This document shows, in pieces, positions 1 to 64,000 of a DNA stretch of 64,000 bases. Every line of letters starts with the position of its first letter. Positions within the stretch are counted from its first letter, which is position 1. The stretch is taken from contig NZ_CP108569.1 in assembly GCF_036010505.1 (NCBI RefSeq), positions 2,358,001 through 2,422,000 of the forward strand, written 5' to 3'. Position numbers and translations under genes: made by a program. The notes beneath the pieces are model-generated. The model did not search any database. It was not told where the DNA came from and saw only the letters and a list, made by a program, of their open reading frames with translations. This DNA comes from Streptomyces sp. NBC_01197. Lineage in GTDB: Bacteria; Actinomycetota; Actinomycetes; Streptomycetales; Streptomycetaceae.

Positions 1-1758
1 GCTGAGCCGCGCCGCGCGCTCGGCGACCTCGGCCGGGCCGAGCTCCACGGCCCGGTTGCACCACTTCTGCCCTTCGCCCAGCTCGCCGCGGCGGATGGCG
101 AGCAGCGCGAGGCGAAGGGCGGCCCGGCCGTGCCCGGCGTTGGCGGCCCTGGCCCACCAGAGACCGGCCTCGCGCTCGTTGCCCTCGCGGGCCAGCAGCA
201 GCCCGAGGTTGAAGGCACCGTTGCGGCTGCCCGCCTCGGCGGCCTCGCGGTACCAGCCCGCCGCGGCCTCGACGTCGTTGCGGGAGGCGGCGAGCATGCC
301 GACCCGGACCTGGGCACGGCGGTGCCCCTGCTCGGCGGCGCGCTCGTACCACTCCTCGCACTCGCTCTTCTCGGTGACGGGCTCGCCCAGCACGGGCGGG
401 CCCGGCGGCGGCATCCGGGCGTCGAGCAGCGCGCCGAGCCGGAAGGCCGCCTCGGTGCTGCCGCCGCCCGCCGCGCAGCGCAGGTGGCGCTCCGCCGTGT
501 GCTCCTCGCCATCCCTGAGCAGCGCGATGCCGACCTGGAGCGCGGCCTCGGTGTGCCCGGCCGCCGCCGCCCGCTCGTACCAGACGAAGGCGCCGCGGTC
601 GTCGTCCCGGCCCGCGTGCAGGATGCCCAGGTTGAAGGCGGCGTCCACGCTGCCCGCCTCGGCCGCCTTGGAGAACCACGGCTCGGCGCCGGCCGGGTCG
701 CCGTTCTGCAGGAGCAGGACGGCGAGCGCGTTGGCCGCCTCGCGGTGCCCGGCATAGGCGGCGCGGCGGTACCACTGCTCGGCCTGCGCCGTCCGCCCCT
801 GAGCGGCGCAGAGCAGGGCCAGGTTGTACGCGCCGTTGACGTCGCCCGCGTCCATGGCGGCCCGGTACCAGCGCTCAGCGGTCTGCTTCTCGCCCCGGGC
901 GGCGTGCAGCGCGCCCAGCGCGTTGGCCGCGTTCCCGTCACCTTCCTGGGCGGCACGCAGCCACCAGACGGCGGCGCTCTCCGTGTCGCCCGCGTCGCGC
1001 AGCAGGAAGCCGAGCGCGCAGGCCGCGCGGGCCTCGCCGTCCTTGGCGGACGTCAGATACCAGCGGCCGGCCTCCTTGAGGTCGCCGCGCTTCTCCAGGA
1101 TCACGCCGAGGTGCAGCGCGGCGCGCCGGTGGCCTCGCGCGGCGGCCTGCCGGTACCAGCGCTCAGCCTCGGCCGCCGGGGCCTCGCCCGTGGCGGCCCG
1201 GTCCAGCGCGCGCGCCAGCCGGTAGGCGGCCTCCCGGTGGCCCTGCTCGGCGGCGGCGCGCAGCCACCGCTCCGCGCCGATGTCCCCGCGGTGCTCCAGC
1301 AGGTCCGCGAGGGCGTACGCCCCCAGCGCGTGTCCCGACTCGGCGGACTGGCGCAGCCAGTACTCAGCAGCGGGCTCGTCGCCGCGTTCCCGGTGGTGCC
1401 TGCCCAGCGCGTGGGCCGCGGCGGCGGAGCCCGCGACAGCGGCGATGCGCCACCAGCCGGCCGCCTCGTCCGCGTAGCCGCGCTGGTGCAGCAGTACGCC
1501 CAGGTTGTTGGCCGCGGCCCGGTCCCCCTCCCCGGTGGCGGCGCGCAGCCAGCGCTCCGCGCCGTCGAGGTCCCCGCGGCGCAGCAGCAGCGCACCCAGT
1601 ACGCTCATCGACGCGGTCTCACCACTCTCGGCACCGCTCCGGTGCCGTGCCTCCGTCTCGGCGTCGGCCGTTTCCTCCGCGTCGACGACGTCGCGGCCCT
1701 CTTCGGCGTGCTTCTGCACAAACCGCCCTGTCTCCAACAGAGTTGCCCTGTCCCCCAT
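1..1758 (-). CDS. Sel1-like/TPR repeat protein, 3' end outside window
   Basis: The minus-strand frame from ATG at 1758 stays open to base 1, giving 586 codons with no stop, so the C-terminus lies outside the window. After an acidic N-terminus of about 55 residues it is almost wholly built of about fifteen helical repeats of roughly 36 residues. Each unit has the Sel1/TPR pattern: a small-residue helix ending in AA..LG.LL, a turn with RGD or GD, then a helix with AERWLR or AAxWWRxAA. Such solenoids are protein-interaction scaffolds, and no enzyme domain is visible. It is the first gene downstream of the initiator tRNA on the same strand, beyond that tRNA's terminator. The plus strand carries a long antisense open frame that is a GC-bias shadow. 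The partner protein is unknown. Confidence 0.85.
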   Translation of the reverse strand, partial: MGDRATLLETGRFVQKHAEEGRDVVDAEETADAETEARHRSGAESGETASMSVLGALLLRRGDLDGAERWLRAATGEGDRAAANNLGVLLHQRGYADEAAGWWRIAAVAGSAAAAHALGRHHRERGDEPAAEYWLRQSAESGHALGAYALADLLEHRGDIGAERWLRAAAEQGHREAAYRLARALDRAATGEAPAAEAERWYRQAAARGHRRAALHLGVILEKRGDLKEAGRWYLTSAKDGEARAACALGFLLRDAGDTESAAVWWLRAAQEGDGNAANALGALHAARGEKQTAERWYRAAMDAGDVNGAYNLALLCAAQGRTAQAEQWYRRAAYAGHREAANALAVLLLQNGDPAGAEPWFSKAAEAGSVDAAFNLGILHAGRDDDRGAFVWYERAAAAGHTEAALQVGIALLRDGEEHTAERHLRCAAGGGSTEAAFRLGALLDARMPPPGPPVLGEPVTEKSECEEWYERAAEQGHRRAQVRVGMLAASRNDVEAAAGWYREAAEAGSRNGAFNLGLLLAREGNEREAGLWWARAANAGHGRAALRLALLAIRRGELGEGQKWCNRAVELGPAEVAERAARLS

Positions 1759-1953
1759 AAGCACCATCGTCCCACTACGTGCAACTCGCGCACACCTGGT
1801 ATATCGCAGTCGACTAGGTCACTACAGCGTTTTGTCGACTTCCCGCAGCGCGGTAAGTGAAACATGAACGAGTCCCAACTTCCCGTAGGCAACGCCTTCT
1901 TCACAGGAGTCGCACGCACAGGCAACCGGGCAGCCGCCTCGGACACGCATGAA

Positions 1954-1987
1954 GAAGGCCCGGATCTCTTTCGAGATCCGGGCCTTC
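1954..1987 (-). terminator. Hairpin terminator after tRNA-fMet
   Basis: A perfect 15-bp inverted repeat (1954-1968 with 1973-1987) encloses a 4-nt loop. It lies 9 bases beyond the 3' end of the tRNA gene on the minus strand. There is no long T tract, as is usual in streptomycetes. Confidence 0.8.
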
Positions 1988-1995
1988 GACTTCAG

Positions 1996-2069
1996 TAGCG
2001 GGGACAGGATTTGAACCTGCGACCTCTGGGTTATGAGCCCAGCGAGCTACCGAGCTGCTCCACCCCGCG
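1996..2069 (-). tRNA. Initiator tRNA-fMet (CAU anticodon)
   Basis: The 74-nt minus-strand cloverleaf starts CGCGGGG. Its anticodon loop is CTCATAA, flanked by three consecutive G:C pairs (GGG/CCC), the hallmark of bacterial initiator tRNAs. Positions 1 and 72 are C and U and do not pair, another initiator feature. The T arm reads GGTTCAAATCC. CCA is not encoded. An open frame read through this region is the usual spurious translation of a tRNA. Confidence 0.97.
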
Positions 2070-2124
2070 CCGTTGTGTTGCAACCGTACCACGGCACGGA
2101 GGGCCGCCTTACCGGCCCGCGGTC

Positions 2125-2160
2125 GGGCCTGATCAGGGCTTTTACCCCCTGGTCAGGCCC
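2125..2160 (-). terminator. Hairpin terminator of the UPF0182 gene
   Basis: A 14-bp inverted repeat (2125-2138 with 2147-2160, one G:U pair) with an 8-nt loop sits just past the stop codon at 2176 on the minus strand, between that gene and the tRNA. Confidence 0.7.
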
Positions 2161-2175
2161 GGGACCGGTCAGCGG

Positions 2176-5052
2176 TCAGCCGGTCTTGCCGCTCGGCTTG
2201 ACCTTGGCCCCTGCGGCGGAGGCCCGCTGGAGGGCGTCCTGCAGGTCCTTCTGCGCCTTGCCGTAGGCGGTCCAGTCCTGCGGCTTCTTCGCCAACGCCG
2301 CCTGGCCGTCGTCGTACGCCTGCTGGGCGTCGGCGATGGCCTTCTTCACCGTGTCGTTGGCCGGCGGTCTCGTGGTGTTCCCGGTCGGCGGCGGGTTCGT
2401 CTCCTGGCCGGCCACCCCGAAGACCTTGTCCAGCGCCTGACCCAGGGTGTTCTCGAACGCCGTGGTGTCCCCGTCCGGTGAGTCGGCGTCCGCGTACGAG
2501 ACGGCCACCTTCTTCAGCAGCGGATAGTGCGCGTTGTTGCCCTGGGCGTACACCGGCTCGACGTAGAGGAACCCGCCGTCCAGCGGCACCGTGAGCAGGT
2601 TCCCGTACTCGATGTCCGAGTCGGCGCCCTTCATGTCCCGGACGAAGGTGCCGACTTCGGACGAACCGTTGAGCTTGTTCTGCACCTGTTCGGGGCCCGG
2701 CACCTCGGAAGTGACTCTGAGCAGTCTGATCTTGCCGTAGTCCGGACTCGCCGCGTCCGCGTCCACTGCCATGAAGCCGCCCAGGTTGGGACGCCCGCTG
2801 GGGGTGAACGTCGTGGTGAGCGAGAAATGCTGCTGGTCGCCCTTCTGGCCCGGCATCCTCAGCGACAGGTAGTAGGGCGGTACGGCCCTGTTGTCCCTGG
2901 TCGTCGGGTCGTTGGGCACCTGCCAGGCGTCACTGCCGGTGTAGAACTGCTTGGGGTCCGTGACGTGGTAGCGCGCCAGCAGCTCGCGCTGCACCTTGAA
3001 CATGTCCTGCGGATAGCGCAGATGCGCCTTCAGATCCGCCGGGATGTCCGCCTGCGGCTCGACCGTGTGCGGGAACGCCTTCATCCAGGTCTTGAGGACC
3101 GGGTCCTTGGTGTCCCACTGGTACAGCTTCACCTCACCGGTGTAGGCGTCGACCGTGGCCTTCACCGAGTTGCGGATGTAGTTGACCCGGTTCTGCTGGG
3201 CGACCACCGCCCGCTGGTTGTCGGTCAGCGAGTCGGCCGTACTGTCACCGAGCGTCGTACGCGAGGCGTACGGATATCCGTTGGTCGTGGTGTACGCGTC
3301 GACGACCCACTGAATCTTCCCGCCCACCACCGCCGGATAGGAGTCGCCGTCGATGGTCAGCCAGGGGGCGACCGCCTCGACGCGCTGCTTCGGCGTGCGG
3401 TTGTAGAGGATCTTCGAACCCTTGCCGATGGCTCCCGAGTAGAGCATCTGCGGCTCGTTGAAGGCCACCGCGTACGCGGCGCGGTTCAGCGGGTTGGAAA
3501 TGTCCACCCCGCTCTTGCCCGTGTAACTGGTGTTCTTCTCACCGTTGTTCTCGTAGTCGAGTTCCTTCTGCGGGCCCCCGACGATCGAGTACTGAGTGGT
3601 CTTCTCGCCGTAGTAGATCCGCTGCTGGTAGGCGGGGAGAGTGCCCGAGGTCGGCAGGCCGGACTCGGTGAAGACCGGGGCCCCGTTGCTGTCCGTGGCC
3701 GTGCCCTTGGCAGTGATCGCGCCGTAGCCGTGCGTGTATGTGAAGTGGTCGTTGATCCAGTTGTGCTTCGGGATGCCCGCGATGTTCAGCTCGCGCAGGC
3801 CGACCACCGTGTCCTGGCCCTTGTACCGGTCCACGTCCAGTGTCGCGGGGAAGCCGTAGTACTTCCGCTTCTGCTCCTGCTGCTGGAAGGTCGGCGAGAC
3901 GACGTTCGGGTCGATCAGCCGGTAGCTGGCCGCCGAGTTCGCGTCGCCACGCTGCTTGGTCGTGTCCTTGGTACTGCTCTTGCCGGAGTAGTTGTCGACG
4001 GCGGTGCCGTCGATGTCGTACGCCTGGCGCGTGGCCTTGATGTTCTTCTGGATGTACGGCGCTTCCTTGGCCTGCTCGTTCGGCTGGACCGTGAACTTCT
4101 GCACGATCGCCGGGTAGAGCCCGCCGATCAGGATCGCGGAGAGCACCATCAGACCGAAACCGATCACCGGCAGCTGCCAGGTGCGGCGCCAGAGCGTCGC
4201 GAAGAACAGCAGCGCGCAGATGACCGCGATGCAGAACAGGATCGTCTTCGCCGGGAGATAGGCGTTGGCGTCCACATACCGCAGGCCCGTCCAGTTGCCC
4301 GTGGCCTTGAAGTCACTGGACTTCACCGCGAGTCCGTACCGGTCGAGCCAGTACGCCACGGCCTTGAACGCCACGAAGATGCCGAGCAGCACCGACAGAT
4401 GGCCGGTGGCCGCCGATGTGGCGCGCGCGCCGGGGCTCGTGACGCGCAGCCCGCCGTACAGGTAGTGCACCAGTGCGGCGGCGATCAGCGAGAGCACCGC
4501 GGCGGCGAAGCCGAAACCGAGCAGGAAGCGGTACCAGGGCAGGTCGAAGGTGTAGAACGACACATCCAGCTTGAACTGGGGGTCCTTCTGACCGAACGGC
4601 ACACCGTTGACGAACATCAGCCAGGTGCGCCACTGCCCGGAGGCGGAGGCACCCGCGATCAGCCCGACGACCGCCGTCACCCCGAGCAGCAGCCACCTCT
4701 TGTACGGGGCGATGCCCATCCGGTAGCGGTCGAGGTTCTGCTGCTCCAGCGACATCGCGCTCAGCGGCGGCCGGAGCCGGTGCGCCAGCCAGATGTTGAG
4801 GCCGACGGCGGCCCCCATCACCACGCCGAAGACGAGGAAGAGCCCGATCTTCGTCCACAGGGTGGTGGTGAAGACGGATGAGTAGTGAACGGACCGGTAC
4901 CAGAGCCAGTCGGTCCAGAACCCGGCGAACATGATGAACGCCATGGCCAGGACGATCAGTACGCCCAGGGTCATCAGCAGGGTCCGGGCGCGGCGGGACG
5001 GCCGTCCCACTCTGATCCGTGGCCCGGTCGGGCCTCCGCCGCGGTCCGGCAT
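2176..5052 (-). CDS. UPF0182 family large membrane protein
   Basis: The 958-residue product starts [11 protein letters not shown] at ATG 5052. The frame is open further upstream (GTG 5073, ATG 5130), but homologues that I recall begin near MPDRGG. About seven hydrophobic segments lie in the first 330 residues, including [19 protein letters not shown] near the start. They are followed by a long soluble, probably extracytoplasmic, region rich in Tyr, Asn and Asp, and a low-complexity Thr/Pro/Lys tail. Length and architecture match actinobacterial UPF0182 (Rv3193c type). The molecular function is unknown. It stands alone on the minus strand between the PPA1309 gene, which is divergent, and the tRNA. 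Confidence 0.93.
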
Positions 5053-5188
5053 CTGGAAAGCCAACGTGCGCACCTCGAAGTTTGCGGTTGTGTGGAGCAG
5101 GCCCCGCGATCGTAGAGCCCACTCATGCAACTTACTGAGGCTTTACCCAGTTCCCGTTCCCGGGGTGGAAGAGGGCAGGATATTGCCC

Positions 5189-5749
5189 ATGCCCAACGTT
5201 TCTTCGCCCTCAGGCCCTCCGATGGCCGCCAGTCCGCTCACCGTGGCCGTACTCGAAATCGACGAGTACGCGTCCGGCCTCGGCTGGGACCAGCCCGCCC
5301 GACTCTTCGCACTCGTGGACACCGCGAAGCTCCGTACCCAGGAACCGGGCCTGGCCGCCCAGCTCGGTCTCGACGACGGCGAGCCCGCCGCGTCGCTGAC
5401 CCCCGTCGAGCAGGACGAGATCCCGGACACCACTCCGCTCGACGAGTTCCTCGCCACCATCGCCTGGCCCGACGCGGTGGCCGGCTGTGCGATGACGGTG
5501 GAGCGGCTGATGCTGCCGCCGTCGGCGGAAGCGTCCGTACCGGACGGAATGGACGAGGCGCAGCTGACGGCGTGGGTGGCCCAGCACCCGGACCGGCAGG
5601 AGGTGCGGATGACCGTGGCGGTACTGCGGGACGGCACCCGTGAGTCGGCCCTGCGGCTGCGCGCGAAGGACTCACCGAACGAGGTGCTCACCGGCGCGGA
5701 GCTGGTCCCCGGCCTCGCCGAGGCGCTCTCGGTGACGTTCGAGGCATAA
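5189..5749 (+). CDS. PPA1309 family protein
   Basis: This 186-residue acidic soluble protein has no signal peptide or membrane segment. The start ATG 5189 follows a purine-rich stretch (GGAAGAGGGCAGG) and gives MPNVSSPSGPP. It contains the family-typical LTVAVLEIDEYASGLGWDQP, TIAWPDAVAGCAMTVERL and a C-terminal LTGAELVPGLAEAL segment. PPA1309 proteins are conserved in actinobacteria next to the Lon/PDZ protease gene, as here where the two are convergent. No catalytic motif is visible and the biochemical role is unknown. The gene is divergent from UPF0182, with about 136 bp between the starts. Confidence 0.88.
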   Translation: MPNVSSPSGPPMAASPLTVAVLEIDEYASGLGWDQPARLFALVDTAKLRTQEPGLAAQLGLDDGEPAASLTPVEQDEIPDTTPLDEFLATIAWPDAVAGCAMTVERLMLPPSAEASVPDGMDEAQLTAWVAQHPDRQEVRMTVAVLRDGTRESALRLRAKDSPNEVLTGAELVPGLAEALSVTFEA

Positions 5750-5795
5750 GGACTGCCTCTCGTCCGGACCGGGCCGCTCCGCCCCGTGGCGATCC

Positions 5796-5839
5796 GGCTG
5801 TGTGCGTACGCGCCTGTTCACGCGGGTACGCACACAGCC
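5796..5839. terminator. Bidirectional hairpin between convergent genes
   Basis: A perfect 14-bp inverted repeat (5796-5809 with 5826-5839) encloses a loop with a possible inner 3-bp GCG/CGC stem. It lies between the stops of the PPA1309 gene (5749) and the Lon/PDZ protease gene (5847), so it can end both transcripts. Confidence 0.75.
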
Positions 5840-5846
5840 TGCGTGG

Positions 5847-6941
5847 CTACTTCGCGGAGCAGCTGGGCAGCCCTGCGGTGTCTCCTGCGCGGATCTTGTC
5901 CATCGCCTGCTTCGCGTCCTTCATCGCCTTCACCTTCACCAGGGTGAGGCCCGACGGGGTGTCGGCTGCAGCGGCCGCGCAGTTGTCGCTGGGCGTCAGG
6001 AAGTACTGGGCGCCCGCCCGGCGCGCGGCGACGAGCTTCATCTCGATGCCGCCGATCGGCCCGACCACGCCCTTGTCGTCGATGGTGCCCGTACCCGCGA
6101 CGAACTTGCCGCCGGTCAGGTCGCCCGGCGTCAGCTTGTCGACGAGGCCGAGGGAGAACATCAGCCCGGCGCTGGGGCCGCCCACATCGGCGAGCTTGAT
6201 GTCGATGTGGAACGGGAAGGTGTGGTCGGTGCCCGCCTGGATGCCGACGATGGCCCGGCCCGGGTCCGGCGCGGGGGCCTTCGCGGTGACGATGGACACG
6301 TTCTTCGTGCCCTTCGGCTCGGCGCCCGCCTTCTCCGCGGCCGCGGCGGTACCGGCCGGCACGACGGTGAAGACGACCGACTGGCCCGGCTTGTGCCGGG
6401 TGACCAGCTTCGCCACGTCACCGGGCTCGGCCACGGCCTTGCCGTCCACGTCCTTGATCACATCGCCCGCGTGCAGCTTGCCCTGCGCGGGACTGCCCTT
6501 GACCACCGTCGAGACCACGGTCCGCGACTTCACGGGGATACCCAGCTCGTCCAGGGCCGCGACCTTGGCGCTCTCCTGTGACTGGCTGAACTCCTCGGCG
6601 TTCTGCTGGGTCGACTGCTGCTCGGTCGTGCCGTCCGGGTAGAGGGTGTCGTGCGGAACGACCAGGCTGTCGTGCGCGAGCCAGCCGTAGACCGCCTCGA
6701 CCAGGTTCATCTGGTAGTCGGACCGCGTGACCCTGACCGTCACCATGTTGAGGTGACCGCTCGTCGGGTACGTCTTGTGGCCGGAGACCTGCAGGACCGG
6801 CTGGCCGCCCGCCTTGCCGAGCGTGTTCACGGTCGGCCCCGGGCCCATCTCGGCGTACGGGACGGTGAGGAACACTCCGCCGCACAGCAGCGCGATCAGC
6901 ACGAGAGTGGACGTGAGCAGCGTCAGGGTGCGGCGTGGCAT
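5847..6941 (-). CDS. YlbL-type secreted/membrane-anchored PDZ-Lon protease
   Basis: The 364-residue product starts MPRRTLTLLTS at ATG 6941 and has one N-terminal membrane segment (about residues 8-28). A PDZ domain lies at about 130-200, with the KGSPAQGKLHAGDVI carboxylate-binding region. A C-terminal S16 (Lon) domain follows. The catalytic Ser257 in GGPSAGL and Lys302 in EMKLVAARR are both present and 45 residues apart, as in active Lon dyads. There is no AAA+ domain, so it is an ATP-independent protease acting at the outer face of the membrane. It matches Bacillus YlbL and Rv3194c. It overlaps no neighbour and converges on the PPA1309 gene. Its substrate is unknown. Confidence 0.92.
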   Translation of the reverse strand: MPRRTLTLLTSTLVLIALLCGGVFLTVPYAEMGPGPTVNTLGKAGGQPVLQVSGHKTYPTSGHLNMVTVRVTRSDYQMNLVEAVYGWLAHDSLVVPHDTLYPDGTTEQQSTQQNAEEFSQSQESAKVAALDELGIPVKSRTVVSTVVKGSPAQGKLHAGDVIKDVDGKAVAEPGDVAKLVTRHKPGQSVVFTVVPAGTAAAAEKAGAEPKGTKNVSIVTAKAPAPDPGRAIVGIQAGTDHTFPFHIDIKLADVGGPSAGLMFSLGLVDKLTPGDLTGGKFVAGTGTIDDKGVVGPIGGIEMKLVAARRAGAQYFLTPSDNCAAAAADTPSGLTLVKVKAMKDAKQAMDKIRAGDTAGLPSCSAK

Positions 6942-7033
6942 GGAACGACAGTACGGGACCAGTCTGTGGCGCACCGCTCGGGGCCGGGGCGCGGATCCCG
7001 GCCAGGGCGGAGCAGGCCGCGGCACCAGTGGAG

Positions 7034-7204
7034 TCAGAGGGTGTCGGAGCCGGCGTTCGCCTTGTCCATCGCCTCTCGGAACCGGGCGTAGCCGGCGAGT
7101 TCGGCGCCGTCACCGGCCTTGCGCTGCCGCGTGGCCCACCTGCCCCACAGGGCGGATCCGACCGCGGCGAAGAGCGGAATCAGCAGCCAGGCGAGTGCAC
7201 CCAT
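7034..7204 (-). CDS. Small membrane protein (56 aa)
   Basis: ATG 7204 has a near-perfect Shine-Dalgarno (GGAGGT, 5-nt spacing), so the longer open frame upstream is not used. The product has one N-terminal membrane helix (ALAWLLIPLFAAVGSALWG) followed by a basic stop-transfer stretch (RWATRQRK) and a charged cytoplasmic tail containing FREAMDKA. It lies about 90 bp upstream of the Lon/PDZ gene on the same strand and could be co-transcribed with it. Function unknown. Confidence 0.75.
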   Translation of the reverse strand: MGALAWLLIPLFAAVGSALWGRWATRQRKAGDGAELAGYARFREAMDKANAGSDTL

Positions 7205-7357
7205 ACCGACCTCCGGACCCCCGTGAACAGTCGCGAACCGACTGATCAGCAGATTAGTCATCTGCTGCTACAACGCTCGCGGCAGGGGTCCCGTTACGCA
7301 AATCGATCACATGGCGGAAAGCGTCACCCGGTAGTGGCGGCCCGGCCCTGGGCGGGG

Positions 7358-7816
7358 TCAGATGCCGACCCACTCCTCCGTGCCGTTCGAGAACGTCTGG
7401 TGTTTCCAGATCGGCACTTCGTGCTTCAGATCGTCGATGAGCATCCGGCACGCCTCGAACGCCTCGCTCCGGTGCGCGCACGACACAGCGGCCACCACGG
7501 CGAGGTCGCCCACCGCGAGATCGCCCACGCGGTGGACCGCGGCGAGCGCCCGCACCGGGAACTTCTCGGTGACCCGCTCGGCGACCCGGCGCATCTCGTC
7601 CTCGGCGGAGGGGTGGCAGGAGTATCCGAGGGCGTCGACGTCGGTGCCGCCGTCGTGGTTGCGCACCGTACCGACGAAGAGCGCGGTGCCGCCGGCCGCC
7701 TCGTCGCCCACGGCCCTGAACACCTCGTCGATGCTGAGCGGGGTGTCACGGATCGCCAGCAGCCGGATGGGGTCCTGAGCCGCGTGTTCGCCGGGGTGGT
7801 CGTCGGTGAGTGCCAT
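7358..7816 (-). CDS. moaE: Molybdopterin synthase catalytic subunit MoaE
   Basis: The 152-residue product is full length for MoaE. It contains the family core GTALFVGTVRNHDGG, the Y-x-C-HPSAEDEM segment, the HRVGDLAVGD turn, the HRSEAFEAC substrate loop with its Arg, and the catalytic-region Lys in VPIWKHQTF. MoaE and the small sulfur carrier MoaD convert precursor Z (cPMP) to molybdopterin in the cytoplasm. MoaD is not in this window, but moeZ, whose product can charge sulfur carriers, lies at 46.9-48.2 kb. I chose ATG 7816; no strong ribosome site is visible there. An inverted repeat lies upstream at 7892-7930. Confidence 0.93.
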   Translation of the reverse strand: MALTDDHPGEHAAQDPIRLLAIRDTPLSIDEVFRAVGDEAAGGTALFVGTVRNHDGGTDVDALGYSCHPSAEDEMRRVAERVTEKFPVRALAAVHRVGDLAVGDLAVVAAVSCAHRSEAFEACRMLIDDLKHEVPIWKHQTFSNGTEEWVGI

Positions 7817-7891
7817 GACGTCAATGGTGCCGTACGGGGCCGACAGCACGTAAGGGCGGTTTCGACCGGTAGCGACGGGGGCCCATTGGAG

Positions 7892-7930
7892 CGTCCTACA
7901 GGACGGGCCGCCAAGTGGTCCTGTAGGACG
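7892..7930. repeat. 13-bp inverted repeat made of two near-palindromic dyads
   Basis: The arms are 7892-7904 and 7918-7930, with 13 nt between. Each arm is itself a GTCCT-NN-AGGAC dyad, so the element is both a hairpin and a pair of operator-like boxes. It lies between the SDR gene stop (7987) and the moaE start (7816), all on the minus strand. It could be a terminator or a regulator binding site. Confidence 0.6.
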
Positions 7931-7986
7931 GCTCGCCAGCTGGCCCGCATGATGGCGGTCCGCCCGCCCGGCGCGGGCCACCGCCC

Positions 7987-9099
7987 TCAGATGCGGCCCC
8001 GGCGGGCCCGCCGGGCCCGGCGCACCAGCGCCGCCGTACCGAGCAGCGCGACCGTCGCGCCTGCCGCGCCCGCGGCCGTGGCGTCCTTGCGGCCGAGCCT
8101 GCGGCCGGCGACGGTGTGCCGCCCGGCGACCTCCTCCAGGAGCTCCGCGAGGACGTCCTCGTTGGTCCACCGGGGCCGCCAGCCCGCGTCGTGCAGCCTG
8201 CCGACGCTGACCACCCAGGGGTGCATCGTGTACGCCAGGTCACCGGCGGGCGACGGGGTGAGGCCGATCCGGTGCAGCCGGGCGGCGGCGCCGAGCGCGA
8301 CGGCGGACGGCAGTTCCATCCGGCGGATACCGCTGAGCTCCTCGACCTCGTCCTGCTCCAGCCAGCCGTCGCAGCCGACCGCGAACTCCCCGTCGACCTT
8401 TTCGAGCGCGGCGTACTCCAGGGCGCTGACCAGGTCGTCCACATGGCAGAACTGCCAGGTGGGGCGGGTCCCCGCGACCACGAGCAGCCGGGGGGACTCG
8501 AAGTAACGCGTCAGCGCGGTGTCCGTACCGCCCACCAGGACCGCGGGCCTGACCACGGTGACGTTCAGACCCGGGTGCGCACGCGGCGCGCGGCGGCCGA
8601 GCCGCTCGATCTCCAGCAGGTCACCGACGCCGGTGGCCTCGGCGGTCGCCCGCAGCTCGGCGTCCTCGGAGAGCGGGATGTCGTTGTCCGGCAGCGCGCC
8701 GTAGACCATCGCCGACGTGCAGAGCACGACGCGGTGGACACCGGCGGCCGCGGCGGCCGTGAGGACCGTCTGGGTGCCGCGGACATTGTAGGCGGACCGG
8801 GCCGCCGCGTCGGTCTCCAGATCGAGGTCCAGCGCGAGGTGCACCACGACGTCTGCGCCACGCAGCTTCTCGGCGATCGCCGGGTCGCGCACGTCGAGGA
8901 TGTGCCAGTGGGCCTCGGCCACGTCGCCGCGCCGCTCGTCCATGGCCACGACCCGCTTGACCTCGTCGGACTCGGCCAGCCGCCGGGTCAGCAGGGCACC
9001 GATACCGGAGGCGGCTCCGGTGACCGCGACGACGGGCCCCCTGGAGGGCTTGGTTGAGAGGTTTCGCGCTGCGCGAACCTGTGGATCTGGGGAACTCAC
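7987..9099 (-). CDS. NAD-dependent epimerase/SDR family protein
   Basis: The 370-residue product starts at GTG 9099, preceded by GGAG at good spacing. The N-terminal Rossmann glycine motif is VAVTGAASGIGALLTRRL, followed by DVVVHLALDLD and an extended-SDR active-site region. In this the usual YxxxK is not obvious: the STSAMVYG-like segment reads LCTSAMVYGALPDN, while the next expected Lys position is altered. The C-terminus has RPTWQFCHVDDLVSAL and a final hydrophobic/Arg-rich tail (ATVALLGTAALVRRARRARRGRI region) that could anchor it to the membrane. Substrate unknown, possibly a nucleotide sugar. It is divergent from the DUF2342 gene, with 240 bp between starts. Confidence 0.8.
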   Translation of the reverse strand: MSSPDPQVRAARNLSTKPSRGPVVAVTGAASGIGALLTRRLAESDEVKRVVAMDERRGDVAEAHWHILDVRDPAIAEKLRGADVVVHLALDLDLETDAAARSAYNVRGTQTVLTAAAAAGVHRVVLCTSAMVYGALPDNDIPLSEDAELRATAEATGVGDLLEIERLGRRAPRAHPGLNVTVVRPAVLVGGTDTALTRYFESPRLLVVAGTRPTWQFCHVDDLVSALEYAALEKVDGEFAVGCDGWLEQDEVEELSGIRRMELPSAVALGAAARLHRIGLTPSPAGDLAYTMHPWVVSVGRLHDAGWRPRWTNEDVLAELLEEVAGRHTVAGRRLGRKDATAAGAAGATVALLGTAALVRRARRARRGRI

Positions 9100-9339
9100 C
9101 GGGCGTCTCCAGCGGTTGTCTTCAGTACGTACGCGAACTGACACGTACGGACCAGGTGGCGTCCATCCTGCCGCAGCCCATGCGTCAGCCAAGCACTGAG
9201 CCCTCATCGGGCACCGGTGTCCGGGGGAGCCGCCCGGTCGGACCCGGGCTGACCGGGCGGTCACCCTCTACCCTGGGTGGTGTTGTCGGGCAATCGCTGT
9301 CGGCCAGTCGGCCGACGGCCCTACGAGCCGAGGAAACCC

Positions 9340-10848
9340 GTGAGTGACACTCCATTCGGATTCGGCCTTCCGCCGGAGGAGCCGGAGGACGGCGACGAGG
9401 GCAAGAGCAAGGGCGGCCGGGGCGGCGGAAGCTCCCCGCAGAATCCACTCGGGTTCGGTCCCGGCAGTGGTGGTGACAATCCGTTCGCGGCGATGTTCGG
9501 TTCGATGAACCCGAACGACCTCGGCGCGGCCTTCCAGCAGCTCGGGCAGATGCTGAGCTACGAGGGCGGCCCGGTCAACTGGGACATGGCCAAGGACATC
9601 GCCCGGCAGACGGTCGCCCAGGGCACGCCCGACGGCACCAAGGACACCAGTGTGGGCCCGGCCGAGCGGTCGGCGGTCGAGGAGGCCGTACGGCTGGCCG
9701 ATCTGTGGCTGGACGGCGTGACCTCGCTGCCCTCCGGGGCCGGTACGGCCGTCGCCTGGAGCCGCGCCGAGTGGGTCGAGGCGACGCTGCCGGTGTGGAA
9801 GGAGCTCGTCGACCCGGTCGCGGAGCGTGTCGGGGAGGCCATGGGCGGTGTGCTGCCCGAGGAGATGCAGGCCATGGCGGGCCCGCTGCTCGGCATGATG
9901 CGGTCCATGGGCGGAGCCATGTTCGGCCAGCAGATCGGGCAGGCGGTCGGAGTCCTCGCGGGCGAGGTGGTCGGCTCGTCCGACATCGGTCTGCCGCTCG
10001 GACCGGCCGGCAAGGCAGCGCTGCTCCCGCTGAACATCGAGGCCTTCGGCAAGGACCTGGGCATCGACAAGAACGAGGTGCGGCTCTACCTGGCGCTGCG
10101 CGAGGCCGCCCATCAGCGGCTCTTCGCCCACGTGCCGTGGCTGCGCTCGCATCTGTTCGGCGCGGTGGAGGGGTACGCCCGCGGCATCAAGGTCGACACC
10201 TCGAAACTGGAGGAGGTCGTCGGCCAGCTCGACCCCTCGCACCCCGAGCAGTTGCAGGAAGCCCTGCAGCAGGGCATGTTCCAGCCGGAGGACACCCCGG
10301 AGCAGAAGGCCGCGCTGGCCCGCCTGGAGACGGCACTCGCGCTGGTCGAGGGCTGGGTGGATGCCGTGGTCCACGAGGCCGCGAAGACCCGTCTGACCTC
10401 GGCGGACGCGCTGCGCGAGACGCTGCGCAGGCGCCGGGCGTCCGGTGGCCCGGCCGAGCAGACCTTCGCCACGCTGATCGGCCTTGAGCTGCGTCCGCGC
10501 CGGCTGCGGGACGCCTCGCGGCTGTGGGCCTCGCTCACGGACGCGCGGGGTGTCGACGGCCGCGACGGCCTGTGGGAGCACCCGGACATGCTGCCGACCG
10601 CTTCCGACCTGGACGACCCGGACGGTTTCGTCCACCACGAGCATCTGGACTTCTCCGAGCTGGACAAGATGCTCGGCGAGGCCGCAGGCGGCACGGCGGG
10701 CACCGGCAAGACCGATCTGACCAAGGACGGCGCCGGCACGGACGTCGGCGCAGACGCCGGCCCGGAGAACGGCACCGGCGAGAAGCCCGGGCCGAAGGAC
10801 AGCGCGAACGACGACAACGACGAGAAGAAGGACGGCTCCGGCCAGTGA
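9340..10848 (+). CDS. DUF2342 / Zincin_2 family zinc metalloprotease-like protein
   Basis: The 502-residue product starts at GTG 9340 with GAGGAAA just upstream. A Gly/Ser/Asp-rich N-terminus precedes NPFAAMFGSMNPNDLGAAFQ and an all-helical core. The HxxxH-type segment LREAAHQRLFAHVPWLR matches actinobacterial Zincin_2 proteins (Rv3195 type), as do the HPEQLQEALQQGMF and ALVEGWVDAVVHEAA helices. The last 80 residues are low complexity (Gly/Asp/Lys/Glu). Cytoplasmic, with no signal peptide. Protease activity is inferred only from family naming. It is coupled to the Nudix gene by a GTGA overlap. Confidence 0.88.
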   Translation: MSDTPFGFGLPPEEPEDGDEGKSKGGRGGGSSPQNPLGFGPGSGGDNPFAAMFGSMNPNDLGAAFQQLGQMLSYEGGPVNWDMAKDIARQTVAQGTPDGTKDTSVGPAERSAVEEAVRLADLWLDGVTSLPSGAGTAVAWSRAEWVEATLPVWKELVDPVAERVGEAMGGVLPEEMQAMAGPLLGMMRSMGGAMFGQQIGQAVGVLAGEVVGSSDIGLPLGPAGKAALLPLNIEAFGKDLGIDKNEVRLYLALREAAHQRLFAHVPWLRSHLFGAVEGYARGIKVDTSKLEEVVGQLDPSHPEQLQEALQQGMFQPEDTPEQKAALARLETALALVEGWVDAVVHEAAKTRLTSADALRETLRRRRASGGPAEQTFATLIGLELRPRRLRDASRLWASLTDARGVDGRDGLWEHPDMLPTASDLDDPDGFVHHEHLDFSELDKMLGEAAGGTAGTGKTDLTKDGAGTDVGADAGPENGTGEKPGPKDSANDDNDEKKDGSGQ

Positions 10849-11393
10849 CTCACCAGGGCACCCTCCACGACGACGCAGTCCGCGTACTGAAGGGTCACCA
10901 GGGGCACGACGAGCTTCGCCAGAGCTATCTGGACCATCTGTCGGCCCACCCGGACGGGATGTGGAAGGCGTGCGGGTCCGGGCATCTCACCGCGAGCGCT
11001 CTGGTCCTTGCTCCGGAGCGCGGGCAGGTGCTGCTCACCCTGCACCGGAAGCTGCGGATGTGGCTCCAGATGGGCGGGCACTGCGAGCCGGGCGACACAA
11101 CGGTGGCGGGAGCCGCCCTGCGCGAGGCGGCCGAGGAGTCCGGCATCCAGGGGCTGACGCTGCTGCCCGGCGGCCCGCTGAGGCTGGACCGGCACCCGAT
11201 TCCGCCGCCCTGCACCCAGCACTTCGATGTGCAGTACGCGGCCCTGGTCCCGCCGGGAGCCGTGGAACTGATCAGCGACGAGTCGCTGGACCTGCGGTGG
11301 TTCGCCTACGACGAGGTCGCGGGCGTCGCCGACGCGTCGGTCCGGCGGCTGGTGGACGCCGCCCGCACGGCGCTCGGAGAGGCAACGCTCTGA
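10845..11393 (+). CDS. Nudix hydrolase
   Basis: The 182-residue product starts at GTG 10845, which overlaps the TGA of the DUF2342 gene (GTGA). This implies translational coupling. The Nudix box runs from GGHCEPGD through REAAEESGI. The Glu expected six residues after the box Gly is Asp, and one extra residue lies between it and REAAEE, a variant found in some subfamilies. The core REAAEE metal-binding helix is intact, so hydrolysis of a nucleoside-diphosphate-linked substrate is likely. The substrate cannot be read from the sequence. Confidence 0.9.
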   Translation: MTHQGTLHDDAVRVLKGHQGHDELRQSYLDHLSAHPDGMWKACGSGHLTASALVLAPERGQVLLTLHRKLRMWLQMGGHCEPGDTTVAGAALREAAEESGIQGLTLLPGGPLRLDRHPIPPPCTQHFDVQYAALVPPGAVELISDESLDLRWFAYDEVAGVADASVRRLVDAARTALGEATL

Positions 11394-11422
11394 GCAGCGG
11401 CGGCAACCGCTGACGGACAAGG

Positions 11423-11444
11423 GGCGGCCTCCGAGGAGACCGCC
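11423..11444. terminator. Possible short hairpin between convergent genes
   Basis: A 10-bp stem with one mismatch and a minimal loop lies between the Nudix stop (11393) and the AIM24 stop (11476). The tiny loop makes this a weak call. Confidence 0.35.
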
Positions 11445-11475
11445 TCCATCCGGTTCTTCGCGTTCTCCGCGGTGT

Positions 11476-12231
11476 TCAGTTCCAGACGTTGCCCTGGTTC
11501 TGACCGTGCGCGCCCTGCTGCCCCATGCCGAACTGTGCCAGCACTCCGTCCCCGATGTTCGCGTGCTGCGGCGGCATCACCTCGCTGGGCTGGACGAACG
11601 CGAAGCCCTGGCCCAGGAAGCTGAGTTCCCAGCCCTCACCGGTGCTGCCGCGCCGCCGCCGTACCCCCGAGGAGTGCGTCTGCGCCTGCATCTGCACCCG
11701 CAGACCGGACGACCAGGCGACCACCGCGTCCGCATCGGCGTTGATGTACTTGTCCGGCGTGACCTGCATCATCAGCGGCTGCCCCGAGGTCATCAGCGCG
11801 ACCCTGCCCCGGCCGGTGATGTTGAGCTGGTACTTGCCGGATCCCGAGATGCCGTACTGGCTGTCGACCGCGACGACCGTGTGGTTCAGGCTGGAGTCCA
11901 TCGCCAGGACATAGGCGCTGTCCACCGTCAGCCCGTCCTGGTCGACATCGACCAGATGGACATGCTGCGCCAGATTGGCGAAGTAGACCGTGCCCTGCCC
12001 GTGGCAGCGCATCAGGTCGAGCCCCTCGCCCGTGTAGGCCCGCGCGTGCTGCTGCATGTTCGACTGGTACTCACCGTCGAATTCGATCAGCCCCTGGTAC
12101 GCGACCATGGCGCCCTTGCGGGCGAGTACGTCGTCGTGCCCGGTCAGCGAGACCCGCAGCAACTGCGGGTTCTGCACCGTGTACCGGTCCTGGGTCTGCT
12201 GTTCCGTGTAGCTGAAAAGCGGGCTCTGCAT
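11476..12231 (-). CDS. AIM24 family protein (third gene of operon)
   Basis: The 251-residue product starts at ATG 12231 with GAGGGGGAG upstream. It has the AIM24/tryptophan-RNA-binding-attenuator-like beta fold motifs: LARKGAMVAYQGLIEF, GEGLDLMRCHGQGTVYFA, SGKYQLNITGRGRVALMTSG and a terminal GWELSFLGQGFAFVQPSE. A His/Gln/Gly-rich tail follows. It has no signal peptide or membrane segment. It is last of three AIM24 genes on the minus strand, 17 bp after the second. AIM24 domains are beta-sandwich modules of unknown biochemical role, often encoded near TerD genes. Confidence 0.88.
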   Translation of the reverse strand: MQSPLFSYTEQQTQDRYTVQNPQLLRVSLTGHDDVLARKGAMVAYQGLIEFDGEYQSNMQQHARAYTGEGLDLMRCHGQGTVYFANLAQHVHLVDVDQDGLTVDSAYVLAMDSSLNHTVVAVDSQYGISGSGKYQLNITGRGRVALMTSGQPLMMQVTPDKYINADADAVVAWSSGLRVQMQAQTHSSGVRRRRGSTGEGWELSFLGQGFAFVQPSEVMPPQHANIGDGVLAQFGMGQQGAHGQNQGNVWN

Positions 12232-12248
12232 GATGTTCTCGCTCCCCC

Positions 12249-12929
12249 TCAGTTCCGGATCCGCAGACGGTCGGTGCTGTCCTCGCTGGGCTGCACGACG
12301 ACGATGCCCTGCCCGGAGAAGGCCATCTGGTACGCCTCCCCGCTGCCCCGCCCGATCAGCGAACCAGCCTTGAAGCTGCGTTTTCCCTTCACCTTGAGAT
12401 TCGGCGACCAGGCCACCAGGGCGTCCGGGTCGACATATGTCTCGTCCTCGCCCCTTCCGCAGTCGACGACTATCGGTGTGCCGCGTGAGGTGATGGCGAC
12501 CCAGCCGCTGCCGGACACCTGGATGTTCCACAGGCCCTGACCGGCGAACTTCGCCATGCCCTTGACCCGCTCCACTCCCCAGGTGAGGCTCGCGTCGAAG
12601 GCGAGCAGATTGCTGCCGTTGACCGAGAGCGCGTCGTTGTCGAGGTTGATGACGACGACATCCGCACCGTAATCGGCGAGGTAGAGCAGGCCGTCGCCCG
12701 AGCACTTCATGAGCGGAGCGCCCTCACCGGTGATCCAGTCACGGGCGATCTGGCGGACGGCGGGCGGATTGGGCTCGTACTGCACGAACCCCTCGTACGC
12801 GACCATCGATCCGGTCCGTGCGAGCAGGTCCTGGCCTGTCTGCATGGCGACCTTCAGCATCTTGCTGCCGTGGTTCTCCATGCGGGCCGTGACGGGGGAC
12901 GGGGCGTAGCCCGCGAGCTGCTGGTTCAT
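12249..12929 (-). CDS. AIM24 family protein (second gene of operon)
   Basis: The 226-residue product starts at ATG 12929 with GAGGGAGTCC upstream. It shares with both neighbours the sequence LARTGSMVAYEGFVQY, GEGAPLMKCSGDGLLYLAD, SGSGWVAITSRGTPIVV and a terminal YQMAFSGQGIVVVQPSE. It begins 11 bp after the stop of the TerD-AIM24 gene, so the three are one transcription unit that probably arose by tandem duplication. The sequences have diverged well beyond recent duplication. Function unknown. Confidence 0.88.
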   Translation of the reverse strand: MNQQLAGYAPSPVTARMENHGSKMLKVAMQTGQDLLARTGSMVAYEGFVQYEPNPPAVRQIARDWITGEGAPLMKCSGDGLLYLADYGADVVVINLDNDALSVNGSNLLAFDASLTWGVERVKGMAKFAGQGLWNIQVSGSGWVAITSRGTPIVVDCGRGEDETYVDPDALVAWSPNLKVKGKRSFKAGSLIGRGSGEAYQMAFSGQGIVVVQPSEDSTDRLRIRN

Positions 12930-12940
12930 GACGGACTCCC

Positions 12941-14593
12941 TCAGACCTCGTACGGCTGGACGATGATGAAGTTCCCGGGGGCGCCCCGGAACTGGAGGTT
13001 CACGCTCTCGCCGCTGTCGCCCGCGTAGGCGTTCTGCCGCAGCCGCACCTGGCTGGAGACGATCACCTGCGAGGCGGACGACCAGGCGACGACCGCGTTG
13101 CAGTCGGCGAAGGTGGTCGGCGTGACCGGCAGGACCACAGGCACACCGTGCGTCTTCACGATCACGGTGCCGGTGCCCTGGAACTGCATGGTGAACAGCG
13201 CTCCGCCGGGAATGCCGTGGCCCTCGATCCTGCGGACCTCGTACTGCAGGGTCTCGTCGAAGGCGAGCACGTTCTCCGCCGAGACGCAGATGCCGTCGCC
13301 CTGGAGCTCGATGGGGTGCAGATGGGTGCTGTTCTCGGCGAAGAAGACCTGACCACGGCCGGTGCAGCGCATCAACTGCATCTCCTGGCCGGTGGCATGG
13401 CCCACGATCCGCCCGGCGAAACCGGCTCCCTTGTAGCTGAAGTCGACCTTGCCCTGGTACATCACCATGCTGCCCTGCCGGGCGAGGACGGGGGTATCAC
13501 TGACCGTCAGGTCGGCCCGCATCAGGTACTTGTTCTGCGGGGTCCAGCGCTGACCCGTGTCCGTTTCGCGGTACTTCTGGAAAGCGGCCTGCAGCCCGGG
13601 GACCGCGATGGTCGGCGGATGCTGTCCGTAGGGGGCGGACTGCCCGTACGGAGCGGGCTGCCCCGGGGGGCCGCCGTACGGGGCCGGGGCACCCGTCGGC
13701 TGGCCCTGGCCCGGGAACTGGCCGAACTGCGGCGGCTGTTGCTGCTGCGGAAGCTGGGGCGGCTGTGCGTACGGAGCAGGGGCGGGCGGCGGGGTGGCAC
13801 CCCCTTGCAGATGCATCGGCGCGGCCATGGTGGGCGCCGAGTGCATCGGCGGCGGGGCCGGCGCGGGCAGCGGAGGCGGGGTCGGGGTCGGCAGCGGAGG
13901 CGGGGTCGCCGTTCCCCCGGACGAGGGCGCGGGCTCCGGCGTCCGAACCGGCGGGGCCTGGGGCGGAGCTGCCGGGGCGCCGAAGGAGGGGGCCGGGTCG
14001 GGAGCGGCGGCGGGCGGCGCGAAAGCGGGCGGGGCGGCGGATTGCTGCGGCGCGGTGGGCTCCTCATCGGCGACCTCACCGCCGAAGTTCCTCAGCAGCG
14101 CGTCGAGTCCGCCGTCGAAGCCCTGGCCGACGGCCGCGAACCGCCAGACGTCCTTCAGATAGAAGTCGCCCAGCATGACGGCGCGCTCGGTGGTGAACTC
14201 GGAGCCGGTGAAGGCGTATCTGACGACCTCGTCGCCACCGGCGACGATACGGATGTACCCGGGCCCGATCTGCGACATCTGGCCTGCGCCGTCGATCGTC
14301 GCGGTGAACGAGAGCTTCTGGACGGTCGCGGGGATGCGGTCGAGCGTGATCCGGAAGGATTCGGTGTCACCGGCCTGTGCGCCGAGGAGCTGGATCGACT
14401 CCTCCGGGGACTTCGGCTGGTTGAAGAAGATGAAGTACCGGTCGTCCGAGAGCTGTTCGTCGGCGTCGAGTCCGAAGCAGCTGATGTCGAAGGTCAGTCC
14501 GGCGCCCGCGATCTGCACACCCACGTACAGGTCCGTGCCCGCTGTCAGGTCACTGATCCTGGCCTTGTGGCCGCGTTGGAATTGCCTGGCCAT
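12941..14593 (-). CDS. TerD-AIM24 fusion protein
   Basis: The 550-residue product starts MARQFQRGHKAR at ATG 14593. Residues about 1-185 form a TerD domain: DISCFGLDADEQLSDDRYFIFFNQPKSPEES with its acidic calcium-site loop, then GQMSQIGPGYIRIV and ERAVMLGDFYLKDVWRF. Residues about 190-360 are a Pro/Ala/Gly/Gln-rich linker. Residues about 360-550 are an AIM24 domain (VLARQGSMVMYQGKVDF, MQLMRCTGRGQVFFAEN, ending FIIVQPYEV). TerD domains bind calcium and belong to tellurite/stress-resistance networks. It is first in the three-gene operon. No other ter gene is in the window. Confidence 0.92.
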   Translation of the reverse strand: MARQFQRGHKARISDLTAGTDLYVGVQIAGAGLTFDISCFGLDADEQLSDDRYFIFFNQPKSPEESIQLLGAQAGDTESFRITLDRIPATVQKLSFTATIDGAGQMSQIGPGYIRIVAGGDEVVRYAFTGSEFTTERAVMLGDFYLKDVWRFAAVGQGFDGGLDALLRNFGGEVADEEPTAPQQSAAPPAFAPPAAAPDPAPSFGAPAAPPQAPPVRTPEPAPSSGGTATPPPLPTPTPPPLPAPAPPPMHSAPTMAAPMHLQGGATPPPAPAPYAQPPQLPQQQQPPQFGQFPGQGQPTGAPAPYGGPPGQPAPYGQSAPYGQHPPTIAVPGLQAAFQKYRETDTGQRWTPQNKYLMRADLTVSDTPVLARQGSMVMYQGKVDFSYKGAGFAGRIVGHATGQEMQLMRCTGRGQVFFAENSTHLHPIELQGDGICVSAENVLAFDETLQYEVRRIEGHGIPGGALFTMQFQGTGTVIVKTHGVPVVLPVTPTTFADCNAVVAWSSASQVIVSSQVRLRQNAYAGDSGESVNLQFRGAPGNFIIVQPYEV

Positions 14594-14794
14594 ACGTAAC
14601 GACCGTCCCCCATCCCGAATATGTTTCCGTCGCGCCAGGCTAACGGCTGGGACCGACATCCGGCCAAGCCGGGACGGACCCGGTACGCAGCCGGTACAGA
14701 GCCGCCGGGAAGAGCCGGCACGGAGCCGCCCTGGTCACTCGCGGACGGCGGCGGATATCGCCCCGGCCACGGGCGCCAGGCTGCGGGGGCGCTG

Positions 14795-15391
14795 TCACTC
14801 ACCACGGGCGGCGGGCAGATGGGGCAGCCGCTCGGCGGCCACCACCCCTTCGAGATAGCCCCGGGCCCGCTCGGTTCGCGGATACGCCTCCAGGAGCCGC
14901 CAGAAGCTGGGTCCGTGCCCGGGCACCAGAAGATGGGCCAGCTCGTGGAGCAGCACGTAGTCGACAACGTACTCCGGCATCCCCTGGAGACGGTGCGAGA
15001 GCCGGATACTGCCCTCCGCCGGGGTGCAGGAACCCCACCGGGTGTTCTGGTTGGTCACCCAGCGCACGGAATCGGGGCGGGCCCGGCCGGCGAAGTACTG
15101 CTCGGACAGCCGCGCCGCGCGGTCGGCGAGCTCGGTGTCGCCGAGGACGCGCTTGCTCTCCTGGGCCGCCAGCTTGTCGAGCATCACGGTCACCCAGCGC
15201 TGTTCCTCGGCGTCCGACATCCGGGCGGGGATGAGCACGATGGTCCGGTCGCCCTCCCGGTACGCGGAGACCGTCCTGTTGCGCCGGGAACTCCTGCGGA
15301 CCTCCACCGGGCTCGTCGCCGGGCCGCGGGGCGGCTGGCTCTTCGCGCTGCGCGGTGGACTTCCGGCGGTGTGCAGAGGGTCGACGGGCAC
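14795..15391 (-). CDS. YgjP/SprT-type zinc metallopeptidase (M48-like, DUF45)
   Basis: The 198-residue product starts at GTG 15391. The zincin motif HELAHLLVPGHGPSFW gives HExxH with a downstream His ligand. It is preceded by NQNTRWGSCTPAEGSIRLS and followed by a helical C-terminus, as in YgjP-like proteins. The N-terminal 40 residues are Ser/Pro/Arg-rich and probably disordered. No signal peptide, so cytoplasmic. It is divergent from the E1-like gene at 15589. Its substrate is unknown. Confidence 0.88.
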   Translation of the reverse strand: MPVDPLHTAGSPPRSAKSQPPRGPATSPVEVRRSSRRNRTVSAYREGDRTIVLIPARMSDAEEQRWVTVMLDKLAAQESKRVLGDTELADRAARLSEQYFAGRARPDSVRWVTNQNTRWGSCTPAEGSIRLSHRLQGMPEYVVDYVLLHELAHLLVPGHGPSFWRLLEAYPRTERARGYLEGVVAAERLPHLPAARGE

Positions 15392-15588
15392 GCCCCGACG
15401 TTACCCGCTGTCAGTGCGGGAAGTCCCGCGCCCATGGCGGTTGAACCTTGATCCATTCACAGAGTGCAGCATTCGAAGTATTAGCCCACCGGTCCTGTGG
15501 ATAACTTTCCGCACCGTCGACGACCTGGGGGCATGCTGACAACAGAGCCGCCGGGACAGCCCGGCGGACCGTGAACGGGGGGCGTGCG

Positions 15589-16731
15589 ATGCATCCGATG
15601 GTGAAGCCCGCGCTGCGGCGCGCATGGCGGGACCGGCAATCCGTGCAGTTCGGGGTGACTCCCGCACAGGCGGTGGTGCTCGGCCCGGTGGACCCCGCGA
15701 CCGGCTGCCTCCTCGGGCTGCTGGACGGCACTCGCGGGATGGAGCTGCTGCGGGAAGAGGCCCGGGCCATGCGGTTGCCGGACGGCCAGGTGGACAAGCT
15801 GGTGGCCCGGCTGACGAAGGCGGGGCTGATCGACGATGCGGCAACCGGGGGCGCGGCGGTCGACGCGTTACGGAAACGGCCCGGCACGCTGGACCGGCTC
15901 CGCCCCGACCTGGCATCGCTCTCGCTGGTCCATCCGGAACCGGGCGGCGGTACGGCCCGTCTCGCGGCCCGGCGGGCCATACGGGTCCAGGTACGGGGTG
16001 CGGGCCGGGTCGGGGCCACGGTGGCGGCGCTGCTCTCGGCCTCCGGGGTGGGCCGGGTCGATGTGCTGGATGGCGGCACGGTCGCCCCGGGGGACGTGGC
16101 GCCGGGTGGTCTTCCGGCCGAGGCCGTCGGGGAGCGGCGGGACTCGGCCGCGCGCCGGCTGATCCGGCGGGTCGCGCCCGGGCCGCCACCACGGGCCTCG
16201 GCCGCCGCACCTGGCGGCGATGGCGGACCTGGGCTGTCCCTGATCGTCATCGCACCACGTGACGGACTCGATGCCTACGTGCCCGATCCGGCACTCTCCG
16301 CGGGGTGGATCGCGTCGGGTACACCTCATCTCTATACGGGCGTGCTCGAAGGGACGGGAGTGGTGGGGCCACTCGTCCTGCCGGGAGGCACCGCGTGCTC
16401 GGGCTGCCTGGCGCTGCGGCGGGGCGAGCGTGACCCGGGCTGGCCCCGGATGGTCGCGCAGTGGCGCTCGGGCAGGCGCGGCTCCGTGCCTGCGTGCGAT
16501 CTCAGCCTGGCCACAGCGGTGGCGGGGCTGGCGGCGGCACACGCGCTGGCGTTTCTCGACGGCGAGCTGCCGGCGTCGACAGGGGCGCGGTGGGAGGCGT
16601 CCCTGCCGCTGCTGGACTGGCGATCGGCCCGTATCGCACCCCACCCCGACTGCCGTTGTGGTGCGGGTGGGCAGACTGAGAGGGAGCGCGCCTCGGCGGC
16701 CGGGGCTCCGCACGACACAATGGCCGGGTAA
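15589..16731 (+). CDS. Orphan E1/ThiF-like (cyclodehydratase-partner-like) protein with TTA codon
   Basis: The 380-residue product starts MHPMVKPALRRAWRD at ATG 15589, preceded by GGGGGG. An N-terminal winged-helix-like module (about 1-100) has the pattern of peptide-binding domains in azole-forming proteins. A Rossmann segment follows (VQVRGAGRVGATVAALLSASGVGRVDVLD), then GTACSGCLALRR and a C-terminal DCRCG, which look like zinc-binding Cys pairs. The Arg/Lys/Asp residues needed for adenylation in ThiF/MoeB are not recognisable, so it may be a scaffold, not an active E1. An in-frame TTA leucine codon lies at 15868-15870 (codon 94). No precursor peptide or YcaO gene is in the window. Confidence 0.78.
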   Translation: MHPMVKPALRRAWRDRQSVQFGVTPAQAVVLGPVDPATGCLLGLLDGTRGMELLREEARAMRLPDGQVDKLVARLTKAGLIDDAATGGAAVDALRKRPGTLDRLRPDLASLSLVHPEPGGGTARLAARRAIRVQVRGAGRVGATVAALLSASGVGRVDVLDGGTVAPGDVAPGGLPAEAVGERRDSAARRLIRRVAPGPPPRASAAAPGGDGGPGLSLIVIAPRDGLDAYVPDPALSAGWIASGTPHLYTGVLEGTGVVGPLVLPGGTACSGCLALRRGERDPGWPRMVAQWRSGRRGSVPACDLSLATAVAGLAAAHALAFLDGELPASTGARWEASLPLLDWRSARIAPHPDCRCGAGGQTERERASAAGAPHDTMAG

Positions 16732-16772
16732 CCGCCGTACGCTCCACGGCAGTCTGGGATTTGGAGGGGCGC

Positions 16773-18362
16773 ATGTCTGATCTTCCCCGGAAAGCGGTCA
16801 CACGTACCGCCAAGCTGGCGGCACTCCCACTCGGTTTCGCCGGCCGCGCCACCTGGGGCCTGGGCAAGCGCATCGGCGGCAGATCCGCGGAGATCGTGGC
16901 ACGCGAGGTGCAGCAGCGCACGGCCGAGCAGCTCTTCAAGGTCCTGGGCGAGCTGAAGGGCGGGGCCATGAAAATGGGGCAGGCCCTCTCCGTCTTCGAG
17001 TCCGCCCTGCCCGAGGAGGTAGCGGGGCCCTACCGTGCGGCGCTGACCAAGCTCCAGGAATCCGCCCCTCCCATGCCGGTGCAGACGGTGCATGGCGTGC
17101 TGGAGGCTCAGCTGGGGACGGAGTGGCGCGAGCTGTTCGTCGAGTTCGACGACAAGCCGTCCGCCGCCGCGTCCATCGGCCAGGTGCACCGAGCGGTGTG
17201 GCACGACGGGCGCCGGGTGGCGGTCAAGGTGCAGTATCCCGGGGCCGGAGAGGCCCTGCTGTCGGATCTCACCCAGCTGAGCCGCTTCGCCCGGCTGCTC
17301 GGGCCGCTGATCCCCGGCATGGACATCAAGCCACTCATCGCCGAACTGCGCGACCGGGTCTCGGAGGAGCTGGACTACGAGCTGGAGGCGGAGGCGCAGC
17401 GGGAGCACGCGGAGGAGTTCGCCGGGGATCCGGACGTGGTGGTGCCCGATGTGGTGTACCAGAGCGATCAGGTACTGGTGACCGAGTGGATCGACGGAAT
17501 CCCGCTGGCCGAGGTGATCTCGGACGGCACGGACGAACAGCGGGACCGGGCCGGGCAGCTGCTCGCGCGCTTTCTCTTCTCGGGCCCGGCCCGCACGGGA
17601 CTGCTGCACGCCGACCCGCATCCCGGCAACTTCCGGCTGCTCCCCGCCGAGGAGTACGGGACCGCTGAGGACGGGCCCCCTGGGGGCGGGACCGCTGAGG
17701 ACGGAACGGCTGAGGGGGCGAGCGCGGAGGACGCGGTCCCGGAGGACGGCGACGGGATCGCTGAGGACGAGGACGCCGCAGAGGGGGCCCCGGTGCAGTG
17801 GCGGCTGGGAGTGCTCGACTTCGGGACCGTGGACCGGCTGCCGGGCGGGCTTCCCGCCACGATCGGCCACGCCCTGCGGATGACCATCGAGGGCGAGGCC
17901 TCCGCCGTCTACGAGATGCTCTGCGAGGAGGGGTTCGTCAAGGAGTCCATCGATCTCGACCCGGAGGCGGTGCTGGACTACCTGGTACCGATCATCGAGC
18001 CGGTGCAGGCCGACGAGTTCACGTTCAGCCGGGGGTGGATGCGCGCGCAGGCGGCCAGGATCGCCGATCCCCGCTCCCCCGCCCACCAGTTGGGCAAGCA
18101 GCTCAATCTGCCGCCGTCCTATCTGCTGATCCACCGGGTGACACTGAGCACCATCGGGGTGCTCTGCCAGCTGGGTGCGACCGTGCGGCTCCGGGACGAA
18201 CTCGAAGCCTGGGTGCCGGGGTTCCTGCCGGAGACCGTGGAAGCCGAGTTCCCGGATCAAGCCACAGGACAACCCGCGGATCAACTCACGGAACAGGTCA
18301 CGGAACAGGTCACGGGCGAAGTCCCGGAGGAGGAACTGCCTCCCGCCCAGGCTCATGCCTGA
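16773..18362 (+). CDS. AarF/UbiB (ABC1) family atypical kinase
   Basis: The 529-residue product starts MSDLPRKAV at ATG 16773, behind GGAGGGG. All ABC1 hallmarks are present: the KxGQ motif ([11 protein letters not shown]), ASIGQVHRA in place of a glycine-rich loop, AVKVQYP, ExD-type [24 protein letters not shown] and LDFGTV. Between PGNF and LDFG lies an insertion of about 50 acidic low-complexity residues (about 295-345). The C-terminus ends in short TEQVT repeats. The family supports isoprenoid-quinone or lipid metabolism; Rv3197, its counterpart near whiB7, has been linked to macrolide resistance. It converges on the wblC operon. Confidence 0.92.
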
Positions 18363-18396
18363 CCGCCGGACCGTATCGGCGACTCCCGGATATACC

Positions 18397-18425
18397 CGGG
18401 GGCCGGTCGCGCCGACCGGCCCCCG
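18397..18425. terminator. Hairpin terminator after AarF gene
   Basis: A perfect 12-bp inverted repeat (18397-18408 with 18414-18425) has a 5-nt loop and starts 35 bp past the AarF stop. Confidence 0.8.
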
Positions 18426-18529
18426 ATGCCCCGATGTGCTCCGCGCTTCCCGCGCGTCTGCCGTGCTGCTGAGCATGGCCCGCTGCACTACCGGCACCAC
18501 TGCTCAGTTCTTCTTCTTTACCGCGGTAC

Positions 18530-18561
18530 GACGGCTGTTACTGCCTGACGCCTGTTACTGC
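18530..18561. repeat. Pair of 15-bp direct repeats at an operon end
   Basis: Copies at 18530-18544 and 18547-18561 differ at one base. The second copy overlaps the stop codon of the small gene at 18555. No function is evident. Confidence 0.6.
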
Positions 18562-18884
18562 ATGACGGCCATGGCCAGCGCACGGCGGGCGCGCAACGAC
18601 ACGCGCTCGGCACGGCGTTGCATACGGCGGGCGGTCATCAGGCGCAGGGCCTGACGTTCGACATCGGCCTCCCTGCGGCGCTCGTGGATATGAGCACGAG
18701 CCATGGCTTCTGGGATGAGTTGCATCTCACGGGTCCTGTTCTGACGCGACGCGGTCGCGCCGATAGTGCTGACGACTGGTGTGGCGGAGCCGGACGGCTC
18801 GCTGGTGGAAGTGGTCATCGGGTCCTGCTTCTGGGGATCGAGCTTGTGGGGGCGGTCAATCGTTCCGGGGCCGGTGAGTTTCAT
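18555..18884 (-). CDS. Small basic protein translationally coupled to wblC
   Basis: The 109-residue product starts MKLTGPGTIDRP. Its ATG (18884) overlaps the wblC TGA as ATGA, so wblC translation should feed this gene. The first half is Thr/Ser/Pro-rich and probably disordered. The second half (from about residue 50) is a long, strongly basic amphipathic helix with RREADVERQALRLMTARRM and repeated Arg pairs, suggesting nucleic-acid or RNA-polymerase contact. A downstream ATG at 18818 is an alternative start but would lose the overlap. I recognise no named family. Its position suggests a role in the WblC antibiotic-stress response. Confidence 0.7.
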   Translation of the reverse strand: MKLTGPGTIDRPHKLDPQKQDPMTTSTSEPSGSATPVVSTIGATASRQNRTREMQLIPEAMARAHIHERRREADVERQALRLMTARRMQRRAERVSLRARRALAMAVMQ

Positions 18885-19249
18885 GCCGCGACCGGGTTCT
18901 TGCGCGGGCGGCCACGCGGCCTCTTGCGGGCGACGACGACGCCCTGGACGAAAAGCTCTCCGCCCCAGACACCCCACGGCTCGCGACGCTCTTTGGCGCC
19001 GGCGAGGCAGGCCTCGACGAGCGGGCAGGTACGGCAGAGCGACTTCGCGTACTCGACATCGGCCGGGGTCTCGGCGAAGAAGACCTCCGGGTCGTAGGCA
19101 CGGCAGGGAACGGGCACATCGAGGTTCTCGATGGCGTCGTCGAGAACGGTCAGCGCGGTGAGCGGGAACACGGTGGGATCCTCCGGGGCAACAGGGGGCG
19201 AGAGCGTCTGTGAGGGCGGTACGGACGGGGCGTGCGCTTCGATTTGCAC
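18881..19249 (-). CDS. wblC: WhiB-family regulator WblC (WhiB7)
   Basis: The 122-residue product starts at GTG 19249. The four iron-sulfur cysteines are at about 49, 72, 75 and 81 (C-x22-CxxC-x5-C), followed by the turn GVWGG. The C-terminus carries an AT-hook (RPRGRPRK). Together the hook and the GVWGG turn identify WhiB7/WblC among WhiB paralogues. This protein binds the vegetative sigma factor and activates intrinsic antibiotic-resistance genes from promoters with an AT-rich element upstream of -35. The gene sits between uvrD2 and AarF, as whiB7 does in mycobacteria. It has a leader of about 560 nt with a uORF and an attenuator hairpin, and ends by overlapping the next gene. Confidence 0.95.
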   Translation of the reverse strand: MQIEAHAPSVPPSQTLSPPVAPEDPTVFPLTALTVLDDAIENLDVPVPCRAYDPEVFFAETPADVEYAKSLCRTCPLVEACLAGAKERREPWGVWGGELFVQGVVVARKRPRGRPRKNPVAA

Positions 19250-19311
19250 GGTGATTTCATTCCTCGTCTGGTCGTTCCGGTCTGTTTGACCGAAGGTCGT
19301 CTGGTGGCCCA

Positions 19312-19357
19312 GTACAAACAAAAGGGCCGCGGATCCCGGGTGGGGTTCCGCGGCCCT
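19312..19357 (-). terminator. Attenuator (intrinsic terminator) in the wblC leader
   Basis: On the minus strand an 11-bp perfect stem (19347-19357 with 19323-19333, 13-nt loop) runs directly into a T-rich tract (TTTTGTTTGT, 19314-19323). It lies 24 nt after the uORF stop and 63 nt before the wblC start. Intrinsic terminators this canonical are rare in streptomycetes, which points to regulation. Confidence 0.88.
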
Positions 19358-19380
19358 GAAGGCGCCTGCCTGATGCTGAA

Positions 19381-19683
19381 TCAGACTGGATCACTCCAGG
19401 GTTCGAGCCCACGGAAGGCCCACATCGTGTGATGCTGCGTTGCCTGCGTCCCGAATTCGGCACCGGCTGCCGCAAACGCATAGGACGGCATCCCCGCGAT
19501 TGCTACTGCTGCTTCCGGTGCCTGGGTCGGTCGCTCATTACGGTCCCGAATGGGAAGGCTCGCCAGGGAAACAGGGCTGACGGCAGAGACGCCGGACAGA
19601 CCGGTTCCACGGAGAGAGGAGCCGAGCAGGCAGGTGACGACGACCGAGCGGTCGGTCATTTTGGTCTTCGTGATGGTTGCCAC
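19381..19683 (-). CDS. Upstream leader ORF (uORF) of wblC
   Basis: A 100-codon minus-strand frame starts at GTG 19683 with a strong ribosome site (AGGAGG, about 8-nt spacing). It ends at 19381, just before the attenuator hairpin. The product starts MATITKTKMTDRSVVV and resembles no enzyme. In known whiB7/wblC leaders, ribosome stalling on a uORF by translation inhibitors prevents terminator formation; this arrangement fits that model. The peptide itself may be irrelevant or may act in cis. An internal ATG at codon 9 is an alternative start. Confidence 0.7.
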   Translation of the reverse strand: MATITKTKMTDRSVVVTCLLGSSLRGTGLSGVSAVSPVSLASLPIRDRNERPTQAPEAAVAIAGMPSYAFAAAGAEFGTQATQHHTMWAFRGLEPWSDPV

Positions 19684-19748
19684 TGGTCTCGCCTCCTCTC
19701 GGCGTCTCGGGGAGCTGGGCCCGGGGGCCTCGTCCCATTCGTATGTAG

Positions 19749-19775
19749 GTCAAGTACAGCTGTAGTGAAGTACAG
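19749..19775. repeat. 11-bp direct repeat, 16-bp period, in the wblC leader
   Basis: Copies at 19749-19759 and 19765-19775 differ at one base (on the minus strand CTGTACTTGAC and CTGTACTTCAC). They lie between the predicted transcription start and the uORF. They could form part of an alternative RNA structure or a protein site. Confidence 0.5.
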
Positions 19776-19819
19776 CACGGAACCAGGGCTTCAGAGAAGT
19801 CGCTGTTCCCGTGGTTAAG

Positions 19820-19860
19820 AACCTAAGGGGGTTCCCGGGGCGTGCGCAAACTATTTTTTC
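19820..19860 (-). promoter_or_regulatory. WblC-type autoregulated promoter of wblC
   Basis: On the minus strand a GAAAAAATAGT tract (19850-19860) lies directly upstream of a -35-like TTGCGC (19844-19849). An 18-nt spacer and a -10-like TAGGTT (19820-19825) follow. An AT-rich element next to the -35 is the known WhiB7/WblC promoter signature. Predicted start is near 19812. Confidence 0.75.
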
Positions 19861-19872
19861 AACGAGTTTCGG

Positions 19873-22059
19873 TCAGTCTTCCCCGTCGTCGTCCGCGCGT
19901 TCCTGACCTGCACAGATCTTCAGCACATCGGCCCCGAACCGGGCGATCTTCCGGGCCGGGACGCCGGCGATCCGCGTCAGCTCCGTCTCGCTGGACGGCA
20001 CGGCCTCCGCGATAGCCATCAGGGTCTTGTCGGTGAACACGCAGAACGCGGGCTGTCCCGTCTCCGCCGCCTGGACCGAGCGCCACTCGTGCAGCCGCTC
20101 GTACAGCGCCTCGTCCATGTCGGAAGGGCAGTCCTCGCACCGCATCAGCTTCATCTCGCCGCCGTCGGTCAGGCTCTTGCCGCAGACCCGGCACCGCACC
20201 GGCCCGCGGTGCTTGCGGCGGACCGCCGCACCCCGCTCGATCCCGCCACCGCCACCGGCGCCGCCGCGCAGCCCGGCGGCAGCACCGCCCGACGAGCCCG
20301 GTCGCAGTCCGCTGAGGAAGCGGCTGGGGCGGCGGGAGGCCCTGCCGCCGGGCGACCTGGACAGCGCCCAGGAGAGCGTGAGGTGCAGCCGGGCCCTGGT
20401 GACGCCCACATAGAGCAGCCGGCGCTCCTCCTCGACCTGCTCGTCGGTCTTGGCGTAGGTGATCGGCATCATCCCCTCGGTCAGTCCGACCAGGAACACC
20501 GCGTCCCACTCCAGGCCCTTGGCCGAGTGCAGCGAGGCCAGCGTGACGCCCTGGATGGTCGGGGCGTGCTGCGCGGCCGCCCGCTCGTCCAGCTCGGCGA
20601 CGAGGTCCGAGAGGGTCGCCCCCTCCCTGGCCCTGGCGAAGTCCTCGGCCAGGCGCACCAGCGCAGCCAGCGACTCCCAGCGGTCACGGACCGCCCCGGA
20701 CCCCGCCGGAGCCTCCGCCCGCCACCCCTTGGTGCCGAGCACCGCCCGCACCTGGGACGGCAGATCCACCGCGTCGTCGAGCAGCGGGTCGTTGCCACCG
20801 GCCCGGGCGGCTCCGCGCAGCGCGACGCCGGCCTCCCGCACCTCGGGCCGTTCGAAGAACCGCTCGGCTCCGCGCAGCTGGTAGGGAACCCCCGCGTCGG
20901 CCAGCGCCTGCTCGTAGACCTCGGACTGGGCGTTGATCCGGTACAGCACGGCGATCTCGGACGCGGGGACGCCCGCGGCGATCAGGTCCCGGATCCGGCG
21001 CGCGGTGCCCTCGGCCTCGGTGGGCTCGTCCCCGTACTCCTTGTAGACCGGCTCGGGCCCCGGGGAGCGCTGCGAGATCAGCTCAAGGCGGTGCTCGGCG
21101 GCGCGGCCGCGCGCCTGGGCCAGCAACCCGTTGGCCAGGTGGACGACCTGCGGTGTCGAGCGGTAGTCCCGGACCAGCTTCACCACCGTGGCCTGCGGAT
21201 GGCGGACCCGGAAGTTGAGCAGGTGGTCGGGGGTGGCGCCGGTGAACGAGTAGATCGTCTGGCTGGCGTCGCCCACGACGCACAGATCCTCCCGGTCCCC
21301 CACCCACAGTTCGAGAAGCCGCTGCTGCAGCGGGCTGACGTCCTGGTACTCGTCGACCACGAAGTGCTGGTACTGACTGCGGATCCGGTCGGCGATGTCG
21401 TGCCGGTCCTGGAGGATGCCGACGGTCAGCAGCAGCACGTCCTCGAAGTCGATCACTCCCCGGTCCCGCTTGAGCTGCTCGTACATCGCGTAGATCTGGG
21501 AGATCTCGGCCGGGCCCCGGGGCGCCTCGCGGGCCGACTTCGCGATGGCCGCCGGATAGTCGGCGGGCACGGTCTGGGTGACCTTGGACCACTCGATCTC
21601 GCCCGTCACGTCCCGCAGCTCATTGCGGTCGAGCCGGACACCGCAGCGCGCCGCGGCCTCGGCGACCAGCTGGACCTTGCGCTCGACGAGCCGGGGCACC
21701 TCGCCGCCGACCGCCTTGGGCCAGAAGAACTGGAGCTGGCGCAGCGCGGCCGAGTGGAACGTACGCGCCTGGACACCGCCCGCGCCGAGCTGGCGCAGCC
21801 GCCCGCGCATCTCCCCGGCCGCGCGGTTGGTGAAGGTGACGGCGAGCACCGTGGAAGGCTGCAGTATCCCGGCGCGCACCCCGTAGGCGATGCGGTGCGT
21901 GATCGCGCGCGTCTTGCCCGTACCGGCTCCGGCCAGCACACACACCGGACCGCGCAGGGCCGTCGCGACTTCGCGCTGCTCGGGGTCGAGACCTTCGAGC
22001 ACCGCGTCGGCGGAGTCCGGAACCTGCGGGAAGAGAGAGGCGTGCGTTGCTGCTGTCAC
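19873..22059 (-). CDS. uvrD2: ATP-dependent DNA helicase UvrD2
   Basis: The 728-residue superfamily 1A helicase starts at GTG 22059. Walker A AGAGTGKT is near residue 42. Further motifs are AVTFTNRAA, VVDEYQDVSPLQ (Walker B), GDASQTIYSFTGA, LVRDYRSTPQV and LHSAKGLEWDAV, with LLYVGVTRAR as motif VI. A Gly/Arg-rich linker then leads to two zinc-type Cys pairs (RCRVCG and RCEDCP), followed by a C-terminal HRDC domain. That architecture is characteristic of actinobacterial UvrD2 (Rv3198c), a 3'-5' helicase for DNA repair. It is divergent from the mycoredoxin gene. Confidence 0.95.
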   Translation of the reverse strand: MTAATHASLFPQVPDSADAVLEGLDPEQREVATALRGPVCVLAGAGTGKTRAITHRIAYGVRAGILQPSTVLAVTFTNRAAGEMRGRLRQLGAGGVQARTFHSAALRQLQFFWPKAVGGEVPRLVERKVQLVAEAAARCGVRLDRNELRDVTGEIEWSKVTQTVPADYPAAIAKSAREAPRGPAEISQIYAMYEQLKRDRGVIDFEDVLLLTVGILQDRHDIADRIRSQYQHFVVDEYQDVSPLQQRLLELWVGDREDLCVVGDASQTIYSFTGATPDHLLNFRVRHPQATVVKLVRDYRSTPQVVHLANGLLAQARGRAAEHRLELISQRSPGPEPVYKEYGDEPTEAEGTARRIRDLIAAGVPASEIAVLYRINAQSEVYEQALADAGVPYQLRGAERFFERPEVREAGVALRGAARAGGNDPLLDDAVDLPSQVRAVLGTKGWRAEAPAGSGAVRDRWESLAALVRLAEDFARAREGATLSDLVAELDERAAAQHAPTIQGVTLASLHSAKGLEWDAVFLVGLTEGMMPITYAKTDEQVEEERRLLYVGVTRARLHLTLSWALSRSPGGRASRRPSRFLSGLRPGSSGGAAAGLRGGAGGGGGIERGAAVRRKHRGPVRCRVCGKSLTDGGEMKLMRCEDCPSDMDEALYERLHEWRSVQAAETGQPAFCVFTDKTLMAIAEAVPSSETELTRIAGVPARKIARFGADVLKICAGQERADDDGED

Positions 22060-22266
22060 CCCGCCATGCTGCCAGGTCCCACGAGACCGGCGGGTCCGTT
22101 GTCCACAGGGCACCGGTCGCAGTCGTACTAATGCGGGAATGGTGACCGGGTCACGTACGTTCTACGGCATGTGACTTCCCGGGGCCACGCCCCGGGAATC
22201 CCCATGTATCGGACGAAGCAGCACAGACAGCTGCGGGCGAAGCAGCAGCAGAGGAGCGCGAGAGAC

Positions 22267-22524
22267 ATGCCGGGCACTGTGACGATGTACAGCACCACAT
22301 GGTGCGGCTACTGCCGTCGGCTGAAGGGCCAGATGGACCGCGAGGGCATCGCGTACACCGAGGTGAACATCGAGCACGACGCCGACTCCGCGGCCTTCGT
22401 GGAGAAGGCGAACGGCGGCAACCAGACCGTCCCGACGGTTCAGGTAGTTCCCGCCGACGGTGGCGCTGAGGTCGTGATGACCAACCCGAGCCTTGCCCAG
22501 GTCAAACAGGCGCTCGGCGTCTGA
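22267..22524 (+). CDS. Mycoredoxin (glutaredoxin-like, CGYC)
   Basis: The 85-residue thioredoxin-fold protein starts at ATG 22267. The active site is CGYC in MYSTTWCGYCRRLKG, the cis-Pro segment is TVPTVQV and the end is LAQVKQALGV, all typical of mycoredoxin-1. It reduces mycothiol-protein mixed disulfides in the cytoplasm, using mycothiol where other bacteria use glutathione. It is divergent from uvrD2, as in mycobacteria. Confidence 0.94.
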   Translation: MPGTVTMYSTTWCGYCRRLKGQMDREGIAYTEVNIEHDADSAAFVEKANGGNQTVPTVQVVPADGGAEVVMTNPSLAQVKQALGV

Positions 22525-22542
22525 CCCGGGAGCAACGCACGC

Positions 22543-22572
22543 GACCCCGCCCAGGAACCACGGGCGCGGGTC
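22543..22572 (+). terminator. Hairpin after mycoredoxin gene
   Basis: Two arms (22543-22552 and 22562-22572), complementary apart from one bulged base, lie 18 bp past the mycoredoxin stop. They are followed by a pyrimidine-rich stretch. Confidence 0.55.
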
Positions 22573-22637
22573 TCGTCTCTGTCCGGCCGCTCAGCTCTGC
22601 CCGGCTCTGCCCGGCTCTGCTCGGTCTGTCCGGCTGC

Positions 22638-23474
22638 TCAGCAGTACGGCTGCTGGTCGGTCAGTGACGCCGCTACCCGCATGAAGACACCGAAGAGTCG
22701 GTAGAGCTGCGGAACAGCCCCCGCGACCTCGACAGTGCGCGAGTCCCGCAGGCTGACTCCGGGGATCACTTCGAGCTGGCTGGCAATGGTGGCCGACTGC
22801 CACCGCACCGCCAAGGTCGCTGCGGCTTCCGTGTGCGGCAGCCGTGGGCGGGAGTCGGCACGGCGCACCCCCTCAGTGGCGGCTTCCTCGATGGCCTTGC
22901 GCGCTTCGGTCGCAGGCCTCATCCGAGCGCTGAAGCGATCCCTGGCGTACTTGACCGGAGCCGTGACGGCCTGGGCGTCCCAGGCCGTCGCCTCATCGCA
23001 GGCCGCGTCATCGCCGGAAAGCATCACCACGGGCACCCCGAGTGCAGCGGCCGTGGCATGCGCGAACCCGATCTCTCCCATGGGTCGGCCGTCCAGCCAC
23101 ATGTCCTCGATCTCGTGACCCATATAACTGTGGCTGAGCACGCCCAGGGCACCGGCACGTGAGTGGTAGCCGACGCACAGCACCGCGTCGAAGTCACCGT
23201 CCAGACCTTCGAGCATCCCCATCCGCTTGGGCTTGCCCCTGACCAGCTCCGCCTCGCGGTGCATCTGATCCACCAGCAGGTTCCGCATGGATCCGTGTGC
23301 GTCATTCACCAGCACCCTCGTGGCACCGGCCGCGAGCGCGCCACGCACGGCCGCGTTCACGTCCTCGGTCATCATGACCCGGCCGTGCTGGTAGTCCTGC
23401 CCGCCGATCTGCACGTCCTGGGCACCCACCAGTCCCGTGACGCCCTCCATGTCGGCACTGATGTACACCTGCAC
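22638..23474 (-). CDS. M55 family D-aminopeptidase (DppA-like)
   Basis: The 278-residue product has the zinc ligands of Bacillus DppA at the same positions: Asp8 and Glu10 in ISADMEGVTG, His60 in NDAHGSMRN, His104 in GYHSRAG and a Glu near 134 in MGEIGF. No signal peptide. The family forms a decameric, self-compartmentalised cytoplasmic enzyme that removes N-terminal D-amino acids, useful for recycling cell-wall-derived peptides. It lies 64 bp downstream of the GlnH-like lipoprotein gene on the same strand and may be read with it. The peptide ABC importer lies 30 kb away. Confidence 0.93.
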   Translation of the reverse strand: MQVYISADMEGVTGLVGAQDVQIGGQDYQHGRVMMTEDVNAAVRGALAAGATRVLVNDAHGSMRNLLVDQMHREAELVRGKPKRMGMLEGLDGDFDAVLCVGYHSRAGALGVLSHSYMGHEIEDMWLDGRPMGEIGFAHATAAALGVPVVMLSGDDAACDEATAWDAQAVTAPVKYARDRFSARMRPATEARKAIEEAATEGVRRADSRPRLPHTEAAATLAVRWQSATIASQLEVIPGVSLRDSRTVEVAGAVPQLYRLFGVFMRVAASLTDQQPYC

Positions 23475-23537
23475 GCCGCTGCCTCCGCTCTGGCCCCGGC
23501 AACCGCCGAGAACCCGATGATCACCACACTGCCGGTT

Positions 23538-24908
23538 CTAGGATGCCGGGCTCCCGCACACTCCCGGCAGCAGGTCCGTGCCCGCCAGTCTGCGGCGTTC
23601 CTGTTCGAGCTGTGTCAGCAGTCTGTTCTGGGTGGCGCTGTCCGGTGTGCTGAGGAACTTCAGCACCGCGTGCTGGAAGGCGTCGCGCAGGGTGGGCGGC
23701 ATCGCGTCCGAGGCGTCGAAGCACAGCTTGTGCGTCGGCGCCTCGCTCGTTCCGCCGGTGAGGAGCGTCGCCGCCTTGCGGCCGAGCGGGTCGGTGGGCT
23801 GGGGGTCCGAGGCGCTGGGGAAGTGCGGTTTCAGCTTCGGTGCGGCCTGGGCCAGCCAGATCCTGCGGCCCTGAGGGCCGGCCAGTTTGCTGAGCAGTCG
23901 CATCGCCGCCGGGCTGTCGCGGAACACCGCGGCCATGTCGGCCGACACCTCGTATGCGTCCTTGTGGCGGCCCAGCCCGGGAATCGTGTCGGCCGATGGC
24001 TTGAATGTGATGTCAGGGCCGTACAGATAGCGGATGAAGGTCCCCGCGTGCTCCTCCGTGCAGGTACCGGAGTTGAGCAGACCCGTGCCGCCCCTCCCGG
24101 TGTACGGGATGTCCAGCGCGCTCCTGGTGTTCTGCCCGGCCATCAGCGAGGCCCAGGTGCTCCACGCGTCCCGTACCTCGGAGCTGGTCCAGGGCAGGAC
24201 GCCGGTGGCCCACTGCTCGTACACGTCGGGACCGGACCTGTGCAGCAGGATGTCCTCGATCCAGTCGGTGCCCGGCCAGCCCGTGGTGGCCTGTGCGCTC
24301 ATCCCGAGGCACCAGCTGTGCGGCCTGACCGGCTGGTTCGTCCTGGTCCACACCAGGCTCTTGATGTCGACCTTGAGCGGGACCCAGTAGGTGTGCCTGG
24401 TGCCGTTGACGACCAGTTCGGGGGCCCAGGGCGGGTACGCCCTGCTCGCCAGGTCCCCGGCCAGCGGCGTCAGCGCGCCCTCGCGCGCGTACTCCTGGAG
24501 TTCGCCCTGGCTGTTGAGGATCGCCACGTCCGGCGGCGCGTCCGCCTCCAGCTGCGCGACCAGCGTCTCGCGCAGCGAGCTGGTGCCCTGGTAGCTGTAG
24601 GTATACGGGGTGCCGTTGTCCAGCAGGTCCAGCGTCCTGGTGAACGCGGCCGCTTCGCTCCCCGTCCACGGTCCGAGGACGACAACCGTCTGCTTGGCGC
24701 CGCCGGAGCAGCCGCCGCCGAGCGCGGCGGCGAGCACGGTCAGCGTGGCGGCCAGCAGCAGACGCCGACGGCGCCGACGGCGCGGGCCGGTCCCGGCCCG
24801 CTTCGCCGCAGGCGTCCGGCCCGCGCCCCCGCCTCGCTCCGCGCCGCCCGCCTGCCCCGTTCCCCCGCCGGACGGCCCCGTGCGGGTGCCGTGATTCGTC
24901 CGCGTCAC
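23538..24908 (-). CDS. GlnH-like extracellular solute-binding lipoprotein
   Basis: The 456-residue product starts at GTG 24908, overlapping the preceding stop (GTGA). A long basic N-region with seven consecutive Arg precedes a hydrophobic core and a lipobox-like LGGGC (Cys67), so it should be a membrane-anchored lipoprotein. The mature part resembles family 1 solute-binding proteins (TVVVLGPWTGSEAAAF, PDVAILNSQGELQEYA, VWTRTNQPVRPHSWC). No ABC permease or ATPase is adjacent. Instead it is last in an operon with a GlnX-like membrane protein and a PknG-like kinase, so it probably acts as a ligand sensor and not in transport. The ligand is unknown. Confidence 0.82.
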   Translation of the reverse strand: MTRTNHGTRTGPSGGGTGQAGGAERGGGAGRTPAAKRAGTGPRRRRRRRLLLAATLTVLAAALGGGCSGGAKQTVVVLGPWTGSEAAAFTRTLDLLDNGTPYTYSYQGTSSLRETLVAQLEADAPPDVAILNSQGELQEYAREGALTPLAGDLASRAYPPWAPELVVNGTRHTYWVPLKVDIKSLVWTRTNQPVRPHSWCLGMSAQATTGWPGTDWIEDILLHRSGPDVYEQWATGVLPWTSSEVRDAWSTWASLMAGQNTRSALDIPYTGRGGTGLLNSGTCTEEHAGTFIRYLYGPDITFKPSADTIPGLGRHKDAYEVSADMAAVFRDSPAAMRLLSKLAGPQGRRIWLAQAAPKLKPHFPSASDPQPTDPLGRKAATLLTGGTSEAPTHKLCFDASDAMPPTLRDAFQHAVLKFLSTPDSATQNRLLTQLEQERRRLAGTDLLPGVCGSPAS

Positions 24909-26080
24909 CGGAAGTCCTCCCGCCTCGGGACCCGTACGTAGTCGCGCCGGTAGGCCAGGAGCGCCCAGCCGGTGACCGCCGCGCCGAGCAGGCCGGCCGG
25001 CAGGATGAACCCCGTCACCGACTCCCAGCCCGCGCTGTGCGCCCGGCGCATCGCGCCGGCGATCCGCTGCTGCAGCTCGTCGATCGAGCCCGGTGCGGCC
25101 GCCGTGCCGGCGGTCCGTGACAGCTGGACCGCCGGTGCGGCGGAGGACACCCGGGCCAGTTCCCCGTCGGCGATCCGCCGCACGGCCGCCTGTCCGTGCT
25201 GCACCTGCACGGAGCCCAGTACCAGCACAGGCACGGCGAGCAGCGGCAGTACGGTCGCTGCCAGCGGCAGGCTCAGCAGCCGGAACCGCGCCTTCAGGAA
25301 GGTGAGCGTCCGGAACAGGCCGACCGCCAGCAGGACGTACGCGGCGCAGGCGACGGCTGCGAGGGTCACCGGTCCTGTGCCCCAGCCCGCCTCGTGGTCC
25401 AGATCCGCGCGCAGGCTCCGCTCCAGCGAGCCGATGCGGTCCTGGATGGTGGTCGCCTCATAACCGCGTACGGTGCGGTCGGCGCGGTCGGCGCAGCCCG
25501 CCGGGGTGCCCGCGCCACCGGTGCCGTCAGTGCCGCCCGTGCCGCCGGTACCGCCCGTCGTCTCGCAGAGCATGCTGAGCGCGTACGAGAGATACGCCTT
25601 CTTGAGCGTGGGGTCGTCCCGGTTTCGGTCGGCGGTGCCGATGTAGCCGTTGTAGTCGACCACCAGCCCCGACACCACCTGGAGGCCCTGCCGCTGGGAG
25701 GCGCTGAGCGCCGGTGACTGGGCGGCCTCGTTGAGGTTCTGGGTGGCCCTGGTGATCAGGGTCGGATAGGTCTGGCCGAGTCCGATCAGTTCCGGCCCCT
25801 GGAGGACCGAATCGGCTTCCTTCTGTGCCTGGTCCAGGGCGACTTCGGCCCGGGTCAGCTCCACCAGGGCGGGTCCTGTTCGGTCGGCGATCCGGGACGA
25901 GTCGCCGTGCACGTCCCCGTACGCCAGGGACAGCGACCCGAACGCGATCACCGTGAGCAGGGGCAGCACGATCAGCCGGTCGCGGAGGAAGGCGGGGCTC
26001 TGCCCGGCCGGCACGGGGGCCAGGCAGAGCAGCCGGCGCAGCGCCCCGAGTGCCGGAGTCACCCGGCCCGCGCCTCTCAC
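24905..26080 (-). CDS. GlnX-like four-helix membrane sensor
   Basis: The 391-residue product starts at GTG 26080, overlapping the VWA stop (GTGA). Membrane helices lie at about 36-54, 240-262, 272-295 and 355-380. A helical outer domain sits between the first two (about 55-235), with a Gly/Thr tandem stretch at about 185-200 (GGTGGTGGTDGTGG). That topology, and its place beside a binding lipoprotein and a PknG-like kinase, match mycobacterial GlnX, which relays amino-acid binding by GlnH to PknG. No enzyme motif is present. The GlnX assignment rests on topology and context, not on a diagnostic motif. Confidence 0.7.
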   Translation of the reverse strand: MRGAGRVTPALGALRRLLCLAPVPAGQSPAFLRDRLIVLPLLTVIAFGSLSLAYGDVHGDSSRIADRTGPALVELTRAEVALDQAQKEADSVLQGPELIGLGQTYPTLITRATQNLNEAAQSPALSASQRQGLQVVSGLVVDYNGYIGTADRNRDDPTLKKAYLSYALSMLCETTGGTGGTGGTDGTGGAGTPAGCADRADRTVRGYEATTIQDRIGSLERSLRADLDHEAGWGTGPVTLAAVACAAYVLLAVGLFRTLTFLKARFRLLSLPLAATVLPLLAVPVLVLGSVQVQHGQAAVRRIADGELARVSSAAPAVQLSRTAGTAAAPGSIDELQQRIAGAMRRAHSAGWESVTGFILPAGLLGAAVTGWALLAYRRDYVRVPRREDFR

Positions 26081-27471
26081 CGGTGGCTCTTCGTGTAACT
26101 GGCGCGGATCCGGGCGGTCTCGATGTCGAACCGTCTGATGCGGGCGTGCAGCTCCACCTCACCGTCCGCACCGGGCTCGACCAGTTTCTCCAGGTGCCCC
26201 CGCATGGCGTCGTCGCCGACCTCCACTGCGAGCTGCCAGGCCCGGCCGAGGGCCCGGCGTGCGGCCCCGTGGTCATGGGCGCGCAGCGCGGCGCAGCCCT
26301 CCTCGAAGTACCGGACCAGGTCCTCCTGGTGCAGGAAGTGGCCGACGTGGGGGTGCACCCTGCTGTACAGGCCGTGGTCGCCCGACCAGCGGACCACCAC
26401 GGGCCGGGACGGCGGCAGTCCGACCGGTGGCCGGGCAGCGGCGTCCCGTACCAGCTCCACCTCGGTGAGCATCAGCTCCGCGCCCTCGGCCCCGGCGGTG
26501 TGCCGGGCGCTGAGCGAGAGCAGGTACGAGCGGGTCTCGTCGCCCCAGGGTTCGGTGGCGAACTCCCGCAGGAACTCGGTCTCCTCCACCGGCCGCAGCG
26601 TCCGCCGCGTCGGGTGGACCTGTGCGATGGAGCGCAGTTCGGCGTTGTCACTGCGGTAGAGCCGCAGCCGCAGTCCGGTGAGGTCGCGCTCCGCCGCCTG
26701 TCTGGTGAGGTCGTGCAGCCTGGCGGGGAGCGGGCCGGTCGGGTCGGTCTCCTCGAAGGCGTGCGCCGTGCCGTTGAGGCCGGTGGTGATCAGGAGCAGC
26801 TCACCGGTGTCCCAGCCGTCGCCGATGCCGATCGCGTCGCAGGTGAACTGCCCGGCGCAGTCCGCGATGGCGGCGGTCAGCTCCTCGCGGGACTCGTAGC
26901 CCGGTTCGTTCCTGCCGTCGGTGAGCAGCAGGGCGTGGCGTACGAAGTCGGCGCCGCCGCCGGGGAGTCCGGCGAAGAGCTCCCGGGCCCGCCCCAGCCA
27001 GCTGCCGATCGCGGTGCCGCCGCCCGGGTGGCAGGCGCGCAGGGCGTCCTCCGCCGCCCGCCGGCTCATGTCGTCTGCGACAGCGAGGGTGCGCCCGCCG
27101 GGCGGCTGCTCCGGGTAGACGGTGGCGGGCCGGTCGCGGCCCGCGACGACCGCGAAGTACGCGCCGTCGGGCACGGCGTGTACGGCGGCGGCCGCCGCGT
27201 TCCTGGCGGTCGCCATCCGGGTGGGCGGGTTCACCATCGACGACGAGTGGTCGATGAGGAACACCACTGCGTGGCGGGGTCCCTGGTCGGGCGCCGCCGC
27301 CCGCCGGGTGTCCGGAGCGGCCGGGCGCCGGACGGTCACGGTGACGACGGCGTACATCCGCGCCTCCTGTCCCGGGTCCGGCACCGGCAGTTCGGGGACC
27401 TGGCTCACTTCGAGGAAGACCGCGGGCTCAGCCGGTCCCGGATGCGCTGCCGGTGTGCCTTCCCCAGCCAT
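26077..27471 (-). CDS. VWA-domain protein with complete MIDAS
   Basis: The 464-residue product starts at ATG 27471 with GGAGG at good spacing, so the start is firm although it lies 67 bp inside the kinase gene. The VWA fold (about 66-220) has an intact metal site: Asp74-x-Ser76-x-Ser78 (DHSSSM), Thr153 in GGGTAIGSW and Asp185 in LLLTDGRNE. A beta-rich middle and a C-terminal helical region with FLHQEDLVRYFEEGCAALRAHDHG follow. No signal peptide or membrane anchor, so it is probably a cytoplasmic adaptor binding a partner through the metal site. It lies between the kinase and the GlnX-like gene. Confidence 0.88.
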   Translation of the reverse strand: MAGEGTPAAHPGPAEPAVFLEVSQVPELPVPDPGQEARMYAVVTVTVRRPAAPDTRRAAAPDQGPRHAVVFLIDHSSSMVNPPTRMATARNAAAAAVHAVPDGAYFAVVAGRDRPATVYPEQPPGGRTLAVADDMSRRAAEDALRACHPGGGTAIGSWLGRARELFAGLPGGGADFVRHALLLTDGRNEPGYESREELTAAIADCAGQFTCDAIGIGDGWDTGELLLITTGLNGTAHAFEETDPTGPLPARLHDLTRQAAERDLTGLRLRLYRSDNAELRSIAQVHPTRRTLRPVEETEFLREFATEPWGDETRSYLLSLSARHTAGAEGAELMLTEVELVRDAAARPPVGLPPSRPVVVRWSGDHGLYSRVHPHVGHFLHQEDLVRYFEEGCAALRAHDHGAARRALGRAWQLAVEVGDDAMRGHLEKLVEPGADGEVELHARIRRFDIETARIRASYTKSHR

Positions 27472-29825
27472 GGGTGCCTCCTGTCGTGGCGGAAGCCCAG
27501 CGGGCGGACGCTGTTGGCCCGGTCGATGAGGGCTTCCGCGATCTCGTTGCTGTCCGGCAGGTCGGAGCGCCTGGCCTGGTCGGCGAGGCCGCGGTAGAGC
27601 AGGGAGAGCATCTCGGCCAGCTCCTGGGGGCTCTCCGGGGCCGTCAGGCGGCTGTCGAGCTGCGCCGTGAACTCGGCCGGCGTCCGGTGCGGGACGCGGG
27701 CCAACACCGTCTCCCAGAGCTCCGTCTCCAGGCGTTGGCGGGCCCGGTGGTCGGTCAGGCCGTGCTCGTGGAAGAGCGGTCCGAGCCGGTGCAGGGCGTC
27801 TTTGAGCGCGTCGTCGTCGGGTGGCGAGTTCCGGGCCCGGGCCGCCTTGATCCGGACGATGGCGGTCCGGGCCGCGGTCAGATGGCGCGAGTGCGCCGGG
27901 ACGAGTTCCAGCGCGGCCAGGGCACCGGCCAGCCCCTCGCCCCGGTCGGCACGGGTGGCCGGGCTGCCGGTGGCGGCCACGGTGGCGGTGGCGGGCGCGG
28001 TACGGGAGTCATCCGCCGTACCGATGCCGTCCGCCGTACCGGTGCCGCCCTCCGTGCCGGTGCCCCCCGCCGCCGCGTCGTTCGCCGCGGCCAGCAGTAC
28101 CCGGGCGCACCCGAAGGCCGCGCCGCCGAGGGAGTGGTTGCGGCGGCGGACCGCGTCGTAGAGCCGCAGCGCCTGCGGCCACTCCCGCCGGCGCTCCGCG
28201 CAGTAGCCGAGCGCGATCTTGGGCGCGTACTCGCCGGGGATCGCGTCGTAGATGGCGTCGAACCGCAGGCCCGCGCCGTCGGTGTTCCCCGCCGCGAGCG
28301 CCAGCAGGCCCAGATGCCAGTCGATCCGCCAGTCGTACGGGGCCCAGCCCGGGGTGATGGAGCGCCGGGCCCGGCTGATCTCCGCGTACGCCCGCCTCAG
28401 CGGCCGGGTGTCGTCGGCTGCGACCGCCAGCGCCAGGTACAGCCGGCAGCGCAGCAGATGGAGTTCGGCCGAAGGTTCCCAGCCGCTGGTGCGCTGGAGC
28501 AGCGCGGTCGCGTCGTCCTCGGCGAGCCGGCCGAGCCGGGGCGCGTTCCGGTCGTGCGGGTCGGGCTTCGGTACGGGCAGCCCGCAGGCCATCTCGCCCG
28601 GTTCCGGCGGCACCGGGCCGAGGGGGGCCGGGGGTGCGCCGTTCGCCCAGTGGCCGAGCGGGGGCGGTGAGCCGATCGCGCCGTCGAGGGCGTGGGCGGA
28701 CTGGACGAAGACGGGGGACGGCTCGAAGGACTCCTGGGAGGTACGGAGGGAGCGCAGTTCGCGCAGCACCCCGCGGAGCTGGAGCGCCATCTCGTCGGCG
28801 GTGGCGAATCTGGCCCTGCGGTCGGCGTGGGTGGCGCGGTCCAGCGCCCTGCGCAGGGACTCGGGCCCCAGCCCCCGCGCGGGCGGCGCGGCGGCGCTGA
28901 GTTCGCGCAGGGTCACGCCGAGGCTGAACAGGTCGTCCTGGAAGCGGGATTCCCCGTCCGGGCCGACGCCCGGCGCGAAGTAGCCGGGGGTGACCGGCCC
29001 CTCGGCCCGCTCCTGACGGACGCTCCCCACGTCGACGATCTTTATCTCGGTGCCGCAGTGCATGACGTTGTGCGGCTTGAGATCGCCGTACACCTTGCCC
29101 TTCTGCTGATGGAGGTAGCTGAGGGCGTTCAGGATGCGGATGCCGTAGCCGAGCACGAACTCGTGGAAGCGCACTCCGCCGAAGGCGTCCGGATCGTTGA
29201 CGACCCGGACTCTGACCTCCTCCAGGGTCAGCCCGCTGGCGTATTCGAGCACCAGGAACTCGCCCGCGGGGTCGTGGCTGCCGTAGTTGAACACCCGGAT
29301 GAGATCGGGGTGGTTGAGGGCGACGAGCTCCTGGCGTTCGCTGCGCATCGCCTTCTCGTTGAGCCTGATGTCCTCGCGGCGCGCGCTGGGAGGGCCCCCG
29401 TCGTTCCCGTCGTGCTGCTGGTGCAGGAACTTGACCGCCACGGGGCGGTTCTCCAGCCGGGTGTCCTCGGCGAGATGCACTTCGCCCATGCCTCCGTACC
29501 CGATGCTCCTGATCAGCCGGTACTGCCCGGCCAGCATCCGGCCGGGGCCGAGGCCCAGCCTCCGCAGCCGGCCGGTGTCGTACGGGACGGCCACCGTGGC
29601 CACGGGCCGCACCTCGGGGAGTACCAGCGGGTCGTGGTCCTTCTCCGGGGGCGGGAGCAGCACAGCGGCGGCGGCCGGAGCCGCGGGCTGCTCCCGGCGC
29701 GGGCCGGGCGGCCGGGCGCCTCCGGCGTGGTGGCCGGTCGCGGAGTCGACGCGTCTGCCGCTGCGCTGGCAGTAGCCGGCGGGGGTGATCCGGCTGCCGC
29801 AGCCGGGGTGGGGGCACGGGGTCAA
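27405..29825 (-). CDS. PknG-like Ser/Thr protein kinase with TPR tail
   Basis: The 806-residue product starts at TTG 29825, overlapping the protease gene stop (TTGA) behind GGAGAGGAG. The N-terminus is a zinc-ribbon-like knuckle (Cys4, Cys9, Cys19) whose fourth ligand is Ser22. The kinase domain (about 103-360) has the glycine loop IGYGGMGEV, Lys132 in VAVKF and catalytic Asp248 in VYGDLKPHN. Its magnesium motif is DVG at 265, not DFG. PknG-type kinases likewise lack the usual HRD Arg and DFG. A helical TPR-like tail (LGLLALAAGNTDGAG, EWPQALRLYDAV) fills the last 350 residues, with a Gly/Thr repeat insertion. Its substrate is unknown; GarA is not in the window. Confidence 0.88.
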   Translation of the reverse strand: MTPCPHPGCGSRITPAGYCQRSGRRVDSATGHHAGGARPPGPRREQPAAPAAAAVLLPPPEKDHDPLVLPEVRPVATVAVPYDTGRLRRLGLGPGRMLAGQYRLIRSIGYGGMGEVHLAEDTRLENRPVAVKFLHQQHDGNDGGPPSARREDIRLNEKAMRSERQELVALNHPDLIRVFNYGSHDPAGEFLVLEYASGLTLEEVRVRVVNDPDAFGGVRFHEFVLGYGIRILNALSYLHQQKGKVYGDLKPHNVMHCGTEIKIVDVGSVRQERAEGPVTPGYFAPGVGPDGESRFQDDLFSLGVTLRELSAAAPPARGLGPESLRRALDRATHADRRARFATADEMALQLRGVLRELRSLRTSQESFEPSPVFVQSAHALDGAIGSPPPLGHWANGAPPAPLGPVPPEPGEMACGLPVPKPDPHDRNAPRLGRLAEDDATALLQRTSGWEPSAELHLLRCRLYLALAVAADDTRPLRRAYAEISRARRSITPGWAPYDWRIDWHLGLLALAAGNTDGAGLRFDAIYDAIPGEYAPKIALGYCAERRREWPQALRLYDAVRRRNHSLGGAAFGCARVLLAAANDAAAGGTGTEGGTGTADGIGTADDSRTAPATATVAATGSPATRADRGEGLAGALAALELVPAHSRHLTAARTAIVRIKAARARNSPPDDDALKDALHRLGPLFHEHGLTDHRARQRLETELWETVLARVPHRTPAEFTAQLDSRLTAPESPQELAEMLSLLYRGLADQARRSDLPDSNEIAEALIDRANSVRPLGFRHDRRHPWLGKAHRQRIRDRLSPRSSSK

Positions 29826-31561
29826 CGGGTCCGCTCCTCTCCGGCGGCCGCGGTGCCGTTGTCGGCGTCCCGCCGCTGAAGGGCCTCTTCCGGGCCGGGG
29901 CCGCCGTCCAGCCGCGCGTGCACGGTCGTCACGAACGCCGCCACCGCCCGCTCCACGTCGTCGAGGCTGCTCGGCCCCTCCGTCAGCAGCTGCTGCGCCC
30001 GCCGGTACTGGTCCACCGCCACGGCATCCTCGGCCCGCTGGTGGTCGGCGAGCCGGGCCTGCCCCGCGGCGAGCAGACCGCGCAGGTCCAGCATCCGGTC
30101 GAGGGCGGCGCGCAGCCGCTGTTCGACGTCTTCGGCCCGCAGCAGCGCGCTCAGTACGGACTGTTCGGCGTACGACAGCATCTGCAGCAGCGCGGCCACT
30201 CCCGCCTCGCCCTCCGCGGGCGCCACCTCCTGCGCCTGTGTCCGCTCCAGTTCGGCCGCGAGCTGCGTCGTCCACAGCTGGGCCCGGGCGCCGTGCCGTG
30301 CGGGCGGTGCCGGCAGCCCGGTGACGCGCGGCTCCAGCCTCCGGATCAGGTCCCTGATGGTGCGCTCGGTGCCGGAGAGCCTGTCCGCACGGTCCGTCAG
30401 CCGCTCAAGCCACTGCGCTGCGCGTCCGGCGGGCAGCAGCTCACCGGTCAGTACGGGGGCCGGGCCGTGCAGTACGAGCAGGAGCCTGGACCCGCGGTCC
30501 GTCAGCCGGCGCAGCAGCCCGGCCGTCTCGCCGGGGTCCGCGGCCGCCCGGTCGGGCAGCGAGACGACGACGGAGGTCAACTGCCGTGGTGGCTGCGGGT
30601 CCAGGTCCTGGGCGAGCTGCTCCCGGGAGCGCCCGGCCGCGGCCACCGCCAGGCTGATGCTGCCGCGGCGCGGGACCGCGGGACCGCCGGGCCGGCTGCT
30701 CGCCGTGGCCGAGAGCCCGGGTGACCGCTCCCGGTCGGCCAGGCCCAGGGTCGTCCGGAGCGCGACGTCGGCCTCCTTGTCGTCCTCGCGCAGGAAGACG
30801 GTCTCGATGTCCCAGCTGTCGTCGTCACCGTTCAGCCAGCAGGTCAGGGTCTGCTGGAGGCCCAGCGGGCGGCCGGTGCGCTGGTCTCCCGGTGCCACCG
30901 ACAGCCGGGGCGGAATGACCTGCGGACCTGTCATGTGGTGTTCCGCGACGAGCCGGAGATGGCCGGCGATGGTCGCGGCCGGGATCATATAGAAGTGGAA
31001 GAACGGGCTCCGGTCCGCCGGGGTGTCGTACACCGCGACCATGATCCCGAGCAGCCGGCCGGTCCCGGCCTCGGTGACTCCGGCGCCGCTGAAACCGCGC
31101 GGGTCCGGGTCGTGGAAGTCGACCGGGTTGATCTGCACCCACTCGTCGCCGTGGCCCCCGGGCCCCTTGAGCACGGCGTCCACCCAGAGCCCGCCCGAGC
31201 GGTGCCTGGGAAACCCGTCCACCGTCACCCGGGTGTCGTACGGGGCGGGGTCGCGGTGGAGTACGGCCGTGGAGGTCACCGGGGCGGGCTCGGTGAGCCG
31301 CAGCAGCGCCAGATCCCCTTCGTCGCGCCCGTACCGCTCCACCCAGTGGCCTTCGACCACCCGCGCCGAGCGCGACACGCCGTTCGGCTCACCGCCCAGG
31401 ACCGGGAACTCGACCCGTACCGGCTCGGTGGGGCCCGGCACCACATGGGCACAGGTCAGCACCAGGTCCCGGCCGAGCAGGACTCCGGCACCGAGCACCT
31501 CCCCCGGCTCGCCCCCGGGCAGCTCCGCACGTAATCGCAGCCGCCAACTCTGTTGATCCAT
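29822..31561 (-). CDS. Trypsin-like serine protease with C-terminal signalling region
   Basis: The 579-residue product starts MDQQSWRLRLRA at ATG 31561; ATG 31594 is an in-frame alternative. The chymotrypsin-fold domain (about 15-230) has the full triad: His39 in TCAHVV, Asp83 in DLALLRL and Ser158 in RGFSGAG. No signal peptide, so it is a cytoplasmic protease. Residues about 250-579 include a Rossmann-like strand pair (SVVVSLPD, LLLVLHGP) and helical regions. Codon 10 is TTA (31532-31534), so translation should need the bldA tRNA. It is first in the operon, ends in a TTGA overlap with the kinase and is divergent from trypco2. Confidence 0.88.
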   Translation of the reverse strand: MDQQSWRLRLRAELPGGEPGEVLGAGVLLGRDLVLTCAHVVPGPTEPVRVEFPVLGGEPNGVSRSARVVEGHWVERYGRDEGDLALLRLTEPAPVTSTAVLHRDPAPYDTRVTVDGFPRHRSGGLWVDAVLKGPGGHGDEWVQINPVDFHDPDPRGFSGAGVTEAGTGRLLGIMVAVYDTPADRSPFFHFYMIPAATIAGHLRLVAEHHMTGPQVIPPRLSVAPGDQRTGRPLGLQQTLTCWLNGDDDSWDIETVFLREDDKEADVALRTTLGLADRERSPGLSATASSRPGGPAVPRRGSISLAVAAAGRSREQLAQDLDPQPPRQLTSVVVSLPDRAAADPGETAGLLRRLTDRGSRLLLVLHGPAPVLTGELLPAGRAAQWLERLTDRADRLSGTERTIRDLIRRLEPRVTGLPAPPARHGARAQLWTTQLAAELERTQAQEVAPAEGEAGVAALLQMLSYAEQSVLSALLRAEDVEQRLRAALDRMLDLRGLLAAGQARLADHQRAEDAVAVDQYRRAQQLLTEGPSSLDDVERAVAAFVTTVHARLDGGPGPEEALQRRDADNGTAAAGEERTR

Positions 31562-31653
31562 AAGCGCGTTGAATCCTATCGGCTCCCCCTCCATGCTTCC
31601 CCAGAGTAGGGGCAGGGCGCGACAATGGGACCCGGGCTGCACAAGGGGGAGCA

Positions 31654-31980
31654 ATGAATGACGGGACCGGAGCCGCACCAGTGGCGGGGCTGGCGGACCT
31701 GATCAGCCAGGTCAGGTCCGAGCTGGCGGAGGCGCAGCGCCGGATCGGGGACAGCACGCTGCGCCTGAGCGTGGAGCGGGTGACGCTGGAGATCGCGGTG
31801 CAGGTGAGCCGGGAGGCCGGCGGCGAGGGGAAGCTGCGGATCGGTGTGGTCACCGTGGGCGGCAGCGGGTCGGTGACCCGTGACAACACCCACCACATCA
31901 AGGTCGAACTGCAGCCCCGCAACGAGGACGACACCCCGGGCTGGATCCCGGTGGGCCGCCAGGGCCACCAAGGCCACTGA
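31654..31980 (+). CDS. Trypco2 family protein (trypsin-co-occurring domain 2)
   Basis: The 108-residue product starts at ATG 31654 behind GGGGGAG. It has the compact domain seen in trypco2 proteins: an N-terminal helix (LADLISQVRSELAEAQRRIG), then beta strands LRLSVERVTLEIAVQV and KLRIGVVTVGGSG, and the HHIKVELQP end. Such proteins are encoded beside trypsin-like proteases in predicted actinobacterial signalling or conflict systems. Here the protease gene is divergent, with 92 bp between starts. The domain probably binds the protease or relays a signal. No catalytic residues are evident. Confidence 0.85.
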   Translation: MNDGTGAAPVAGLADLISQVRSELAEAQRRIGDSTLRLSVERVTLEIAVQVSREAGGEGKLRIGVVTVGGSGSVTRDNTHHIKVELQPRNEDDTPGWIPVGRQGHQGH

Positions 31981-32019
31981 CGCCGTCCGTCTGCGGGGCT
32001 GCTCCGTACTCCTGCCAGG

Positions 32020-33057
32020 TCAGGCCAGCGGCTTCGGCAGCGGCTTGCCGTACCAGAGCTCCACCAGCCGGGCCGCGATCGAGATACCGGCCGGGGGCAG
32101 CACATCGCCGGACTCGATCGCCGACCGCAGGTCGTCCCGCGAGAACCAGCGGGCCTCGCTGATCTCCTCGCCGTCCACGGTGATCTCGGACGTCGTGGCC
32201 TGCGCCATGAAGCCGAGCATCAGACTGGACGGGAAGGGCCAGGGCTGGCTGGCGATGTACTGCACCGAGCCGACCGTGACACCCGCCTCCTCGAACACCT
32301 CGCGCCCCACGGCGGCCTCGATGGACTCGCCCGGCTCGACGAAACCGGCGAGCGTGGAGAACCGGCCCTCGGGCCAGTGCACCTGCCGGCCGAGCAGCGC
32401 CCTGTCCTGCTCGTCGGTGACGAGCATGATCACGGCCGGGTCGGTACGCGGGTAGTGCTCAGCCCCGCAGGCCTGACAGCGCCGGATGTGACCGGCGGCG
32501 GCGATGACGGTGCGCTCGCCGCAGCGGGAGCAGAACCGGTGCAGCCGCTGCCAGTTCTCCAGCGCCACCGCGTGCACCAGGAGTCCGGCGTCGAGCGGCG
32601 AGAGCAGCAGCCCCGCCTCGCGCAGCCCGGCCGGCCGGGCGGACTGGTCCATCCGGCCGGGGAGGGTGTCCTTCTGGAGCGCGAAGTACCGGACTCCGTC
32701 CGCGTCCGTGCCGAGGAAGTAGCGGTGCTCCTCGGTGAGGGGGGCCTCGAACGACGGGGTCTTGAGCAGTTCGGTACGGCCGTCGGACGTCTCGTCGATC
32801 AGCGCCTGGCCGCCGGAGACCACGAACACCCGGGTCGTCGGGTGGCTCCAGGCCGCCGCGAGCCACGCCTCGTCGAGGCGGTGGTGGGCGGCCCGGTCGA
32901 CGCCGCTCGGGTCCGTCAGAGCGATCGGCCGGTGCGGATCCGTTGCGGTACTGGCCTCCTCGGAACGGGCCCCGTCGGCAGGGCCGTCGGTGGCCCCGCC
33001 GTCAGTGGTCCCGCCTTCGCTCGCGCGGCCTTCGGTGGCATTGCTGAAGTTGCTCAC
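32020..33057 (-). CDS. nudC: NAD(+)/NADH pyrophosphatase NudC
   Basis: The 345-residue product starts at GTG 33057, preceded by AGGGGGAG; TTG 33069 is an alternative. It has the zinc ribbon FCSRCGERT...RCQACGAEHYPRTDP, the Nudix box GFVEPGES...REVFEEAGV and the NudC signature SQPWPFPSSLM. Together these specify NAD(H) hydrolysis and removal of NAD caps from RNA. The first 40 residues are a Gly/Thr/Glu-rich tail that is longer than in most NudC. It is a cytoplasmic enzyme, read from the minus strand just after the M20 peptidase gene. Confidence 0.95.
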   Translation of the reverse strand: MSNFSNATEGRASEGGTTDGGATDGPADGARSEEASTATDPHRPIALTDPSGVDRAAHHRLDEAWLAAAWSHPTTRVFVVSGGQALIDETSDGRTELLKTPSFEAPLTEEHRYFLGTDADGVRYFALQKDTLPGRMDQSARPAGLREAGLLLSPLDAGLLVHAVALENWQRLHRFCSRCGERTVIAAAGHIRRCQACGAEHYPRTDPAVIMLVTDEQDRALLGRQVHWPEGRFSTLAGFVEPGESIEAAVGREVFEEAGVTVGSVQYIASQPWPFPSSLMLGFMAQATTSEITVDGEEISEARWFSRDDLRSAIESGDVLPPAGISIAARLVELWYGKPLPKPLA

Positions 33058-33105
33058 AGGTGCTTCCAACTCCCCCTCATGACTGGGTGGTTCGGTTCGG
33101 CGTTC

Positions 33106-34500
33106 TCATCGCAGGGCGGCGGCCATATCGCCCCACAGATGGGCGGTGGTCTCCACGCCCTTGAAGAGCAGGCCGAGTTCGACCTTCTCGTTCGGTGCGT
33201 GCCAGCCGTCGGACGGCACGGAGATGCCCAGGAAGAGCACCGGGGCGCCGAGGACGTCCTGGAGATCGGCGGCCGGGCCCGAGCCGCCCTCCCGGGTGAA
33301 GCGGATCTTCTCGTCGAACGCCCGGCCCATGGCCCGTACGACCGACTGGAGCGCCGGGTGGTCCAGCGGGGTCAGACACGGGCGGGTGCCGGCGCTGAAC
33401 GTGATCTTCTGGCGGATCCCCGGCTCCGCCCGGCCGGCCGCCCACTCGGTGACCAGCTTCTCGGTCCGGACCGGGTCCTGTCCCGCGACCAGCCGGAACG
33501 AGAGCTTCACCATGGCCGATGACGGGACGACCGTCTTGCCGCCCGCGCCCTGGTAGCCGCCGCCGATACCGTTGACCTCGGCGGTCGGGCGGGCCCAGAT
33601 CCGCTCCAGCGTGGTGTGGCCCCGCTCACCGGCCGCCGCACGGGACTTGGCGGTACGCAGCCACTCGGCCTCGTCGAAGGGCAGCTCCGCGAAGAGCTCG
33701 CGCTCGGCGTCCGTGAGCTCCGCGACACCGTCGTAGAAACCGGGGACGGTGACGCGCCCGTCGGCGTCGTGCAGCGCGGCGACCAGCCGGGCCGCCGCGG
33801 TGGCCGGGTTCGGGACGGCGCCGCCGAACGAGCCCGAGTGGATGTCCTGGTCGGGGCCGTCGAAGGTGATCTCGCACTCGGCGAGGCCGCGCATTCCGGT
33901 GCAGACGGTCGGGGTCGTCTCGGACCACATACCGGTGTCCGAGACGATCACCACGTCGGCCGCGAAACGCTCGGCCCACTGCTCGACCAGCGCCCTGAAG
34001 TGCGGGGAGCCGGACTCCTCCTCGCCCTCGACGAGGAGCTTGAGGTTGACTGCGGGGGCGGTGCGGCCGGTGGCGGCGAGGTGGGCCCGGACTCCGAGTG
34101 TGTGGAAGAACACCTGGCCCTTGTCGTCGGCCGCGCCCCTGCCGTACATCCGGCCGTCCCTGACGACCGGCTCGAAGGGGTCGGTGTGCCAGCCGTCGCC
34201 GGCCGCCGCGGGCTGGACGTCGTGGTGACCGTAGACGAGGACGGTCGGCGCTTCCGGGTTGTCCGAAGGCCACTCGGCGAAGACCGCGGGGGCGCCGGGC
34301 GTATCGAGGATCTCGGTGACCGGGAAGCCGGTCTCCTTGAGTTTGGCGGCCAGCCAGTCGGCGCTGCGGCGTACATCGGCTGCGTGCTCCGGCTGCGCCG
34401 AGACGGAGGGGATACGCAGCCAGTCGGCCAGGTCTTCGAGGAAGTGCCCTCGGTGCTGGTCTATGTACGTGCGGACGGCGCTGTCCGGGGTGTCGCTCAT
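33106..34500 (-). CDS. M20 family dipeptidase
   Basis: The 464-residue product starts MSDTPDSAVRTY at ATG 34500. Metal-site motifs are in order: VYGHHDVQP with GWHTDPFEP, YGRGAADDKGQ, the catalytic-base segment LVEGEEESGSP, VIVSDTGMW, and a C-terminal His-containing segment (SDGWHAPNEKVEL). A dimerisation domain lies in the middle. Length and motifs match CNDP-like dipeptidases. No signal peptide. It begins 10 bp after adnB and precedes nudC by 48 bp, so the four genes are probably one unit. Confidence 0.93.
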   Translation of the reverse strand: MSDTPDSAVRTYIDQHRGHFLEDLADWLRIPSVSAQPEHAADVRRSADWLAAKLKETGFPVTEILDTPGAPAVFAEWPSDNPEAPTVLVYGHHDVQPAAAGDGWHTDPFEPVVRDGRMYGRGAADDKGQVFFHTLGVRAHLAATGRTAPAVNLKLLVEGEEESGSPHFRALVEQWAERFAADVVIVSDTGMWSETTPTVCTGMRGLAECEITFDGPDQDIHSGSFGGAVPNPATAAARLVAALHDADGRVTVPGFYDGVAELTDAERELFAELPFDEAEWLRTAKSRAAAGERGHTTLERIWARPTAEVNGIGGGYQGAGGKTVVPSSAMVKLSFRLVAGQDPVRTEKLVTEWAAGRAEPGIRQKITFSAGTRPCLTPLDHPALQSVVRAMGRAFDEKIRFTREGGSGPAADLQDVLGAPVLFLGISVPSDGWHAPNEKVELGLLFKGVETTAHLWGDMAAALR

Positions 34501-34510
34501 GCCGTCGAGC

Positions 34511-37500
34511 CTAACCGGCCGGTCGGGGTGGCTCGCCCGGTGGATCTCCCAGCATGATCCGCTCCAGACCGGCCCGGCCGGGCAGCGGTGTGGGCCTGAT
34601 CACTTCTCCGGTCCGTACGTAGAGGAACGCGGCCGTGACCGAGGTGAGCGGGATGTGGTGCTGCTCGGCCCAGGCCAGGCGGTAGACGGCCAGCTGGAGC
34701 GGGTCGGCGGTGTGGGCCCGGTGGGTCTTCCAGTCGACGATCTCGTAGGTGTCGCGGGAGGTGCGGTAGACGGCGTCCATCCGGCCGCGGATCACCCGGC
34801 CGGCGAGGGTGAGCGTGAAGGGGGCCTCGACCCGGTGAGGCGTGCGCCCGGCGTACGGGGTGCGCTCGAAGGCCGCCTTCAGCTCGGCCAGATCGCGCTC
34901 GTCGGCGATCTCCGGCTCGTCGTCGTCACCGCCGGGCAGCTCGTCGGGGCCGAGCATGGGCAGCGGCAGTTCCTCGAAGCGCGACTCGACCCAGGCGTGG
35001 AAGCGGGTGCCGCGGCGGGCGGCGGGCTGCGGGGGGCGCGGCATGGGACGGGCCAGCTCGTGCGCGAACGCGTCGGGGTCCTCGGCGAGGCGCAGCAGCT
35101 GGGTGGCGGTGAGGGTGAGCGGTACGGGGACGTCGCGCACGGTGCGTCTGGCCCGGAGCAGCTCGTCCGTGAGGGCGTCGAGGTCGCGGTCCCAGGAGGT
35201 GATGGTGCGGGCGTCCTCGGGGGTGAGCGGGGTTCGGGCGTGGGGAACGGACGGGGTGTTCAGGTGATCCTGGTCGGCCACCTCGTTGAGCTGGTCCAGG
35301 ACCAGTTCGGCCGCTGCCCTGCGGCGGTGCAGGGACGTCTCGTCCAGCGGCAGGGGCCAGGCCCGGTCCGCCGCCGCTTCCCGCAGCGCCGGGTTCTCCT
35401 CGTCCTCCTCCGGGGCGTCCGCCCAGACCTCCGTCTCGCCGTACCCCGCCGCGCAGTGCTCCTGGAGCGCGAGCAGGAAGTCCGACGGGCCGCGCGGGCG
35501 CTTCTGGCTCGGGCCCCACCAGTGGGCCGAGCCGAGAAGCAGCGAGCGGGGCCGGGTGAACGTGACGTAGCCGAGGCGGAGTTCCTCCGTGTGCTGGTGG
35601 GACTTCATCGCCGCCTTGAATGCGGCAAGACCCTTGGCGTCCCACGCGCCGACCCCGGGGAGCGTCGCCGCGTCGCCGCGCAGCGCGTGCGGCAGCACCT
35701 TCGGCTGCGCCGTCCACGCCTCACGGGACTGCTCGCTCGGGAACTGCCTGGCCACCAGGCCCGGGACGGCGACCACATCCCATTCGAGGCCCTTGGACTT
35801 GTGGGCGGTGAGGACCTTCACGGTGTTCTCGCCACCGGGCAGCGCGTTGTCCAGGCCCTTCTCGTACTGGGCCGCGGTCCGCAGGAAGCCCAGGAAGGCC
35901 AGCAGGCTCGCCTCGCCGTCCAGCGACGCGAAGCCGGCCGCTATGTCCAAGAAGTGGGAGAGGGTCTCCCGCCGGCGGGCGGCCAGGGCGTGCGGGGAGG
36001 CCGAGAGCTCGACCTCCAGGCCCGTCGTGGCGAGCACCCGGTGCAGTACGTCCATCAGCGGCTCGGCCAGCGAGCGCCGCAGATCGCGCAGTTCGGCGGC
36101 GAGGCGGGCGAACCTCACCCGGGCGTCCGCGGAGAACGGAAGCCCGTCGTCCGTCCGTCCGCCGCCCGGCCCGTCCACGGAACCCGCCTCCGCGCCCCCG
36201 CCACCGGTCAGGAACGTGTCCAGCGCGTCCGCCAGCGAGACCACCTCGGCCGGGTCGACCCCTTCGACGGCCTCGGCGAGCCGCTGGTCCGGGTCGGCGC
36301 CCTCGTCGCCCGCCGCACTGTCGTACCGCACAAGCAGCCGCGCCCGGCGGCCCAGCAGCGCCAGGTCGCGCGGCCCAATCCGCCAGCGCGGCCCGGTCAG
36401 CAGCCGGACCAGCGAAGCGTTGGCCCCCGGGTCCTGGAGCACCTCGCAGACCGCGACCAGGTCGGCGACCTCGGGCAGGTGCAGCAGTCCCGAGAGGCCG
36501 ACCACCTCGACCGGCACGTCCCGCGCCACCAGCGCGCCCTGGATCTCCGCGAAGTCACCGGCGGTACGGCAGAGCACCGCGATCTCGCCCGGGTCCTTGC
36601 CCGTACGCACCAGATGCGCGATCGAGTCCGCCAGCCAGCCGATCTCCTCCTCGTGCGTACGGAGCAGGGCGCACCGCACCATGCCGTCCCGCTCGGCGCC
36701 TGGCGCGGGCCGCAGCGCCTCGACGCCCGCATGCATCGCGCGCAGCGGCGCCGCAAGGCCGTTGGCCAGGTCGAGCAGGCGGCCGCCGCTGCGCCGGTTC
36801 TCACTCAGCGAGAAGCGGGTGGCGGGGCTCCCGTCGGCGTACGGGAAGTGCTCGGGGAAGTCGTCCAGATTGGCGACGGAGGCGCCGCGCCAGCCGTAGA
36901 TCGCCTGGCAGGGGTCGCCCACGGCGGTCACCGCATGGCCGCTGCCGCCCCCGAAGAGGCCGGAGAGCAGCAGCCGCTGGGCGACGGAGGTGTCCTGGTA
37001 CTCGTCGAGCAGCACCACCCGGAACTCGTCGCGCAGGATGGTGCCCACCTCGGGCCTGGTCAGCGCCAGTTCGGCGGAGAGCGCGATCTGGTCGCCGAAG
37101 TCGAGCAGATCGCGGCTCCGTTTGGCCGCGCGGTAGCGGTTCACCAGATCGAGCAGTTCGCGGCGGGCCCCGGCGGCCTCCGGGACCTTGCGCAGCTCCG
37201 CGTTGGTCAGCTTGGCGCCCTCCAGCGCGGCCAGCAGCCCGGTGTCGTACGTACGCAGCGCCTCCGGGGCCACCAGATGCTCGGCCAGCTCGCCGTCCAG
37301 CGCCAGCAGGTCGCTCACCAGCGAGGAGAAGGACTTCGTCAGCGCCGGATAGGGCCCCGGTGCCTCCTTGAGCACCCGCGCGGCCAGCTGGTAGCGGGTG
37401 GCGTCTGCGAGCAGCCGGGAGGACGGCTCCAGGCCGATCCGCAGCCCGTGGTCGGTGAGCAGCTGTCCGGCGAAGGCGTGGTACGTCGAGATGCGCGGCT

Positions 37501-37906
37501 CGCCCGGCGAGTAGTACGGATCGGCGCTCTCCGTCGGCACGGAGGGGTGGCGGCCGTTTGACGATCCCGGCGGGCCGGTACCGAGGGCGTCCGGGTCGGT
37601 GACGCCGGCGCGGACCAGTGCCTTGCGGACCCGCTCGGCCAGCTCGCCCGCCGCCTTGTTGGTGAAGGTCAGCCCGAGCACCTGCTCGGGCGCGACCTGG
37701 CCGGTCCCCACCAGCCACACCACCCGCGCGGCCATCACCGTGGTCTTCCCCGATCCGGCTCCGGCCACGATGACCTGCGGGGCGGGCGGCGCCGTGATGC
37801 AGGCCGTCTGCTCCGGGGTGAAGGGGATGCCGAGAAGCTCCTTGAGCTGCTCGGGACCGGTGATGCGTGGGGTCACCTCAGAAAGGCTAACGGCGCCCTG
37901 TGACAT
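34511..37906 (-). CDS. adnB: AdnB-like helicase-nuclease subunit
   Basis: This is a 1131-residue UvrD-family helicase joined to a RecB-type nuclease. I used ATG 37906; the ribosome site is weak and GTG 37876 is possible. Walker A is VAGAGSGKTT near residue 50, followed by LTFTNKAAGELAERV, LLDEYQDTS, AVGDPCQAIYGWRGA, LSENRRSGG and LTAHKSKGLEWDVV. The C-terminal nuclease has RGTRFHAWVE, IRGRMDAVYR, IVDWKTH and QLAVYRLAW, so its catalytic Asp/Lys set is intact. With the adjacent upstream gene it forms an AdnAB-type resection machine for double-strand break repair. Which of the two is AdnA or AdnB is assigned by gene order and Walker region similarity. Confidence 0.88.
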   Translation of the reverse strand: MSQGAVSLSEVTPRITGPEQLKELLGIPFTPEQTACITAPPAPQVIVAGAGSGKTTVMAARVVWLVGTGQVAPEQVLGLTFTNKAAGELAERVRKALVRAGVTDPDALGTGPPGSSNGRHPSVPTESADPYYSPGEPRISTYHAFAGQLLTDHGLRIGLEPSSRLLADATRYQLAARVLKEAPGPYPALTKSFSSLVSDLLALDGELAEHLVAPEALRTYDTGLLAALEGAKLTNAELRKVPEAAGARRELLDLVNRYRAAKRSRDLLDFGDQIALSAELALTRPEVGTILRDEFRVVLLDEYQDTSVAQRLLLSGLFGGGSGHAVTAVGDPCQAIYGWRGASVANLDDFPEHFPYADGSPATRFSLSENRRSGGRLLDLANGLAAPLRAMHAGVEALRPAPGAERDGMVRCALLRTHEEEIGWLADSIAHLVRTGKDPGEIAVLCRTAGDFAEIQGALVARDVPVEVVGLSGLLHLPEVADLVAVCEVLQDPGANASLVRLLTGPRWRIGPRDLALLGRRARLLVRYDSAAGDEGADPDQRLAEAVEGVDPAEVVSLADALDTFLTGGGGAEAGSVDGPGGGRTDDGLPFSADARVRFARLAAELRDLRRSLAEPLMDVLHRVLATTGLEVELSASPHALAARRRETLSHFLDIAAGFASLDGEASLLAFLGFLRTAAQYEKGLDNALPGGENTVKVLTAHKSKGLEWDVVAVPGLVARQFPSEQSREAWTAQPKVLPHALRGDAATLPGVGAWDAKGLAAFKAAMKSHQHTEELRLGYVTFTRPRSLLLGSAHWWGPSQKRPRGPSDFLLALQEHCAAGYGETEVWADAPEEDEENPALREAAADRAWPLPLDETSLHRRRAAAELVLDQLNEVADQDHLNTPSVPHARTPLTPEDARTITSWDRDLDALTDELLRARRTVRDVPVPLTLTATQLLRLAEDPDAFAHELARPMPRPPQPAARRGTRFHAWVESRFEELPLPMLGPDELPGGDDDEPEIADERDLAELKAAFERTPYAGRTPHRVEAPFTLTLAGRVIRGRMDAVYRTSRDTYEIVDWKTHRAHTADPLQLAVYRLAWAEQHHIPLTSVTAAFLYVRTGEVIRPTPLPGRAGLERIMLGDPPGEPPRPAG

Positions 37907-37938
37907 TCGAAGCCGGGCACCGCGCGGCCGGGCGCCCG

Positions 37939-40900
37939 TCACTCCACGATGTGGCGCCCCTCGGGCAGGGCGCTGCACGAGGCGCGGAACGCGCAGTGTG
38001 TGCAGTGGCTGCCCGTCGTCGGGGTGAAGCGCTCGTCCAGCACCTTTCCGGCAGCGGTGGCCAGCAGGTCGCCGACCCACTCCCCCGTGAGCGGCTCCTG
38101 GGACTGGACCTTGGGCAGCGCGTCACCGCCCTCCTTCTTGGCGGCGGCCTGCCGCAGCTGTACGAGTTCGGCGCCGCCCGCCTCGGGGCGCCGGCCGCCG
38201 AAAGCCTCGTCCACCGCGCCCTCGCGCACCGCGAGCTGGTACACCGCGAGCTGCGGATGGCGGGCCACCTCGTCCTTCGTGGGCGCCTGCTTGCCGGTCT
38301 TGAAGTCGACGACGTACGCACGGCCCTCGGCGTCCTGCTCGACCCGGTCCATGGAGCCGCGGATCCGGACCTGGTACTCACCGGCCTCCAGGGTCACGTC
38401 GAAGGGGTGCTCGGTGGCGGCCGGGGCGCGGCCCGCACGGTCCATGACGTGCCAGCGCAGGAAGCGTTCCAGCGCGGCGCGGGCGTTCTCCTTCTCCTGG
38501 CCGGACTTCCAGGGGGCGTCGAAGGCGAGCGAGTTCCAGACCGAGTCGAGCCGTTCCATGAGGACGGCCAGGTCGGCGGGGGTGCGCCCGGACGCCACCT
38601 CGTCCGCGAGGACGTGCACCACGTTGCCGAAGCCCTGGGCGGCGGTGGCGGGCGCGTCCGCCTTCACCTCGCGGCCCAGGAACCACTGGAGCGAGCAGGT
38701 GTTCGCGAGCTGGTCCAGCGCGCTGCCGGAGAGCGCGACCGGCTGCGCGGGGTCGCGCACCGGGACCGCGGAGTGCGTCGGCTCGTACAGCCCCCACCAG
38801 CGGTACGGGTGCGCGGCGGGCACCAGCGGCTGGCCCTCCTCGTCCGCGAGCGCGGCCAGCCGGGCGAGCCGGTGGGCGGCGGCCTCGCGCAGCTCGGGGG
38901 ACGCCTTCGGGTCGACGGTCGTGGCACGTAGCTCCGCGACCAGCGGGGCCACCGCGAGGGGGCGCCGGGGGCGGCCGGTGACGTCCTTCGGCTCCACCCC
39001 CAGCTCGGTGAGGAAGCGCGACGGCTGGTCCCCGTCGTCGGCCGGCGCCTTCACCGCGGTCACGACGATCCGGTCGCGGGCGCGGGTGACCGCGACGTAG
39101 AAGAGCCTGCGCTCCTCGGCGAGCAGCGCACCGGGGCTGAGCGGTTCGGCGAGCCCGTCGTGCCCGATCCGGTCCGCCTCAAGGAGCGAGCCGCGCCGCC
39201 TGAGGTCGGGCCACAGCCCTTCCTGCACACCGGCGACGACGACCAGGCCCCACTCCAGGCCCTTGGCGCGGTGCGCGGTCATGAGCTGGACCGCCTCGGG
39301 GCGCACGGTCCGCTTCGACAGGGTGTCGGCGGCGATGTCCTGGGCGTCGACCTCTTCGAGGAAGTTCAGCGCGCCGCGCCCACCGGTGCGTTCCTCGGCG
39401 CGGGCCGCGGTGTCGAAGAGCGCGCAGACGGCGTCCAGGTCGCGGTCGGCGTTGCGCCCGGCGGCGCCGCCCCGCAGCGTCGCGCGCTCCAGGCGCCGGG
39501 GCCAGCCGGTGCCGCTCCACAGCTCCCAGAGGGCCTGTTCGGCGGTGCCGCCGTTCTCCAGGAGCGCGCGGGTCCTGGTCAGGAGCTTGCCCAGTTGCTG
39601 GGCGTCCCTGGCGTACGCCGGGTCGTGCGCGATCAGCCGTCCGGGCTCGGCCAGCGCGCGGGCGAGCAGTTCGTCGGACGGCGCGGGCAGCCGGTTCCCG
39701 CCCGCCCGTTCCTCGTCGCGCAGAGCGCGGCCGAGCCTGCGCAGGTCGGCGGTGTCCATGCCGCCGAGCGGTGAGGTGAGGAGCGCGATGGCCGCATCGG
39801 TGGTCAGCCGGGCCGCGGGGGCCCCGGCCGCGGGGGCGTCAGCCGGGTTCTCATCGCCGGAACCACTGCCGGCCCGGTCCAGCGCCGCCTCCGCCACCGC
39901 CCGCAGCGCCGTCAGCAGCGGGGTCACCGCGGGCTCATGACGCAGCGGTACGTCGTCGCCCGCGATGTCCAGCGGGACCCCGGCCGAGGTCAGCGCGCGG
40001 CGCACCGCCGGGATCGAACGGCCGCCGGCACGGACCAGGACCGCCATGTCGTTCCACGGCACGCCCTCCTCCAGATGGGCCCGGCGCAGGATGTCCGCGA
40101 TGTTGTCCAGTTCGGTGCCGGCCGTCGGATAGGTGTACGCCTCGACCCGGCCCCCGGCCCGTACCGCCGAGAGCCCCCGGTGCGCGCGGACCTTGTCGGC
40201 GGGCAGCCGGGGCAGCGGCATCCGCTGGGTGAGCAGCCGGGTCGCCGTCAGCAGGACCGTGGCGGAGCGGCGTGAGGTGGTCAGCACCTCGACCGGGGCC
40301 GGGCAGCCGTCCGTACGGGCGAAGGCGTCGGGGAAGTCCAGGATGCCGTTCACGTCGGCGCCGCGGAACGCGTAGATCGACTGGTCCGGGTCACCGAACG
40401 CGACCAGGGTCCTGCCGCCGCCCGCCAGCGCGCGCAGCAACCGGACCTGGGCCGGGTCCGTGTCCTGGTACTCGTCGACGAAGACCGCGTCATAGCGGAG
40501 ATCGGCGCGTTCGGCGAGCGGCACCGCGCGGTGCACCAGCTCCGCGTAGTCGACGACGCCCTGCGCGTCGAGGACGTCCAGGTACTCGGCGAGGAACCCG
40601 GCCGCCGCGTGCCAGTCGGGGCGCCCCGTGCGGTCGGCGAACGCGGCCAGGGTCTCCGGGCCGAGGCCCAGCTCCCGGCTGCGGGCGAGCACCGCGCGCA
40701 CCTCGTCGGCGAAGCCGCGCGTCGTCAGGCAGGCCCGCAGCTCGTCGGGCCAGCGGATCCGGCCCAGGTCGATCTGGCCGGCCAGCAGTTCCCGTACCGC
40801 GACGTCCTGCTCGGGTCCTGACAGCAGCCGCAGTGGTTCGGCGAAGAGGTCGGCGTCCTGGTGGGCGCGGACCAGGGCGTAGCAGAAGGAGTGGAAGGTG

Positions 40901-41280
40901 GTCGCCTGCGGACCGTAGGTGCCGACCCTGGATCCGGCACCGGACACCCCGGCACCGGGGAGCGGTCCGTGCCCGCCGCCCTGGATCCGTACGGCCATCC
41001 GGTCGCGCAGCTCCACCGCGGCCCGGCGGCTGAACGTGAGGACGAGAATCCGTTCGGGGTCCGCCCCCTCGGCGATGCGCCGGGCCACGGCCTCCACCAG
41101 CGTGGTGGATTTGCCCGTGCCCGGCCCGGCCAGGACCAGCAGCGGCCCGGTGCGGTGATCAACCACCGCACGCTGCCGTGCGTCCAGTACGGGTGGATCG
41201 ACCGTGCCCGGCGGGGTGCGCACCAGTCGGTACGCGCCCGGGGCCCGTTGCCGTACCCGGTGGGAAGTGGAGGTGCTCAC
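37939..41280 (-). CDS. adnA: AdnA-like helicase-nuclease subunit with Fe-S type cysteines
   Basis: The 1113-residue product starts at GTG 41280. The N-terminal helicase has VLAGPGTGKSTT (Walker A, about residue 50), LVLTFSRRAAVELRDR, FVDEYQDTDPAQ, FGDPDQSIYAFRGA, TTSRRSATVL and MTAHRAKGLEWGLV. The C-terminal RecB-like nuclease has GNVVHVLADE, IRGSMDRVE, VVDFKTGK and QLAVYQLAV. A Cys in NTCSLQWFLG plus three at the end (CTHCAFRASC) form the pattern of an Fe-S cluster nuclease. It is first of the pair; adnB starts 32 bp after its stop. Confidence 0.88.
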   Translation of the reverse strand: MSTSTSHRVRQRAPGAYRLVRTPPGTVDPPVLDARQRAVVDHRTGPLLVLAGPGTGKSTTLVEAVARRIAEGADPERILVLTFSRRAAVELRDRMAVRIQGGGHGPLPGAGVSGAGSRVGTYGPQATTFHSFCYALVRAHQDADLFAEPLRLLSGPEQDVAVRELLAGQIDLGRIRWPDELRACLTTRGFADEVRAVLARSRELGLGPETLAAFADRTGRPDWHAAAGFLAEYLDVLDAQGVVDYAELVHRAVPLAERADLRYDAVFVDEYQDTDPAQVRLLRALAGGGRTLVAFGDPDQSIYAFRGADVNGILDFPDAFARTDGCPAPVEVLTTSRRSATVLLTATRLLTQRMPLPRLPADKVRAHRGLSAVRAGGRVEAYTYPTAGTELDNIADILRRAHLEEGVPWNDMAVLVRAGGRSIPAVRRALTSAGVPLDIAGDDVPLRHEPAVTPLLTALRAVAEAALDRAGSGSGDENPADAPAAGAPAARLTTDAAIALLTSPLGGMDTADLRRLGRALRDEERAGGNRLPAPSDELLARALAEPGRLIAHDPAYARDAQQLGKLLTRTRALLENGGTAEQALWELWSGTGWPRRLERATLRGGAAGRNADRDLDAVCALFDTAARAEERTGGRGALNFLEEVDAQDIAADTLSKRTVRPEAVQLMTAHRAKGLEWGLVVVAGVQEGLWPDLRRRGSLLEADRIGHDGLAEPLSPGALLAEERRLFYVAVTRARDRIVVTAVKAPADDGDQPSRFLTELGVEPKDVTGRPRRPLAVAPLVAELRATTVDPKASPELREAAAHRLARLAALADEEGQPLVPAAHPYRWWGLYEPTHSAVPVRDPAQPVALSGSALDQLANTCSLQWFLGREVKADAPATAAQGFGNVVHVLADEVASGRTPADLAVLMERLDSVWNSLAFDAPWKSGQEKENARAALERFLRWHVMDRAGRAPAATEHPFDVTLEAGEYQVRIRGSMDRVEQDAEGRAYVVDFKTGKQAPTKDEVARHPQLAVYQLAVREGAVDEAFGGRRPEAGGAELVQLRQAAAKKEGGDALPKVQSQEPLTGEWVGDLLATAAGKVLDERFTPTTGSHCTHCAFRASCSALPEGRHIVE

Positions 41281-41487
41281 GTGGATCGCCGGTCCTGGAA
41301 GGGGTGCGTGGGTGTGCGGACGGGAAGAACGGGTGCGGAGTGTGCGCCGCGGTGCCCTGGGTGCCCCGCCGACGCTACGCCGCCCGGCCGGGTGACCGGG
41401 ACGACTGTGGCCGGGACGACAGCGACCGGCGACTGTACTCCGTACGGGTCTCAGACCACCCGCGGGAGGGCCGAATGGCGGAAGCTG

Positions 41488-41847
41488 TCAGACATGAGCC
41501 CCGTCGCCGCCGTCCCACCGCGCCCGCCGCATGTCCAGGCGCGGCAGGTGGCCGTCCGCTTCCCGCGCGGCCCGCGACGCGTCCCGCAACGGGGTGGACT
41601 CAGCGCGGTAGTGCTCCAGCGCCCGCACCTCGTGGCCCGTGAGCAGCGCACCGTCCGAACGCACCACTCGCCACCACGGGGCTCCGCCGCCGTAGAGGGC
41701 CATCACCCGGCCCACCTGGCGCGGGCCACCCTCTCCCAGCCATTCGGCTATGTCCCCGTACGTCATCACGCGGCCGGGCGGGATCAGCTCCGCGACGTCC
41801 AGCACCCGTTCCGCGTACTCCGGCAGCTCAGCACTCACCCGGCCCAT
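41488..41847 (-). CDS. Alkyltransferase-like (ATL) MGMT-family protein
   Basis: This 119-residue protein has the DNA-binding fold of O6-alkylguanine transferases (VMTYGDIAEWLG, RQVGRVMALYGGG). The alkyl-accepting PCHR site, however, is PWWR (residues 57-60), so it has no reactive Cys. Proteins of this ATL class bind O6-alkylguanine and flag the lesion for nucleotide excision repair. ATG 41847 and GTG 41838 are both possible starts. It lies about 200 bp downstream of nothing on its strand and just upstream of adnA, consistent with a DNA-repair cluster. Confidence 0.9.
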   Translation of the reverse strand: MGRVSAELPEYAERVLDVAELIPPGRVMTYGDIAEWLGEGGPRQVGRVMALYGGGAPWWRVVRSDGALLTGHEVRALEHYRAESTPLRDASRAAREADGHLPRLDMRRARWDGGDGAHV

Positions 41848-42029
41848 CCTGCACCACAGCACCGACAACGCGCCGGGCCTGCCACAGAGCGGGCCATTTT
41901 CCACAAAGGGGCCCTGATGCCCTCCCCGGCCGCCCGGACATGCCACCATCGTCCGGGCGGTGGCCGGGCTTCCCGGGAGCAGCGCCCGGCCGCTCTGCCC
42001 ACGGGCCCAGCACCCCGAGGTGGAGCGCA

Positions 42030-44909
42030 GTGATACGAGACAAGAAGGAACCGACGGAGGGGCCAGGCGTGCAGGAGCCACCGGAGGCGGCGAACGCCCC
42101 CGACTCCGAAACCCCTCCGGGCGGACCGGAGACGGGCCCGGGGCGGGGCGACGGCCCGGGCCGCCAGGGCCGGCCGGGGGCTGACCCCGGCGCGGCCGAC
42201 GGTACGGAATCCGGGCCCGGATCACACCCGGAGCCCGGATCGCAGCCCGCCACCGGATCGCAACCCGGCCCGGCCGCACCGCCCGCCACCGGATCGCACC
42301 CCGGCCCGGCCGCACCGCCCGAGTTCGGCGGGTCGACCCCCATCGACCGGGTCTCCGGCGACGAGCCGCTGCTCGCCGCCCGGGTGCACCGCCCGTCCGA
42401 TCTGCTGCGCCTGCTCACCGGCATCCTGGCCATCGCGCTGGTCCTCGCCATCGCCGCCTTCGCCCACGGCACGACATCCGGGCTCGCCCAGGACATCCAC
42501 AACGGAACCGTCCAGACCCCCGATCTGCTGCTCAAGCTCGCCGGTCTCTTCTCGTCCATCGCCATACTGATCCTGCCGGTCGCCTTCGCGATCGAACGGC
42601 TGGTCAAACGCGACGGCCTGCGGATCGCGGACGGCGTGCTGGCCGCCGTACTCGCCCACGGCGCGGCGCTCGCCACCGACCTCTGGGTCGCCAAGGCCGC
42701 ACCCAAGTCGATCACCGAGGCGCTCACCCAGTCCCTCGCCAACGGCACGCTGACCGACCCCGTGCACGGCTATCTCGCCCCCGTCATCGCCTATATGACG
42801 GCAGTCGGCATGGCCCGCAGGCCGCGCTGGCGGGTGGCGCTCTGGGTGGTGCTGCTGGTCAACGCCTTCGCTGTGCTGGTCGGCCGGCAGACCACCCCCT
42901 TCTCGATCATCGTGACGATCCTGCTGGGCTGGACCGTCGCCTACGGCACGCTGTACGCGGTCGGCTCGCCCAACGTCCGCCCGACCGGCCGCCAGCTGCT
43001 CGCCGGGCTGCGGCACGTCGGCTTCAATCCGATCAGCGCGATGCGCGCCGAGGACATCCCCGACTCGGCTGAGCAGGGCGACCGGGGCCGCCGCTACTTC
43101 GTCACGCTGGAGGACGGCGGGCCGCTCGATGTCACGGTCGTCGACCGGGAGCAGCAGGCGCAGGGTTTCTTCTACCGGGTGTGGCGCCGTCTCACCCTGC
43201 GGTCCATCTCCACCGGCCGCTCCATCCAGTCGCTGCGCCAGGCCCTGGAACAGGAGGCGCTCCTCGCGTACGCGGCCATCGCCGCCGGGGCCAACGCACC
43301 GAAGCTGATCGCCACGTCCGAGCTGGGCCCCGACGCGGTGATGCTCGTGTACGAGCACACCGGCGGCCGCTCCCTCGACTCGCTGCCCGACGAGGAGATC
43401 ACCGACGAGCTGATGCGGAACACCTGGCGGCAGATGCAGGCCCTGCAGTCCCGGCGCATCGCGCACCGCAGGCTCGTCGGCGAAGCGATCCTGGTGGACC
43501 GGGCGGGCCGGGTGATCCTCACCGATCTGCGCGGCGGCGAGATCGCCGCGAGCGACATCGTGCTGCGCATGGACATCGCGCAGCTGCTCACCACGCTGGG
43601 GCTGCGGGCCGGGGCCGAGCGCTCGGTCGCGTCCGCAGTGGCGGTCATCGGACCCGACAAGGTGGCCGACAGCCTGCCGCTGCTCCAGCCGCTGGCGCTG
43701 AGCCGGTCCACCCGGGCGACCCTGCGCCAGCTGGCGCGCGAGCGGGCGCAGCGCGAGCGCGAAGCCGTGATCGAGGCGTCGGAGACGGCGAAACGGGCGA
43801 AGGCCGGGCCCGAAGCGGAACCGGGCGACAGCCGCAAGGCCGCACGTGCCGAGAAGAAGGCCGAGAAGGAGGCCATCGACGACGCGCTGGACGGAGCGCG
43901 TGAGGAGGACCTGCTCTCGCAGATCCGCCACCAGGTGCTGCTGATCCGTCCGCAGGCGCACGCCGAACCGGTACGGCTCGAACGCGTCAAGGTCCGCACC
44001 CTGTTCACGGTCATCGCCGGGTCCGTCGCCGCGTACTTCCTGCTCTCGCAGCTCGCGAACATCCCCTACCACCAGCTGATCACCACCACCCGCTGGGGCT
44101 GGGTCGCCCTGGCGGTGCTGTTCTCCGCGGTGAGTTACGTGGCGGCGGCGATGAGCCTGCTCGGCTTCGTACCGGAGAAGGTGCCGTTCCTGCGGGCCGT
44201 GTCGGCGCAGGTCGCCGGGTCCTTCGTGAAGCTGGTGGCGCCCGCGGCGGTCGGCGGTGTGGCGCTCAACACCCGTTTCCTGCAGCGCGCGGGCGTGCGC
44301 CCCGGGCTCGCGGTGGCCAGTGTCGGTGCCTCGCAGCTCTTCGGGCTCGGCAGCCACATCCTGCTGCTGATGATCTTCGGCTATGTGACGGGCACCGAAC
44401 AGACCCCGTCGCTGACCCCGTCCCGTACGGTGATCGCCGGTCTGCTGACGGCCGCGGTGCTCGCCCTGGTGGTGACGGCGGTGCCGTTCCTGCGGAAGTT
44501 CGTTGTCACGCGGGTGCGTTCGCTGTTCGCCGGGGTGGTGCCGCGCATGCTCGACGTACTTCAGCAGCCCCGCAAGCTGGTCACCGGTATCGGCGGGATG
44601 CTGCTGCTGACCGGCACGTTCGTGATGTGCCTCGACGCCTCGATCCGGGCCTTCGGCGGCGGCTCGACCATAAGTTACGCCAGCATCGCGGTGGTCTTCC
44701 TGACCGCGAACGCGGTGGGCTCCGCCGTACCGACCCCCGGCGGGGTCGGGGCCGTCGAGACGGCGCTGACCGGTGCGCTGATCATCGCTCACGTCGACCC
44801 GGGGACCGCTGCTGCCGCCGTGCTGCTCTTCCGGCTGCTGACGTTCTGGCTTCCGGTGCTGCCCGGCTGGCTGTGCTTCAACTATCTGACGCGCAGGGGG
44901 GCGCTCTAG
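42030..44909 (+). CDS. LPG-synthase-TM/flippase-like protein with internal kinase-like domain
   Basis: The 959-residue product starts at GTG 42030, with GGTGGAG 5 nt upstream. Residues 1-115 are Gly/Pro-rich, including two exact-phase copies of a 36-bp DNA repeat (42249-42320). About six membrane helices follow (125-330). Residues about 350-620 resemble a degenerate small-molecule/protein kinase lobe (ALEQEALLAYAAIAAG, VMLVYEHTGGRSL, LVDRAGRVILTDLRGGEIA). A coiled Lys/Glu segment comes next. Residues about 655-959 form an LPG_synthase_TM (MprF flippase-like) domain with AAVGGVALNTRFLQRAGV and SAVPTPGGVGAVE. It probably moves or modifies a membrane lipid. The lipid is unknown. Confidence 0.85.
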   Translation: MIRDKKEPTEGPGVQEPPEAANAPDSETPPGGPETGPGRGDGPGRQGRPGADPGAADGTESGPGSHPEPGSQPATGSQPGPAAPPATGSHPGPAAPPEFGGSTPIDRVSGDEPLLAARVHRPSDLLRLLTGILAIALVLAIAAFAHGTTSGLAQDIHNGTVQTPDLLLKLAGLFSSIAILILPVAFAIERLVKRDGLRIADGVLAAVLAHGAALATDLWVAKAAPKSITEALTQSLANGTLTDPVHGYLAPVIAYMTAVGMARRPRWRVALWVVLLVNAFAVLVGRQTTPFSIIVTILLGWTVAYGTLYAVGSPNVRPTGRQLLAGLRHVGFNPISAMRAEDIPDSAEQGDRGRRYFVTLEDGGPLDVTVVDREQQAQGFFYRVWRRLTLRSISTGRSIQSLRQALEQEALLAYAAIAAGANAPKLIATSELGPDAVMLVYEHTGGRSLDSLPDEEITDELMRNTWRQMQALQSRRIAHRRLVGEAILVDRAGRVILTDLRGGEIAASDIVLRMDIAQLLTTLGLRAGAERSVASAVAVIGPDKVADSLPLLQPLALSRSTRATLRQLARERAQREREAVIEASETAKRAKAGPEAEPGDSRKAARAEKKAEKEAIDDALDGAREEDLLSQIRHQVLLIRPQAHAEPVRLERVKVRTLFTVIAGSVAAYFLLSQLANIPYHQLITTTRWGWVALAVLFSAVSYVAAAMSLLGFVPEKVPFLRAVSAQVAGSFVKLVAPAAVGGVALNTRFLQRAGVRPGLAVASVGASQLFGLGSHILLLMIFGYVTGTEQTPSLTPSRTVIAGLLTAAVLALVVTAVPFLRKFVVTRVRSLFAGVVPRMLDVLQQPRKLVTGIGGMLLLTGTFVMCLDASIRAFGGGSTISYASIAVVFLTANAVGSAVPTPGGVGAVETALTGALIIAHVDPGTAAAAVLLFRLLTFWLPVLPGWLCFNYLTRRGAL
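42249..42320. repeat. Two tandem 36-bp repeats inside a CDS
   Basis: Copies at 42249-42284 and 42285-42320 are nearly identical. They encode an Ala-Thr-Gly-Ser-x-Pro-Gly-Pro-Ala-Ala-Pro-Pro unit in the disordered N-terminus of the flippase-like protein. Confidence 0.75.
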
Positions 44910-44963
44910 GAGGCCGTCCGGGGCGGGAGCGGGGGCCGGCGGGCCCGCGGTCCGCGCCGTCGT

Positions 44964-45473
44964 TCAGGCGCCCTGCGTCCGGCTCCGCTCCAGCGTCCGC
45001 AGGATCAGCCACTGGTCGCCCCACGCCATCGCCGTGCCCAGTACGGCCATCACCACACCGATCAGTACGCTGCCGGCGGCCGCCCCCACAGCGAATCCGG
45101 CCAGCCCCAGCGCACCCCGGACCGCGAATCGCAGCGCGACCAGGCCGACCGCCAGCAGCCGGGTGCGCTTGTTCTTCCAGAGCGCCCGCATGAAGCGCAT
45201 CCGGGTCCGCAGGACCGTGAGCGAGAGCGTCAGGTTCAGCACGGCGACGACCGGGATCAGCCAGTACGCGACGGGGTAGGCCCGGGCGATGTCGAAGACC
45301 CCCGCGAAGGTGCCGACGATCGGGAAGTACCAGTTGGGCAGCGGCTTGATCTCGACCGGGGCGGGTGCGGCGACCGGAACGGGCGCGCTCGGCGCCGTGT
45401 TCTGCTCCGTAATCCGCGACGTGCTCTGTGCGGTGCTCTGTGCGGTGCTCTGCTCCGTGCTCACTGCGGTCAT
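44964..45473 (-). CDS. Small integral membrane protein (169 aa)
   Basis: ATG 45473 follows GGGGGAACCGGAA and gives MTAVSTEQSTAQS. The first 50 residues are Ser/Thr/Gln-rich with a QST-type tandem, then Pro/Ala/Val. About four hydrophobic segments follow (WYFPIVGTFAGVFDIAR, AYWLIPVVAVLNLTLSL, a third near GALGLAGFAVGAAAG and a fourth). A basic Arg/Lys loop (RTRMRFMRALWKNKRTRL) lies between them. It is convergent with the flippase-like gene. I do not recognise a family. Confidence 0.7.
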   Translation of the reverse strand: MTAVSTEQSTAQSTAQSTSRITEQNTAPSAPVPVAAPAPVEIKPLPNWYFPIVGTFAGVFDIARAYPVAYWLIPVVAVLNLTLSLTVLRTRMRFMRALWKNKRTRLLAVGLVALRFAVRGALGLAGFAVGAAAGSVLIGVVMAVLGTAMAWGDQWLILRTLERSRTQGA

Positions 45474-45657
45474 TTCCGGTTCCCCCTGAGGCTTCGTTTC
45501 CGACACGAGAAGCTTCCCGCGCCGGGTGCCTCCGGCGGCAGAGCGAAGAGTCCGCACTCCGGCAGGACAAATGTCCCGGCCCCGCGGCGAGCGCGACGCT
45601 CGAAGTGCGGCCCGTACGGGCCCCCTTGTGTCCCTTGTGCCCCGGCCCCGGACCGGC

Positions 45658-46782
45658 TCAGCGGGCGGCGATCACCATGATCGCCGCGTCGTCCTGGAGC
45701 CGCCCGCCGACGTACCGGTGGAGATCCTGCTCGATCTCCCGTACCAGAGCGGCCGGTTCCAGACCGGTCCAGTTCTCCAGCCGCCGGGCCAGCGGATAGA
45801 ACACCCTGCGGCCGTCCCGGGCCTCCGTGACCCCGTCCGTGAACAGCAGCAGCCGGTCCCCGTACGGCAGTCGCGTCTCCACGACGGAACGCGCCCGTTC
45901 CCCGTCGGGGACCAGGAAGCCGAGCCCCAGCGGCAGTCCGGCCTCCCCCAGACCGACCTGCCGCGCACCGGAATCGCAGACGGCGAACGGCTCCAGATGA
46001 CCGCAGTTGACCAGCCGCATCCGCTGCCGGTCCGGCGCGAACTCCACGAGCAGCGCGGTGACATGGCGCGGCTCCTGGCCGATGGTCTCGGCGTACTCGT
46101 TGTAGCGGTCCAGTATGTTCTCCATGCGCCGGGTCAGCTCCGACAGTCCCGGCTCCTCGTATCCCGCCACCCGGAAGGCGCTCAGCACGGCCGCGCCCGC
46201 GTTGATCGCGTCGAGCCCCTTGCCGCGCACGTCGGCGACGAGCACCCGGGTCCCGAACGGCGACTCGATCAGCTCGTACAGGTCGCCGCCCACCCGCGCG
46301 TACTCGTCCGCCGCGAGGTAGGCCCCGTACGCCTCGAAGTCCTTGGTGCGCAGCGGGAACGGCCGCAGCAGCGCGAGCTGGACGGCCTCAGCGGCTCCGC
46401 GGGTCCGCTCCAGCAGAGACTGGCGCTGGGAGCCGAGCCGCGCGATCAGCAGCGCGAGCATCCCGACCGTCCAGGTAGCGGCGAGCACGACGGCCATCTG
46501 CGCCGGGTTGTGCTCGTGCGGTGCGAACAGGGGGTACGAGACGGCGATGCTGATGCCGGCCAGGGTGGCGAGCGCTGCCGTGGCCAGAACGCTCAGCACG
46601 AGGGCCCCCACGAGCGGGACCAGACTCGCGAACAGCACCACCCGCAGGTCTCCGGGGGTCACGGACTCCACGCCCACGATCACGGCCAGCACAACGAGCA
46701 GAAACACCAGGAACAGGGCACGCTCCCTGCGCGTCGTGTCCCGCTCCACGAGCAGACGCGTAAGGCTGCGGGCGAGCGGCAT
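45658..46782 (-). CDS. PP2C/SpoIIE-type phosphatase with membrane N-terminus
   Basis: The 374-residue product starts MPLARSLTRLLVE at ATG 46782. Four to five membrane helices lie in the first 130 residues. The C-terminal SpoIIE-type PPM phosphatase (about 150-374) has the metal residues in YARVGGDLYE, VADVRGKGLDA, LLFTDGVTEARDG and LQDDAAIMVI. Such proteins (RsbU/SpoIIE type) dephosphorylate anti-sigma-factor antagonists. No anti-sigma factor or antagonist is adjacent. A longer open frame upstream is Arg/Pro-rich shadow sequence. Confidence 0.9.
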   Translation of the reverse strand: MPLARSLTRLLVERDTTRRERALFLVFLLVVLAVIVGVESVTPGDLRVVLFASLVPLVGALVLSVLATAALATLAGISIAVSYPLFAPHEHNPAQMAVVLAATWTVGMLALLIARLGSQRQSLLERTRGAAEAVQLALLRPFPLRTKDFEAYGAYLAADEYARVGGDLYELIESPFGTRVLVADVRGKGLDAINAGAAVLSAFRVAGYEEPGLSELTRRMENILDRYNEYAETIGQEPRHVTALLVEFAPDRQRMRLVNCGHLEPFAVCDSGARQVGLGEAGLPLGLGFLVPDGERARSVVETRLPYGDRLLLFTDGVTEARDGRRVFYPLARRLENWTGLEPAALVREIEQDLHRYVGGRLQDDAAIMVIAAR

Positions 46783-46930
46783 GGGCAGATCCCATCTGGC
46801 GGATGGCGGATATGCGGCTTTTGTCGACCCTCTCTCACAGTAGCGCCGACCCGACGGCAGCACAGCGGCACAGCCGTGCCCGGGAGCACGGAACAGAAGC
46901 GGGGGCGCACAGAAGCGGGAGCGCGCAGAA

Positions 46931-46969
46931 GAAGGGGCGGCCCGCACATCCCGTGCGGGCCGCCCCTTC
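46931..46969. terminator. Strong hairpin terminator after moeZ
   Basis: A perfect 17-bp inverted repeat (46931-46947 with 46953-46969) with a 5-nt loop lies 20 bp past the moeZ stop and upstream of the phosphatase gene, both on the minus strand. Confidence 0.88.
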
Positions 46970-46988
46970 GACGCAGTGGTGCTCCGGT

Positions 46989-48167
46989 CTAGTAGACCGG
47001 CTTCTCCGGCTCGATCTGGTTGACCCAGCCGATCACGCCGCCGCCCACGTGGACGGCGTCCGCGAAGCCCGCGGACTTCAGCACGGCCAGTACCTCGGCC
47101 GAGCGGACACCCGTCTTGCAGTGCAGGACGATCTTCTTGTCCTGCGGGAGGTCCGACAGGGCGGTGCCCATGATGAACTCGTTCTTCGGGATCAGCTTCG
47201 CGCCCGGGATCGAGACGATCTCGTACTCGTTCGGCTCACGGACGTCGATGATCTCGATCTTCTCGTCGGTGTCGATCCACTCCTTGAGCTGCTTGGGAGT
47301 GATCGTCGAACCGGCCGCCGCCTCCTGGGCCTCCTCGGACACGACGCCGCAGAAGGCCTCGTAGTCGATGAGCTCGGTGACGGTGGGGTTCTCACCGCAG
47401 ACCGCGCAGTCGGGGTCCTTGCGGACCTTGACCTGGCGGTACTGCATCTCCAGGGCGTCGTAGATCATCAGCCGGCCGACCAGCGGCTCACCGATGCCGG
47501 CGAGCAGCTTGATCGCCTCGTTGACCTGGATGGAGCCGATCGACGCGCAGAGCACGCCGAGCACGCCGCCCTCGGCGCAGGAGGGGACCATGCCGGGCGG
47601 CGGCGGCTCCGGGTAGAGGCAGCGGTAGCAGGGCCCGTGCTCGGACCAGAAGACCGACGCCTGACCGTCGAAGCGGTAGATCGAGCCCCAGACGTACGGC
47701 TTGTTGAGCAGCACGCACGCGTCGTTGACCAGGTAGCGGGTGGCGAAGTTGTCCGTGCCGTCCACGATCAGGTCGTACTGCGAGAAGATGTCCATCACGT
47801 TCTCGGCTTCGAGCCGCTCCTCGTGAAGGATCACATTCACCAGGGGGTTGATCCCTAGAACCGTGTCCTTGGCCGACTGGGCCTTGGAACGGCCGATGTC
47901 GGCCTGGCTGTGGATGATCTGGCGCTGCAGGTTCGACTCGTCGACCTCGTCGAACTCCACAATGCCCAGCGTGCCCACACCGGCAGCGGCCAGATACATG
48001 AGGGCGGGCGAGCCGAGGCCGCCCGCGCCCACGGCGAGCACCTTGGCGTTCTTCAGCCGCTTCTGTCCGTCCATCCCCACGTCGGGGATGATCAGGTGGC
48101 GGGAGTACCTGCGGACCTCATCGACGGTGAGTTCAGCAGCTGGCTCGACCAGGGGTGGCAGCGACAC
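46989..48167 (-). CDS. moeZ: Adenylyltransferase/sulfurtransferase MoeZ
   Basis: The 392-residue product starts at GTG 48167 with GGAG nearby. The N-terminal MoeB/ThiF domain has the nucleotide loop VGAGGLGSPALMYLAAAGVG, RQIIHSQADIGRSKA, GTDNFATRYLVND, and zinc Cys pairs GPCYRCLYPEP and CAVCGENP. The C-terminal rhodanese domain has IIDVREPNEYE and the active Cys in IVLHCKTGVRS. It adenylates and thiolates sulfur-carrier C-termini for molybdopterin, thiamine, cysteine or secondary-metabolite sulfur insertion. It is separate from the moaE locus in this window but part of the same pathway. Confidence 0.96.
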   Translation of the reverse strand: MSLPPLVEPAAELTVDEVRRYSRHLIIPDVGMDGQKRLKNAKVLAVGAGGLGSPALMYLAAAGVGTLGIVEFDEVDESNLQRQIIHSQADIGRSKAQSAKDTVLGINPLVNVILHEERLEAENVMDIFSQYDLIVDGTDNFATRYLVNDACVLLNKPYVWGSIYRFDGQASVFWSEHGPCYRCLYPEPPPPGMVPSCAEGGVLGVLCASIGSIQVNEAIKLLAGIGEPLVGRLMIYDALEMQYRQVKVRKDPDCAVCGENPTVTELIDYEAFCGVVSEEAQEAAAGSTITPKQLKEWIDTDEKIEIIDVREPNEYEIVSIPGAKLIPKNEFIMGTALSDLPQDKKIVLHCKTGVRSAEVLAVLKSAGFADAVHVGGGVIGWVNQIEPEKPVY

Positions 48168-48229
48168 GGGGACTCCGTTGGTCGGTATCTACGTACGATG
48201 GTTCTTCCGTAACACTGCCACGCCCCTCC

Positions 48230-49051
48230 TCATTCCGAGACACCAGGTCCGATCCGCGAGACGATTTCGTCCCAGTAGCCGGGCAGTGCCTCGAATGGGG
48301 CGCTCTCCTCGGGCCGGCCTGTGACGGAGCCGTCGGCAGCGCCCTCCGCCCCGCCGGTGCGATCGGTCTCGCCGGTGCGGTCGGCGCGATCGGTCCGGTC
48401 CGTCCGGTCCGTGAAGAAGATCGTGCCCGCCCCCTGCCAGCGGGCGATCCGGACGGCTTCCTCCAGATGCGTGCGCGGGACGCCGTGCACGAAGTGGGCG
48501 AACCGCGACGGGTCGTAATCGGCCGTCCACTCCGCCACCTGCGACCAGCGGTAGTCCGTCCAGGGGCCGCTGAAGGTGACCAGCTGGTCGGCGGTCTCGG
48601 CGTATCCGGGGTACGGGTGCACGCCGTGTCCGAGTACGAGACGGCCGCCGAGCCCCGCCACCGACCTGAGGGCATCCGCGATCCGCCGGGTCTCGGGCAG
48701 GTCGGCGCGGTCGGCCGGGGCCCGGTCGAGGAAGAACCCGTCGGTGCGGTACCAGTCGGCGAACCGGTGGGCCTCCGCGATCAGTTCCCCGAAGGTACGG
48801 GTGCCATGGGCCATGTCGAGATGGCCGAGCACACGCGTGCCCGCGTTACGGAGCCGGCCCGCCGCCGCCAGGCAGTGCGGGTCGGGCCGGGTGCCGGGGC
48901 CGTTGGCGACGTTGAGGACGACCCAGTGCAACGGCGTGCCCGGGCGCGCCAGTTCGGCCCACTCGACCGGCGCGACCAGCGGGTGCGCGTACCCGGGTAC
49001 GCCGAAGCCCAGCTCGGCCGAGAGAGTCGCGCCCGGGGTCAGATGCGGCAT
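48230..49051 (-). CDS. Spherulin-4-like glycoside hydrolase (GH114-related)
   Basis: The 273-residue product starts MPHLTPGATLSAELG at ATG 49051 with GGAGGCGGC upstream, and overlaps the epimerase stop by 13 bp. TIM-barrel strands match spherulation-specific family 4: FGVPGYAHPL, HWVVLNVANGPG, VLGHLDMAHGTR, WYRTDGFFLDRAP with its acidic pair, and FVHGVPRTHLEEAVRIARWQGAGTIFFTD split over a longer stretch. A simple Asp-Arg-Thr repeat (about residues 215-235) follows. The relatives include endo-alpha-1,4-polygalactosaminidase and the PelA hydrolase domain. No signal peptide is visible, which is odd for such an enzyme. Confidence 0.85.
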   Translation of the reverse strand: MPHLTPGATLSAELGFGVPGYAHPLVAPVEWAELARPGTPLHWVVLNVANGPGTRPDPHCLAAAGRLRNAGTRVLGHLDMAHGTRTFGELIAEAHRFADWYRTDGFFLDRAPADRADLPETRRIADALRSVAGLGGRLVLGHGVHPYPGYAETADQLVTFSGPWTDYRWSQVAEWTADYDPSRFAHFVHGVPRTHLEEAVRIARWQGAGTIFFTDRTDRTDRADRTGETDRTGGAEGAADGSVTGRPEESAPFEALPGYWDEIVSRIGPGVSE

Positions 49052-50001
49052 GCCGCCTCCATCCAGATATCGGCGAGCGACTCCTCCAGATTGATGCGAG
49101 GGCGCCAGCCGAGCCGGTCACGGGCGGTGCGCACGTCCGCCTGCTGCCAGCCGCCGCAGCCGTCCGGGTACGGGGACGGCGCGGCCAGATGGTCCATGAC
49201 CGGCTCGGAGGGGCGCGGCGCGACCAGGCCCGAGTGGCGGTGCTGGGGCGCGTCGAGCTCGTGGAGCGTGCCGCCGAATCCGGCGACCCTGGCCAGGACT
49301 GCGGCGGCGTCGCGCAGCTTCACCGCGTGGCCCGTACCGATGTTGACGACGCCCTGGGCGGCGGAGAGCGACGCGGCATGGACGGCGCGCGCCACGTCCC
49401 GGACATCGACGAAGTCGCGCTGGACGCCGAGCCCGGAGAGCTTCAGCTCCTTGTCCCCCGCCTGCATCGCACGGCGCATCGCCTCGGCAAGCCGGCCCAG
49501 CGGGGAGCCCGCGGGGGTGCCGGGACCGACCGGTGAGAAGACCCGCAGGACGATCGCGTCGAGGCCCGAGTTGAGCACCAGCTCGCTGGCGGCCAGCTTG
49601 GAGACCCCGTACGGGCCGCCGGGGCGCGGGACCGCGTCCTCGGCGGTGGACGAACCGGGCTGGCTCGGTCCGTACTCGGCGGCGCAACCGAGCTGCACCA
49701 TCCGCGCGTTGCAGGTGCTGCGGCGCAGCGCCTCGCAGACGGAGGCGACGGCGACGGTGTTGTGCCGGGTCAGATCGCGGGCGCCGCCGCGGGTGGCTCC
49801 GGCGCAGTTGATGACGACCCCGGGGTGCACGGCGTCCAGGAAGCGGGTGAGCGCTCCCGGGCTGCCGCTGGCGAGGTCGAAGCGGACGTCGGCGTCGTCG
49901 CCGCGTCCGAGGGCCGTGAGGTGCACGGCGGGATCGGCGAGCAGGCGGTCGGCCACATAGCGGCCGAGATATCCGTTGGCTCCGAGCAGCAGCACCCTCA
50001 T
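49039..50001 (-). CDS. NAD-dependent epimerase/dehydratase of nucleotide-sugar type
   Basis: The 320-residue extended SDR starts MRVLLLGANGYLG at ATG 50001 with GAGGCGG upstream. The Rossmann motif GANGYLGRYV, VVINCAGATRGG, the catalytic PYGVSKLAASE (Tyr-x-x-x-Lys) and RDFVDVRDVARAV are intact. Substrate is probably a UDP- or TDP-sugar. It lies between the membrane protein and the spherulin-4-like gene, so it may supply the sugar precursor of the polysaccharide made by this cluster. Confidence 0.9.
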   Translation of the reverse strand: MRVLLLGANGYLGRYVADRLLADPAVHLTALGRGDDADVRFDLASGSPGALTRFLDAVHPGVVINCAGATRGGARDLTRHNTVAVASVCEALRRSTCNARMVQLGCAAEYGPSQPGSSTAEDAVPRPGGPYGVSKLAASELVLNSGLDAIVLRVFSPVGPGTPAGSPLGRLAEAMRRAMQAGDKELKLSGLGVQRDFVDVRDVARAVHAASLSAAQGVVNIGTGHAVKLRDAAAVLARVAGFGGTLHELDAPQHRHSGLVAPRPSEPVMDHLAAPSPYPDGCGGWQQADVRTARDRLGWRPRINLEESLADIWMEAACRI

Positions 50002-50155
50002 CGCGCGGCCGCCTCTCGGTACCGACGGGACGGTGCTGGAAGGTCGGGGCTCATTTTTCGTTCTCCTTACTGAGGTGTTGCCGGGTGGTCGGCCCGCGGC
50101 GTCGGCTCCGCGGGAGTTTCGGGGGCGGCGGTCCGGCGGGTGGCCGGCCGCCGCT

Positions 50156-51319
50156 TCAGGCGTGCGCCGAGGCACGGGAGAGTGCGGCGGTGGCGTGCAC
50201 CAGCAGGGCGAGTGCCACCGCTCCGCAGACGACGGCGGATACGGCTGCCGCACCCAGGGCGTCGACGGGCGCGGCGATGAACCGGCAGCCGGGGAGGCGG
50301 CCGATGAGGACGGACGCAAGGGCGAGCGCCTCCCCGGCGCAGGCGGATGCGAGCGCGGCGGCCGCGCCGTCGGGGAGGCCGTGGACGGTGAGCAGCCGGG
50401 AGATGAGGAGCAGCACGGCGAGGGCCGCGGCTCCCGGGCTGAAGCCGGGGACCAGCAGCAGGCCGGCGGGAACAGCCGCGTAGAGCAGGGTGACGGCGAC
50501 CACGAGCGGCCTGGTGTGCGCCGCGAACTCCGCGGTGCCGCGGCTGGCTGCGAGCTTCCGCCCGGCCAGTCGCGCGAAGAGCCGCACACACCAGGCGGCG
50601 GGCGCGACGGCCACGGCGAGACCCGTGACGGCGATCCCGGACAGCGGCCACGGTCCGTCGGGGCCGCCCCGCAGGAACTGGTCGAGGAGTCCGTCGCCGC
50701 AGAGCGCGTAGCCGATCAGCCAGCAGACGTACAGGCGCGCGGCCGGCACCGTACGCCCCCTGGCGCACAACGGGCCCCGGCGCAGGGTGACGGCGAGGGC
50801 GAGCCCGGTGAGGGCCGTCCCGGCCGCCTCGGCCGCGAGCCTGCCGCCGCCGTGGGTCAGCCCGGCCACGATGGCCGTCGCGACGGCGCAGGCGCCGGGC
50901 AGCAGTCCGTCGAAAGGGGCGCGCGGAACGGCTGCCGGAGTGCGCGCCGGTTCGGCACCGTCGGCGTCCGCGCCCCGGGGGACCCGGGCGTACAGCTCGT
51001 CGGCGAGCGAGAAGACGTCCCGGTGCCGGAAGCGGGCGGCCGTCCGGTCGGTGATCCCGTGCGCTTCGAGACCGGCGGCGATCTCCAGCGGGTCGACGGC
51101 CTGCTCGCACAGTTCGCGGTGCCGGTGCATCAGCGCCCGTACGGGGTCGGCGGGACCGCGTACGCCTTTGCGCACCGGGGATTCGGGCAGCCCGGCGGCT
51201 TCGCCCGACACGGCCCCGGAGCGGTCGTCCCAGACCTCGGCGCGGGCGGGCGGACGCGGCCCACCGGGGGGCTGGGGTCCGTCGAGAGGCTGCGGTCCGG
51301 TGGTACGGGGGGTGCTCAT
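50156..51319 (-). CDS. Multi-pass membrane protein of the Pel-like cluster
   Basis: The 387-residue product starts MSTPRTTGPQPLDG at ATG 51319, with GAGAGGT upstream. The N-terminal 150 residues are soluble, with a helical segment (VRALMHRHRELCEQAVD, FSLADELYARV). The remainder contains eight or nine hydrophobic helices with small residues and short polar loops. It lies between a PelF-like transferase and the epimerase. It might export or help polymerise the polysaccharide (a PelG-like role), but the sequence shows no diagnostic PelG motif. Confidence 0.65.
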   Translation of the reverse strand: MSTPRTTGPQPLDGPQPPGGPRPPARAEVWDDRSGAVSGEAAGLPESPVRKGVRGPADPVRALMHRHRELCEQAVDPLEIAAGLEAHGITDRTAARFRHRDVFSLADELYARVPRGADADGAEPARTPAAVPRAPFDGLLPGACAVATAIVAGLTHGGGRLAAEAAGTALTGLALAVTLRRGPLCARGRTVPAARLYVCWLIGYALCGDGLLDQFLRGGPDGPWPLSGIAVTGLAVAVAPAAWCVRLFARLAGRKLAASRGTAEFAAHTRPLVVAVTLLYAAVPAGLLLVPGFSPGAAALAVLLLISRLLTVHGLPDGAAAALASACAGEALALASVLIGRLPGCRFIAAPVDALGAAAVSAVVCGAVALALLVHATAALSRASAHA

Positions 51320-51542
51320 ACGGCGACCTCTCGGCGCTGGCAGGTGCGTGGGGGCCGGAGTCTGCGTGGGGGCCGGAACGGGAGATGGGAGGACACGAGG
51401 CCAGGCCCGCGCCGAGGCGCGCACTCGGCGCTGAACCTGAGCCGGAGCGTGCGCCGGAGCGGCCCGCAGGGCGTGCCGGGATCCATACCGGCCGTGCCTC
51501 CATCGTCACCACAGACAAACGCGCTCCGGCGTACGCCCCCGC

Positions 51543-53291
51543 TCATCGGCTGCCCTCCCCCCTCGCGGCCGCCGCACCCGCAGCCCGCGACACCGGCACC
51601 GCACCGGCCTGCACAGCACCCGGCTGGGCACCGGCATTTGCACCGGCATCAGCTCCGGAGCGCGCCCCCACCCCCGGCCACGGCTCCGCCCAGCTCGGGG
51701 TGTGGGCAGCGCCCCCCGCCGTCCAGTTCCCCGGGACATGCGACTCCGCCGGATACGAGAACGGTCTGGGCTCCCCCGTGTCGTGCTCCGGCGCACGCCG
51801 GACCGGGCAGTGCGAGATGAGGTCGAGGTAAATGCCGTGAAATGCCGCCAGGTTCTGTTCGACCGTGAAGAGTTCGAGCGCCCGCGCACGCGCCGCCGCC
51901 CCCAGCCGCTCCCGGCGCGCCGGGTCGCGCAGCAGCGCGAGACAGGCATCGGCCAGGGCCCGGGGGTTGCGCGGCGGCACCACGAGTCCCGTACCGCCGA
52001 TGACTTCGACCACCGCCCCGACGTCCGTCGAGACCGTCGCCCGGCCGCAGAACATCGCTTCCACCAGGCTCACCGGGAACCCCTCCACCACACTGGAGAG
52101 CACGACGACCGCGCCCCCCGCGTAGGCGTCGGCGAGTTCGGGGGTCTCCGGGCCGCCGATCTCATCGAAGGCCACGGGGTTGGAGCCGACGGCATGGGCG
52201 CCGACCGCCTCGTCGGGGAACAACTGCGCGGCCAGCGCCCGGCAGTGGGCGAGATAGGCCGCGCCATCGGGGCCTTCGGCCGGGGCTCCGACGATCCGCA
52301 GCACCGCGCCCGGTTCCTCCCTGCGCACCTCGGCGAAGGCGTGCAGCAGTGAGATCAGATCCTTGGCGGGCTCGATGCGCCCGACCCAGACCAGGGTCGC
52401 CGGGTCGCCCGCGTCCGGGCCCTCGCCCACGGAGGCGAAGCGTGCGGCCTCCATGCCGGGGTAGACCGTGCGCAGCCGCGCCGGGTCGGCGCCGCACTTC
52501 TCCTGCCAGCGGCGTGCGTGCGTGTTGCCGGGCGTGATCACCGCGGCCTGCCCGTACACCTCGGCGGCGAGTGCGCGGTGGAAGGCGGCGAGCAGCGCCC
52601 TTACCGGCGCGCTCCGGTCGCCGCCCGCGAGGAAGTGCGAGCGGAGCTGGACCCCGTACTCGGTGACCAGCAGCGGAACCCCGAAGAAGCGTTTGGCCAG
52701 CAGTCCCGGCAGCGCGGCAGTGCCGCCGGCCGTGGCGTGGCAGAGGTCCACCGCCCCCAGGGCGTCCTCGGTGTACCAGTCGAGGGAGAGCGGCCGCAGC
52801 GCGCGTTCGACGAGGTCGGCGAAGGCGAGGTGGTCGGGGACCCCGGCGGCCTGCACGGTGCGGTTCACGCCGGGCGCGCGACAGGCGGACTCCAGGACGC
52901 GCAGGGCGGTCTCGGAGCGGAGCGCCGTATGCAGGCCGCCGCGCTCCCTGGCCAGTTCGGCCAGGCCGTAGAGACCGGCCGCGAAGTCCGGCCCGCCGCC
53001 GCAGACGGCGGCCGCCAGTTCGCCGAAGTGTCCGGCGAAGCGGCGCCGGTCGCGGCGCCCGTAGGGGCGGCCCGCCACCGGCTCGGTCCAGAGCGGGGCG
53101 GTGCGCACCTGCCGTACCTGCGGCGGCAGTTCGACGCGGTCGGCCGCCTCCTGGTGCGCGCTGCGGCTCAGGGCGTAGACATCGAACTCGTGCTGCTCAA
53201 GACCGCGCACCAGCCGGTCGCACCAGAGCCGTGACTCACCTGTCGCATACGGATAACCACCGTCCGTAAGCAGTCCTGTCCGCACGAGCAC
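51543..53291 (-). CDS. PelF-like GT4 glycosyltransferase (DUF3492)
   Basis: The 582-residue product starts at GTG 53291, about 12 nt after GGAGG. The N-terminal DUF3492 region reads LLTDGGYPYATGESRLW, where PelF proteins have a TYPYVxGG-like motif. The C-terminal GT-B half has PGMEAARFAS, LVWVGRIEPAKD, AVVVLSSVVEGFPVSLVEAMFCG and ATVSTDVGAVVEVIGG, with the E-x7-E type nucleotide-sugar site intact. PelF polymerises the backbone of Pel, a GalNAc/galactosamine-rich polysaccharide. The last 70 residues are Ala/Gly/Pro-rich and disordered. First gene of the cluster. Confidence 0.87.
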   Translation of the reverse strand: MLVRTGLLTDGGYPYATGESRLWCDRLVRGLEQHEFDVYALSRSAHQEAADRVELPPQVRQVRTAPLWTEPVAGRPYGRRDRRRFAGHFGELAAAVCGGGPDFAAGLYGLAELARERGGLHTALRSETALRVLESACRAPGVNRTVQAAGVPDHLAFADLVERALRPLSLDWYTEDALGAVDLCHATAGGTAALPGLLAKRFFGVPLLVTEYGVQLRSHFLAGGDRSAPVRALLAAFHRALAAEVYGQAAVITPGNTHARRWQEKCGADPARLRTVYPGMEAARFASVGEGPDAGDPATLVWVGRIEPAKDLISLLHAFAEVRREEPGAVLRIVGAPAEGPDGAAYLAHCRALAAQLFPDEAVGAHAVGSNPVAFDEIGGPETPELADAYAGGAVVVLSSVVEGFPVSLVEAMFCGRATVSTDVGAVVEVIGGTGLVVPPRNPRALADACLALLRDPARRERLGAAARARALELFTVEQNLAAFHGIYLDLISHCPVRRAPEHDTGEPRPFSYPAESHVPGNWTAGGAAHTPSWAEPWPGVGARSGADAGANAGAQPGAVQAGAVPVSRAAGAAAARGEGSR

Positions 53292-53475
53292 ACCCCCGTT
53301 CTCCCTCCAGACAGCCGCCGTTGGTGACGGCGACTCGCAGCGGGACGACCGTAAGCGGACAGAGAGGTGGCGCGATGGACGGTTGTCCATCGCGCCACCA
53401 GAAGGGGTGAACCGTCGTAACTTTCTCCCACCGATAGCGTTCCGTGGCGCTACGGTGCCTCTCGGTCACTCGGGG

Positions 53476-55170
53476 TCAGGCCGGAGCGAGCTCCGTACGG
53501 GCCGCGCGGCGCACCGCGGCGAGCACCGGGTCGAGCGTGGGGACGGCGGCCAGCAGCTGCTTGGTGTACGGGTCCTGCGGGGCGCCGTACACCGTGTCCG
53601 CTTCGCCCTCCTCGACGATCCGGCCCTGTCGCATCACGGCGACCCGGTCGCTGACCTGCCGTACCACCGCGAGGTCGTGCGCGATGAAGACCAGGGCTAG
53701 CCCCAGCTCCCGCTGCAACTCGGCCAGCAGGGCCGTGACCTGGGCCTGGGTCGTCACATCGAGCGCGGAGACCGCCTCGTCGCAGACGATCAGCTCCGGC
53801 TCGGCGGCGAGCGCCCGCGCGATCCCGACCCGCTGGCGCTGGCCGCCGCTGAACTCGTGCGGATAGCGCCCGTACTGAGCCGCGTCCAGACCGACCCGGC
53901 CCAGCAGGTCGCGGACCCGGTCCCGGATCAGCGACTCGTCCCGGTCGCCGCGCGCCCGCAGCGGGTCCGCGACCGATTCGCCGATGGAGCGGCGGGGGTT
54001 GAGCGAGGACACCGGGTCCTGGAAGACCATCTGCACCCGGCCCGCCCGGTGCAGGCGCCCCGACGTGGGCTCCAGTAGCCCGACGAGCATCCGTCCGAGT
54101 GTGGTCTTGCCGCTGCCGCTCTCGCCGACGATGCCCAGGGTCTCGCCGCGGTGGACGGCGAGCGACACCCCGTCGACGGCCGCGAGCGCGGACCTGCCCC
54201 GGCCGAACACCCGCCGTACGCCGACGGCTTCGACCAGCGGGGCTCCCCCGGCGCCGGCGGCCACCCGCTCCGGGACACCCCCGGCCGCCACCCCCGGTAC
54301 GCGCACCGGCGGTGCCGCCGCCCGCTGAACCTGCTGAGTTTTCACGTCCGGTACTTGCGCCCGCTGATGGGCCTCCACCCGTGGCACCGCGGCCAGCAGC
54401 GCCCTGGTGTACGGCTCGCGAGGTGATCCGAGCACTTCCGCCACCGGCCCGCGCTCGACCGCCCGCCCCTCCTTCATCACCAGCACCTCGTCGACCGACT
54501 CCGCCGCGACACCCACGTCATGGGTGACGAGCAGCAGCCCCATTCCGGTCTCCTGCCGCAGCCCGTGCAGCAGATCGAGGATCTGCGCCTGCACGGTGAC
54601 GTCCAGCGCGGTCGTCGGCTCGTCCGCGATCAGCAGCCGCGGCTCGCAGGCCAGCGCCATCGCGATCAGTGCCCGCTGACGCATCCCGCCGCTGAACTCG
54701 TGCGGTCGCGACCTGGCGCGCCGGACCGCGTCCGGGATGCCCACCCGGTCGAGCACCTCGACCGCCCGCGCACGGGCGGCCCGGCGTGAGGTCTTCACAT
54801 GGACCCGGTACACCTCGGCGATCTGGTCGCCGATCGCGTAGTAGGGGTCCAGCGAGGAGAGCGGGTCCTGGAAGACCATCGCGGCCTTCCCGCCGCGCAG
54901 TCCGCGCAGCTCCGCGTCCGACGCGTTCCGCACGTCCACACCGGCCACCGTCACCGACCCGGTGACCTGCGCGCCGCTCCCCCGGTGCAGCCCGAGCAAG
55001 GCGTACGCGGACGCGCTCTTGCCGGACCCGGACTCGCCGACGACGCCGAGCGCGCCGCCCGCCTCCAGCGTGAACGACAGTCCGTCGACGGCCCGTACGG
55101 ACCCGTCGAAGGTGACCGAGAGGTCCCTGACGTCGACCAGACTCACAGCAGGGTTCAGGACGGAACTCAT
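53476..55170 (-). CDS. Fused dual-ATPase of peptide ABC importer (DppD-DppF)
   Basis: The 564-residue product joins two ABC ATPases. Each has Walker A ([16 protein letters not shown]), Q loop VFQDP, signature (SGGMRQR, SGGQRQR), Walker B (LLIADEP, LIVCDEA) and switch His (THDVG, AHDLA). The link at about residues 265-310 is Val/Gln/Ala-rich. Each half ends with the oligopeptide-family tail ([24 protein letters not shown]). Its ATG (55170) overlaps the DppB-like stop as ATGA. Last of four genes in the importer operon. Confidence 0.95.
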
Positions 55171-56156
55171 GACAGGACCACCCGTCGGTCGGCCACCGCG
55201 TACAGCACGTCCGCTGCGGCATTGGCGAGCACCACGAAGAAGCCGGTGACCAGCACCATGCCGACCACCACCGGCAGGTCCACCACATTGACGGCGTGGA
55301 CGAGTTCGCGTCCGATCCCGGGGATACCGAAGAGCGACTCGGTCAGTACGGCGCCGCCGAACATCGAGCCGAAGTCATTGGCGTTGAGCGCGATGACGGG
55401 TGCGAGCGCCCCGCGCAGCGCGTGCCGTCCGATGATGCGGCGCTCGCTGACCCCGTACGCGCGGAAAGTCCGCACATGGTCGTCGGCCAGCGTCTCCAGC
55501 ATCGAGGCCCGGGTCAGCCGCGCGTACTTGGCGGACTCGATCAGCGCGAGCGAGAGCCAGGGCAGCAGCAGGTTCCACGCCCACTGCTGCGGGTCGTCGG
55601 AGAACGGTACGTACTGCGGATACGGCAGCCATCCCAGCGTCCCGCACACCACGATCATCAGCACCAGGCCGATGACGAAGACGGGTGTCGCGGTACCGGC
55701 CAGGGTGATCCCGGTGAGCAGCCGCTCGGTGGGCCGCCCGCGCCGCCAGGCGGAGAGCACACCGGTGCCGACCCCGAGGATCAGCCACATCACCATCGCA
55801 CCGAACGTGAGGGAGGCGGTGACCGGCAGCTTGGTGAGGATCAGCTGGGTGACCTGCTGGTCGGTGCGGTACGAGAGGCCGAGGCAGGGCGCGTCGCAGT
55901 GCAGCACCGAGGTGCCGGTGGAGAAGTCCCGCCCGGCGAAGACGCCCTGGAGGAAGTGCCCGTACTGCAGATAGAGGGGGTCGCCCAGCCGCAGCTGCTC
56001 GCTGACCTGGTGCACCTGGACCGGTGAGCAGCGCGGACCGCAGGTGATCTGCGCGACGTCGCCCGGTGCGACGTAGAAGACCGCGTAGATGATCACGGAG
56101 ATCGCGAGGAGGGTGACGGCGGCGCCGGCGAGGCGCCGCAGCAGGAAGCCCGTCAT
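55167..56156 (-). CDS. Peptide ABC transporter permease (DppB-like)
   Basis: The 329-residue product starts MTGFLLRRLAGAAVT at ATG 56156. Six membrane helices, the EAA loop (RTFRAYGVSERRIIGRHALRGALAPVI) and the DppB terminal GIPGIGRELVHAV are present. The periplasmic-side loop carries two Cys pairs (CGPRC and CDAPC), which could form disulfides; this is common in actinobacterial versions. It starts 2 bp after the DppC-like stop. Confidence 0.95.
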   Translation of the reverse strand: MTGFLLRRLAGAAVTLLAISVIIYAVFYVAPGDVAQITCGPRCSPVQVHQVSEQLRLGDPLYLQYGHFLQGVFAGRDFSTGTSVLHCDAPCLGLSYRTDQQVTQLILTKLPVTASLTFGAMVMWLILGVGTGVLSAWRRGRPTERLLTGITLAGTATPVFVIGLVLMIVVCGTLGWLPYPQYVPFSDDPQQWAWNLLLPWLSLALIESAKYARLTRASMLETLADDHVRTFRAYGVSERRIIGRHALRGALAPVIALNANDFGSMFGGAVLTESLFGIPGIGRELVHAVNVVDLPVVVGMVLVTGFFVVLANAAADVLYAVADRRVVLS

Positions 56157-56158
56157 GT

Positions 56159-57151
56159 TCACGCCGCCGCCCCCTTCTCGCGCTTGCGTCCGGTGCCGAT
56201 GCGCAGCCGGGAGGCGGCGCGCGGGTCGAGTGCGGTCCGTACGCCGTCGCCGAGCACCGTCAGCGAGACGACGGTGAGGAAGAGCATCCCGGCCGGGAGC
56301 AGCAGATACTGCGGCGCGGCCTGGTACCAGACGTCGGCCGATGTGAGCATCTGCCCCCAGGACGGGGTGGGCGGTTTGACGCCGACCCCGAGGAAGGACA
56401 GCGCGGCCTCGGCCGAGATGTTGGCGGGGAAGAGCAGGGCTGCGTACGTGATGACGGGCGCGGCCAGCGTCGGCAGGAGTTCGCGGCGGGCGATCTGCCA
56501 CTGGTTCCAGCCGCTGAGCCGGGCCGCCGCTACATGGTCGAGTGACTTGAGGCTCAGCGTCGCGGCACGGACGATCTTCGCCGTACCGCCCCAGGCGACG
56601 AGGCCGATGACGAGCGCGACCAGCACCGGCCGCGGGAAGGTGTCGGGGACGATCGCCATCAGCGCGAGCGAGAGCACCATCAGCGGCATCGCCACGACGA
56701 CGTCGGTGATCCGGCTGAGGACGTTGTCGACGAGCTTGTTGCCGAGTCCCGCCGCGATCCCGAAGGCGACACCGAGCAGTACCTGTACGAGGGTCGCGGC
56801 GAAAGCGACGGAGAGCGAGACCCGGGCCCCGTAGACCAGCCGGGCGAAGAGGTCGCGGCCGGTCTGCGGCTCGATGCCGAGCCAGTGGCCGGCGCTCATG
56901 CCGCCGAGCGGACCGACGGGGACGCCGCCGCGCGCCGAGTCGATGAGGGACAGGTGGTAGACGTTGGGATCCTGGCCCTCCAGGGCGGTGAGCAGCGGCG
57001 CGGCGAGCGCGGCCAGGACGAGCAGGGCGACGACGACCGCCGCCGCGGTGGCGGCGCGCTGTCCGCGCAGCCGCCGCCAGAACTGACGGGCCCCGGAGGC
57101 GGGGGCCGCGGCCGCGGTCCCCGCTCCGTCGGCCAACAGGGTCTGGGACAT
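56159..57151 (-). CDS. Peptide ABC transporter permease (DppC-like)
   Basis: The 330-residue product starts MSQTLLADGAGTAAA. It has six helices, the DppC N-terminal extension (FWRRLRGQRAATAAAVVV), the GIEPQTGRDLFARLVYGAR segment and the EAA-type loop (AARLSGWNQWQIARRELLPTL). It starts 2 bp after the binding-protein stop, so the operon is tightly coupled. Confidence 0.95.
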   Translation of the reverse strand: MSQTLLADGAGTAAAAPASGARQFWRRLRGQRAATAAAVVVALLVLAALAAPLLTALEGQDPNVYHLSLIDSARGGVPVGPLGGMSAGHWLGIEPQTGRDLFARLVYGARVSLSVAFAATLVQVLLGVAFGIAAGLGNKLVDNVLSRITDVVVAMPLMVLSLALMAIVPDTFPRPVLVALVIGLVAWGGTAKIVRAATLSLKSLDHVAAARLSGWNQWQIARRELLPTLAAPVITYAALLFPANISAEAALSFLGVGVKPPTPSWGQMLTSADVWYQAAPQYLLLPAGMLFLTVVSLTVLGDGVRTALDPRAASRLRIGTGRKREKGAAA

Positions 57152-57153
57152 GG

Positions 57154-58887
57154 TTACTTGACCGCTGCCTGCGAGATGTCGAGCACACCGGTCCAGTCGC
57201 TGATCACGACGTTCCTGATCTCCTGGCCGTAGAGCCGCTTGTAGACCGGGTGGAAGAGCGGCACGGTCAGCGCCCGCTCACCGATCTTCTCGTCGAGCGC
57301 GCCCCAGCGCCGGGCGGCCGCCTTCAGGTCGGTCAGCTTGTTGATGGCGTCGATCTCCTTGTTGACCGAAGGGTCGTCCAGGAAGCCGGTGTTGAAGTTG
57401 GCGCCGTCCCTGACGATCTGGCGGCCGTCGAAGATCGGGGCTAGGAAGGGGCCGCCGGACGGCCAGTCGGCGCCCCAGTGGGCGAGGAAGAAGCCCGGTT
57501 CGGTCTTCGCGTTCTTGGTCTTGTCCTTGTAGTCGTTGTCCTCAAGGCCCTGGAGCCTGACCGTGATACCGGCCTTCTTCAGGGACTCCTGGAGGGCGGT
57601 GGCGATCTCCGGGCTGGTCTCGAAGTCCTTGGCGTTGGAGTGCGTCAGGGTGACGGTCAGGCCCTTGGCGTAACCGGCCTCCTTCAGCAGCGCCTTCGCC
57701 CTGGCCGGGTTGCCGGTGGCGCCTGCCGGGAAGTGGTCGTACGGCGTGTAGCCGAAGGACTTCTGGTTGGGCAGATAGGTGGTGGCCGGCTCGGCGAGCG
57801 CGGAGCCGCCCGCCGCGTTGATCACCGAGGAGCGGTCCACCGCGTACGAGATGGCCTGGCGCACCTTCGGGTCGTCGAACGGCTTCACCTCCGGGTTGAA
57901 GGCGATGTAGTCCGTGTAGCCGAAGTGGCCGGTGCCGACGCGCGCGGCGAGTTTCTTGTCGCCGCTGACCTTCGCCAGCTCGGCCGGGCCGAGGTTGGTG
58001 TCGGTGGTCACGGCGGCGGCGTCCGCGCCCTGGGAGGCGGCGAGCCGCTGGTTGATGACCGAGGAGTCGAGCCCGGAGCGGACGTCGATGGTGTCGGGGT
58101 ATGCCTTGCGCTCGCTGTCGGTCTTCGCCGACCACTGGGTGTTGCGCGCGAGGGTGATCCGCTCACCGTCGTTCTCGTTCTTGACGACCCTGTACGGGCC
58201 CGAGGACAGCGGGTGTTCCTCGTACTTGGTGCCGGTGTCCTTGGCCTTCGGTACGGGGGTCGTCTGGGTCTGCGTCGCCAGATACGGGAACTCGCCCTCG
58301 GGCTTGTTCAGATGGAAGACGATGGTGCGGTCGTCGGGCGTCACGATCGAGTCGAGGCTCTTGCCCTTCTTCCCGTCGGCTCCCGCCTTGTACGGGCCCT
58401 GGTACCGGGCCCCGCCGATGAGCCAGTCGCGCAGATACGGCGCCCCGCCGGACAGTTCGGCGGCGAAGGACCGCTCGATGCCGTACTTGATGTCCCCGGA
58501 CGTGATGGGGGTGCCGTCCTCGTACCGCAGCCCCTTCTTGAGGGTGTACGTCCAGACGGTGGCGTCCTTGCTGGGCCTGCCGATGTCGGTCGCGAGGTCG
58601 GGGACGACCTTCGCACCGTCGGCGCCGTTGGCACGGTGGCGGGTGGTGAGCGTACGGAAGACGAGCGAGGGGACGTTGCCGCCGCCCGATGTGTAGAGGC
58701 GCGCGGGGTCGAAGTCCTCCTGCGGCGCGCTGTTGAGGACGGTGAGCTCGCCGCCCTTGTGGGGCGCGCCCTGGGCTCCGGACGTGGCGCCGGCGCTGTC
58801 CTTGGGGCCGGCGCAGGCGGCAGCGCCCAGGGCCAGAACCAGACTCGCGGCCGCCACGGACGCTGTGCGCGGGGACAGATGACGCAT
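57154..58887 (-). CDS. Peptide ABC transporter substrate-binding lipoprotein
   Basis: The 577-residue product starts MRHLSPRTASVAA at ATG 58887 behind GAGAGGTG. The signal peptide ends in lipobox LGAAAC. Family 5 (DppA/OppA) segments follow: GGELTVLNSAPQEDFDP, WTYTLKKGLRYEDGTPI, LSSGPYRVVKNE, and DPKVRQAISYAVDRSSVI. It captures peptides or a similar solute outside the cell. First structural gene of the operon, about 100 bp after an attenuator-like hairpin. Confidence 0.95.
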   Translation of the reverse strand: MRHLSPRTASVAAASLVLALGAAACAGPKDSAGATSGAQGAPHKGGELTVLNSAPQEDFDPARLYTSGGGNVPSLVFRTLTTRHRANGADGAKVVPDLATDIGRPSKDATVWTYTLKKGLRYEDGTPITSGDIKYGIERSFAAELSGGAPYLRDWLIGGARYQGPYKAGADGKKGKSLDSIVTPDDRTIVFHLNKPEGEFPYLATQTQTTPVPKAKDTGTKYEEHPLSSGPYRVVKNENDGERITLARNTQWSAKTDSERKAYPDTIDVRSGLDSSVINQRLAASQGADAAAVTTDTNLGPAELAKVSGDKKLAARVGTGHFGYTDYIAFNPEVKPFDDPKVRQAISYAVDRSSVINAAGGSALAEPATTYLPNQKSFGYTPYDHFPAGATGNPARAKALLKEAGYAKGLTVTLTHSNAKDFETSPEIATALQESLKKAGITVRLQGLEDNDYKDKTKNAKTEPGFFLAHWGADWPSGGPFLAPIFDGRQIVRDGANFNTGFLDDPSVNKEIDAINKLTDLKAAARRWGALDEKIGERALTVPLFHPVYKRLYGQEIRNVVISDWTGVLDISQAAVK

Positions 58888-58980
58888 CGGGGAAGCACCT
58901 CTCGGTGTGCTGAAGTGTGCTGAACGCGGAAAGTGACAGGGATCCGCACAGGCAGCAGCGCCGGAAGAGAGCACCGGGGA

Positions 58981-59025
58981 AACAGAAATGCCGCGCCTGC
59001 GGGTGGAAGAGGCCCGGGCGCGGCA
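58981..59025 (-). terminator. Attenuator-like hairpin before the peptide importer operon
   Basis: On the minus strand a 9-bp perfect stem (59017-59025 with 58989-58997, 19-nt loop) is followed by TTTCTGTT (58981-58988). It lies between the leader peptide stop (59061) and the binding-protein start (58887), where premature termination would control the operon. Confidence 0.65.
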
Positions 59026-59060
59026 GGGGAAACGGCCGACACGCGCCGGGGCAGGCGGTG

Positions 59061-59153
59061 TCAGCGACAGAGAATGTCGGCGACGCAGTGCCCGGTCACG
59101 CCGAACAGCACCAGCTCAAAGGCGGTGTGATCGGGGGACTCGGGACGCGACAT
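59061..59153 (-). CDS. Leader peptide (30 aa) of the peptide importer operon, leaderless
   Basis: The ATG at 59153 falls at or next to the predicted transcription start, so no ribosome site is needed. The 30-residue product starts MSRPESPDHTAF and ends GHCVADILCR. Short peptides ending in an H-x-V-D-x-x-x-x-C(R) pattern precede sulfur-, nickel- and peptide-uptake operons in streptomycetes. The two Cys codons near the stop would suit ribosome-mediated attenuation by cysteine or a Cys-containing peptide. Confidence 0.6.
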   Translation of the reverse strand: MSRPESPDHTAFELVLFGVTGHCVADILCR

Positions 59154-59160
59154 GCCGAGA

Positions 59161-59189
59161 AATATGAACGACCCGCCGACTGATGTCAA
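59161..59189 (-). promoter_or_regulatory. Consensus-like vegetative promoter of the importer operon
   Basis: Minus strand: -35 TTGACA (59184-59189), 17-nt spacer, -10 CATATT (59161-59166). The predicted start, about 59154, coincides with the leader peptide ATG. Confidence 0.75.
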
Positions 59190-59220
59190 CGTGGATGGAC
59201 GCCAGGGCGAGACGGCCGTC

Positions 59221-60540
59221 TCAGCCAGTGGGATACACCCAGGGGTTGGCCCGGCACTTGATCCCGCCGATGTCCAGCGACTTGGTCTGCTGCTGCATGA
59301 CCGGCGCGAGCGCACCGGGGGTCTGGCAGGTCACATGGTTGTGGCCGAGCCGGTGGCCGACTTCGTGGTTGATCAGCATCTGCCGGTACGCATAGATCTT
59401 GCTGTCCCCGTAGGTCTTCGATCCCTGGGCCCAGCGGTACGCATTGATCATTACGCGGTCGGTGGCAGCCGAATCGCAGGACACATTCTCTTCGAGGGTG
59501 TCGAGACCGGATTTGGCACACCAGTCGGCGGTGGTGACGGGACTTGCCAGCGTAATCACGAAATCCGGCCGCCCGGACGAAATACGTTCGAATGTCTTGG
59601 CGCCGTTGTGCGCCCAACTCCGTTTGTCGTTCAGGGTCTTCTGGATCGCGTCGGCGAACAGCGTGCCGTCGAGTGCCATTCCCTTCTCGATCTCCACCTG
59701 GTAGCGGTATTTGCGCCCATGGCCCGGCGCCTTGGCCGATCCCCCGACCACGGAGAAATCACCCGACGCCTTGAGTTTCGGGGAGAGCGGATACAGCTTG
59801 GACATTTTCTGCGTGTAGGTCAGCGGCACCGTGGCGGCCTTCGGCTTCACCCGGTTGTCACCGCGCGAGGCGGCCCCTTCGCCGGTCGCCCGGCTGCCCG
59901 GGCCCGTGGCCCGGTTGTCGCCGCGGCTGTCGCCGCCGCCCATGACCTGGCCGGCCACCACGACCCCGAGGACGGTGATCACGGCGGCAGCGGCGATCCC
60001 GGCGAAGGTACGGCCCTTGCCGCCCTTGCCCTCGGTGCCGTCCTTGCCTGTTGCGGTGTCACCGGTTCCGTTGCCGCTGACGCCGGAGCCGTCGGGAGCC
60101 GCCGAGCCGGCGGGCGTTCCGGAGGTGTCGAGAGTTCTGGAGCCGGCGACCGGGGTGGCACCGGTGACCGGGCTGGAACTGGTGACGGCACCGGGACCGC
60201 CGGTACCCGACTCCGCACCGGAGAGGTTGGTGAAGGCCTCGACGAACTCCTTGCGGGGGCCGGGGACTTGGGGGCGCCGCTGCTGGACGCCCTGCCAGGA
60301 CCCGTACCGCTCGGGACCCGGTGCGTCCCACTCGGACTGCTGGGGATGGCCGCCGCGCACCTGCGGCGGCGCCGTCTCCCCGGAAGTCCTCCTGCGGCGT
60401 CCGGTCCCCGCACCCGCACCTGCCTGGGCGCCGGGGCTCGCCCCGTCAACGGCGGTATCGCCGGAGACGTCCTCCACGCTCCGAGGCACACCCTGAGGCA
60501 CACTCTGCGGCGCATCGTCCCGACGGCTGTGACGTCCCAC
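59221..60540 (-). CDS. DUF3152 zinc metalloprotease-like membrane protein
   Basis: The 439-residue product starts at GTG 60540. A long Gly/Pro/Arg-rich cytoplasmic segment precedes one membrane helix (about 173-193, FAGIAAAAVITVLGVVVAG). The outer domain has FVITLASPVTTADWC, RVMINAYRWAQGS and the zincin motif HEVGHRLGHNH. Four Cys in the outer domain may form disulfides. Its counterpart in mycobacteria is Rv3207c. It starts 8 bp after the alpha/beta-hydrolase stop. Confidence 0.9.
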   Translation of the reverse strand: MGRHSRRDDAPQSVPQGVPRSVEDVSGDTAVDGASPGAQAGAGAGTGRRRRTSGETAPPQVRGGHPQQSEWDAPGPERYGSWQGVQQRRPQVPGPRKEFVEAFTNLSGAESGTGGPGAVTSSSPVTGATPVAGSRTLDTSGTPAGSAAPDGSGVSGNGTGDTATGKDGTEGKGGKGRTFAGIAAAAVITVLGVVVAGQVMGGGDSRGDNRATGPGSRATGEGAASRGDNRVKPKAATVPLTYTQKMSKLYPLSPKLKASGDFSVVGGSAKAPGHGRKYRYQVEIEKGMALDGTLFADAIQKTLNDKRSWAHNGAKTFERISSGRPDFVITLASPVTTADWCAKSGLDTLEENVSCDSAATDRVMINAYRWAQGSKTYGDSKIYAYRQMLINHEVGHRLGHNHVTCQTPGALAPVMQQQTKSLDIGGIKCRANPWVYPTG

Positions 60541-60548
60541 TCCCCGGA

Positions 60549-61514
60549 TCAGCTCCCACTGCTGTTGTTGTCGTCCAGCAACTCCCGGAAGGCAGTCGCT
60601 ACCAGCTCCGGGTACTCCATCATGGCCACATGCCCGGCATCGGGCAGCGACAGCAGCCGGGAACCGCGGAAAGCGGCAGCCGCCTTGCGGGCCATACGGT
60701 ACGAGACGAGCTGGTCCCGGACTCCGTACACCAGCAGCGTAGGGGCCAGCACCCGCTGCGCCTGACGCCACAGCCCGTGCTGCCCGCCCAGTGTGTACGC
60801 ATCGACGATGCCGCGCGCCGACCGGATCATGGCATCCCAGAAGTACGGCAGCCGAAGGCGCCGTTCCATCTCCTCGACCGCGTTGCGCAGGCCGTCGTCG
60901 CTGACGCGCGACGGGTCGCCGTAGCAGAGCCCGAGCATGCCGCGGGTACGCATCTCGGGTGTCCAGTCCTTGGTGAGCCGCTGGAAGAGACCGGCGACCC
61001 CTGGCACCGCGAGCAGCGCGGTGGGCATGGCCGTGCGCTGGACGCGCAGGTCGGGCAGTGCGGGCGAGATCAGGGTGAGGGTGCGCACCAGATCGGGGCG
61101 CAGGGCGGCGACTCGGGTGGTGACCGCGCCGCCCAGCGAATTGCCGATGAGATGGACCGGGCCCCGGCCGCTCGCGTCGAGCACCCGGATCACCGCACGG
61201 GCGTGCCCGGTGACCGAGTAGTTCCCGTCGTCCGGCGGCGGCGAGTCGCCGAACCCGGGCAGATCGAGCGCCTCGCTGTCCACGATGTCGTCGATGAGAG
61301 GCATCAGCGCCGACCAGTTCTGCGAGGAACCGCCGAGCCCGTGCACGAGGAGCGCGGGCGGCAGTCCCGCACGCGCCGGGGGCCGGGACCGCACGGTCAG
61401 CGTCAGCCCGGGAAGCGTGACGGTCCGCAGGGCTTCTCCCGCCGCGATCCGTACGGTGCTCGCCCCTGTGGCCGGGACGGCGGCCGCGATTCCGGGCAGC
61501 TCGGTCGAAGACAT
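60549..61514 (-). CDS. Alpha/beta hydrolase
   Basis: The 321-residue product starts MSSTELPGIAAAV at ATG 61514. The oxyanion motif HGLGG, nucleophile Ser in GNSLGG, Asp in VYGVRDQLVS and His in PDAGHVAMME are all present. The cap region is helical. No signal peptide. Esterase or lipase activity is likely but the substrate is unknown. It leads the DUF3152 gene. Confidence 0.92.
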   Translation of the reverse strand: MSSTELPGIAAAVPATGASTVRIAAGEALRTVTLPGLTLTVRSRPPARAGLPPALLVHGLGGSSQNWSALMPLIDDIVDSEALDLPGFGDSPPPDDGNYSVTGHARAVIRVLDASGRGPVHLIGNSLGGAVTTRVAALRPDLVRTLTLISPALPDLRVQRTAMPTALLAVPGVAGLFQRLTKDWTPEMRTRGMLGLCYGDPSRVSDDGLRNAVEEMERRLRLPYFWDAMIRSARGIVDAYTLGGQHGLWRQAQRVLAPTLLVYGVRDQLVSYRMARKAAAAFRGSRLLSLPDAGHVAMMEYPELVATAFRELLDDNNSSGS

Positions 61515-61626
61515 AAGGCGATGTTACGAGACGATCACACGGGTATCCGTGTGTTGGCGGTCACAGACGCATCGCGCTCAGGGCCCAGGGCTCCTACTCT
61601 CGGTAGGGAGGGAAGGGGATGCAATC

Positions 61627-61890
61627 ATGCCGACCGAGCGGAGCCACAGGACGGACCCCCGATACTCCGATGCCGAGAATGCCAAGATCTCCGACGGCAC
61701 CGGGACGGACCCGGAACCCCAGAACGCCGAGGACGTCGAGGCCGATCCGGCCGACGCCGCGGAGCAGCGGAAGGATCTCACTCCGCAGGAGGACGACCCG
61801 CTGACCGGCATCGATCCCGCGAATGCCAACGAAGCGGACGCCAGCGAGCAGGCCCGGGTGGTTCCCGTCGACGAGGACGACTACCGGTGA
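61627..61890 (+). CDS. Small acidic hypothetical protein (87 aa)
   Basis: ATG 61627 follows GGAAGGGG. The product is very rich in Asp, Glu, Ala, Pro and Asn, with no hydrophobic core, so it is probably disordered. It ends VVPVDEDDYR. It lies between the divergent hydrolase gene and the TetR gene. No family recognised. Confidence 0.6.
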   Translation: MPTERSHRTDPRYSDAENAKISDGTGTDPEPQNAEDVEADPADAAEQRKDLTPQEDDPLTGIDPANANEADASEQARVVPVDEDDYR

Positions 61891-62030
61891 CAGCGCTTCC
61901 CCGGCCGTCCGGTCCGTGAAATTCTGCGTCCGCACAACACACAGCCGGGTTACCCAAAAGTACGATGGCGGGCAGCGACGCACCAGCGTGTGCTTGTTCA
62001 ACTGAGCTTGTTCAATCATTGGGAGGCGGC

Positions 62031-62672
62031 GTGACAGCCATCGAGCAGACCGAGGCAGCACGTCCGCGGGGTACGCGGCTGCCGCGCCGCGCACGACGGA
62101 ATCAGCTGCTGGGCGCCGCCCAGGAGGTGTTTGTCGCGCAGGGCTACCACTCTGCGGCGATGGACGACATCGCCGAGCGTGCCGGTGTCAGCAAGCCCGT
62201 GCTCTACCAGCACTTCCCGGGCAAGCTCGATCTCTACCTGGCCCTGCTGGACCAGCACTGCGAGTCGCTGCTCCAGGCGGTCCGTACGGCCCTGGCGTCG
62301 ACCACGGATAACAAACTGCGCGTGGCGGCGACGATGGACGCCTACTTCGCGTACGTCCAGGACGAGGGCGGCGCGTTCCGGCTGGTCTTCGAGTCCGATC
62401 TGACGAACGAGCCGGCCGTGCGCGAGCGCGTCGAGCGGGTCTCGCTCCAGTGCGCCGAGGCGATCTCGGACATCATCGCCGGGGACACCGGGCTCTCCAA
62501 GGAGGAGTCGATGCTGCTGGCCGTGGCTCTCGGCGGTGTCTCCCAGGTGGTGGCCCGTTACTGGCTCTCCAGCGAGTCGGGCATCCCGCGCGACACGGCG
62601 GTGCAGCTGCTCACCTCGCTGGCCTGGCGCGGCATCGCGGGCTTCCCGCTGCACGGCAGCGACCAGAGCTGA
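62031..62672 (+). CDS. TetR/AcrR family transcriptional regulator
   Basis: The 213-residue product starts at GTG 62031 with GGGAGG at close spacing. The N-terminal helix-turn-helix (AAQEVFVAQGYHSAAMDDIAERAGVSKPVLYQHFPGK, split by the turn) is typical, and the C-terminal ligand domain is all helical. It is the counterpart of Rv3208, upstream of DUF3107 in both. Target genes and ligand are unknown. Confidence 0.93.
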   Translation: MTAIEQTEAARPRGTRLPRRARRNQLLGAAQEVFVAQGYHSAAMDDIAERAGVSKPVLYQHFPGKLDLYLALLDQHCESLLQAVRTALASTTDNKLRVAATMDAYFAYVQDEGGAFRLVFESDLTNEPAVRERVERVSLQCAEAISDIIAGDTGLSKEESMLLAVALGGVSQVVARYWLSSESGIPRDTAVQLLTSLAWRGIAGFPLHGSDQS

Positions 62673-62800
62673 CCCGGGCCGGGGCCGTGTTCGCTGCGGG
62701 CGTGCGGTGCTGACGTCTTACGGGCCGCCGGGCCCGGCTAATGTGTGCTGCGTACGGCGCGGCTGACCGCGCACCGCACGACCGTCGGAGGGACATAGCC

Positions 62801-63028
62801 GTGGAGGTCAAGATCGGGGTTCAGCACGCACCCCGGGAGATCGTTCTGGAGAGCGGGCAGTCCGCCGAGGAGGTCGAGCGCTCGGTTGCCGACGCGCTGG
62901 CCGGCAAGGCGCAGCTGCTCAGCCTCACGGACGACAAGGGCCGCAAGGTCCTGGTACCTGCCGACCGCATCGCGTACGTGGAGCTCGGCGAGCCCGCGAC
63001 CCGCCGGGTCGGGTTCGGCGCTCTCTAG
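62801..63028 (+). CDS. DUF3107 family protein
   Basis: The 75-residue product starts at GTG 62801 behind GGAGGGA. It reads VKIGVQHAPREIVLES, SAEEVERSVADAL and ends VELGEPATRRVGFGAL, matching the actinobacterial DUF3107 family (Rv3208A, TB9.4). It is 128 bp after the TetR gene. Function unknown. Confidence 0.92.
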   Translation: MEVKIGVQHAPREIVLESGQSAEEVERSVADALAGKAQLLSLTDDKGRKVLVPADRIAYVELGEPATRRVGFGAL

Positions 63029-63065
63029 GCAGAGCTCCGCAGGCCGCACAGCGGCAGGACGGACG

Positions 63066-63110
63066 ACGGGAACGGCCCGGCGGTCAACACGACCGCCGGG
63101 CCGTTCCCGT
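63066..63110. terminator. Strong hairpin terminator after DUF3107
   Basis: A perfect 20-bp inverted repeat (63066-63085 with 63091-63110) with a 5-nt loop lies 38 bp past the DUF3107 stop. Confidence 0.9.
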
Positions 63111-63224
63111 GCGTGTGGTCCGGCGGCGCCAAGGATTGCGTTCCACGGCCGCCGGGTAAGACCGACATCAGTAAAGGATCAGTCGGCTCACAGCTGACTC
63201 ACAGCGGCGCGCGGAAGGGACGAC

Positions 63225-63491
63225 ATGCTCTGGGAAGCCCTCGCATCAGTACTGCTCGGCCTGGCGCTGGCCTGGTACGCGACACGGAAGCTGCCCACCC
63301 GCCTGCCGTCCCGGCACGTGGTGCTGGCCACGGGCCCGGTCGGCGCCCTCTTCGGCGCCTTCCTCACCCGCTCCGCACTCGGCCCCGGCCACGGCCCGGT
63401 GGTCCTGCTGGGCGCGGTGGTGATCGGAGCGGTGGTGCTCTCCCTGCTGCTCCGCCCGGGCCACCGGATCCGGCGGTCAGCGGCGGTGTAG
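63225..63491 (+). CDS. Small integral membrane protein (88 aa)
   Basis: ATG 63225 follows GGAAGGGA. Three hydrophobic segments are visible (ALASVLLGLALAWYATR, VVLATGPVGALFGAFL and VVLLGAVVIGAVVLSLLL), with a basic C-terminus. Convergent with the ferritin-like gene. Function unknown. Confidence 0.75.
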   Translation: MLWEALASVLLGLALAWYATRKLPTRLPSRHVVLATGPVGALFGAFLTRSALGPGHGPVVLLGAVVIGAVVLSLLLRPGHRIRRSAAV

Positions 63492-63553
63492 CCCGCGCCA
63501 CGGCCGCCGCCCAGCCCCGGGAGGGCCCGAGTTGCGCGGGCCGGGGGATCCGG

Positions 63554-64000
63554 TCAGGCGGCCAGGCCCAGTGCGGCCATCCGCTTGGTGTGGGCCTCGG
63601 TGATCCTGGTGAACATCCTGCCGACCTCCGCCAGGTCGAAGCCGTCGGAGACACCGCCCACCAGCATCGTGGAGAGCGCGTCCCGGTCCGCCACCACCCG
63701 CTGGGCCTGGCTCAGAGCCTCGCCCATCAGACGTCGCGCCCACAGCGCCAGGCGGCCGCCGACCCGGGGCTCCGCCTCGATCGCCGCCCGTACCTTCTCG
63801 ACGGCGAAGTTGCCGTGCCCCGTGTCGTCGAGCACACCGAGCACCAGCTCGCGGGTGTCGGTGTCCAGCCGGGCCGCCACCTCGCGGTAGAAGTCACTCG
63901 CGATCGAGTCGCCGACGTACGCCTTGACCAGGCCCTCCAGCCAGTCCGACGGCGCGGTCTGGCGGTGGAAGTCGTCCAGGGCCTGGGCGAAAGGCTCCAT
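63554..64000 (-). CDS. Ferritin-like fold protein, 5' end outside window
   Basis: At least 149 codons of a minus-strand gene whose start lies beyond base 64000; the Met codon at the edge is probably internal. The helical sequence contains LVKAYVGDSIASDFYREVA and a DTGHGNFAVEKVRAAIE helix with E/H metal-type residues, as in actinobacterial ferritin-like proteins (Rv3210c, MiaE-related). A two-metal site is plausible but only half the fold is visible. Confidence 0.8.
   Translation of the reverse strand: MEPFAQALDDFHRQTAPSDWLEGLVKAYVGDSIASDFYREVAARLDTDTRELVLGVLDDTGHGNFAVEKVRAAIEAEPRVGGRLALWARRLMGEALSQAQRVVADRDALSTMLVGGVSDGFDLAEVGRMFTRITEAHTKRMAALGLAA

What the first reader, a model, noticed from the sequence alone, without database searches (positions are those of the whole stretch)
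23538..31980. Candidate sensing-protease-kinase system: trypsin, PknG-like kinase, VWA, GlnX-like, GlnH-like, with divergent trypco2
Five minus-strand genes are tightly coupled: TTGA, 67-bp, GTGA and GTGA overlaps. They encode a cytoplasmic trypsin-like protease, a PknG-like kinase, a VWA adaptor with full MIDAS, a four-helix membrane sensor and a solute-binding lipoprotein. A trypco2 gene is divergent. Mycobacteria have GlnH-GlnX-PknG without protease or VWA. Predicted actinobacterial conflict systems have trypsin, VWA and trypco2. Here both sets are in one operon, suggesting an outside ligand controls an intracellular protease through a kinase and a VWA switch. Known: the families. Inferred: the combined pathway.
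Basis: partly seen in the sequence, partly recalled or inferred. Interest (0 to 1): 0.85.

Follow-up and report, generated by a model that had tools for sequence, protein, structure and literature searches.

The report
Outside-sensing kinase cassette with a protease
In many Streptomyces a diverged copy of a known outside-to-inside kinase sensor lacks its usual output genes and carries an intracellular protease instead, sometimes as one fused protein, so an outside signal may directly switch protein cutting.

Summary
In detail: five overlapping minus-strand genes (solute-binding lipoprotein, GlnX-like membrane protein, VWA protein, PknG-like kinase, trypsin-like protease) with a divergent trypco2 gene. 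Linkage is strong. In 392 same-genus genomes, 117 of 121 trypsin+middle-domain matches lie beside a GlnX-like gene or PknG-like kinase; four are cut by contig ends. In a sister lineage protease and kinase are one polypeptide without VWA (12 complete loci).

One inference changes. VWA is not imported from conflict systems: the same genome has a standard PknG operon with VWA, PP2C, FHA and a coiled-coil subunit. The window locus is a diverged copy lacking PP2C and FHA. Its protease tail is homologous to that coiled-coil subunit; its middle domain looks like a STAND domain without P-loop.

Likely mechanism: lipoprotein and GlnX-like protein signal to the kinase, which, with VWA as bridge, gates the protease. 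Linkage and fusions are shown; direction, ligand, target and role of phosphorylation are inferred. Eight answered literature searches listed no description.

The parts
23538..24908 (-). solute-binding lipoprotein, SBP_bac_1 type (sensor)
   Evidence: Pfam SBP_bac_1 E 2.6e-8; N-terminal hydrophobic segment followed by a cysteine
24905..26080 (-). GlnX-like membrane protein with four hydrophobic segments
   Evidence: NCBIfam GlnX model E 3.8e-6, 26.3 bits, below cut-off 250; hydropathy
26077..27471 (-). VWA protein with complete MIDAS
   Evidence: Pfam VWA_3 E 8e-11; full-length match to solved VWA protein 4fx5 E 2.7e-50; 36% identical to the VWA of the genome's standard PknG operon
27405..29825 (-). 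PknG-like kinase with TPR region, no rubredoxin match
   Evidence: Pkinase E 1.3e-19, PknG_TPR E 3.5e-29; best solved match PknG 2pzi E 2.5e-37
29822..31594 (-). protease: trypsin domain, middle domain, helical tail (start ATG 31594 or 31561)
   Evidence: Trypsin_2 E 2.2e-12; structure model pLDDT 82
30938..31570 (-). trypsin domain of the protease
30323..30937 (-). middle domain, STAND-like without P-loop
29825..30295 (-). helical tail homologous to the coiled-coil subunit of the standard PknG operon
   Evidence: profile comparison probability 98.5, E 1.6e-15 over 109 columns
31654..31980 (+). trypco2 gene, divergent
   Evidence: Pfam Trypco2 89.4 bits, cut-off 24.2

Best explanation
The locus is a diverged copy of the actinobacterial GlnH-GlnX-PknG sensor operon in which the FHA/PP2C branch is missing and an intracellular protease takes its place as output. 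A membrane-anchored solute-binding protein senses an outside ligand and alters the GlnX-like membrane protein, which acts on the TPR region of the PknG-like kinase. The kinase, with the VWA protein as a bridge to the helical tail of the protease, controls the trypsin domain through the STAND-like middle domain; trypco2 is a protease partner, perhaps an inhibitor or a substrate. Shown here: gene content, overlaps, co-conservation, protease-kinase and GlnX-SBP fusions, intact protease triad, homology of the protease tail to a standard PknG-operon subunit. Inferred: direction of the signal, ligand, VWA as bridge, role of trypco2, cleavage target, and whether phosphorylation or only a shape change of the kinase is the trigger.
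For: 117 of 121 protease matches beside GlnX-like or PknG-like genes. Protease and kinase in one ORF in 12 complete loci (Pfam on L077 and L078). GlnX-like and SBP parts in one ORF in L105, L181 and L183 (Pfam and blastp on L105). VWA in 50 of 50 complete cassettes with a separate protease, 0 of 12 with a fused one, 0 of 22 Streptomyces cassettes without one. Protease tail homologous to the coiled-coil protein encoded next to the standard PknG. Triad complete in 77 of 77. GlnH-GlnX-PknG signalling and the TPR region as likely GlnX docking site are described for mycobacteria and Corynebacterium (PMC6069109, PMC8546545; passages).
Against: No experiment. The VWA/protease pattern rests on few events: 3 independent pairs, 2 concordant, 1 not differing, sign test p 0.5. 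L112 has VWA without protease. Cassettes without protease exist (22 complete), so the sensor part has another use there. Trypco2 was detected in only 11 of 50 separate-protease cassettes. MIDAS is degenerate in some cassettes: among 52 VWAs beside a separate protease the first Ser is kept in 43, the second in 46, Thr in 44. Fused kinases have changed catalytic-loop and DFG residues (13 of 13).
Confidence: 0.6

Rival explanations
1. The protease is feedback, not output: the trypsin domain cuts kinase, VWA, GlnX-like protein or trypco2 to reset or sharpen the kinase signal, and the real output is an unlinked kinase substrate.
For: Cassettes with only SBP, GlnX-like protein and kinase exist and presumably signal without a protease (22 complete). 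In the separate-protease kinases the motif residues checked are kept. PknG of mycobacteria and Corynebacterium phosphorylates a substrate, GarA/OdhI (PMC8546545, passages).
Against: In the fused lineage the protease is kept with complete triad while kinase residues change, which fits protease as output better. No FHA gene was found in SBP_bac_1-type cassettes.
Confidence: 0.2
2. It is a defence or cell-death system: the cassette senses phage, envelope damage or a toxin, and the protease kills or arrests the cell.
For: Trypsin with trypco2, and peptidases fused to inactive STAND domains, are parts of predicted conflict systems of multicellular bacteria (PMC7159879, passages). The middle domain aligns to the nSTAND1 part of a protein that also has a bacterial death-like domain.
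Against: The flanking window genes scanned are not defence genes; PADLOC gave only general kinase and protease matches; the sensor half is that of a nutrient-sensing pathway.
Confidence: 0.3
3. The protease and trypco2 are only neighbours of a second PknG sensor and work on their own.
For: Most trypco2 genes lie elsewhere: in the class sample 3 of 27 genomes with trypco2 have one beside a PknG_TPR match (read, whose lists are cut at weak scores). Kinase cassettes without protease exist.
Against: 117 of 121 linkage of the protease, protease-kinase fusion, protease tail related to a PknG-operon subunit.
Confidence: 0.05

Closest known systems
GlnH-GlnX-PknG sensor operon of Mycobacterium and Corynebacterium (PMC6069109, PMC8546545, passages)
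   Same: Solute-binding lipoprotein, multi-helix membrane protein and PknG-type kinase with TPR region in one operon
   Different: Window SBP is SBP_bac_1 type, GlnX model cut-off not met, no rubredoxin match, no FHA gene beside it; VWA, protease and trypco2 present
Extended PknG operon of the same genome (L036): GlnX, SBP_bac_3, coiled coil, PknG, PP2C, VWA, FHA
   Same: SBP, GlnX, VWA and PknG-type kinase; coiled-coil subunit homologous to the protease tail
   Different: No trypsin, middle domain or trypco2; has PP2C and FHA, which the window locus lacks; kinase 31% and VWA 36% identical
MoxR-vWA ternary conflict systems, VMAP and iSTAND types (PMC7159879, passages)
   Same: Trypsin with a neighbouring Trypco2 gene, trypsin fused to an inactive STAND-type domain, and a vWA protein
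   Different: No MoxR ATPase among the 11 window proteins scanned; VWA related to the PknG-operon VWA; sensor half of SBP, GlnX-like protein and PknG-like kinase
GAP1-N2 GTPase-centred systems with kinase, PP2C and standalone vWA (PMC7159879, passage)
   Same: Actinobacterial kinase gene linked to a standalone vWA gene
   Different: No GTPase, GAP1 or PP2C among the window proteins scanned; the passage does not mention SBP, GlnX or trypsin with that theme
Other Streptomyces kinases linked to solute-binding proteins, SGR_4432 and SCO1468 (PMC6069109, passage)
   Same: Kinase gene genetically linked to an SBP gene
   Different: No protease mentioned in the passages seen; whether these loci are of the present kind was not tested

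Membership tests
PknG kinase family | Kinase domain followed by PknG_TPR region | tested here: met
   Pkinase 71.1 bits (cut-off 31.7) and PknG_TPR 102.1 bits (cut-off 27)
PknG kinase family | Rubredoxin domain (absent in corynebacterial PknG, PMC8546545 passages) | tested here: not met
   No PknG_rubred match at E <= 1; present in the canonical paralogue
PknG kinase family | Kinase motif residues kept | tested here: met
   Window has VAIK Lys, loop Asp, Lys, Asn and DFG-position Asp and Gly (columns); fused relatives do not keep loop Lys and Gly
GlnX family (NF058618) | Score over the curated cut-off | tested here: not met
   26.3 bits against 250
GlnH-GlnX-PknG metabolic pathway | SBP_bac_3-type GlnH | tested here: not met
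   SBP_bac_1 instead
GlnH-GlnX-PknG metabolic pathway | FHA substrate (GarA/OdhI) phosphorylated by the kinase | not testable with these tools
Trypco2 (PF19631) | Score over the Pfam cut-off | tested here: met
   89.4 bits against 24.2
MoxR-vWA ternary conflict system | MoxR AAA+ ATPase gene in the cluster | tested here: not met
   None among 11 window proteins scanned, from 19876 to 38080, not every ORF
MoxR-vWA ternary conflict system | VMAP or iSTAND third component as defined in PMC7159879 | tested here: inconclusive
   Pfam at E <= 1 found nothing in the middle domain; profile alignment to an nSTAND1 protein; the paper's own alignments were not available
STAND NTPase (middle domain) | Walker A P-loop GxxxxGK[ST] | tested here: not met
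   0 of 76
STAND NTPase (middle domain) | AAA+/STAND fold | tested here: inconclusive
Trypsin-like protease | His, Asp, Ser triad | tested here: met
   77 of 77 trypsin domains, the window's included

The most novel reading that the evidence does not exclude
A ligand-to-proteolysis pathway across the bacterial membrane: an extracellular solute-binding protein gates a cytoplasmic trypsin through a PknG-type kinase and an inert STAND-like platform. In the fused lineage the kinase has lost typical catalytic residues and works as a non-phosphorylating allosteric switch, so a metabolic kinase sensor has become a receptor-controlled protease, possibly a developmental or cell-death switch of Streptomyces.
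Probability: 0.35. Interest if true: 0.88.

Novelty: new variant of a known kind. Interest (0 to 1): 0.72.

Why it matters
How bacterial Ser/Thr kinases sense the outside, and what the trypsin/trypco2 proteins of multicellular actinobacteria respond to, are open questions. Here both are tied into one compact cassette whose protease was matched in 119 of 392 sampled genomes of the genus, with natural fusions that fix the wiring between kinase and protease. It gives a tractable way to find the ligand, test VWA as an adaptor, and ask how a kinase sensor was rewired from metabolic control to proteolysis.

Tried and rejected
Rejected: VWA as a conflict-system import (the genome's standard PknG operon has one). 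Rejected: an SBP-kinase receptor fusion in L150 and L167; their ORFs join a kinase lacking its TPR end to an SBP lacking its N-terminal part, which reads as decayed copies with internal deletions; described only. Not significant: the VWA/protease pattern as a phylogenetic correlation (3 independent pairs, p 0.5). Weak: Foldseek on the middle domain gave no match at E <= 0.001. Of six other loci fetched for middle-domain hits (L186-L191), my local profile found the domain again in two, L188 and, marginally, L191. No SBP match among solved structures at E <= 0.001. A lipobox regular expression was unreliable: 10 of 95 in a badly framed cut, then 63 of 95, missing the window's own cysteine; I do not count with it. 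Fifteen loci were listed upstream of the kinase to look for another effector; in the four protease-less Streptomyces ones looked at (L048, L054, L064, L071, of 22) I saw no recurrent gene.

Counting choices: the 121 matches are rows that I picked as reaching into the middle domain; its list stops at weak scores, and 335 of 392 genomes have some match, most of the weaker rows listed covering the trypsin part only. A few counted rows are partial (G447, G161, G486, G663). Left out: contig-end fragments (G399, G658), the second half of G663, and rows ending near model position 272-284 (G585, G462, G360, G554, G389), so 121 is not a full census. Of the 37 kinase-linked cases one (L149) rests on a 17-bit tail at a contig end and two (L150, L167) are decayed copies. 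Loci were fetched through GlnX-like, PknG or protease matches, from related species, so the counts are not independent events.
Full report
WHAT IS THERE. On the minus strand, from upstream to downstream: a protease (29822-31594, ATG at 31594 or 31561), a PknG-like kinase (27405-29825), a VWA protein (26077-27471), a GlnX-like membrane protein (24905-26080) and a solute-binding lipoprotein (23538-24908). A trypco2 gene (31654-31980) runs the other way. The overlaps are as described. The five flanking genes scanned look like housekeeping or general genes: two UvrD-type helicases, an NADH-pyrophosphatase-type Nudix protein, an M20 and an M55 peptidase. The genus is taken as Streptomyces because the best named relative, 93% identical over the kinase segment, is Streptomyces sp. 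NBC_01306.

CORRECTIONS. The lipoprotein matches SBP_bac_1 over its cut-off and not SBP_bac_3, so it is not a GlnH by family. The membrane protein matches the GlnX model only weakly. The kinase matches PknG_TPR but not the rubredoxin model.

A STANDARD PknG OPERON IN THE SAME GENOME. A family search found a much stronger PknG_TPR match at 5.14 Mb. Its operon, L036, reads GlnX, GlnH (SBP_bac_3), a coiled-coil protein, PknG with rubredoxin and TPR, PP2C, VWA and an FHA protein. Of 20 loci fetched as canonical from other genomes, 17 have the VWA; L132, L137 and L140 do not. Among the 80 named loci, 28 (Amycolatopsis, Prauserella and kin) read PknG, SBP_bac_3, GlnX without VWA, and some genomes carry one locus of each kind (for example G034: L133 with VWA, L106 without). 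So VWA is a common but not universal member of PknG operons, and the window locus is best read as a diverged copy: its VWA is 36% and its kinase 31% identical to the standard ones over the aligned parts, and PP2C and FHA were not found in it.

CO-CONSERVATION. A search of 392 same-genus genomes with the GlnX-like protein hit 123. An alignment of trypsin plus middle domain gave 121 matches in 119 of the 392 genomes (picked as told under Tried and rejected). Eighty have a GlnX-like match within 9 kb. Neighbourhoods of the other 41 were read: five fetched and mapped, thirty-six fetched and mapped. In 37 a PknG-like kinase is adjacent; the remaining four (L152, L159, L166, L175) are cut by contig ends. 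In a class-wide sample of 296 genomes the trypsin-middle match occurs in 10, nine of the same genus and one (G227) of another family.

ARCHITECTURES. I classified 142 loci with profiles built here. Complete loci with the SBP_bac_1-type lipoprotein, two decayed copies (L150, L167) set aside, fall into three kinds. Fifty have a separate protease; all 50 have a VWA, and trypco2 is detected in 11. Twelve have trypsin, middle domain and kinase in one ORF; none has a VWA, all have divergent trypco2. Twenty-two have only lipoprotein, GlnX-like protein and kinase, without VWA or protease. One more, L112 (G049, another family), has a VWA and no protease. Pfam confirmed trypsin, kinase and PknG_TPR in the two fused proteins tested, L077 and L078. 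In L105, L181 and L183 GlnX-like and SBP parts share one ORF (L105 checked). Of 80 named loci kept of 130 found, eight have the six-gene layout of the window with trypco2, including S. himalayensis, S. jeddahensis, S. flavidovirens and S. chryseus.

EVOLUTION. In a quick kinase tree of 124 rows the 13 fused kinases form one group (support 98; 99 with L088, a contig-cut locus), and the window sits in a 28-row set (support 100) of 5 separate-protease and 23 protease-less loci. This fits loss of protease and VWA together in one line and loss of VWA with fusion in another, which would suit VWA as a bridge between kinase and protease. It is few events: three independent pairs, two concordant, sign test p 0.5. 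The tool warned of long branches.

THE KINASE. Among 49 separate-protease kinases the loop Asp, Lys, Asn and the DFG-position Asp and Gly are kept in 49 and the ATP lysine in 48 (one gap). In the fused kinases 13 of 13 have loop Lys to Ser and DFG Gly to Ala, with the other residues kept. The fused kinase may therefore be weak or non-catalytic; this is an inference from residues. Kaur and colleagues remark that most kinase domains in their vWA systems show disrupted catalytic residues (PMC7159879, passage).

MECHANISM. See Best explanation. Shown: linkage, fusions, residue conservation, homology of the tail. Established elsewhere: GlnH-GlnX-PknG signalling and the TPR region as likely docking site for GlnX (PMC6069109, PMC8546545; passages). 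Inferred: that the same order applies here, that the protease is the output, that VWA bridges kinase and protease tail, and the part of trypco2.

KNOWN OR NEW. Papers seen as passages: PMC8546545, PMC7159879, PMC10907252, PMC6069109, PMC8195603; others only as search listings. [quoted passage not shown] I did not test whether those loci are of the present kind. Searches listed nothing that describes a PknG-protease cassette; the library lacks most subscription papers and supplements were not open to me. The parts are known families; the combination, the fusion and its spread appear undescribed in what I could search. Hence: new variant of a known kind.

Noticed in passing
L150, L167: Decayed cassettes in which the reading frame runs from a shortened kinase into a shortened SBP, with VWA and GlnX-like genes gone.
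   Followed up: partly
L054, L055, L058, L059, L061, L065: In these protease-less cassettes a second, divergent kinase-like gene lies upstream on the other strand, and the PknG-like kinase has a long stretch between kinase and TPR parts.
   Followed up: no
L037:6698-6931 (own genome C1:790703-790933): A second trypco2 gene in the same genome, away from any PknG match, next to a 1212-aa ORF.
   Followed up: no
window 22638-23474: An M55 D-aminopeptidase (DppA-like) gene lies just downstream of the SBP gene; a gene of that size was not called in the same place in the orthologous loci L046 and L047, so it is probably not part of the cassette.
   Followed up: partly
L109, L110, L122, L125: PknG loci with two GlnX-SBP_bac_3 pairs, one on each side of one kinase and in opposite directions.
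   Followed up: no
L112:3114-5294: Beside a protease-less SBP_bac_1-type cassette lies another kinase fused to an NMT1-like solute-binding domain.
   Followed up: no
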